IMG/VR virus record: IMGVR_UViG_3300006076_000027
Coordinates: 1 to 24,258 of that record
Strand: one strand, 5' to 3'
Length of the DNA stretch: 24,258 bases
Origin: a virus
Part shown: piece after piece, positions 1 through 24,258 of the stretch
Numbering within the stretch: the stretch's first letter is position 1
Layout: every line of letters begins with the position of its first letter
The notes under the pieces: generated by a model
What the model was told of the DNA's origin: nothing
Databases searched by the model: none
What the model saw: the letters and a program-made list of their open reading frames with translations, nothing else
Position numbers and translations under genes: made by a program

Positions 1-21
1 ACGGTAGTGAAAACAAGGTAC

Positions 22-44
22 CTATGCTACAAAAAGTAGCATAG
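22..44. repeat. Perfect 9-bp hairpin
   Basis: CTATGCTAC and GTAGCATAG form a perfect 9-bp inverted repeat around a five-A loop. The TAG that ends the Zot fragment lies in the left arm (22-24). It could be a weak terminator or a recombination site. There is no strong U-run after it on the minus strand. Confidence 0.6.
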
Positions 45-144
45 TGGAGATGGAATTATGGAAAAAGAAAAGTTGTCTTGACTTTTGGGGTGGAATATAG
101 TAAGATTTACCACTACCGGGAAGCCCAAACAAACCGTAAATCAT
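22..144 (-). pseudogene. Truncated Zot/gene I-like ATPase (5' fragment)
   Basis: This 40-residue reading frame starts at an ATG preceded by TAGGAGCGAAAT, a good ribosome binding site of the same form used by its neighbours. Residues 7-14 are GLPGSGKS, a perfect Walker A motif placed within the first 15 residues, as in Zot/gene I morphogenesis ATPases of filamentous phages, which are normally about 300-400 residues long. After the motif the frame loses family character and ends in TAG inside a 9-bp hairpin. It lies just downstream of the coat gene, the usual place for assembly genes. I therefore read it as a broken Zot gene, or one interrupted by an insertion or frameshift. The rest of the gene would lie left of the window, which I cannot see. 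Confidence 0.55.
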
Positions 145-193
145 ATTTCGCTCCTATATTAATAGTAGGGAAGAACCCTCCCCCACAACAAAA

Positions 194-400
194 TTAACCT
201 CTCTTGCGAAGGAAACCCCATACAATCGAAATACCGAGAATTGTGACTGCAAGACCAATCATAGCAGTACCTGCGTTGGTAATAGATGTATTTGCATCAG
301 ATAAATCCACATCTACAGTATCAGCCATCGCAGCAGTTGCTAAAAATGCGGAAGTAGAAACAAAAAGAGCCTTAGACTTAAGTTTATTGAAGATTTTCAT
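194..400 (-). CDS. Filamentous phage major coat protein precursor
   Basis: This 68-residue protein has the architecture of the inovirus major coat protein (gp8 type). Residues 1-26 form a Sec signal peptide: a Lys-rich start, a hydrophobic core and an A-M-A cleavage site. The predicted mature chain of 42 residues has an acidic amphipathic N-terminus (DTVDVDLSDAN), one membrane helix (about residues 42-62) and a basic C-terminus (FLRKRG) that would contact DNA inside the virion. The start has a strong AGGAGGAGATT ribosome binding site. The gene lies between the ssDNA-binding-like gene and the Zot fragment, the expected order for a filamentous phage. The function call rests on architecture and position rather than sequence identity. 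Confidence 0.85.
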   Translation of the reverse strand: MKIFNKLKSKALFVSTSAFLATAAMADTVDVDLSDANTSITNAGTAMIGLAVTILGISIVWGFLRKRG

Positions 401-423
401 AATCTCCTCCTTTTAAAAATTTT

Positions 424-471
424 ATGGGAGTAACCCCATCAAAGCCACCACAGGGGGGGGAAAGGTGGCTT
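424..471 (-). promoter_or_regulatory. Tandem hairpins with a G8/C8 loop upstream of the coat gene
   Basis: A perfect 8-bp stem (442-449 with 464-471) encloses a loop holding eight consecutive G on the plus strand (453-460). A second, smaller hairpin (424-428 with 435-439) lies between it and the coat gene. The pair lies between two minus-strand genes and could act as a terminator or attenuator for the upstream gene, an mRNA processing signal, or the ssDNA packaging hairpin of the virus. The sequence alone does not choose between these. Confidence 0.5.
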
Positions 472-479
472 CAATCGAA

Positions 480-893
480 TTACTTTTTAATCTTTGCTAA
501 AAGCTCTTTTGCTGTGATCTTGGCACGTGCAGACTTCACACCGTTGAGTGTAATCATACGTTTGGCATCTTGGCTATACTCCATTGCATTGGAGAAAAGT
601 TCAGTCTCAAACTGGAGTGGGAATTTTTTCCAGTCATAGGCACGGAGAGCCTTATTAAGCTCTTTGACCTCATTACTCAATACTCCCTCTTTATCCGCAG
701 AACCGGGAACCGTAATCACAAAACCACGCTCACCGTCGACCGGGTTACCGTCTTTATCTTCATATTCATAAAACTCTGTCACAGAGAGTTCAAGGGCATC
801 GGGATAGATGTCGCCTCTTTTTGACTTGAAAGAGTTTTGGACTTTCATTCTCGGTTTTTCGTCAATGCTCACATAGGTTTTTACTTCAATCAT
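480..893 (-). CDS. Putative ssDNA-binding replication protein (inovirus gene V position)
   Basis: This 137-residue soluble protein has no signal peptide or membrane segment. It is rich in charged residues and beta-forming segments and ends in a Lys-rich tail (AKELLAKIKK). Small proteins of this kind encoded just upstream of the major coat gene in filamentous phages usually coat single-stranded genomes (gene V type), and that position is the main basis for the call. The ATG follows TAGGAGCGAAAA. A second identical TAGGAGCG motif occurs 32 bases further upstream (930-937) without an obvious start codon. I do not recognise the family directly, so an unrelated accessory function remains possible. 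Confidence 0.5.
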   Translation of the reverse strand: MIEVKTYVSIDEKPRMKVQNSFKSKRGDIYPDALELSVTEFYEYEDKDGNPVDGERGFVITVPGSADKEGVLSNEVKELNKALRAYDWKKFPLQFETELFSNAMEYSQDAKRMITLNGVKSARAKITAKELLAKIKK

Positions 894-945
894 TTTTCGC
901 TCCTAAGCTATTTTTATTTTTTGTTATTTCGCTCCTACACAAAGA

Positions 946-977
946 CCCCTGCACCCGAAGCGAACCAAGTACAGGGG
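946..977 (-). terminator. Stem-loop after the integrase gene
   Basis: On the minus strand, CCCCTGTAC and GTGCAGGGG form a 9-bp GC-rich stem with one G-U pair and a 14-base loop. It starts ten bases after the integrase stop codon. The downstream tract is poor in U, so it may be a weak or processing terminator between integrase and the next minus-strand gene. Confidence 0.45.
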
Positions 978-986
978 CGGTACTAT

Positions 987-1973
987 TTAAGTAACCTGCT
1001 TATGTTCCGTATCAGAGAAAAGAACTGATTGGACAGCCTCACCCAATGCAATAGCTTCATTAAGTTTTTCGACATATTTATCCTCTTTTGTTTTCAGACT
1101 GTCAAAGATTTGCTGTGTCACATTTTTGGCAACTCTCGGTTTAACCGTTACATAGCGTTGCGTAATCTTTGTATCTGAGTGACCCAACATATAGGAAACT
1201 TCAATGAGTGGTAATTGAAGCTCATTGACAGCATAAGAGCCGACAAGGTGGCGGACAGCGTGAAGCTTGATATAGTCAAGTCCGGCACGGTCTAATAGAC
1301 GCTTCCACGGTTTACGTAGATCAGAGAAAGGCTTTCCGGTGTTAGGGTTTTTGAATACATAGCCAGTAAGGAATATTGTTCCCTGCTCATCAACTGCCCG
1401 TAACTGGTACTCTTTCAAACGTTCAACCATTAGATCAGTCAATTCAAAAGCAAGGTTTTTACGGCTTTTGTTTTGTTGTGCAGGAAAGTACACCAAACGG
1501 TTTGGCAAATCGATAAATTCCCATTTCAGGTTAAGCACCTCTCCCAACCGGCGACCGTGGAGGAGGAAAAGGAAAATATCTTTATAGATTGGCTCATCGA
1601 AGTTTTTGATAGCCATAAGATATTTTTTTTGAAGTTCAAGAGGGATATTAATATAGTACTTATTATCAAAATTTGGAAGCTCGACCATTGAAGGATAGTT
1701 TTTCCCGTTGTACCAATCGCTCTTGATAGCGAATTTGTAAACACCGCTCATTACTGATATAATATTCTTTACGGTTTTTGGTTTCTTACCCGAAGTGGTC
1801 AGGGAATTCGCAAAGCGTTGCCAGTCGACATAAGTCAGTGTGTCGATATGTCTATAACCAAATCGCAACTCAATATGTGTTTTGTAGGCAGAGATATAAG
1901 AGCGAATAACATGAGGTGCTAAGTTTGGGGTTTTTAGCTCGATGTAGGCATCAAAGATAGTGTTAAGTTTCAT
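987..1973 (-). CDS. int: Tyrosine recombinase / phage integrase
   Basis: This 328-residue site-specific tyrosine recombinase has an N-terminal SAM-like DNA-binding region (about 1-100) and a catalytic domain (about 110-290). The full catalytic set is visible: Arg142 in RLGEVLNL, H238-x-x-R241, His265 in LGHSDTKIT, and nucleophile Tyr274 in TQRYV. It would cut and join phage and host attachment sites through a covalent tyrosine intermediate. ATG follows TTAGGAGCGACCC. A palindromic operator (1987-2003) sits immediately upstream of that ribosome binding site, so transcription is probably repressed by a regulator binding there, presumably the divergent HTH protein. Length and motifs suggest an intact enzyme. 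It belongs to the filamentous element, not to the Mu-like phage, which would use a DDE transposase. Confidence 0.93.
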   Translation of the reverse strand: MKLNTIFDAYIELKTPNLAPHVIRSYISAYKTHIELRFGYRHIDTLTYVDWQRFANSLTTSGKKPKTVKNIISVMSGVYKFAIKSDWYNGKNYPSMVELPNFDNKYYINIPLELQKKYLMAIKNFDEPIYKDIFLFLLHGRRLGEVLNLKWEFIDLPNRLVYFPAQQNKSRKNLAFELTDLMVERLKEYQLRAVDEQGTIFLTGYVFKNPNTGKPFSDLRKPWKRLLDRAGLDYIKLHAVRHLVGSYAVNELQLPLIEVSYMLGHSDTKITQRYVTVKPRVAKNVTQQIFDSLKTKEDKYVEKLNEAIALGEAVQSVLFSDTEHKQVT

Positions 1974-1986
1974 GGGTCGCTCCTAA

Positions 1987-2003
1987 TGCACAATAATTGT
2001 GCA
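1987..2003. promoter_or_regulatory. Operator 1: TGCACAATAATTGTGCA
   Basis: A perfect palindrome with 8-bp arms around one central base lies directly upstream of the integrase ribosome binding site. It shares length and outer arms (TGCAC-N7-GTGCA) with the site at 2051-2067, which marks the two as a pair bound by the same dimeric regulator. Confidence 0.75.
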
Positions 2004-2050
2004 TAATTTAAGAAAGCGTAACGTATATGAACTTAAAAGAAAATAAAATA

Positions 2051-2067
2051 TGCACTAATACTGTGCA
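2051..2067. promoter_or_regulatory. Operator 2: TGCACTAATACTGTGCA
   Basis: This is the second copy of the TGCAC-N7-GTGCA palindrome, lying 24 bases before the ATG of the divergent HTH gene. Together with operator 1 it brackets the integrase/HTH divergent promoter region, a layout typical of a lysogeny switch. Confidence 0.75.
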
Positions 2068-2091
2068 TTTTTACAAAAAAGGTTAAATATT

Positions 2092-2292
2092 ATGACAAGA
2101 CAGGAATTAGCAGACCTAATTGGAGTAAGCAGAAATACTCTAAATACATGGGAAAAATAAAAACCCGAATTGGTACGACTAATAAACCTTGGATTACAAA
2201 CAGACAAACAAATAGAAGAAACAAGAAGATTGCTGGCAAAACTGGAAGAAATCGAAAAAAGAGCAAGTAGCGGTAAATTTCAACTTAAATAA
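2092..2292 (+). pseudogene. Small HTH regulator with in-frame TAA stop
   Basis: The frame encodes an HTH of the Cro/XRE-like kind (MTRQELADLIGVSRNTLNTWEK), followed after one stop codon by KPELVRLINLGL and a coiled, charged tail ending SSGKFQLK. The full frame would be 66 residues. Codon 23 is TAA (2158-2160), where the surrounding run (WEK-x-KPELVRL) suggests an ancestral GAA, so a single G-to-T change would explain it. The frame stays in phase on both sides. The protein is therefore cut to 22 residues, made by readthrough, or the gene is dead. It lies divergently from the integrase across two matched operators and probably was the element's repressor. I recall similar small HTH proteins from Campylobacterota, but cannot check this. 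Confidence 0.7.
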
Positions 2293-2313
2293 ATCACAGA
2301 TCAGGAGCGAAAC

Positions 2314-2790
2314 ATGTTAAAAAAACTACTCATTGCAGGAATAATTAGCACAATCAGCTACAGCGAAGTATATGTAACAAATGAAATGATTTATGAATCA
2401 GTATATGAGGCAATAAAAAACGGAACAAAAGAAGTTCCCAATCTAATAAAATTTGTTTACAACAAAGAAACCAGCACGAAAAAAAATTTTTGGTGGTATT
2501 TTAAAAGAAACCAAAAAATGAAAACAATACTAAATAAAAACCATATTGACTACTACACATTAATAAAACAAGCACTTTACCCACAAAAACCCTATGAAAG
2601 CTCTTTAGAAAACGAAAGAAAAAAATTTGCAGTACTTACAACACTTATGTATAAAAATAATCTAATACCAAAAAAAGAGACAAAAAGAAAAAAGAAAAAG
2701 TTGAATATAGTTGTAAGTACTCACAAAAAACAAGTATTATTTACAGCTAAATGGGAATTACGTTGTTTTATGTTCTCGTTTTTACTGTAA
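2314..2790 (+). CDS. Secreted protein of unknown function
   Basis: This 158-residue protein begins MLKKLLIAGIISTISYSEVY, a short basic-hydrophobic signal-peptide-like segment. A basic, Tyr- and Lys-rich body follows, with a run of Lys/Arg around residues 123-132. The ATG has the CAGGAGCGAAAC ribosome binding site seen on the inovirus genes, and it starts 21 bases after the HTH frame, so the two form one operon. I do not recognise the family. Exported proteins next to a prophage repressor are often expressed in the lysogen and may block superinfection, but that is a guess from position. The last 30 or so residues differ in character from the rest, which would fit an end altered by the neighbouring Mu-like insertion. 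Confidence 0.6.
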   Translation: MLKKLLIAGIISTISYSEVYVTNEMIYESVYEAIKNGTKEVPNLIKFVYNKETSTKKNFWWYFKRNQKMKTILNKNHIDYYTLIKQALYPQKPYESSLENERKKFAVLTTLMYKNNLIPKKETKRKKKKLNIVVSTHKKQVLFTAKWELRCFMFSFLL

Positions 2791-2798
2791 ATAATTCG

Positions 2799-3890
2799 CT
2801 AAAGCTTTACAAGATCAATAAATATATCATTCAGTAATTGTCCCGTTATGTTGGTTTTTTTTAGCTTTATGTTCTTGCTATTTTTGTCTTTTTTGAATGA
2901 TACTCTACCATCTCTGTCTATATGTATATTGCCATGTATCTCATTCCATAGTTTGTTGGAAAACCATTCTGTGCCTACTATGGCATATAATGCAGCTGCA
3001 GCGTCCCATACACAGTCTCTGTCTTCTATTTTTGCGTGTGAGCCATACATTGCACTTAGTATCATTGCCATTGGACTCTCTGTTTTGTAGTGTTGATACT
3101 GTTTGTATACATCTGTTGGAGAGCAACCGGCATCTTCATCCAGAAGCACAACCGGTACAGGTGAAATATTAATTGTATTTCTTGCTGCTTTGACTGCAGC
3201 TGGATGATATTTTCCAAAAGCCCCAAAATTCATGTCCCATCGGCTCTTGTCTTTTAGTCCTCCCACCAAGACAATCTTGTCTACCTTCTCTCTCACAAGT
3301 TCAATGCCGTGGCAGCGGGTTGTCTCTTTAAATAATTGATCAATATTGTAGCAATTACCAGCGACTACAATAGTAATTTTTCGCTCAGATGACGAGAGTA
3401 TTCTGCAATACATATCTATCGCATCTTCTCTCATATCATCAGTTATCCCATCGTTATTGAATTCTGACACATCTCTCCCCTGCCCTGTATAGAGCTTTGA
3501 TAGTTTTGGATAGTTACTGAAGGGGGATGGCTGCACCCTTGTGTCTTTTCTTTTTGATATACTTATTGGTACATCCTCTCTTCCATAGTAGTAGAGAATA
3601 GAAGATATGGCGATCGATCTCTTGTTGTGTGTATCGATTCCACTTAACGCAACCCCTGTCAACCCTACTTTTCCGAGTTTTTCGAGTGCAATAATTGCTG
3701 ATAATGATTGTGCTATATCGTTGTCTCCAAGCGCGTCGTCATCAAAAATGATCTGTTTAACTGATACAGTTGTGTTCTTCTCTACTTCTTGTTTGTAGCT
3801 TTCTGTTTTTGTGGTCTTGTCGTAGTTAGTGCATGCGCTAAAGATATATACCGCAATGATTAATACAAGCGCTATAATTGATTTTTTCAT
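2799..3890 (-). CDS. Nucleoside-hydrolase-superfamily lipoprotein (phage cargo)
   Basis: Residues 1-20 form a lipoprotein signal with lipobox F-S-A-C20, so the mature protein should be membrane-anchored facing the periplasm. The remainder resembles the inosine-uridine nucleoside hydrolase (IunH) superfamily. IIFDDDALGDNDIA (residues 47-60) matches the calcium-binding D-x-D-x-x-x-D-D loop, with Asn57 where Asp is usual. VVAGNCYNI (175-183) resembles the conserved GPLTNI strand, MNFGAFGKYHPAA carries Asn221, and VWDAAAALY supplies the C-terminal Asp296. Such enzymes cut the N-glycosidic bond of nucleosides, and some relatives act on other ribosides. The ATG is three bases past the stop of the fibre-associated gene with an AGGAGCC ribosome binding site, so it is co-transcribed with the late tail genes. 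Activity is uncertain because of the Asn57 change. Confidence 0.75.
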   Translation of the reverse strand: MKKSIIALVLIIAVYIFSACTNYDKTTKTESYKQEVEKNTTVSVKQIIFDDDALGDNDIAQSLSAIIALEKLGKVGLTGVALSGIDTHNKRSIAISSILYYYGREDVPISISKRKDTRVQPSPFSNYPKLSKLYTGQGRDVSEFNNDGITDDMREDAIDMYCRILSSSERKITIVVAGNCYNIDQLFKETTRCHGIELVREKVDKIVLVGGLKDKSRWDMNFGAFGKYHPAAVKAARNTINISPVPVVLLDEDAGCSPTDVYKQYQHYKTESPMAMILSAMYGSHAKIEDRDCVWDAAAALYAIVGTEWFSNKLWNEIHGNIHIDRDGRVSFKKDKNSKNIKLKKTNITGQLLNDIFIDLVKL

Positions 3891-3893
3891 TGT

Positions 3894-4487
3894 TTAGGCT
3901 CCTATCCCAAATTTCGTTTTAATGTCAGCAATAACTTCCGGCGTAATGTCCACCGCTTCAACTGCCTCTGCAGCATCAAGCATCTGATCTGCTCTGTCAT
4001 CGTCCGCTTCTATCATCTGCTCAATCATCGAGCGGATAGCGTTTAGCATTAAATTTACCGCTGCTACTTTCGCCTTTGCCGCTTCATTTGCAGCGATAAT
4101 CGATTGGTTGGTAGCATCATCAAAGAAGCCTTTGAGCGCCTGTTGATACAAAGCTTCATAGCTGTTGTACTGCTCACCGATAGCCTTGTCCTCGACCATA
4201 TATGGCTTGTCAATCGCTATTTTTTTTAATCCGTTTGCTTTTTGTGCAAAGATGATTTGGAGCCGGCTGTATCGCCCCTGCTTTTTTGAAGCGGTTGCGG
4301 CTTCTGTGTCTCCCTCAACCCACTCCGATCCATTCCACCTTGATAGGTGTAGCCCGTCTGGGACAGTTTCTTTGATTAGATTATCTGTGATGTCATACGT
4401 CTCCCTGCCGCTTTCGTCTATCGTAGGCTCAAGTACGACATCTTCGATAAAGTACCCATCCTTGTCTATTTTTCTAAATATTCTCAT
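3894..4487 (-). CDS. Tail fibre-associated / fibre assembly protein
   Basis: This 197-residue protein directly follows the receptor-binding fibre gene. It begins MRIFRKIDKDGYFIED and has the short beta-rich N-terminal segment seen in many tail fibre assembly proteins, including a DGLHLSRWNGSEWVEG stretch (about residues 43-58). The C-terminal half (about 95-197) is helical and Ala/Asp-rich. Proteins in this position commonly help the fibre trimer fold or attach, like Tfa, and this is an inference from position and general layout. Ribosome binding site GAGGAGTCATT. Confidence 0.6.
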   Translation of the reverse strand: MRIFRKIDKDGYFIEDVVLEPTIDESGRETYDITDNLIKETVPDGLHLSRWNGSEWVEGDTEAATASKKQGRYSRLQIIFAQKANGLKKIAIDKPYMVEDKAIGEQYNSYEALYQQALKGFFDDATNQSIIAANEAAKAKVAAVNLMLNAIRSMIEQMIEADDDRADQMLDAAEAVEAVDITPEVIADIKTKFGIGA

Positions 4488-4499
4488 AATGACTCCTCA

Positions 4500-5495
4500 T
4501 TAATATCTTTTGAATTCACATTTGAAGTAGTAATGGTAGTCTCCTACCGTTCTTGTATAGACTTTGCCATCAGTGCCAATTTTTGTTGGAACGAAATACC
4601 CGTTTCTCGTCGTGTCAGTTTCGCACCATGTTGCAGCATTTGGTCTTAGGCCAACGGGAAGCGTACATACCTGTCTATTGTCATATCCACTTGAACCGGA
4701 TGCATTACGTATCGCTGCTCTTATAGCAACTGTGCCGTCTTTATATTTCTTGTACTGACAGTATCCTGTCCAGTCGTTAATCAAAGTTAGATCAATCCAC
4801 CCCGTCTCTGTTTTCATCATTGCGATTTTCATCCATGGGGTCCAAGCATTGTTGTATCGACTTCGCACATACATATCTGCCCCACCATTGTATTGCACAG
4901 CAATCTGCCTGCAGTTCTCTGATGCGGAGTACCATTGTGTGTCGATATGCCAAAAGTGTGCCGTGTCAGGAGTGTTTGCATGATTGGACAAGATATGCAC
5001 ATGATCGGGGGCTGCTTTTGCTACGATGTTTGGATCGATGTTTGATGGTGTAGTTGATTCCGAAAAGAGCGAGTTTTTGTAGGAGCCTATTGTTGCGACG
5101 GGGTCTCCGCTTTTTGTCAAGTTCCCGCTCACTTCTAAGTCGCCCGTGATCGTGCCACCTGTCTTAAGCAGCCAGTCATCCGTATATTGGTACCAATCAT
5201 TAGACGGCGGTGTGGTCGAGTTGCTGTCAACTAAAGATATAAATAAAAATCCGTCTTTTACTACAACATCCCCTTTTGCATATGTTCCCGCATTCCAACT
5301 TCCACGAAAATTACTAAGATCAAGCAGTTTATTGCTCCATCCTAATGCGTCACATATTTTAGGAAATGCTTGAAGAAGCCACGGGTACAATGACTCTGCC
5401 TCCCATGTTCTAAACTCAAGACACTTCTGCCTGTCTGTTACACTTGGTGCTACAAGTGGTGGTTGCTGTGATATATCTGGTATACAATTTGCCAT
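4500..5495 (-). CDS. Receptor-binding tail fibre / tip protein
   Basis: This 331-residue protein is built like a phage adhesin. Residues 63-103 (FRGSWNAGTYAKGD, then a W-Y pair) match the CBM5/12-like chitin or carbohydrate-binding fold. Residues 109-126 (LLKTGGTITGDLEVSGNL) form the repeat-like segment that precedes fibre tips. About 180-225 (HFWHIDTQWYS to WTPWMKI) resemble the pyocin-knob domain found in pyocin and phage fibres. The C-terminal 100 residues form a separate beta-rich head that should contact the host surface. The Cys-containing N-terminus may attach to the distal tail. Host range is probably set here. Ribosome binding site AAAGGAGTAGAAA. Confidence 0.78.
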   Translation of the reverse strand: MANCIPDISQQPPLVAPSVTDRQKCLEFRTWEAESLYPWLLQAFPKICDALGWSNKLLDLSNFRGSWNAGTYAKGDVVVKDGFLFISLVDSNSTTPPSNDWYQYTDDWLLKTGGTITGDLEVSGNLTKSGDPVATIGSYKNSLFSESTTPSNIDPNIVAKAAPDHVHILSNHANTPDTAHFWHIDTQWYSASENCRQIAVQYNGGADMYVRSRYNNAWTPWMKIAMMKTETGWIDLTLINDWTGYCQYKKYKDGTVAIRAAIRNASGSSGYDNRQVCTLPVGLRPNAATWCETDTTRNGYFVPTKIGTDGKVYTRTVGDYHYYFKCEFKRY

Positions 5496-5509
5496 TTTCT
5501 ACTCCTTTT

Positions 5510-6487
5510 TTAGTGTTCTGTGCCCACACATTCAAATCCAATAGTGGTGTATTGTGATCCAAATGTGTAGGTTATATCGTTTGCTATTCCGAGCACGAGC
5601 CCAGACTTAACAGCATCCCTCTCATCAAAAAGATAATAATTAAGCCAGGACCCATGCTTTCCAAACTCTTTTCTGTGCTGATCTACATCTGTCTCATCAA
5701 GCCTAAGCGTTCCTCTCATTCGTGTTTTTCTGTTTGCATGATATATCCCCGTTGCGCGAAGTGTCGGATAATCATAGCTTTGCGTCGGTGTGCTGTCTAT
5801 TATCTGGAAGCCTTTTGCTGCGCATCCGAGATTAAACTCTTTTGCGACAACCATCGTTCCTATTTTGATTGGTAGGTTTGCATCTGACTTTGTGATAGTG
5901 ACTTTGATCTTGTAAAGCTGTTCACATCGCTCTTTTGGTATCCGTATTGCGAAACTGTCTTGTGCAATTGGATCCGGGTTACAACACGAAAAACAGTCAA
6001 AATTATCATCATACGTCATAGTCGCGACACTCTCCAGCTCATTACAGCTATCACAGTCAAACAGATCTGTAATAACGTTACCATTGAAGTCAAAGTATTC
6101 AAAAAAAACCTCTTTTGCGTTTTCTATCCCGCGACCAAGAAGGTGTGTCATTCCTGCAACATTAAACTCTAACTCACATGTATTGCTAAAGATTGATTGA
6201 GAACTGAAGACAGGGTCAAGCATCTTGTACGGGTTTGCACCCTCCCCAAACCAGTCTCGAGAAATTGGCGGGTAACCTTGCGGATTGTCTTTTTTCGCTT
6301 TGTAATTCATTTGAAGTGCTGGAATTTTTACGACATCAAGGAAATTGTATGTAGCATTTTCATCCCACGTAGGTACACTGTCAGCGTCTGCGGTAGAACT
6401 TATAAGGTTCCCAAAAAAAAGCTGTTTATAGATATCGTTGTTGTACATCGTTATAAACTGTGCTCTGGGTATTCTTAGTAGTTTCAT
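5510..6487 (-). CDS. Distal tail / tail tip protein with a possible zinc-ribbon insert
   Basis: This 325-residue protein is encoded directly after the tape measure, where siphophages place distal tail (Dit) and tip proteins. Its ATG overlaps the tape measure stop by four bases (ATGA), so the two are translationally coupled. I do not recognise a definite family. The N-terminal region has a W-x-x-N-A-T-Y-x-x-x-D-V-V-K pattern (residues 41-54) resembling carbohydrate-binding modules of fibres. A C145-x2-C148, C165-x2-C168-C169 pattern looks like a metal-binding ribbon inserted in the middle. The C-terminal 100 residues (R-x-T-R-M-R-G-T-L-R-L then beta strands) could be the ring-forming part. Confidence 0.55.
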   Translation of the reverse strand: MKLLRIPRAQFITMYNNDIYKQLFFGNLISSTADADSVPTWDENATYNFLDVVKIPALQMNYKAKKDNPQGYPPISRDWFGEGANPYKMLDPVFSSQSIFSNTCELEFNVAGMTHLLGRGIENAKEVFFEYFDFNGNVITDLFDCDSCNELESVATMTYDDNFDCFSCCNPDPIAQDSFAIRIPKERCEQLYKIKVTITKSDANLPIKIGTMVVAKEFNLGCAAKGFQIIDSTPTQSYDYPTLRATGIYHANRKTRMRGTLRLDETDVDQHRKEFGKHGSWLNYYLFDERDAVKSGLVLGIANDITYTFGSQYTTIGFECVGTEH

Positions 6488-9400
6488 TGCCCAACCACCT
6501 TGTTGTATTCATTATCTACCGCTATTTGTGTGCGATATGTGTGTTTCTCTATTGCATCAAGCTTTTTGTTTGTCTCTTCCTGCTCCCTTCTAAGTGCTTC
6601 ATTCTCTTTTCTCAACAACTCGAGCCCCTTGACAATATCTGCATTCGGATCTTTTTTTGGGATGTCTTGCACAATTTTGTTTGCTCTTGCTATCTGAAAT
6701 ATTTTCTCTTTGTATGTCAGGCTGCTATCGTCTTTTGTTTGTTTTACCAATTCCCCAAAAGCTGTCTTTGCCTCGCTATAGTCTGCACGGTTAATAGCAT
6801 CTTGGAGTGTATATCCTATTTGGTTGGCTGTTTGAATACCAAAGCTTCTAAGCTCTTTGTTCGCATATGCTTGCAAGTCATACAGCCCTTTTGCAAGATT
6901 CTTCAGACTGCTTTGTACGCCTTGCAGAGCATCACTAAGTTGTTTATATTTTTTTATCGTTTTTTCATCAGCGCCGGCGGCAACTGCTTTGTTAAGCTCA
7001 CTGAGGAAATTTTCTGCAGTTACTCCTGCAAGCCCAGTCTCTTTGATTGCATATGCAAGTCTCTCTTTTGCTATCTTTGCAGAGTTGTCTACCCCACCCC
7101 ATACCCCTTGCATCTCAAAGATTGACACCTTTGTATCAAGCAGCTGTTTTCGATGTGCCCTCATGGCATCATCAAGCTCTTTGAGTGCGGAATATTGTTT
7201 TTTATAGTTTTCAAACAGTTTTTTTGATGCTTCACTGTTCACATCGGTTAGTTCTTTGAGATTTTTCTCTACGCTACTTAAGATGTTGTCTATCGTCAAC
7301 GCATCGAGCCCGGTCTCTTTTGTAGTTAGTCTGAGTTTGTATTTGGCAATACTGACAGCATCCGCTCCAAGCTGTTTTTTGAAGTTTGCCAAGTCCACAA
7401 GCCTGTTGTTTAAGCTCTCCATAGCGGATGCGGCACCGGATGCGGCACTTTCTGTGTTGCCATAGTAACTTGCGAAATCTCCCATATTGGACATCAATGT
7501 TCCATATAGGCCCTCTAATTCCTGAAGTTTCGCTCTTGCGGCATCAAGCTCCGGAGAGTGAAGTCTGTCGTAGTCTATGGTAGCACCGTTTTCGTTTTGG
7601 GTTGATACGCTCTCAGCGTGCTCTGATCCTGTAGCGATTGCCTTGACCGTCTTATGAAGCGAATTCCCAAATGCCACCGATGCCTGGCTTGCCTTGTTTT
7701 GTGACGCAATGAGGTAGTTGTTGTTTTTTACCTGCTGGTTGATCACATCCGCTTGTTTTTTTGCCATGTCGACTTTGGCTTCATACTCACCGTAGGCTAC
7801 CTGCAGGCTGATCTCTCCAGCCTGCACTTTGGCAGCAAGTTCTGTCTCCATTGTAGCAATCTGTGCTCTTAGCGCAACGATCTTCGCCTCAGTCTCTTTC
7901 TTTAGTGCAATAAACTGCGCCTTGGATGCAGGCAGTGCGACATTGTAGGTGGCCAGTGCGGTCTGAAGCATGTTTTGGTAGTACTGCTTCTGTTCTGAAC
8001 TGCTCAGCATCCCAATGAACGCATCCTGCGCCGTTTTCCATTCACTTAGTCCGCCGGCTGCATCTATGAGGCCTTGTGACTGATTGAAGGTCTCAACACG
8101 CACACCAAGTGCGCCAAGCGAGGTCGCCACCGTTTCAAAACCTACAGACACACGCGCTATAGTACCGGTGATCTCCTCTCCGGCTGTTGCAAACCTCTGT
8201 AGATCGTAGTAGAGTTTCGGATCTGCTGTAAACTGCAGTCCATCTGTGATTGCGTTGTTGAGTTCCTGTGTAAGTGCCTGGTTGAGTGCTTTTGCCTGCT
8301 CCTCTATGCTGAGATCCTTGAAGTTGATCTTTCCGAGACTTACAACATAATCGTCGATCCGCGCTTTCAGTTTCGACGTATCAAACCCAAGCATATCCAG
8401 CCCGTCAAATGCAGACTGCAGTCCGTGGTTGAATGCTTCGCCTATCTGTTTTTTAACACCGTCTGGCAGATCCTGCAGACTCTCTTTGATCGACTCGCTT
8501 GTAAATATACCCAAAAACGACGAGGACTTTTTGATCGACTTGTATCCGTCTGCCTCGACACCCTGCACAAAACCGCTCACCGCCTGGTCGTAAAAATGTA
8601 TACCGGAACCGATAAGCTCCGTTGATGACGCAAAGAGAACCCCGCCAAGCACCGAAGATGTTTTGGGTGTGAAGGTGCTGCCGCCAAGGTCAAGTCCCGC
8701 GGTTGCATTGAGTGCTTGGATAAGATTGTTATCCATGCTTTCGAGGTGCTGCAGCATCGATTTGGTGTGGGTTAACTGCGGCTGCATATACTCTTTGAGT
8801 GTGCCGACGATCTCCTTGGTGCCTTTGGAGTCAAATTCACTGCGCCCTGCGGCCGCTGCAATTTCTGCCTCGGAGAGTGTCTGACTCCACATCGCTCCCC
8901 ACATCTTGATAGCTGTACCAGAACCGGGGAGCAATGCGTCTGCTGCAGAGGCGATCAGATCACCTGTGGCGTTGCTCACCGCAAACGGGTCATTGCCTTT
9001 AAAAGACGATGCGAAGCTTTGCAGCCCGTCCCACAGACTTCCAAACAGCTTCTCTCCAATGCTGCCTGTCTCTATATCGAACGCATCCGCAAGGCGCTCC
9101 TTGAAGCTGTCCGTAGAGCGGTTCATCTTTTTGATTTCTGCTTCGTATATCTCAGCCAGCTCAGACTGTTTTAGATACTTGCCAAGCGATGCAAGCTTGT
9201 CTCCAAGTTCTCCCATCCTGACAAGCTCCTCTCCGCCGGCATTATACAGTCTTGCCTTGCGAAGCTCTGCTCTTGCGTTTTTGAGTGCATCTTCATATTT
9301 CTTTGCCGCAGCGGCAGCCTCTTTGAGCGCTTTGGTGTCTTTTCTAATGCCGGCAGTCGTGCCGCCTCCCTTAACACGTGTATGAAGCAGCGCCTCATTG

Positions 9401-10683
9401 GCTTTTTTGGCGACATGCACACCCTTCGTAAGGGTCGTGTAGGTTTTGTTCATCTCCTCTACACTGCTTTTGAGCTTGCTTTGTGCCCAGTCTGTGTTGG
9501 CAAGCTTAAATGTCTCAACCTTTGCCTCTTTGATGCTTGAGACATACTCTCCTATATCCAAATTGACCTTGCCAAACGGATTGTCTATCCCGACACGATC
9601 AAAGACACCGCCAAGCGCACCCGATACGGAATTGATCATCTTGGATAAAAGTCCAAGTATATCGTTCACCATATCATAGAACGCATTTCCGATGGCATCG
9701 ACCGACGCCTTAAAAGCGTTATGCAGCCCTGCGGTCATCGTATACCACGCCTGCCCTATGGTCTCTATGCCGCTGTCTATGCTTGTTACGATCGTCCAAA
9801 ACGCCACATCAAGCACATTGAACACAAGTTTAATCCCCAAGAACCCCTGCGCGATATCATCGACATGCGCAGAGATGAAGCTTGCCGCATCAGAGACCAT
9901 GTTTGCCAGCCCCTCTGTCGCACCGGTCGCCTCATCAATGCCGGCAATCACACCGAGAAAGGCGTTGTGCGCCTGTGTCATCGCCTGAGCTACGGTGATA
10001 GGCATCTTTGCAAACTCTGCGTCTATCGCACTGCCCTGCTTCTGTATCGCCTCAAGCACTGTCTGTGTTGTCAGCTTTCCCTCTGCACCGAGTGCACGCA
10101 GCTGACCGATGCTCACACCCATACCGTCTGCGATCGCCTGGGCGAGACGAGGGGTCTGCTCCATGATAGAGTTCAGCTCTTCTCCTCTTAGCGTTCCTGA
10201 CGCAAGTCCCTGAGAGAGCTGTACCAGTGCCGCATTGGCTGATTCAGCGCTTGATCCCGAGATGGTGAGTGTCTTTGTGAGCGTTTTTGTGATACCTATG
10301 AGGTCTTTATGTGTATAGGCTGTATCTTTGGCGCTGCGGGCAATCTGCGTGTAGAGCCCGGCAACATCCGCCAAGCCTACGCGCGCACTCTGGGACACAT
10401 TGAACAGTTCAGCCTGTACGGCATTGAGCTGCGCTGTTGAATGGGTCACGAGTCCGATACGCGCATGGAGATTTTTCATCTCGTCTGCAACGTGGATCAG
10501 CTGCTTTGTCATGTGGACTATGTAGCCAAATGCAAATCCTTTCGCTACGGTTTTGGCAAGCTTTTTGATGTTTCCGTCTGTTTCCTTTACTTTTCTATCA
10601 AGATTGTCAAAAGAGTTGCGTACCGCAGTGACCTTACCGGTTTTTGCATCAACGCTGAGTGTGATGGTAAGGTTTTTTTTCAC
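6484..10683 (-). CDS. Tail tape measure protein
   Basis: At 1,399 residues this is the largest protein here, as expected for the ruler that sets tail length and is ejected with DNA. Residues about 70-260 match the conserved tape-measure N-terminal domain, with the runs SARVGLADVAGLYTQIARSA and GLASGTLRGEELNSIMEQTP. Hydrophobic segments around residues 250-350 may insert in the host membrane. Long coiled coils follow, including a charged KKYEDALKNARAELRKARL region, and the C-terminus ends in another coiled coil. The start is GTG with ribosome binding site AGGAGCGAAACA, overlapping the chaperone frame's stop as GTGA. The length implies a tail of roughly 200 nm by the usual 0.15 nm per residue rule, which is an inference. 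Confidence 0.93.
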   Translation of the reverse strand: MKKNLTITLSVDAKTGKVTAVRNSFDNLDRKVKETDGNIKKLAKTVAKGFAFGYIVHMTKQLIHVADEMKNLHARIGLVTHSTAQLNAVQAELFNVSQSARVGLADVAGLYTQIARSAKDTAYTHKDLIGITKTLTKTLTISGSSAESANAALVQLSQGLASGTLRGEELNSIMEQTPRLAQAIADGMGVSIGQLRALGAEGKLTTQTVLEAIQKQGSAIDAEFAKMPITVAQAMTQAHNAFLGVIAGIDEATGATEGLANMVSDAASFISAHVDDIAQGFLGIKLVFNVLDVAFWTIVTSIDSGIETIGQAWYTMTAGLHNAFKASVDAIGNAFYDMVNDILGLLSKMINSVSGALGGVFDRVGIDNPFGKVNLDIGEYVSSIKEAKVETFKLANTDWAQSKLKSSVEEMNKTYTTLTKGVHVAKKANEALLHTRVKGGGTTAGIRKDTKALKEAAAAAKKYEDALKNARAELRKARLYNAGGEELVRMGELGDKLASLGKYLKQSELAEIYEAEIKKMNRSTDSFKERLADAFDIETGSIGEKLFGSLWDGLQSFASSFKGNDPFAVSNATGDLIASAADALLPGSGTAIKMWGAMWSQTLSEAEIAAAAGRSEFDSKGTKEIVGTLKEYMQPQLTHTKSMLQHLESMDNNLIQALNATAGLDLGGSTFTPKTSSVLGGVLFASSTELIGSGIHFYDQAVSGFVQGVEADGYKSIKKSSSFLGIFTSESIKESLQDLPDGVKKQIGEAFNHGLQSAFDGLDMLGFDTSKLKARIDDYVVSLGKINFKDLSIEEQAKALNQALTQELNNAITDGLQFTADPKLYYDLQRFATAGEEITGTIARVSVGFETVATSLGALGVRVETFNQSQGLIDAAGGLSEWKTAQDAFIGMLSSSEQKQYYQNMLQTALATYNVALPASKAQFIALKKETEAKIVALRAQIATMETELAAKVQAGEISLQVAYGEYEAKVDMAKKQADVINQQVKNNNYLIASQNKASQASVAFGNSLHKTVKAIATGSEHAESVSTQNENGATIDYDRLHSPELDAARAKLQELEGLYGTLMSNMGDFASYYGNTESAASGAASAMESLNNRLVDLANFKKQLGADAVSIAKYKLRLTTKETGLDALTIDNILSSVEKNLKELTDVNSEASKKLFENYKKQYSALKELDDAMRAHRKQLLDTKVSIFEMQGVWGGVDNSAKIAKERLAYAIKETGLAGVTAENFLSELNKAVAAGADEKTIKKYKQLSDALQGVQSSLKNLAKGLYDLQAYANKELRSFGIQTANQIGYTLQDAINRADYSEAKTAFGELVKQTKDDSSLTYKEKIFQIARANKIVQDIPKKDPNADIVKGLELLRKENEALRREQEETNKKLDAIEKHTYRTQIAVDNEYNKVVGQ

Positions 10684-10982
10684 TGTTTCGCTCCTCTCTC
10701 TATCATCTGTATGCGTTCAAGCGTGTCGATATCATCCATGCCGAATTTTTCGGCATAGCGAAAAACGACATCCGCATTGATCGTTGTAGAAAATCCGTTG
10801 TGCTCGCGCGCGTTCGCCCAGACCCTAATGTGCCACATGCTCCAGCTGTCGTCTAAAAAGACGATACCTTTCTTCTCATAATACGCTCGCTGCTGCGCCG
10901 CAGAGTGTACGGGGTGGTCAGGGTCGATGTGCGGCACATCCCCCCGTATCAGCTGTGACGCATAGGCTACGAGCGCTTCTTC
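10680..10982 (-). CDS. Tail assembly chaperone, T-like frameshift extension
   Basis: This frame has no convincing start of its own. It is open in phase from the slippery site at 10,982 to the TGA at 10,680, giving 100 codons. A GTG at 10,937 is available, but the upstream bases (CGGGGGGAT) are a poor ribosome binding site. The frame is reached from the G-like gene by a -1 shift, as in lambda G/GT. The sequence includes HSAAQQRAYYEKKG and DSWSMWHIRVWANA segments. The predicted fusion is 281 residues against 185 for the unshifted product. The T extension would recruit the tail tube protein to the tape measure during assembly. Confidence 0.75.
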   Translation of the reverse strand, partial: EEALVAYASQLIRGDVPHIDPDHPVHSAAQQRAYYEKKGIVFLDDSWSMWHIRVWANAREHNGFSTTINADVVFRYAEKFGMDDIDTLERIQMIERGAKQ

Positions 10983-11524
10983 TTTTTTTGCTTTGCCTCC
11001 TGTATCAGTCTGCCGACCTCTTCGATGATGATGGAGTATCGGATACCGAAGTTCTGCAGTGCTTTGACAAGTGCCTCTTTCTTCTCGTTGTTTTCTACAC
11101 GCACGTCAAAGACTGTTTTGGCGATCTCCTCTTGCATCTTTGCCTGCGCCTCCGTATAGGATGCAAGATCGTACTGCTCATTGATCTTGGCAAGCGCATC
11201 TTCGGCTTCTCGAAGCTTTGCTCTGAGCTTTTTGCGCTTGGCTCTGAGGCGTTTTCTCTCCTCTTTCTCCGTTGCGTCAAGATCGCCGATCTCTTCATTG
11301 ATGTCGGCGATATCTTCAGAGAGTCTGGTAACTTTGGCCGAGAGTGCTCTTGCCTCCTCGCCGGCATCAAAAAGCGTTTTGTACTCCGCCTCGATCTCTT
11401 CTTTGAATCGCTCTATGGCCGCCTTGTCTTCATCGTTAAGCTCAAGCTTGACGGTGATGGGGTAGACGCTCACCTTCTCTTCTGTTTTGATCTTGATGTC
11501 GATCTTCTCATACAGTGCTATCAT
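10967..11524 (-). CDS. Tail assembly chaperone, G-like product
   Basis: This 185-residue, highly charged protein has a long coiled coil (about residues 35-135) and a Lys-rich end. It lies between the tail tube and tape measure genes, where siphophages encode the chaperone that coats the tape measure before tube polymerisation. ATG has ribosome binding site AAGGAGCAAGAGG. The last codons pass over an A-rich slippery site before the TAG, so a fraction of ribosomes should continue into the following frame. The family was assigned by position, coiled coil and frameshift design rather than by sequence similarity. Confidence 0.75.
   Translation of the reverse strand: MIALYEKIDIKIKTEEKVSVYPITVKLELNDEDKAAIERFKEEIEAEYKTLFDAGEEARALSAKVTRLSEDIADINEEIGDLDATEKEERKRLRAKRKKLRAKLREAEDALAKINEQYDLASYTEAQAKMQEEIAKTVFDVRVENNEKKEALVKALQNFGIRYSIIIEEVGRLIQEAKQKKKKRS
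10982..11001 (-). promoter_or_regulatory. Programmed -1 frameshift signal (A AAA AAG)
   Basis: In the G-like frame the codons read CAA AAA AAG, giving the heptamer A AAA AAG (10,988-10,982), the same type used by E. coli dnaX. An internal Shine-Dalgarno-like AGGAGG (11,001-10,996) lies seven bases upstream, a known stimulator of -1 slippage. A shift here joins the 181 preceding codons to 100 codons of the next frame with no stop between. The zero-frame stop follows 13 bases after the heptamer. Confidence 0.85.
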
Positions 11525-11535
11525 CCTCTTGCTCC

Positions 11536-12471
11536 TTATGCGGTGTAGGCACGGATCTCAAAGTTGTCGTCACCGTTAACTTTGCGCAGTTCAAATGTAC
11601 GCTCCAGTGCGATACGCCCCTCGTTTTTTGGTTTTTTGTGTTCGATCACGACACATTTTGGTGCTATGATTTCCCATTTTTTTACTCCGTTTTTGTCAAA
11701 AAGCGGGATAACAAAGTTAAACTCTGTGCCGTTTTGCAGATCTGCAAAGCTTTGTTGGTTGTCGATGCTGTCCATTATCGACACGGTCATCTCAGGCTTG
11801 ATATCTTTTGTCCAGCTCTCACCTGGACAGGTGTCTTTTGCAGTACCGATACTGGCACCGAGTTTGAGTTCTACTTTTGTAAAGTGTGCCTGATTGCCGT
11901 TAACCAGATACGCTGTGCAGTTCTTTGTCATAAATACCTGATCAAATGCCGGCGTATCCGGTATCGTATTGTCAGGATCGGCAGCAGCCAGTCTTACCTG
12001 CTCTTTGAACATCCCGTCAAATTCAAAACTGATCTCTGCCGGATTGCCGACTTCGCATGTGATTGTAAAGTCACCTCTCTCTCCGTATGCGCGCGTGATC
12101 TCCCGCTCCGAAACTTGCATAAAGGAAGCTGTTTTTTTGTTCGATGTGGTATAGCTGTAGCTCACGCCGCCGGTGATCGCTGTACTCTCCATACCGCATG
12201 CGACAAGTGCGGCAGAGATAAGGGTATGATCGTTTGGCAGTTTCATTGTTGCCTTTACAGGCATCGTGGCAAACTCTGTGATGACTGTTGTCTCTTTTGA
12301 GCCGTGATGCCCGCTTTCTGGGTCGAAGTCTGTTTTGTCAAACTCCGGTACCCACATGTCGCTGCCTTTCTCGATCGGCAGTGCTGTTGAAGGCTCCTCG
12401 TAGACCCCCGGTGTTGTCTCCAGCCCGATCAGCACCGCGCTTCTGTCTGCAATATACTTTCCTGCACCCAT
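11536..12471 (-). CDS. Major tail tube protein
   Basis: This 311-residue protein precedes the tail chaperone pair and tape measure. It begins with a phage tail-tube pattern (MGAGKYIADRSAVLIGLETTPG, reading as assembly arm, then a first strand and the T-x-G turn). The rest is beta-rich with alternating charged strands, including a T-L-I-S-A-A-L-V-A-C-G stretch near residue 85 that is typical of TTP_3/tail tube folds. It would form the stacked rings of the tail lumen. Ribosome binding site AGGAGAGATAG. No sheath gene accompanies it, consistent with a flexible non-contractile tail. Confidence 0.8.
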   Translation of the reverse strand: MGAGKYIADRSAVLIGLETTPGVYEEPSTALPIEKGSDMWVPEFDKTDFDPESGHHGSKETTVITEFATMPVKATMKLPNDHTLISAALVACGMESTAITGGVSYSYTTSNKKTASFMQVSEREITRAYGERGDFTITCEVGNPAEISFEFDGMFKEQVRLAAADPDNTIPDTPAFDQVFMTKNCTAYLVNGNQAHFTKVELKLGASIGTAKDTCPGESWTKDIKPEMTVSIMDSIDNQQSFADLQNGTEFNFVIPLFDKNGVKKWEIIAPKCVVIEHKKPKNEGRIALERTFELRKVNGDDNFEIRAYTA

Positions 12472-12489
12472 CTATCTCTCCTTTTTTGT

Positions 12490-12603
12490 CTATTTTGGAT
12501 TTGCTGCAAAGAATCCTTTACCCACAAAAAAAGGTTTGTAAGATTCTCTTAGCTCTAAACTGTTCCCATTCTTATCGTAAACTTTGATATATTTTTCTCT
12601 CAT
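12490..12603 (-). CDS. Small conserved-looking 37-residue protein
   Basis: A short frame of 37 residues (MREKYIKVYDKNGNSLELRE at the start) fits between the lysis genes and tail tube, with TTTAGGAGAGG as ribosome binding site. Two adjacent ATGs exist. The second (12,603) has the better spacing. It ends FFAANPK just before the tube gene. Function unknown. Its fit to the operon and its ribosome binding site support it as a real gene. Confidence 0.6.
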   Translation of the reverse strand: MREKYIKVYDKNGNSLELRESYKPFFVGKGFFAANPK

Positions 12604-12612
12604 CATCCTCTC

Positions 12613-12831
12613 CTAAAAAAAGAGTGTTTTGAGTGTCTTGACGACACCGATTTGTTCAAGCATATAGAAGCTGCCCACCCCTACAAGCCACCACCGGATG
12701 TTCAGAAGGATGCGTTTGAGATCTGTCAGATCACTGTGCAGTGACGCTACCTTTCCCTCAACATGTCTGATACGCTGGTCATGCTGTGCTACATTGACTT
12801 CCACTTTGACCAGTCTCTCGTTAGTATCCAC
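12613..12831 (-). CDS. Coiled-coil/membrane lysis accessory (XhlA-like)
   Basis: This 72-residue protein has an N-terminal coiled coil (about residues 1-45, heptad-like V-x-V-x-V-x-Q-H-x-x-R-I) and one C-terminal membrane segment (about 46-65, WWLVGVGSFYMLEQIGVV). That is the layout of XhlA-type hemolysin/holin-accessory proteins, which act with a holin at the inner membrane. The GTG start overlaps the holin stop by eleven bases, so it is probably coupled. No endolysin gene is found beside it, so the enzyme must be elsewhere or supplied otherwise. Confidence 0.6.
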   Translation of the reverse strand: MDTNERLVKVEVNVAQHDQRIRHVEGKVASLHSDLTDLKRILLNIRWWLVGVGSFYMLEQIGVVKTLKTLFF

Positions 12832-13237
12832 GCTCCACCCCCTTGACCTTCTCTACCGTACGGAACGCGCCAAACCCGAGCATGCCGCCAAGCAGCGCCA
12901 TCAGCGTACCGATGTCAAGTGTCGGCATCTGCATTACTTTGCCGCTTGCCGCAAGCGCGGTGTAGATGAGTGGCTGCGCAATATAGTTGTATGCCAATGC
13001 ACTCCCGCTGATCCATCCGATAAAGGGTCTCCACCCCGCGACAAAGATACTTTTATGCTGTGCCTCTGTATTGTTGACATCCATCTGTGCCATCTTCAGC
13101 TTGGCTTCCATCTGATCGAGCGCCAGCATGATCTTCGCCTGCTCGGCAGGATCTTTTATCTTCTCACCGGTAATCGCTTCTCTTAGGCTCGTAAACAGCG
13201 TGCCGACATCACCAAGCGAAAAGTCAACCATTCCCAT
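12821..13237 (-). CDS. Holin, 3-TM superfamily (GTA/Phage holin)
   Basis: This 138-residue protein has a charged helical N-terminus (about 1-60) ending in a T-E-A-Q-H-K-S-I-F-V-A-G-W-R-P-F run. The WRP at residues 69-71 is a hallmark of the PF11351-type holin family. Hydrophobic segments follow at about 71-96 and 108-126. It would oligomerise in the inner membrane and release the lytic enzyme. Ribosome binding site AAAGGAGAAAAT. It leads directly into the coiled-coil accessory gene. Confidence 0.8.
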   Translation of the reverse strand: MGMVDFSLGDVGTLFTSLREAITGEKIKDPAEQAKIMLALDQMEAKLKMAQMDVNNTEAQHKSIFVAGWRPFIGWISGSALAYNYIAQPLIYTALAASGKVMQMPTLDIGTLMALLGGMLGFGAFRTVEKVKGVERGY

Positions 13238-13247
13238 ATTTTCTCCT

Positions 13248-13559
13248 TTATTGTATGGCTTCAGCCTCTATCTCTATCAAAAAGAGATCCATCAGCCTCG
13301 CCTGATCTCTTAGGTCTATGTTTGAGTGCAGCACCTTGAGGCACAGCTTGCTTTGTGCCTGAAGCCTTAGCAGTGCCTCAAAGAGCTCCGTGTTTTTATC
13401 TACATCAGGCTGCACCACGATCCCTACAGTGACCTTGTAGTTGATGCCTCCATTTGCTGTGCGATTTGCAACAAAGATCTTGTAGTCATCCTGGTGGTAC
13501 TGTGCAACCACCTGCGCGATCGCCTCTTTTGCCGCCGCAAATCCTACACAGCACGACAC
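13248..13559 (-). CDS. Head-tail connector / tail terminator candidate
   Basis: This 103-residue protein begins at GTG with ribosome binding site AGGAGGCATCAA and overlaps the preceding gene by 16 bases. Its composition is alternating alpha/beta with no membrane segment, as in tail terminator and head-tail joining proteins (lambda U/gp17-like), which siphophages place between capsid and tail tube. I do not recognise a specific family, so the call is from position. The Cys pair at residues 3-4 is not obviously a metal site. Confidence 0.45.
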   Translation of the reverse strand: MSCCVGFAAAKEAIAQVVAQYHQDDYKIFVANRTANGGINYKVTVGIVVQPDVDKNTELFEALLRLQAQSKLCLKVLHSNIDLRDQARLMDLFLIEIEAEAIQ

Positions 13560-13900
13560 TTGATGCCTCCTGTATCTACACTCTGTGTCTCTTCATCCAT
13601 AAACGGGATTGACTCGGAACGCTCCATCCAGTACTCCTGAAAGACCTCCAGATCACCAAAGGTCTGGAGTGTCTCGTCATACTCGTTTGCTCTTTGCTGT
13701 ATGCGCTGCCACAGCAGCGGTGCAAGATAGTAGATCGCACGGCAGCTTACCGCCTCTATCTCATCGAAATTATCATCCGCATCATCAAACACCTTTCCCT
13801 TGAAGTCACGGTTTGCACGCTTAAGGTGCGGCATGATCTCCTCATCTTTCAGCTTCTCAAGCGTGAGACGTTCGCGTATGTCGGAGACCTGCGTGAGCAT
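13544..13900 (-). CDS. Head-tail connector protein (gp6-like position)
   Basis: This 118-residue, mostly helical protein follows the major capsid gene by one base. Small helical proteins in this place (HK97 gp6, SPP1 gp15 type) form the adaptor ring below the portal. The sequence has RERLTLEKLKDEEIMPHLKRA near the N-terminus and a Tyr/Trp-containing helix (IYYLAPLLWQRIQQRANEY), features compatible with that fold. Ribosome binding site GGAGGCGTAAG. Specific family not confirmed. Confidence 0.5.
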   Translation of the reverse strand: MLTQVSDIRERLTLEKLKDEEIMPHLKRANRDFKGKVFDDADDNFDEIEAVSCRAIYYLAPLLWQRIQQRANEYDETLQTFGDLEVFQEYWMERSESIPFMDEETQSVDTGGIKCRAV

Positions 13901-13901
13901 C

Positions 13902-14846
13902 TTACGCCTCCGTCACGACTGCGACATATTTCTTGATGTCAAACTCATAGTCAGGTCTCACGACAAACTTGTAGCAAAGCGACGAGATCTCGTTGGAGTA
14001 CCAGCGCTTTCTGTCAATCGCTCTTGAGAGACCAAATACCATATTCTTGTCATGTGTGCCCAGGAATGTTCCGGCGGGGATACCCTTTTGCGGCTTAAGC
14101 TTTCTTCCCTCAAACTCCAGCATTTCGCCTGACTTGAGCACACCAAGCGCTTTGTAGTCTTTGGCGAGCATGCGCACATAGGCGCTGTAGTCTGTTTTGC
14201 TCAGATAGATGGACATATCATCAGTAACATCTTCGTGCGCGACATCACATACCTTCTGCAGCGCGCGCTCAACAAACTGTCCGCGTGTCTCACCGTTTGC
14301 GCTATCTTGTGTGAGCGTTGCTTTTTTGGTGTCCGAAGACTCTGCAGCAACGGTCAGCCACCCCTTGGCAAGCTCATTAAACGGTGCCGTTGCAGCGGTA
14401 TTGTCTGCAATACCGATCCAGCCAAGATAGACCAGATCATTGCGGAAGGCAGTCGTTGCTGCCTCAAACTGCTCTTTCTCGAAGTTCGGATTGTCCTGGT
14501 TGTCATCGAGTGCCTCATCGGTGATGTTGATCTGCAGTGTTACACCGTTTGTCATATTGAGTCTTGCACCCACCACGCCAAGCTTTTTGAGCTGATCGTC
14601 TGAGAGTGCCTTGCCGGCAACATGCCGCACCAGCATCCCCTTGGAAGTGCTCAGCGCACTTCTGTCTTTGAGCAGCTTCTTGGTAATGTCCACCGTGATA
14701 TGCTTGAGCAGCCCCGCATCATCGACAATGGCATTGGCGAACGCTCTACCCTGCTTGGGCGTAAGCTCTCCGTTGAGCGCGACATCTGTAGCGGTAACCG
14801 CACCGGTTTTGAGGATCTCGCTTAGATCAAGATAGTTTTCTGGCAT
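13902..14846 (-). CDS. Major capsid protein
   Basis: This 314-residue protein lies directly after the protease/scaffold gene, overlapping its stop by one base (TAATG). It has an N-terminal arm (MPENYLDLSEILKTG...) with a helical region, a central beta-rich core, and an acidic C-terminal domain, consistent with an HK97-fold capsid protein. Position between maturation protease and head-tail connectors is the strongest evidence. The start is MPENY with a GGAGTC ribosome binding site upstream. Confidence 0.85.
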   Translation of the reverse strand: MPENYLDLSEILKTGAVTATDVALNGELTPKQGRAFANAIVDDAGLLKHITVDITKKLLKDRSALSTSKGMLVRHVAGKALSDDQLKKLGVVGARLNMTNGVTLQINITDEALDDNQDNPNFEKEQFEAATTAFRNDLVYLGWIGIADNTAATAPFNELAKGWLTVAAESSDTKKATLTQDSANGETRGQFVERALQKVCDVAHEDVTDDMSIYLSKTDYSAYVRMLAKDYKALGVLKSGEMLEFEGRKLKPQKGIPAGTFLGTHDKNMVFGLSRAIDRKRWYSNEISSLCYKFVVRPDYEFDIKKYVAVVTEA

Positions 14847-15205
14847 TACATGACTCCTTTTGTTTCATCTTCTTTTGTTTGTGATTTTGTGGTTTTGGTC
14901 TGCTTGGATTTTTGCACCTCTTCTTTGACCTCCTCTGTCACTTCTGTGAGCTTATCAAGCTGCTCACCTTGCTCCTTGAGCTGATTTTCGAGCGAGGCGT
15001 TGCTCTCTTGAAGTGTTTTGTTCTCCTCTTTGAGTGCCTCGTTTTCACTCTTTAGCAGCGCAATCTGCGTCTTCGCATCGTCAACGGACTTCTGCAGGGC
15101 ATCTACCTTTTGGATGTGCTCCCCGAGTGCTGCTTCCGCCTCTTTGGCAGCAGCCTTGAGCTTACCCTTGACCACTTCGCCGAAATCCTCTACCTTTTTT
15201 GACAT
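14846..15205 (-). CDS. Nested in-frame scaffold protein
   Basis: An ATG at 15,205 (Met196 of the protease) is preceded by AAAAAGGAGAAGAT, a consensus ribosome binding site with good spacing. It begins MSKKVEDFGE and gives a 119-residue, highly charged coiled-coil protein, the usual form of phage scaffolding protein. Phage lambda uses the same design (C protease with nested scaffold Nu3). The internal site would supply scaffold in excess over the protease fusion. The rest of the sequence is shared with the long form. Confidence 0.7.
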   Translation of the reverse strand: MSKKVEDFGEVVKGKLKAAAKEAEAALGEHIQKVDALQKSVDDAKTQIALLKSENEALKEENKTLQESNASLENQLKEQGEQLDKLTEVTEEVKEEVQKSKQTKTTKSQTKEDETKGVM

Positions 15206-15790
15206 ATCTTCTCCTTTTTCTGATTTTTTGATGACACCGCCAAAGTCAAACCACACATCGCTGACAGCATCGGCGAATGCCTCAAACAGCTTCTTTAGCG
15301 ATCCGTCAGACTTCTCCACCGGATGCCGCTGCGCTACACCCGCCATCGATATACCGCCGATCTCTCCGGATTTGGCAAGCTGCTTGAGAGATTCATCCTC
15401 CAGTTTGATCGCAACCGCCCAGCTTCCCTCGGGCTCATTTGGGAAAGTTGGGTCATTGCTTTTGACAATCCAGCTCTCAGCGACAAACGCCGCTTCGCTT
15501 CTGAAGCTGTGCTCTACATCGACATTGTTGGCATTAAGCGACTTCATAAAGTCGTATGCCGCCTTTTCGATCTCCTCTTTGGTAGCGAAGTCACCCTGAG
15601 AGTCCACCTGATCGGGCGCATAGACGATACCGTATATCACCCCCTTCTCCTCATCGGTCTTTTTGATACTGATCATGCTCTCATAGTTGCCGTCGTTGGC
15701 TGCAGATTTATAGATCACCTGCTTGCCGTTCGCGCCGGCTTTGACCAGAGAGATATGCGTGATCGAGATATCGGTCAGCTTGTTTGGCAT
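14846..15790 (-). CDS. XkdF-like capsid maturation protease with scaffold domain
   Basis: This protein is 314 residues if it starts at the ATG at 15,790, which has ribosome binding site AAAGGAGCATC. A frame extension to 15,829 would put the start upstream of the -10 of the promoter at 15,820, so I reject it. Residues 1-185 match the XkdF-type phage serine protease: a G-I-V-Y-A-P-D-x-V-D-S-Q-G-D run at 54-67, His94 in VEHSF and Ser148 in GGISMAG, the likely catalytic pair. Residues 196-314 form a charged coiled coil that is the scaffold. The protease cuts scaffold and itself during prohead maturation. It is the first gene of the late operon and leads into the capsid gene. Confidence 0.82.
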   Translation of the reverse strand: MPNKLTDISITHISLVKAGANGKQVIYKSAANDGNYESMISIKKTDEEKGVIYGIVYAPDQVDSQGDFATKEEIEKAAYDFMKSLNANNVDVEHSFRSEAAFVAESWIVKSNDPTFPNEPEGSWAVAIKLEDESLKQLAKSGEIGGISMAGVAQRHPVEKSDGSLKKLFEAFADAVSDVWFDFGGVIKKSEKGEDMSKKVEDFGEVVKGKLKAAAKEAEAALGEHIQKVDALQKSVDDAKTQIALLKSENEALKEENKTLQESNASLENQLKEQGEQLDKLTEVTEEVKEEVQKSKQTKTTKSQTKEDETKGVM

Positions 15791-15819
15791 GATGCTCCTT
15801 TGTCGTTTTGGAATGCGGC

Positions 15820-15848
15820 AGTATAACACCGCCTAAACGCTGTATCAA
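15820..15848 (-). promoter_or_regulatory. Late promoter TTGATA-N17-TATACT
   Basis: On the minus strand TTGATA and TATACT are separated by exactly 17 bases, matching five of six consensus positions at each hexamer. The predicted start is about 23 bases upstream of the protease ATG. It reads into the whole leftward structural operon. It is strong enough for sigma70-type recognition, so repression in the lysogen must act here or upstream. Confidence 0.8.
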
Positions 15849-15938
15849 ACCTACATAATCGCGCTTCTTCATGCCACTATATGCCTTGGTTTTACCCCCT
15901 GTTTTTGCGTACACTTGTCGGCAAAAACAAGGCAGCAA

Positions 15939-17009
15939 ATGAAAAGAAAGCTCGTCATAAAAAGCGGCAGCGGCAGCCGGCAGAAGATCGTCGGTGAGGA
16001 TGCGCTTATAGAGGATGTAAAACTGGTAGAGCCCTTTTTGGACTACAGCGCGCTGCGCACGCTATACGCCTCAAACGTCTATCATCAGCGCTCACTCAAG
16101 CTCAAGGCCATGCTGCTTAGCCACATCGAAGAGAGTACGCTAAGCGAACATCTGCCCGACGGGGTTACTGCAAAAAAGTTCCTATACAAGTTTATGCTCA
16201 ACGCAGAGACCTACGGCTCGGCATTCTTTGAGCGAAGCGCCACGATCGCAGGCAGATTCAAACTCTACAATCTTGGCAGCTACCATGCACGGGTGGACAA
16301 AGAAGATACGATCTATCAGCTGGTAGGCACAGAGCAGATACCGCTTGAGGGTGCGCACTTTATGTATGACACCATCCTCTCCGATTTTTACGGAGAACCC
16401 GACTACACAGCAGCGATCAACCAGATCGTCACCATCTACAAAGCAGACCGCTACAACGAAGCCTTTTTTGACAATGGCGCCAAACCCGATCACGCCATCA
16501 TCTTTGAAGACAGCGATCCTTCGGATGAGCAGCTAAACGCCATCACGGAGTACTACCGCAAAGAGTTTCGAGGCTACAAAAATGCACACAAAACCCTCAT
16601 CCTCACCACAGGTGAAGGCAACGGGGAGACAAAACCGAAAATTCGCATAGAGGAGCTTGGCAAGGTCGAGGATCTCAGTTTTGAGAAGCTGAAGAAAGTA
16701 GGAAGAGACGAGATCATCGCCGCACACGGTGTGCCGCCGCGCCTTGTGGGGGTGGTCGACCCCAACGCGCTTGGCGGAGGCGGAGAGCTGATCAGCCAGC
16801 TGCATATGTTCAACGAGATCTCCATCAAACCCAAAATGGCGATGATCGAGGAGTTTTTCGGCGCGCACGGCATCGCGCTCAAGCTCAAAGAGTTCGATGC
16901 CACCGCGTTCAAGGACGATGCGGATGTGGTCACGGGGCTGGTGAGTGCGGGCATCCTCACCCCAGCGGAGGCAAAATCGGTCATGGGATGGAGTCAAAGT
17001 GGCAATTAA
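15939..17009 (+). CDS. Portal protein
   Basis: This is a portal of the P2 gpQ/PBSX type, 356 residues from the ATG at 15,939. A TTG eight codons earlier is in frame but has no ribosome binding site, whereas ATG follows AAGG with good spacing. Recognisable features are the N-terminal DYSALRTLYASNVYHQRSLKLKA region, the Y-G-S-A-F-F-E motif near residue 97, the DAFYGEP-like D-F-Y-G-E-P stretch, and the VPPRLVGV and GGGGELISQLHMFNE motifs (about 260-290). It would form the dodecameric DNA channel at the capsid vertex and dock the terminase. It is transcribed opposite to the capsid operon, from the same short intergenic region. Confidence 0.88.
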   Translation: MKRKLVIKSGSGSRQKIVGEDALIEDVKLVEPFLDYSALRTLYASNVYHQRSLKLKAMLLSHIEESTLSEHLPDGVTAKKFLYKFMLNAETYGSAFFERSATIAGRFKLYNLGSYHARVDKEDTIYQLVGTEQIPLEGAHFMYDTILSDFYGEPDYTAAINQIVTIYKADRYNEAFFDNGAKPDHAIIFEDSDPSDEQLNAITEYYRKEFRGYKNAHKTLILTTGEGNGETKPKIRIEELGKVEDLSFEKLKKVGRDEIIAAHGVPPRLVGVVDPNALGGGGELISQLHMFNEISIKPKMAMIEEFFGAHGIALKLKEFDATAFKDDADVVTGLVSAGILTPAEAKSVMGWSQSGN

Positions 17010-18609
17010 AAAAGAGAAAAAGCAGCGCATCCTGATGCTGGTCGATGCCGGCATTCCCGCGGCAGAGGTCGCCAAAGATGAGGGGGTAAGCAAAGGCACC
17101 ATCTACGCATGGCTGCGCAAACGCAAAGCACAAGGAAAAGAGGACACCCCCGGTACCATAGCACAGATCAAAAAACAGCTGCAGGTACTCTCTAGGCGCA
17201 AACCCACCGAAGCGGTCAGCCGCAAGATCGCCATGCTCACCGCCGCACTATCACGGCTGGAACGCAGCCACGACAAAGCCCAAAAGCGCAAAGCCCAAAG
17301 CCTTGTCAAGCCATTCATTACCGATATCACCTCCAACGAGGAGGCAAACACCCTGCGCAGCCGTGCGCTGCTTGGTGAGTATGGCGAACTCTACGCCTAC
17401 CAAAGAGAGTTTCTCTCCTGCAACGACCAGTTCAGGCTGGTACTCAAGTCCAGACAGATAGGCTTCTCCTATGTCGCCGCACTCGATGCACTCATCGCAG
17501 CGGTGGCGGGCAGAAACCAGCTCTTTCTCTCTGCATCCGAAGAGCAGGCACTTATTTTGATGCGTTATGTCGAACACTGGGCGGGCAAGATGGGCATTGT
17601 CTTTAGCACGGACAAAGACAACGAAAAGCGCCTTAGCAACGGCGCCATCATCAAAGCGATGGCAAACAACTTCAGAACCGTACAGGGCTTTACCGGGGAC
17701 ATCTGGATGGACGAGTTCGCCTGGTACCAAAACCCCAAAAAGATATGGCTTGCCTTTGTGCCGAGTATCGGTGCGGTACAGGGACGCTTTACGGTCATGT
17801 CCACCCCGTTTGAGGAGAACTCGCTCTTTTACGATCTGTGTACCGACGAAGAGAAGTACTACATGTTTACCCGCTTTCGTGTCGACATCTACCGTGCGAT
17901 GGAGGACGGGCTGCGCTTTGATCTGGAGACGATGCGCGCACTCTTTGATGCAGACACCTGGGCGAGTGCCTACGAGTGCCAGTTTATCGACGACGAGAGT
18001 GCGCTCTTTAGTATCGCGCTGATCAAAAGCTGTGTCGATCCCTCACTGCGCTACTACTCGCCGCCAAAAAGCGCTGTACTCTTCAGCGGATATGACATCG
18101 GTCGAAGCGCACACCGCTCCGCGCTGGCGGCGCTGCTGCTGACAGAGCACACCAAGCGCTATGAGCTGTGCAAGATGGAGGTGCTCGCCAAAGCTTCGTT
18201 CGATGAGCAGCGGCTGCTTATAGACCAGTTCATGACCCTGCATCCGCTCGCACAGATACGCATCGACCGCACCGGTATCGGTATGGATCTTGCCGAGGGG
18301 ATGACCAAGCGCTACAAAGCGCGCGCCAAAGGCGTACACTTCACCGCCACAGCCAAAGAGGCGATGGCGCTCAACCTCAAAAAGATGTTTGAAGATCAGA
18401 GCATTGTCATCCCCAACGATCCGCTGCTCATTGCCGACATTCACGCCATCAAGCGAAAAGCGGGCGCAAGAGGGTTTTTGTACGACTCCAAACAGAACGA
18501 ACACGGACACGCCGACCGCTTCTGGGCGCTTGCGCTTGCGGCAAGCCATGTCGAGGCGATAGAGCGCAAAAAAAGCAAAAAAGGAAGAGGCATTGTCATC
18601 AGAAACTAA
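16999..18609 (+). CDS. Terminase large subunit with N-terminal HTH
   Basis: Starting at GTG 16,999 with GGAG ribosome binding site, overlapping the portal stop by 11 bases, this protein is 536 residues. Residues 19-42 form a recruited HTH (AAEVAKDEGVSKGTIYAWLR), as in gpP-type terminases that carry a small-subunit-like DNA-binding head. The ATPase has a degenerate Walker A K150-S-R-Q-I-G-F-S157 and Walker B DIWMDE (234-239). The C-terminal nuclease carries acidic residues D366 (SGYDIGRS), D423 (RIDRTGIG) and D506 (GHADRFW). Together these drive DNA packaging and cleavage. No separate small terminase gene is seen nearby. Confidence 0.93.
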   Translation: MAIKKEKKQRILMLVDAGIPAAEVAKDEGVSKGTIYAWLRKRKAQGKEDTPGTIAQIKKQLQVLSRRKPTEAVSRKIAMLTAALSRLERSHDKAQKRKAQSLVKPFITDITSNEEANTLRSRALLGEYGELYAYQREFLSCNDQFRLVLKSRQIGFSYVAALDALIAAVAGRNQLFLSASEEQALILMRYVEHWAGKMGIVFSTDKDNEKRLSNGAIIKAMANNFRTVQGFTGDIWMDEFAWYQNPKKIWLAFVPSIGAVQGRFTVMSTPFEENSLFYDLCTDEEKYYMFTRFRVDIYRAMEDGLRFDLETMRALFDADTWASAYECQFIDDESALFSIALIKSCVDPSLRYYSPPKSAVLFSGYDIGRSAHRSALAALLLTEHTKRYELCKMEVLAKASFDEQRLLIDQFMTLHPLAQIRIDRTGIGMDLAEGMTKRYKARAKGVHFTATAKEAMALNLKKMFEDQSIVIPNDPLLIADIHAIKRKAGARGFLYDSKQNEHGHADRFWALALAASHVEAIERKKSKKGRGIVIRN

Positions 18610-18955
18610 AGCGCGGATCTACGCAGGCTGCATCATGGTAGCGCGAGGAGACGGCAACGTGATGATTGTAACGGACTTCGTCTACCGCAACATCAAAGTG
18701 CCCGCCGGCTATGTCACCAACGGCGCAAACATACCTAGGATCTTTTGGAGCGTCATCCCGCCCTTTTCGCCCCAGCTGCTGCCGGCTGTCATCGTGCACG
18801 ACTACCTATGCGACAAAGAGGCGTATGCGCTTGCGGACAAAGCCTTTGAGCGGATACTGCGCGAACTGGAGGTATCTGTATGGAAACGGGTGGTGATGGT
18901 GTGTGCGGTGAAGTGGTACCACCGTGTCAGGTACGCTGTGAAGCAAAAGCGCTAA
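18593..18955 (+). CDS. DUF1353 family phage protein
   Basis: This 120-residue protein overlaps the terminase stop, starting at TTG (18,593) behind AAGGAAGAGG. It has the DUF1353 core: Y-V-T-N-G-A-N-I-P-R-I-F-W (residues about 40-52) followed by P-A-V-I-V-H-D-Y-L-C (about 64-73). DUF1353 proteins are common in tailed phages and may be linked to tail or lysis functions, but their activity is not known. The HD in VHDYLC could bind a metal. The protein ends before the terminator at 19,021-19,051. Confidence 0.8.
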   Translation: MSSETKARIYAGCIMVARGDGNVMIVTDFVYRNIKVPAGYVTNGANIPRIFWSVIPPFSPQLLPAVIVHDYLCDKEAYALADKAFERILRELEVSVWKRVVMVCAVKWYHRVRYAVKQKR

Positions 18956-19020
18956 AAATCTGCTTCACGCGAAAATGCGCTGTAGCGGGGGTTTGCAGGG
19001 GGTGTGAAACAGTGAAGCAC

Positions 19021-19051
19021 GTGAAACGGCTGTTTTTGTTTCACTCTTTTT
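19021..19051 (+). terminator. Terminator of the portal-terminase operon
   Basis: GTGAAAC pairs with GTTTCAC (7 bp), followed by TCTTTTT on the plus strand. This lies 66 bases after the DUF1353 stop and faces the minus-strand genes at 19,075. A larger inverted repeat, TGCTTCAC (18,961-18,968) with GTGAAGCA (19,012-19,019), sits just upstream. Confidence 0.7.
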
Positions 19052-19074
19052 GGGGTGGTGTGGCGGTTGCATTA

Positions 19075-19239
19075 TTACTGTAAACTTTCTACCTCTTTTT
19101 TGATACACTCGACCATATACCAGATGCCCTCCATCCCCACATCATCCACCGCTACCCTGTCGGTATCCCACGCAATGAGCATACCGGAAAGAAAGTCAAG
19201 CTTGCGCCATATCTCTTTGAGCTGTTCTGTCTGTGTCAT
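19075..19239 (-). CDS. Small hypothetical 54-residue protein
   Basis: A 54-residue protein starts MTQTEQLKEIWRKLDFLSG behind AAGGAGAAGGACG, a very strong ribosome binding site, which is the main evidence that it is a real gene. It is acidic, has three Trp, and has no membrane segment or known motif. It would be the last gene of the minus-strand cluster, ending before the convergent terminator. Function unknown. Confidence 0.65.
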   Translation of the reverse strand: MTQTEQLKEIWRKLDFLSGMLIAWDTDRVAVDDVGMEGIWYMVECIKKEVESLQ

Positions 19240-19250
19240 CGTCCTTCTCC

Positions 19251-19400
19251 TTATTTTTTGCTTTTGTGCAGCCGCAATATGCGCCCACGGTAGGGCTCAA
19301 GCCAGAGCGCTACCATCGCCGCGATCCGTTCTCGGTTCTCCTGCATCACCATACGGCGAAGCAGGTACTCGGTACTGAGGTGGTATCGTTTGGCGTGCAT
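19251..19400 (-). CDS. Small basic hypothetical 49-residue protein
   Basis: A 49-residue, Arg-rich basic protein starts MHAKRYHLSTEYLLRRMV three bases after the AntA-like gene's stop, so it is probably coupled. Its ribosome binding site is weak (AAGCCT). A helical middle and basic C-terminus (RGRILRLHKSKK) could bind nucleic acid. Function unknown. It ends before the next small gene's ribosome binding site. Confidence 0.5.
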   Translation of the reverse strand: MHAKRYHLSTEYLLRRMVMQENRERIAAMVALWLEPYRGRILRLHKSKK

Positions 19401-19402
19401 TG

Positions 19403-19714
19403 TTAGGCTTCTTTTGGTCGCATATGTTGCTTTTCAAATGCGATGATGTAGTCTCTGATCTCTCTGCCCTTCTGATGTAGGCTGTCCATCGCCACTCTTT
19501 TGCTTGCCCCCAATGTAAACCACACATCAGCAGAGGGGTCAAAGTCTATCTCCTTGTGGGTATAGTCCACTTCAAATGCGAAGCCACTCTTTTCGATGAC
19601 CTTTGGCAACCACTCCTCGTAGGCGACATTGAGATGAAGTGCGCGGTAAAGGTCTGATGCCTTGATCGCAAACACTTCATCTGTATCGATATTGACGCTA
19701 CATACTGGTATCAT
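19403..19714 (-). CDS. AntA/AntB-type antirepressor
   Basis: The start at 19,714 has GAGGAGGCGGCAT as ribosome binding site, better than an earlier in-frame TTG. The 103-residue protein matches the AntA/AntB antirepressor domain: A-I-K-A-S-D-L-Y-R-A-L near residue 20 and a K-G-R-E-I-R-D-Y-I-I-A-F-E-K end. Such proteins relieve phage repressors. Its frame overlaps the 3' end of the Bro-N gene. It is one of two antirepressor-type proteins in tandem here. Confidence 0.75.
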   Translation of the reverse strand: MIPVCSVNIDTDEVFAIKASDLYRALHLNVAYEEWLPKVIEKSGFAFEVDYTHKEIDFDPSADVWFTLGASKRVAMDSLHQKGREIRDYIIAFEKQHMRPKEA

Positions 19715-20330
19715 ATGCCGCCTCCTCGCTATCAAACAGTGTAGGGGTTTTGCTCTCCTCCTCCAGTGCCGCTCTCTCCTTCTCTCTCTGTTTGAGGTAC
19801 CGTGACACGGTTTTGGGGTCGCACCCTATCTCTCTCGCCATCTCCGCATATGCCCAATAGTCATCAGCAAGCCTGTCGAGTGTATCTTTCTCTTCGTCAC
19901 TCAGTGGCGCTCCCGGCTTTCTCTTGTGCGGTGTCAAAGAGATGCCTCGTGAGACCCTTACGATCACCTCTTCGATGATGTTTGCCATCTGTGCCGGATT
20001 GGTCAGTGTGTAGCCTCCTGTTTTCCTGATGCTTGGAAGCACCTCTTTGGTGACCCACCGTTTGAAGGCTTTGGCTTCTTCTTTTCTTGATTTAAAAATA
20101 AGCTGATACAATCCTGCTTCACTGACAAAGTTCATCTCTCTTTTTTGACCACCTGATGTAACTACTAGTGACATCAGGTCTTCATTGTCAAAGTCACTAA
20201 TTGCTTTTCGTGAGTTTGCTAATTCCAGTGCATCACACACATCTTTCGCCATAAACCAAGGCTCTCCTCTCTCATCTGTTGCCGTTCTTACTTTAAGACC
20301 GTTAAAGTCAAAAGGTACTATATCATTCAT
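19698..20330 (-). CDS. Bro-N antirepressor with C-terminal HTH
   Basis: This 210-residue protein begins with a Bro-N domain (about 1-110; W-F-M-A-K-D-V-C-D-A-L-E-L at 25-37 and F-V-S-E-A-G-L-Y-Q-L-I-F-K-S at 67-80 are diagnostic). A second region ends with an HTH-like stretch (A-R-E-I-G-C-D-P-K-T-V-S-R-Y-L, about 165-180) that should bind DNA. Bro-N proteins act as phage antirepressors or regulators. ATG has AAAGGAGCAAACG. It lies after a large dyad and ahead of the AntA gene, which it overlaps. Confidence 0.85.
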   Translation of the reverse strand: MNDIVPFDFNGLKVRTATDERGEPWFMAKDVCDALELANSRKAISDFDNEDLMSLVVTSGGQKREMNFVSEAGLYQLIFKSRKEEAKAFKRWVTKEVLPSIRKTGGYTLTNPAQMANIIEEVIVRVSRGISLTPHKRKPGAPLSDEEKDTLDRLADDYWAYAEMAREIGCDPKTVSRYLKQREKERAALEEESKTPTLFDSEEAAYDTSM

Positions 20331-20375
20331 CGTTTGCTCCTTTTTTTAAGTGTGGGGCGAACACAATAGCGCGCT

Positions 20376-20437
20376 AAAATATTCTAAGAACCTACCGTAT
20401 GTGACATGACACACCGGTAGGCTCTATGGAATATTTT
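20376..20437. promoter_or_regulatory. 62-bp dyad upstream of the Bro-N gene
   Basis: Nested inverted repeats are AAAATATTC (20,376-20,384) with GAATATTTT (20,429-20,437), and CCTACCG (20,391-20,397) with CGGTAGG (20,415-20,421). The centre, TGTGACATGACACA, is itself nearly palindromic. It may be a compound operator or an attenuator ahead of the antirepressor operon. Confidence 0.65.
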
Positions 20438-20469
20438 ATTTTGCAGTTTTAAACCCAAAAGGGCTAAAA

Positions 20470-20577
20470 CCACAAATATTAAGTTTACTTTGGAAGATTA
20501 CCACAATATTTGTGGATTTGTCAAGCAGAATATCTAAAATATTGTGTTTATTTTTCTATTTTGTCACAAAATATTTG
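20470..20577. promoter_or_regulatory. Cluster of CACAATATT-type sites
   Basis: CCACAAATATT (20,470-20,480), CCACAATATTTGTGG (20,501-20,515, a 15-bp palindrome), AAATATTGTG (20,537-20,546) and CACAAAATATTTG (20,565-20,577, inside the XRE gene's end) share a core. The spacing and reuse suggest binding sites for a regulator, perhaps the XRE protein or a Bro-N partner. Confidence 0.6.
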
Positions 20578-20769
20578 CTTTGCTCTTGTATATTTTTCTT
20601 CAAGTACAAGTAGGTCAAATAACTTAATTGCCCACTTTGGTGTTTCAACCGTACCTCTTGCCCAGTTTCCTATAGTGTTCTCATTTACACCTATATGTTC
20701 CGCCAACTCCTTCTGCGTCATCCCCAGCGCTTTGGCGGTCTCTTTGACGATGTTTGGTTTGTCGCTCAT
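20548..20769 (-). CDS. XRE/Cro-type HTH regulator
   Basis: The 73-residue protein starts at ATG 20,769 behind AGGGAGAGCCT and overlaps the upstream gene by four bases. A more distal in-frame start would add a charged, unstructured stretch with no good ribosome binding site. Residues 18-37 form an HTH (MTQKELAEHIGVNENTIGNW) of the XRE/Cro type, followed by a helix and a C-terminal tail. It could bind the repeated CACAATATT-type sites just downstream. It lies at the end of the operon that begins with GemA and head genes, and just before the antirepressor genes. Confidence 0.75.
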   Translation of the reverse strand: MSDKPNIVKETAKALGMTQKELAEHIGVNENTIGNWARGTVETPKWAIKLFDLLVLEEKYTRAKQIFCDKIEK

Positions 20770-21047
20770 AGGCTCTCCCTTATCTCTATGGTCTCTTTGC
20801 CGAGTGTTTTGGCTTCCATGTTGGCTTTGGACGCCCACTCTCTCATCTGCACATCAAGCTCCGCCGCCTCCTTTGCCAGATGCACAAGCGCAGCATCTAT
20901 GCCGTATGTTGCCCCCATGATGTCCGTAATGGGGTGCAGCCCCCTCTGTATCTGCCTGACTTTGGCATCTCTTAGCGCTTTTACACGCTCAAACTCCTCT
21001 ACAGCTTCCGCGTATCGTCCCTTGGCTATGTAGTCTTGTTCGCTCAT
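20766..21047 (-). CDS. Helical hypothetical protein
   Basis: Starting at ATG 21,047, with AAAGGAGAGAGC as ribosome binding site, this 93-residue protein begins MSEQDYIAKGRYAEAVEEFE and is helical and charged. An alternative GTG at 21,110 overlaps the previous gene (GTGA), but the resulting extra residues are encoded over the ribosome-binding-site-like purine run, so I favour 21,047. Family unknown. Confidence 0.6.
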   Translation of the reverse strand: MSEQDYIAKGRYAEAVEEFERVKALRDAKVRQIQRGLHPITDIMGATYGIDAALVHLAKEAAELDVQMREWASKANMEAKTLGKETIEIRESL

Positions 21048-21106
21048 GCTCTCTCTCCTTTTCCTTTTTGTCAGTTCTGCCGCCCATCTGGCAGCCTCTT
21101 CGATGC

Positions 21107-21367
21107 TCACGATATCTTTTCCACACTCACCAGTGAGACACTGACATCCTCATTGTCCTCAAGCATGGTTGTCTTTTTGAGGTTCCTGATGTAGGCTACC
21201 GTCTGCTCACCGAAGTAGATGCCGCACACCCCGCACACCTCTATCTCTTTGCGTGCCTGCATGGGGATATTGGTCTCCCCTCCGCACCGCTTGCACGCCA
21301 CACTGATAAAGGTAGCATCGGCAAACGCTATCTTGCACCGTTTCTCTATCATATGCATTCCTTTCAC
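21107..21367 (-). CDS. Small zinc-ribbon protein
   Basis: The protein is 86 residues, starting at GTG 21,367 behind AAGGAGATCAAA. It carries C25-x2-C28 and C45-x2-C48, a spacing typical of zinc ribbons. The rest is short beta segments and an acidic linker. In phages such proteins may regulate transcription or act as structural cofactors. Nothing else is recognisable. Confidence 0.65.
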   Translation of the reverse strand: MKGMHMIEKRCKIAFADATFISVACKRCGGETNIPMQARKEIEVCGVCGIYFGEQTVAYIRNLKKTTMLEDNEDVSVSLVSVEKIS

Positions 21368-21377
21368 TTTGATCTCC

Positions 21378-21806
21378 TTATTTTACCTCTATATTCGTTA
21401 AATTCCTGACGATGTCTTCAAACACCGCCTCAGAAAACTTATCAGAATGCCGTCTAAGTATATGCTCGAGTCTCCCACTGGATACCAGCCTCTCCAGTGC
21501 ATTGTCCAGATAGGGATTGGCTTTGGTGCCGGGGTGGTTGACCCGTGTGAAGGTACCGTAGGGTGTCTTGAGCGCTTTTTTGCGTTTGGGCTTGATGGTG
21601 TGCGGCTTGGTACCGTAGTAGACATACCGCGCATACTCGATCAGCCCCGTATTTCCGACAGAAACACTTTTTCTATCCAACCCCATACTGACACTGATGT
21701 CTCCTCTAAGTTTACCCGATACAACCGGTGCAGTATATTCAGTTTCTGTCTGTACTGCCACCCCAGCTGTCAGCAGCAAGTCATGTATCGCTTCATCAAA
21801 CATCAT
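21378..21806 (-). CDS. HK97-gp10-like head-tail/tail completion protein
   Basis: This 142-residue protein matches the HK97 gp10 family pattern: an N-terminal helix (MMFDEAIHDLLLTAGVAVQ), a T-A-P-V-x-S-G-x-L-R segment near residues 25-34, then Y-A-R-Y-V-Y-Y-G-T (58-66) and the basic Lys-rich stretch to follow, then P-Y-L-D-N-A-L. This family completes the head-tail connection in siphophages. ATG follows GGGGAAGCAGT. It overlaps the previous gene by eleven bases. Confidence 0.8.
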   Translation of the reverse strand: MMFDEAIHDLLLTAGVAVQTETEYTAPVVSGKLRGDISVSMGLDRKSVSVGNTGLIEYARYVYYGTKPHTIKPKRKKALKTPYGTFTRVNHPGTKANPYLDNALERLVSSGRLEHILRRHSDKFSEAVFEDIVRNLTNIEVK

Positions 21807-22143
21807 ACTGCTTCCCCTCGTTCGCAGCGATCAGCAGCGCATCGTAAAGCGTGCCGTCAAACTCGTAGAGCTTCTCTTTGGTCTCTTTGCCGTCAAGCGC
21901 ATAGACCTTTAGGTGTACCGGCTCTTCAAACACAGGATCCTCTTTGAAGTTTTTGGCGATGACCTCTGCATCACATGGCTGGTAAAACATATGTATCAGC
22001 CTGCCATCCTCGTCTTCTTGTGTGCCGGCTACAGGGTCGTAGCGCCTATTGTTTATCCGTTTCTTGAATATGCCTGCCGGCTCTCCCCCATCAATATAGA
22101 GCAGTACCAACCTACCCAGCTTCAGTGTCGCGTTTCTCATCAT
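21796..22143 (-). CDS. Head-tail connector candidate
   Basis: A 115-residue protein lies between the gpF-like head gene and the HK97-gp10-like gene. It begins MMRNATLKLGRLVLLYIDGG. The second ATG (22,140) has better ribosome binding site spacing than the first. It overlaps the previous gene by 32 bases. The predicted beta-rich, acidic fold fits connector/stopper proteins, but I do not recognise a family. Inference comes from position. Confidence 0.5.
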   Translation of the reverse strand: MMRNATLKLGRLVLLYIDGGEPAGIFKKRINNRRYDPVAGTQEDEDGRLIHMFYQPCDAEVIAKNFKEDPVFEEPVHLKVYALDGKETKEKLYEFDGTLYDALLIAANEGKQYDV

Positions 22144-23353
22144 TCTCCCCTTTCTTTACTGAGCGGCTTTCTATTGTGCCTGCCGCTGCATTTTCTTTAA
22201 AATAGTTTTTGTCATCTGGGTGAAAGACTGTCACCACCTCCTCATCCAAAAATGAGAAAAAGAGATGTTTGTCCCTGGAGTACCCCACCGTCTTTGGCGG
22301 CTCTTTTGCATGCAGTCCAAGCTGCTCCATGCTGTTGATGCCTGCAATGATCTCTTTGTAGCGCAGGTTGTGCGGATTGCCGCCATGGTCGAGGCTCTTT
22401 ACCGTCACGACACGCTCGTAGCCGAACGGATCGACATGGCTAAAGAGTACCTTCTTGCCCTTGTAGGTCTCGCCCGGAAGCAAAGAGCCGTTCACATTCT
22501 TACCGTCAACTTCCGCCTTTTGTCTAAAGTATGCTACCACAATCGTCCTACATCTAAAGTGATAGGGTGGCAGCCCCACATCATCGGGCAGTGCGCCAAA
22601 GAGCGGCTGCGACTGCCAGCGTGAGGCGGCTTTCTTCTCCTCGATGCTCTGTGCGGAGCGTATGGCATCGGCTTGCTTGCGTACATGCTGCAGCGGGATG
22701 ATCCTCCCATGCATACTCCGGCAAACAGCAGAGGTACGGCTGTCGAGTACGGCGACCACCTTGACCTCCTCGATGCCCGCTTTTGCAAACTGCTCTACCC
22801 GTGCCAGCGACTGGCTCTGGCGTATGACATGTTCGCTGACTGACTGAAAGTAGCCGCTTGTGCCATCCACCACATCAGACAGACGCTCCCTGAGCACCTC
22901 GCCAAGCGTGTTGATCTCTATCTCTCCCTCCATCGCCTCGGAGATGACCTTTTTGAGTTTGCTTTGCGTATTTAGCGTGCCGTCGTCTTTCATCCATGTC
23001 AGCGCACGGTACATCGACTCCATCACCTCCGCATCGACCCTGTCGAAGCTAAAAGCCGCACCCACGCTCTGTGCCGCCGATTGGGCGCTCTTTGTGTATA
23101 TCTGCTCCAGCGACTGAGTAGGCAGCCGGTAGCCAAGCTGCGCTATCTTCTGCTCCACCATCTGCAGCAGCAGCTCTTTTTCGAGTGTGGGCGACTCCTG
23201 CAGCACATAGACGATCAACTCGCCCACAAGATCCTCGCTCTGCCGCTTTGTGCTCTTCTTGACCTCGGTAAGGTACTGATCGATCAGCGCCTCTACCTCT
23301 TCGTTCGCATCAGCCTTTGACTTCAGTAAGGCTTTGAGCAATGTATGTCTCAT
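22112..23353 (-). CDS. Mu gpF-like head morphogenesis protein with C-terminal extension
   Basis: The 413-residue protein carries the Mu F/SPP1 gp7 signature: V-L-D-S-R-T-S-A-V-C-R-S-M-H-G-R-I-I-P-L (about 202-221) and L-P-P-Y-H-F-R-C-R-T (261-270). Before it is a long helical N-terminal region. Residues 277-413 are an extension not needed by the family core, with basic, aromatic and acidic runs (S-H-V-D-P-F-G-Y-E-R-V at 305-315 and F-F-S-F-L-D-E-E-V-V-T-V-F-H-P at 365-379). Family members in other phages sometimes carry toxin- or nuclease-like C-terminal domains. I cannot confirm one here. The protein helps head assembly and DNA entry. Confidence 0.85.
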   Translation of the reverse strand: MRHTLLKALLKSKADANEEVEALIDQYLTEVKKSTKRQSEDLVGELIVYVLQESPTLEKELLLQMVEQKIAQLGYRLPTQSLEQIYTKSAQSAAQSVGAAFSFDRVDAEVMESMYRALTWMKDDGTLNTQSKLKKVISEAMEGEIEINTLGEVLRERLSDVVDGTSGYFQSVSEHVIRQSQSLARVEQFAKAGIEEVKVVAVLDSRTSAVCRSMHGRIIPLQHVRKQADAIRSAQSIEEKKAASRWQSQPLFGALPDDVGLPPYHFRCRTIVVAYFRQKAEVDGKNVNGSLLPGETYKGKKVLFSHVDPFGYERVVTVKSLDHGGNPHNLRYKEIIAGINSMEQLGLHAKEPPKTVGYSRDKHLFFSFLDEEVVTVFHPDDKNYFKENAAAGTIESRSVKKGENDEKRDTEAG

Positions 23354-23516
23354 ACTCTTTGATCTCCTCTGTATCCATCAGGTTAAACACCGGTATCTCT
23401 TTGGTGCGCCACACATAGTGGCATGCTTTGCAGCGTCGAATGCGTTCGACGATGGGGCCGCTCTTGTCCGTATCGGTCACATAGGTCTTTGGGGTCGCAC
23501 ACTTTGGGCAGATCAT
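23310..23516 (-). CDS. NrdR-like zinc-ribbon protein
   Basis: This 68-residue protein has C3-x2-C6 and C29-x2-C32 with the pattern M-x-C-P-x-C...T-x-V-x-D...R-I-R-R-C, which resembles the N-terminal zinc ribbon of NrdR but lacks the ATP-cone. Its ATG overlaps the GemA-like gene's stop (ATGA). A phage regulator role, like P2 Ogr or Mu Com, is plausible. Confidence 0.7.
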   Translation of the reverse strand: MICPKCATPKTYVTDTDKSGPIVERIRRCKACHYVWRTKEIPVFNLMDTEEIKEYETYIAQSLTEVKG

Positions 23517-23938
23517 TGTTTAAGCTCCTTTAGACTGTTTTTGAGCGCGAGGATGACCTTTTGCGCATCGCTTTTTCGCATCTTCTCCAGATGAAGATAG
23601 GTATTGCCCGTAATGCGTGTCACAAACGCCCTGAGCGCCTTTTCGCTCTTATCTCTTGCATACCGCTCCCACAGACCGAAAATCGCCGTCATTTGGCGTT
23701 TTGTGGCGTCTTTTGAACGATCTTTGGTAACAGGCAGTTCCGGCAGATCGTGGTTGAGCCATTTTCTTAGCGCGACAAGCTGCTCGATCGTAAGATCCTT
23801 TGCGCTTCTTTTGCCAAAGTGCTCTTCAAGCTTGTCTCGGTAATCCTCTTCGTTCTCTTTAAAGTATGCCGTGTACTTCGGCGCAATGTGTATCTGCTTG
23901 ATCAGCTCTTTTCTAAATGCCTTCTGTTTGGGTGTCAT
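23513..23938 (-). CDS. gemA: GemA/gp16-like regulatory protein (DUF1018)
   Basis: This 141-residue, basic protein resembles the Mu gp16/GemA family: the M-T-x-K-Q-K-A-F-R-K-E-L-I-K-Q-I-H-I-A start, then an L-T-I-E-Q-L-V-A-L-R-K-W-L helix near residues 48-60, and the T-K-R-Q-M-T-A-I-F-G-L-W-E-R-Y stretch (about 83-97). In Mu it modulates host gene expression and DNA supercoiling. It marks the middle-gene zone of transposable phages, supporting the Mu-like assignment. The ATG overlaps the stop of the gene before it. Confidence 0.75.
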   Translation of the reverse strand: MTPKQKAFRKELIKQIHIAPKYTAYFKENEEDYRDKLEEHFGKRSAKDLTIEQLVALRKWLNHDLPELPVTKDRSKDATKRQMTAIFGLWERYARDKSEKALRAFVTRITGNTYLHLEKMRKSDAQKVILALKNSLKELKQ

Positions 23939-24258
23939 TGCCGCTCCTTGATCAGATGATAGATGTGTTTGTTGGAGGCAAGTGCCTCACGCCGCCAAAA
24001 CTTGCCCGTAAGCTCCTGTACGATACGCTTGCCGCGCCGGTCGCTGCGCACATACCCCATCGACTCGACAAGTTTGGAGAGGCTAAGCCCCTCAGGCGCA
24101 TCGGCAAGCGCTTTGCACGCTGCCTCTGCTGCCTCTCTCTCTGCATCGCTCAGCCCTGAGCTGATCGCATCGTACGCCATGAGCCGCAACCGCTTGGTAT
24201 CGACAGACCATCTGCAGTCTTGCACCAGCCCCCTGGCATGGGTAACTTTGAGATCATA
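23935..24258 (-). CDS. Unknown phage protein, 5' end beyond the window
   Basis: The frame is open to the window edge (108 codons seen including the stop), so the start is missing. An internal GTG at 24,225 is possible but has only a weak ribosome binding site. The visible part has an acidic Ala-rich helix (L-S-D-A-E-R-E-A-A-E-A-A) and a winged-helix-like stretch (L-S-L-S-K-L-V-E-S-M-G-Y-V-R-S-D-R-R-G-K-R-I-V). It shares a stop/start overlap with the GemA-like gene. Function unknown. Confidence 0.6.
   Translation of the reverse strand, partial: YDLKVTHARGLVQDCRWSVDTKRLRLMAYDAISSGLSDAEREAAEAACKALADAPEGLSLSKLVESMGYVRSDRRGKRIVQELTGKFWRREALASNKHIYHLIKERQ

Follow-up and report, generated by a model that had tools for sequence, protein, structure and literature searches.

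A predicted nucleoside-hydrolase-fold lipoprotein encoded at the right end of a Mu-like Sulfurovum-type phage

The DNA under study, hereafter the window, is a 24,258-nucleotide stretch of viral sequence in which a lipoprotein gene follows the tail fibre genes. We propose, with a probability of roughly 40%, that this gene is a 'moron', an accessory gene that a transposable (Mu-like) Sulfurovum-type phage carries at its extreme right end, and that the gene product is an exported riboside hydrolase with a predicted nucleoside hydrolase (NH) fold. As the final gene of the fibre operon, it would be made late. The product would then be exported and lipid-anchored, and the Thr at position +2, which by the E. 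coli rule means outer-membrane sorting, would direct it to the outer membrane. It may act as a calcium-dependent riboside (N-glycoside) hydrolase with a putatively rebuilt metal site, in which Ile59 stands at the Asp15 equivalent and Asp56 and Asp86 are invariant in all eight aligned sequences. In a weaker step of the proposal, the protein might so change the envelope or periplasm of its host during infection that neither further phage nor released progeny engage the cell, much like T5 Llp but with an NH domain of enzyme size.

NHs are generally regarded as salvage enzymes. In the present case the fold is predicted to be exported and lipid-anchored, and phages of chemosynthetic, sulfur-oxidising Campylobacterota carry it. 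If active, the protein would give phages a new means of changing the host envelope, or would be a salvage step new to phages.

The phage right end and its last gene

The NH-fold lipoprotein gene (2799-3890, minus strand) starts with ATG and encodes 363 residues, with the lipobox pattern LIIAVYIFSAC placing the predicted lipid anchor at Cys20. A signal peptide with a lipobox Cys was present as a pattern in all five close sequences, the window protein included. The start of the gene lies three bases past the stop of a fibre-associated gene (3894-4487, minus strand; phrog_1766 tail fiber protein, E=5e-5), and a gene for a tail fibre or minor tail protein is found at 4500-5495 on the same strand (phrog_3639, E=1.2e-8). 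Both the lipobox and the three-base spacing had been described in the earlier note, and both were confirmed by the translation and the ORF coordinates. The GC content of the gene was 0.386, which was under the phage mean of 0.487.

The earlier note had also taken the gene to be phage-encoded. Downstream of it, the window aligned with the prophages of two Sulfurovum MAGs, G001 (L003) and G002 (L004), up to ...TACTTACA, and the three diverged immediately beyond. A fourth prophage, in G071 (L022), ends ...TGTGATTACGTACA. When the right terminal sequence of the window phage (2712-2798, minus strand; ending TGTGAGTACTTACA on that strand) was aligned with the L003, L004 and L022 ends, the similarity ceased directly after ...TACA, which places the right end at base 2712, common to the window and the three other prophages. 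Since this end lies to the left of the gene and not to the right of 3,890, the gene is phage-borne and the last one before the terminus. The L003 and L004 prophages carry the gene at the same locus, so the homologues are not all chromosomal. The shared terminus at 2712 also led us to reject the assumption that the gene belongs to host DNA beside the phage.

The sequence beyond the terminus (1-2711) is an AT-rich flank, outside this phage, in which the phage is inserted, with a GC content of 0.374 compared to 0.487 for the phage. It contains genes for a tyrosine integrase (987-1973, minus strand) and an inovirus-like coat protein (197-400, minus strand). The best match of the coat ORF was phrog_2186 'virion structural protein' (1.8e-6), with phrog_1646 'major coat protein' at 5.3e-5; of two Pfam matches, both under the cut-off, TrbC pilin reached 8e-4 and Inovirus coat 0.008. 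The Mu-like phage appears to be inserted in another mobile element. An ORF at 2314-2790 crosses the junction at 2712.

The window record ends short of the transposition-gene region, and GemA is present in the window. The conserved structural genes of the G002 prophage were 77-96% identical to those of the window between 11,536 and 18,609, and this prophage encodes a transposase in which the domains rve and Mu-transpos_C were matched, as well as an AAA_22/TniB-type partner. Its left end, CTGATCCCCCACA, is like that of the G071 prophage, CTGAACCCCCACA. A 19-bp direct repeat flanks the G002 prophage and none was seen around the G071 prophage by eye and script; 5 bp is the usual direct repeat for Mu. 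The portal and terminase genes (15915-18955) lie on the plus strand and the other structural genes on the minus strand, a mixed architecture accompanied by Mu-like F and GemA genes. The available text of PMC2147049 records Mu-like phages in Epsilonproteobacteria. More distant phage relatives were found in G055, G074 and G140 (tail protein 52, 33 and 31% identical, respectively); no NH gene was seen in the stretches of them that were read, in which the prophage ends are not fixed. A reverse-transcriptase-like ORF near the fibre end in G074 (L024:5372-6370) was noticed by eye and possibly belongs to a diversity-generating retroelement.

The right ends in G001, G002 and G071 are 48, 87 and 95 nt, respectively, away from ATAGAATTTATA(TTATG), and side and orientation agree in all three (right end to the chromosomal dif site: L003:5980-6045, L004:11188-11287 and L022:8962-9082). 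Counted here are the prophages with readable chromosome as right flank, three in number; the window and the distant G055, G074 and G140 are left out. The 17-base motif occurred in 70 of the 175 family genomes, mostly as one copy, and, according to the available text of PMC2731167, forms part of the dif site published for Sulfurovum NBC37-1. The G002 contig breaks within the motif; a second contig carries the full site together with the same flank. No dif-like site was detected in the window with up to three mismatches, its flank being another mobile element, and Rfam gave no match to the right-flank motif. Adjacency to dif as a general rule is disfavoured, because dif lies about 120 kb from the phage on the same contig in G074, and because the transposase, present in 10 of the 175 genomes, is on a contig other than that of dif in G004, G012 and G086. 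Possibly, this would be a dif-seeking transposable phage, with the TniB-like partner in the G002 prophage offering a parallel to Tn5053-type res-site hunters. No transposable/MuA phage or Tn5053/TniB element at dif was met in the literature searched, which included the accessible parts of PMC7350765 and PMC8987985.

The fold and the metal site

The earlier note had assigned the protein to the IunH superfamily. At the sequence level the signal was faint, and the window protein stayed below the curated cut-offs of Pfam PF01156 and of NCBIfam. Two NCBIfam matches, both far under those cut-offs, were RihA over residues 45-220 (E=7.3e-7) and RihC (2.1e-5). As a sole query, the protein had no match in Pfam, nor in a sequence search of the PDB; PF01156 was matched at E<=0.1 by four of eight members, the window protein not among them. 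A profile matched the XopQ-type chains 4kl0/4p5f at E about 0.003. An AlphaFold2 model was built from five sequences (pLDDT 68.7, pTM 0.74); its loops 117-143 and 212-227 are unreliable. With Foldseek against the PDB the best match reached E=5.6e-15, the NH match spanned residues 42-363, and all 50 matches listed were NHs or XopQ-type NH-fold effectors. The VIA comparison with 5tsq gave a Z of 25.7 and an rmsd of 3.0 over 277 aligned residues, covering 44-363, and the identity to NHs in the VIA matches was 11-20%. Among the BFVD viral structures, the five matches with E<=0.001 and a probability of 1.00 were giant-virus NHs (e.g. Satyrvirus, Tupanvirus), with no phage protein among those five. 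As judged from the model, the window protein is a lipoprotein with a predicted full-length NH fold, and the superfamily assignment holds over the whole domain; a fold of another kind is not what the structure prediction gave.

The register of the active site was taken from multiple alignments with distant relatives and with E. coli RihA/RihC. The aligned pairs were D8-D50, D10-D52, D14-D58, D15-I59 and N39-D86, followed by GPLTN-GNCYN (N182), AEFN-WDMN (D219, N221) and HD-W295 D296. The roles given are those of the aligned residues of IU-NH, in which the C-terminal metal Asp has numbering of the Asp242/261 type. The N-terminal calcium motif DxDxxxDD is incomplete in the window protein (D50-D-D52-A-L-G-D56-N-D58-I59): D50, D52 and D58 are kept, Ile59 stands where Asp15 would be, and two residues (Leu54-Gly55) are inserted in the motif. 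The C-terminal metal Asp is present as D296, and D50, D52, D56, D58, D86, N182, N221 and D296 were invariant in all eight aligned sequences. Ile occupies the Asp15 position in the window, L003, L004 and L005; the Asp is retained in L014, L011 and L012, where the acidic motif is complete. Trp295, before the metal Asp, replaces the leaving-group His of RihA/RihC. Trp260 of trypanosomal IAG-NH, which is named in a PDB title, is presumably the residue before the metal Asp261. In hhalign, five close sequences matched RihC/RihA with a probability of 57.7% (E=1e-4) and in a different local register.

The earlier note had stated that one calcium-site Asp appears to be replaced, by Asn57. One Asp is indeed lost, but the alignments place the loss at Ile59; Asp56 and Asp86 are conserved and Asn57 aligns with a variable position. 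The Asn57 reading arose because the motif with its two-residue insertion had been read ungapped, and Asn57 as the replaced ligand was ruled out by the alignments with the relatives and RihA/RihC.

Relatives and exchange of the fibre module

One scan of the species-genome collection returned three relatives, L003 (75%) and L004 (72%) from the Sulfurovum MAGs and L005 (47%) from a Nitratifractor MAG. A profile search of 175 host-family genomes matched seven, namely these three and four distant proteins (L009-L012), and an order-wide search matched 4 of 398 genomes, these being the same three and one weak N-terminal match. In viral contigs, the first scan with the window protein as a single query gave no useful match; a single relative, L014 (35%), was found, and later viral scans returned L014 again only. 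With tblastn, 50,697 phage and 72,556 plasmid records contained no match to the lipoprotein. No phage-borne NH lipoprotein was met in the literature searched, which included the accessible parts of PMC5749857, PMC12724201 and PMC6435816; the first of these, in the part available, describes a Campylobacter prophage that interrupts a host NH gene. The fibre-associated gene was absent from the viral contigs searched, and among phages it was matched in two Geobacillus phages, covering 28% of the query.

The ORF is more than a chance one, since relatives at 75, 72, 47 and 35% identity occur in four other loci and since the dN/dS values were low: 0.10 for window-L003 (dS 1.9, rough), 0.08 for window-L004 (dS 2.6, rough) and 0.18 for L003-L004 (dS 0.72). 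The values against L014 were 0.37-0.46, and those of the window, L003 and L004 against L005 were saturated. By these substitution ratios, the gene is under purifying selection.

The slot after the fibre genes varies in content. It is occupied by the NH lipoprotein gene in the window, L003 and L004, at 3, 9 and 9 nt, respectively, from the upstream fibre-associated gene; co-transcription with that gene is thus implied. In the G071 prophage, the same slot holds a 108-residue ORF (L022:9168-9494) with a hydrophobic start and no Pfam match. When L003 was compared with L004, the tape protein was 95%, the next gene 93% and the NH protein 81% identical, whereas the fibres matched only over the first 73 residues (75%), leaving tips that could not be aligned, and the fibre-associated genes did not match. 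Co-variation of the lipoprotein with the receptor-binding tip is thus absent. Between the window and L003, the NH protein was 75% identical over its full length and two fibre-module genes had no BLASTP match; the window tail protein (5510-6487, minus strand) had none to the protein encoded at the corresponding position in L003 or L004. The window and L004 fibres were 44% identical over 302 residues, so this comparison by itself is no evidence of independence. Taking the comparisons together, the NH gene is kept independently of the fibre tip. A role as a tail component was ruled out by the lipobox and by the retention of the gene when the fibre module is exchanged.

The unrelated viral contig L014 (16.5 kb) encodes a primase, a Sak4-like protein and a phrog_38 terminase, the last of these about 24-25% identical to those of the best-listed phages such as EcP1. 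Its NH gene starts with an ATG that overlaps the stop codon closing a tail-fibre gene (phrog_2712, E=1.4e-14), so that the NH gene adjoins receptor-binding or fibre genes here as in the window, L003 and L004. A small ORF without family match comes after it. The model of the L014 protein also has the NH fold (Z 23.6, 263 aligned), and no other BLASTP match to the window phage was found at E<=1e-3.

A serious rival to the envelope reading, though on the unlikely side, is that the gene is nucleoside-salvage cargo, whose anchored periplasmic product would free bases and ribose from extracellular nucleosides and feed the infected cell or the lysogen. This would suit the NH fold with its largely kept ribose and metal residues, and the retention of the gene independently of the fibre tip. 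Moreover, PF01156 was found in 2 of 175 host-family genomes compared to 5 of 14 control genomes, indicating that NHs are rare in the hosts and that the activity is mostly missing there. L005 comes from a 4-kb contig, where bacterial-looking genes flank it, and the NH protein therefore seems useful without a phage, which weighs against the envelope reading; the neighbouring ORF is phosphate-permease-like by the product name read from its translation. Nevertheless, salvage does not predict a second placement after a fibre gene in the unrelated contig L014, and it fits poorly with a gene that closes the late fibre operon and for which no separate promoter-like site was found. The loss of the Asp15 equivalent also argues against it.

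Possible roles and known systems

Altered nucleoside uptake, superinfection exclusion and lysogenic conversion, as suggested in the earlier note, are candidate roles. The envelope reading supposes an enzyme, and the enzyme could be dead, because Ile replaces the calcium ligand equivalent to Asp15 both in the window and in L003, L004 and L005. It is unlikely, but conceivable, that the protein is a catalytically inactive NH scaffold which only binds, as a receptor plug or a ligand sponge. The Trp295 in place of His would agree with such a scaffold, and the pocket is poorly seen owing to the unreliable model loops. However, the eight invariant residues, the complete acidic motif in L011, L012 and L014, and the Trp before the metal Asp that trypanosomal IAG-NH presumably shares all speak for a working site. 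A more general, enzymatic action was favoured over a receptor-matched plug because the NH gene is independent of the fibre tip, and receptor-matched exclusion was disfavoured because the L003 and L004 fibres differ while their NH proteins remain so similar.

A lysogenic conversion factor, expressed from the prophage to change the surface of the lysogen or protect it against other phages, is quite improbable. The gene does lie at the edge of the prophage, a common place for morons, and the G071 prophage has another small ORF in the same slot. However, no promoter-like or terminator-like site was found on the strand of the gene between 2600 and 5600, and the short spacing ties it to the fibre-associated gene. 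Late expression was favoured, because no promoter-like site was found and because the gene closes the fibre operon. A defence protein was rejected, the PADLOC matches being weak and part-length (orphan methyltransferase, E=0.0015; PDC-M38B, 0.0062).

The proposed late-made envelope enzyme can be extended, as a doubtful generalisation, to lipid-anchored NH-fold enzymes of unrelated phages that are sited behind fibre genes and late in infection would remove or mask a riboside-bearing surface or periplasmic ligand. Such enzymes, which would have a reorganised calcium site and act on a new substrate, might form an undescribed class of receptor-destroying phage enzymes.

Compared with the known NHs (IU_nuc_hydro PF01156; E. 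coli RihA/RihC; trypanosomatid IU-NH and IAG-NH), the predicted fold is alike over 42-363 (Z about 25), and family positions align with D50/D52/D58, N182, N221 and D296. The window protein differs from them in being a lipoprotein, in the motif insertion, and in the changes of Asp15 to Ile, His to Trp and Asn39 to Asp86. XopQ-type effectors likewise use the NH fold outside plain metabolism; the similarity is only distant, and they have other carriers and no lipobox. The giant-virus NHs share the fold with the window protein, but belong to viruses of eukaryotes. In the transposable phage Mu, the accessory gene mom comes last at the right end, past the tail-fibre genes, and encodes a DNA-modifying enzyme; the NH gene has the same position, whereas its product is predicted to be an exported lipoprotein. 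By position, the closest functional parallel would be T5 llp. According to the available text of PMC9586334, this gene directly follows pb5, the gene for the receptor-binding protein, on its downstream side, and its product is a periplasmic lipoprotein that acts in exclusion. As with T5 Llp/Cor, a phage lipoprotein gene directly follows a receptor-binding or tail-fibre gene. However, Llp and Cor are small binding proteins, whereas the window protein has a 340-residue enzyme fold and, unlike them, its gene is kept when the fibre tip changes.

Follow-up and report, generated by a model that had tools for sequence, protein, structure and literature searches.

The heptamer of the lambda G/GT frameshift is G GGA AAG. 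PMC5009743 sets out the arrangement that is the hallmark of G/GT genes. In lambda and its counterparts in other long-tailed phages, as far as they are summarised in PMC5009743 and PMC10885494 (after Xu et al. 2004), the genes follow one another in the order tail tube, G, T and tape measure. Towards the 3' end of G, a -1 shift gives a long fusion in a minority of ribosomes, and T has no start of its own. An undetectable sequence relation to known chaperones is usual for G/T genes (PMC5009743). Enterobacter phage F20 (T1-like; JN672684) likewise carries overlapping G and -1 T frames directly ahead of the tape measure gene, and its G stop directly follows the heptamer, A AAA AAC. Outside the tail genes, Escherichia coli dnaX uses A AAA AAG in a cassette with a Shine-Dalgarno (SD)-like element 10 nt upstream and a 3' hairpin. 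The presence of a single tRNA-Lys renders this heptamer slip-prone in E. coli.

Here we analysed a stretch of 24,258 nt (IMG/VR virus record IMGVR_UViG_3300006076_000027, positions 1-24,258; hereafter the window). Two forms of the tail assembly chaperone, one long and one short, are very probably produced in this virus of sulfur-oxidising Campylobacterota by a -1 slip at A AAA AAG. The kind of mechanism is known and is well supported at this locus, whereas the protein families match no described family and the site is conserved across a group of related viruses.

Gene order and reading frames

The tail tube, G, T and tape measure genes follow one another on the minus strand of the window (Table 1). 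The preliminary description had likened this order to that of lambda, and the profile matches on both sides of G and T bear it out. The two overlapping ORFs sit directly between the tape measure gene, whose product matched PF20155 (TMP_3; E 2e-61) and many PHROG tape-measure families (best E 1.8e-82), and the tube gene, whose product matched phrog_290 (tail; E 2e-6) and, just below the 27-bit Pfam cut-off, PF18906 (Phage_tube_2; E 9.7e-6, 25.8 bits).

The 3' end of G reads GAG GCA AAG CAA AAA AAG AAG AAG CGC TCG TAG. It contains A AAA AAG four codons ahead of the stop, and this is the sole canonical X XXY YYZ heptamer in the zero frame of the whole gene. No stop interrupts the -1 frame from 11105 until 10682-10680, with 39 codons before the heptamer and 102 from the heptamer on, and the stop there overlaps the GTG of the tape measure gene. 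The earliest possible T-frame start in the window is GTG 10937, 17 codons past the heptamer. The predicted G-T fusion has 281 aa, and the shift would thus lengthen the product, whereas the dnaX shift shortens it. The preliminary description had placed A AAA AAG at 10988-10982 just before the stop of a G-like frame, with AGGAGG seven bases upstream, and had described a -1 frame open to the tape measure gene without a good start and products of 185 and 281 residues; the sequence and its ORFs confirmed each of these positions and sizes.

Table 1. Features of the G-T locus and of the hairpin found in related loci
Feature	Position	Strand	Basis or remark
Putative major tail tube gene, 311 aa	11536..12471	-	PF18906 Phage_tube_2 and phrog_290
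Ribosome-binding site of G, AAGGAG	11532..11537	-	7 nt before G ATG; sequence
G, zero-frame tail-assembly-chaperone-like ORF, 185 aa	10967..11524	-	ATG 11524; sequence, AlphaFold2, homologues
SD-like element AGGAGG	10996..11001	-	7 nt upstream of heptamer; anti-SD pairing -10.3 kcal/mol
Slippery heptamer A AAA AAG	10982..10988	-	Zero frame of G; kept in relatives
Zero-frame stop of G, TAG	10967..10969	-	12 nt after heptamer
T, -1-frame coding stretch, 102 codons, without usable start	10680..10988	-	Heptamer to stop; homologues, AlphaFold2
Tape measure protein gene	6484..10683	-	GTG start 10683 overlaps T stop
Covarying hairpin	L028 3671-3724; L033 4544-4597; L044 1814-1867	-	Compensatory changes

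Conservation of the slippery site

Direct single-protein searches of viral_contigs for G, T, tube and tape measure gave nothing usable, with one marginal match for the tube, and searches of the same kind found no relatives of G or T among named phages. The family was reached via a terminase search, which led to five viral contigs with T homologues and an identical gene order. A T profile search then added Sulfurovum and Sulfurimonas genomes and another viral contig, and three more T loci came from searching 399 genomes of that order. In this way, 12 distinct T-homologous loci were picked by protein homology and not by the heptamer. G homologues were 20-58% identical, and T homologues in this set 32-75%, except for that of the distant L068 (18%).

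In all 12 of these loci, G carries a canonical zero-frame heptamer and T occupies the -1 frame. The heptamer was A AAA AAG alone in 10 of them, as opposed to the G GGA AAG of lambda, and G GGA AAC alone in L066. In L067 (minus strand), G GGA AAC is followed nine bases on by A AAA AAG (1483 and 1492 of the reverse complement), and this tandem is possibly an intermediate in site turnover. More distant relatives have the terminase in common and small similarity in T. Because these loci were first picked by carrying a heptamer, they were kept out of the chance estimate, and the tape-measure-positive set was used as the denominator: of its 14 records, 13 had an in-frame heptamer at the equivalent place, the exception being L014. 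The distant sites include A AAA AAG, G GGA AAG (L040), A AAA AAA (L011 and L049) and T TTT TTG (L030 and L084, the latter being the completed L021 record and having a contractile-type tail). Alignment with homologues, proposed in the preliminary description as a check, therefore found the heptamer either kept or swapped for another canonical one, with frame and place unchanged.

Of 275 other long ORFs of these loci, one had A AAA AAG within its last 10 codons and 11 had one of 15 canonical heptamers there; since related sequences are non-independent trials, no exact probability is claimed, and binomial values, which take account of neither relatedness nor selection, were set aside. Moreover, A-AAA-AAG was the spelling of Lys-Lys at 19 of 21 A-type sites, versus 7 of the 43 Lys-Lys pairs in the rest of G (Fisher 1e-8, uncorrected for relatedness). 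A recurring A AAT TTA overlap was judged ordinary, as the gene downstream has an in-frame ATG of its own immediately ahead of the overlap.

In L014 (4020-4130, minus strand), G and T share a frame, with a TGA between them. Compared with L017, it has apparently one extra A in the upstream A run, a one-base difference that may be a natural indel or else an error in the sequencing. This apparent indel, together with the homopolymer at the junction, might suggest that the split itself arose from sequencing error or gene decay. That reading is contradicted by the recurrence of the -1 relation, with differing heptamers, across unrelated assemblies (24 distinct loci), and by purifying selection on T in its own frame (dN/dS 0.06-0.13, close pairs), and we regard it as vanishingly improbable.

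An A run also raises the question of slippage by RNA polymerase, by which some mRNAs would have an altered A count and be translated normally into the fusion. Transcriptional slippage is known, for example in Thermus dnaX, and the run comprises 7 A in the window and 8 A in several relatives. However, the A or T runs for which such slippage has been described in bacteria are about 9 long (PMC5009743), and the runs here are 6 to 8, with just 6 A in L005, L067 and L050 and the frame relation unchanged. In L066 (GGGAAAC) and L040 (GGGAAAG) there is no A run, and the frame relation is again unchanged, so relatives keep it without a slippage-prone run. The SD-like element at the site and, in one subclade, a covarying hairpin also count against slippage by the polymerase, which is very unlikely.

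Access to the T frame

When the relatives were aligned, the region of T homology began at the heptamer, ahead of any start codon. A stop immediately before the heptamer closes the T frame in L047 and L054, and in both the frame is open only from the heptamer on, indicating that T can be entered only by slipping there. The first T-frame start in nearly all relatives lies 9-93 codons after the heptamer at a position that is not conserved; L012 is an exception, with a start codon 25 codons upstream.

Separate translation of T, by reinitiation after the G stop or from an internal start, could draw on the SD-like element, which lies ahead of the G stop as in coupled genes, and on the GTG 17 codons past the heptamer, which is present in the window and a few relatives. 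However, conserved T residues precede the variable first start, and T begun at GTG 10937 would lose the first helix predicted by AlphaFold (residues 2-15, from the heptamer Lys-Lys onward). In addition, no T-frame start in the window lies within initiation distance of AGGAGG, and the GGGGGG ahead of GTG 10937 is spaced only 2 nt from it. An independently expressed downstream frame, against which the preliminary description had wished to see its reading checked, is thus highly improbable.

Stop codon beside the heptamer

The G stop directly abuts the heptamer in 14 of the 24 distinct loci, and in all 14 it is UAG or UAA, never UGA. This adjacency is a feature of the relatives. The distance from heptamer to stop is 12 nt in the window and 0 nt in most relatives, in contrast to published means of 26 nt (SEA-PHAGES) and 36 nt (Xu set) (PMC10885494). 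In E. coli, a stop directly after the heptamer competes with slippage when release factor is raised, according to work cited in PMC4373837. It is conceivable, though we think it unlikely, that the stop occupies the A site during the slip, that the supply of RF1 tunes the G:GT ratio, that SD-like element and hairpin are interchangeable across subclades and that the lineage of the window moved its stop 12 nt downstream. A simpler reason for the bias towards UAG and UAA is that a Val codon of T, GTA, contributes the UA of the stop.

Putative stimulatory elements and host tRNA

Mean anti-SD pairing across the 24 loci peaks at the offset of AGGAGG, and of the individual loci the window (-10.3 kcal/mol) and L066 (-11.0 kcal/mol) pair most strongly. 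Conserved Glu-Ala residues could be part of the source of this signal. The 7-nt spacing in the window is perhaps suboptimal, because SD-like elements have been reported at 9-14 nt for -1 shifts (and at 3 nt for +1 shifts; PMC5009743), and it may fit the low frequency of shifting that is expected of G/GT.

Downstream of the window heptamer, no hairpin reached significance (z 0.98 over 45 nt and 0.13 over 75 nt). In contrast, a strong hairpin lies within about 8 nt downstream of the heptamer in L028, L033 and L044 (z -4.1 to -5.4 over 45 nt), and a weaker one in L012. Five of its pairs are changed on both sides among these four loci. This difference suggests that subclades rely on different stimulators, SD pairing in one and a hairpin in another, and that stimulators have been exchanged. 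In the subclade of L028, L033 and L044, the SD-like element is weak.

One Sulfurovum genome carrying a relative has two tRNA-Lys genes, both UUU, and no tRNA-Lys CUU was present among the 33 typed of its 34 tRNA matches. The locus resembles dnaX in its identical heptamer, in an SD-like element upstream and in the single tRNA-Lys kind of the host genome examined. The dnaX-type heptamer named in the preliminary description stood, whereas the 7-nt SD spacing and the 3' region without a significant hairpin depart from the dnaX cassette.

Predicted folds and family searches

The AlphaFold2 model of G (mean pLDDT 90.8) has an N-terminal beta-hairpin, a long antiparallel coiled coil and C-terminal helices, and that of T is also a confident fold (mean pLDDT 93.1). 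Neither protein matched named chaperone families in PHROGs or Pfam, T had no match in NCBIfam, and PDB fold searches with both models returned nothing at E 0.001. Weak viral fold matches to the T model had E values of 0.3-1.3, and several of them are named tape measure chaperone. The T product of F20 was among the best, though weak, structural matches (TM 0.54), while profile comparison of the two T products detected no sequence similarity and the F20 heptamer differs from that of the window. The VIA-align matches are of a sort that helical hairpins and coiled coils often give. Judged by sequence, G and T have no detectable relation to described G/T families and apparently represent undescribed protein families.

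Proposed mechanism

We consider it highly likely that the locus encodes a lambda-type G/GT programmed frameshift that yields G and G-T, probably with stimulation by the SD-like element. The majority of ribosomes would translate G and terminate at its TAG. A minority would shift back by one base on A AAA AAG, where tRNA-Lys would re-pair with AAA, and would read on in the -1 frame to complete G-T. Pairing of the anti-SD sequence with AGGAGG probably stimulates this slip in the window phage. By analogy with lambda, G would coat the tape measure protein and the T part of G-T would recruit tail-tube subunits, and the shift frequency would set the G:GT ratio. The sequences show the anatomy of the locus, the frame relation, the lack of another start for T, the conservation and swapping of the slippery site and the purifying selection on T; the slip itself, its efficiency and the chaperone function are inferred.

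The locus adds apparently undescribed G/T families to the phages of environmental Campylobacterota (Sulfurovum and Sulfurimonas), in which a gene caller would overlook that T belongs to a fusion. Members of the group differ in heptamer, in the distance to the stop and in stimulator but share one conserved function, and this natural series is a useful test set for the mechanism of frameshifting.

Other features of the phage genome

Portal and terminase genes (15915-18609, plus strand) are opposed to the capsid and tail genes (4500-15829, minus strand), and this inversion is kept in the relatives fetched. A tyrosine integrase gene and genes for Mu F-like and GemA-like proteins were found on the minus strand (987-1973, 22112-23353 and 23513-23938), and the phage thus combines a Mu-like head module with a site-specific integrase. 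Near the integrase end, a 363-aa protein with a lipoprotein-like leader is encoded at 2799-3890 (minus strand), possibly as a cargo gene. It had no Pfam match, and by eye it resembles nucleoside hydrolases.
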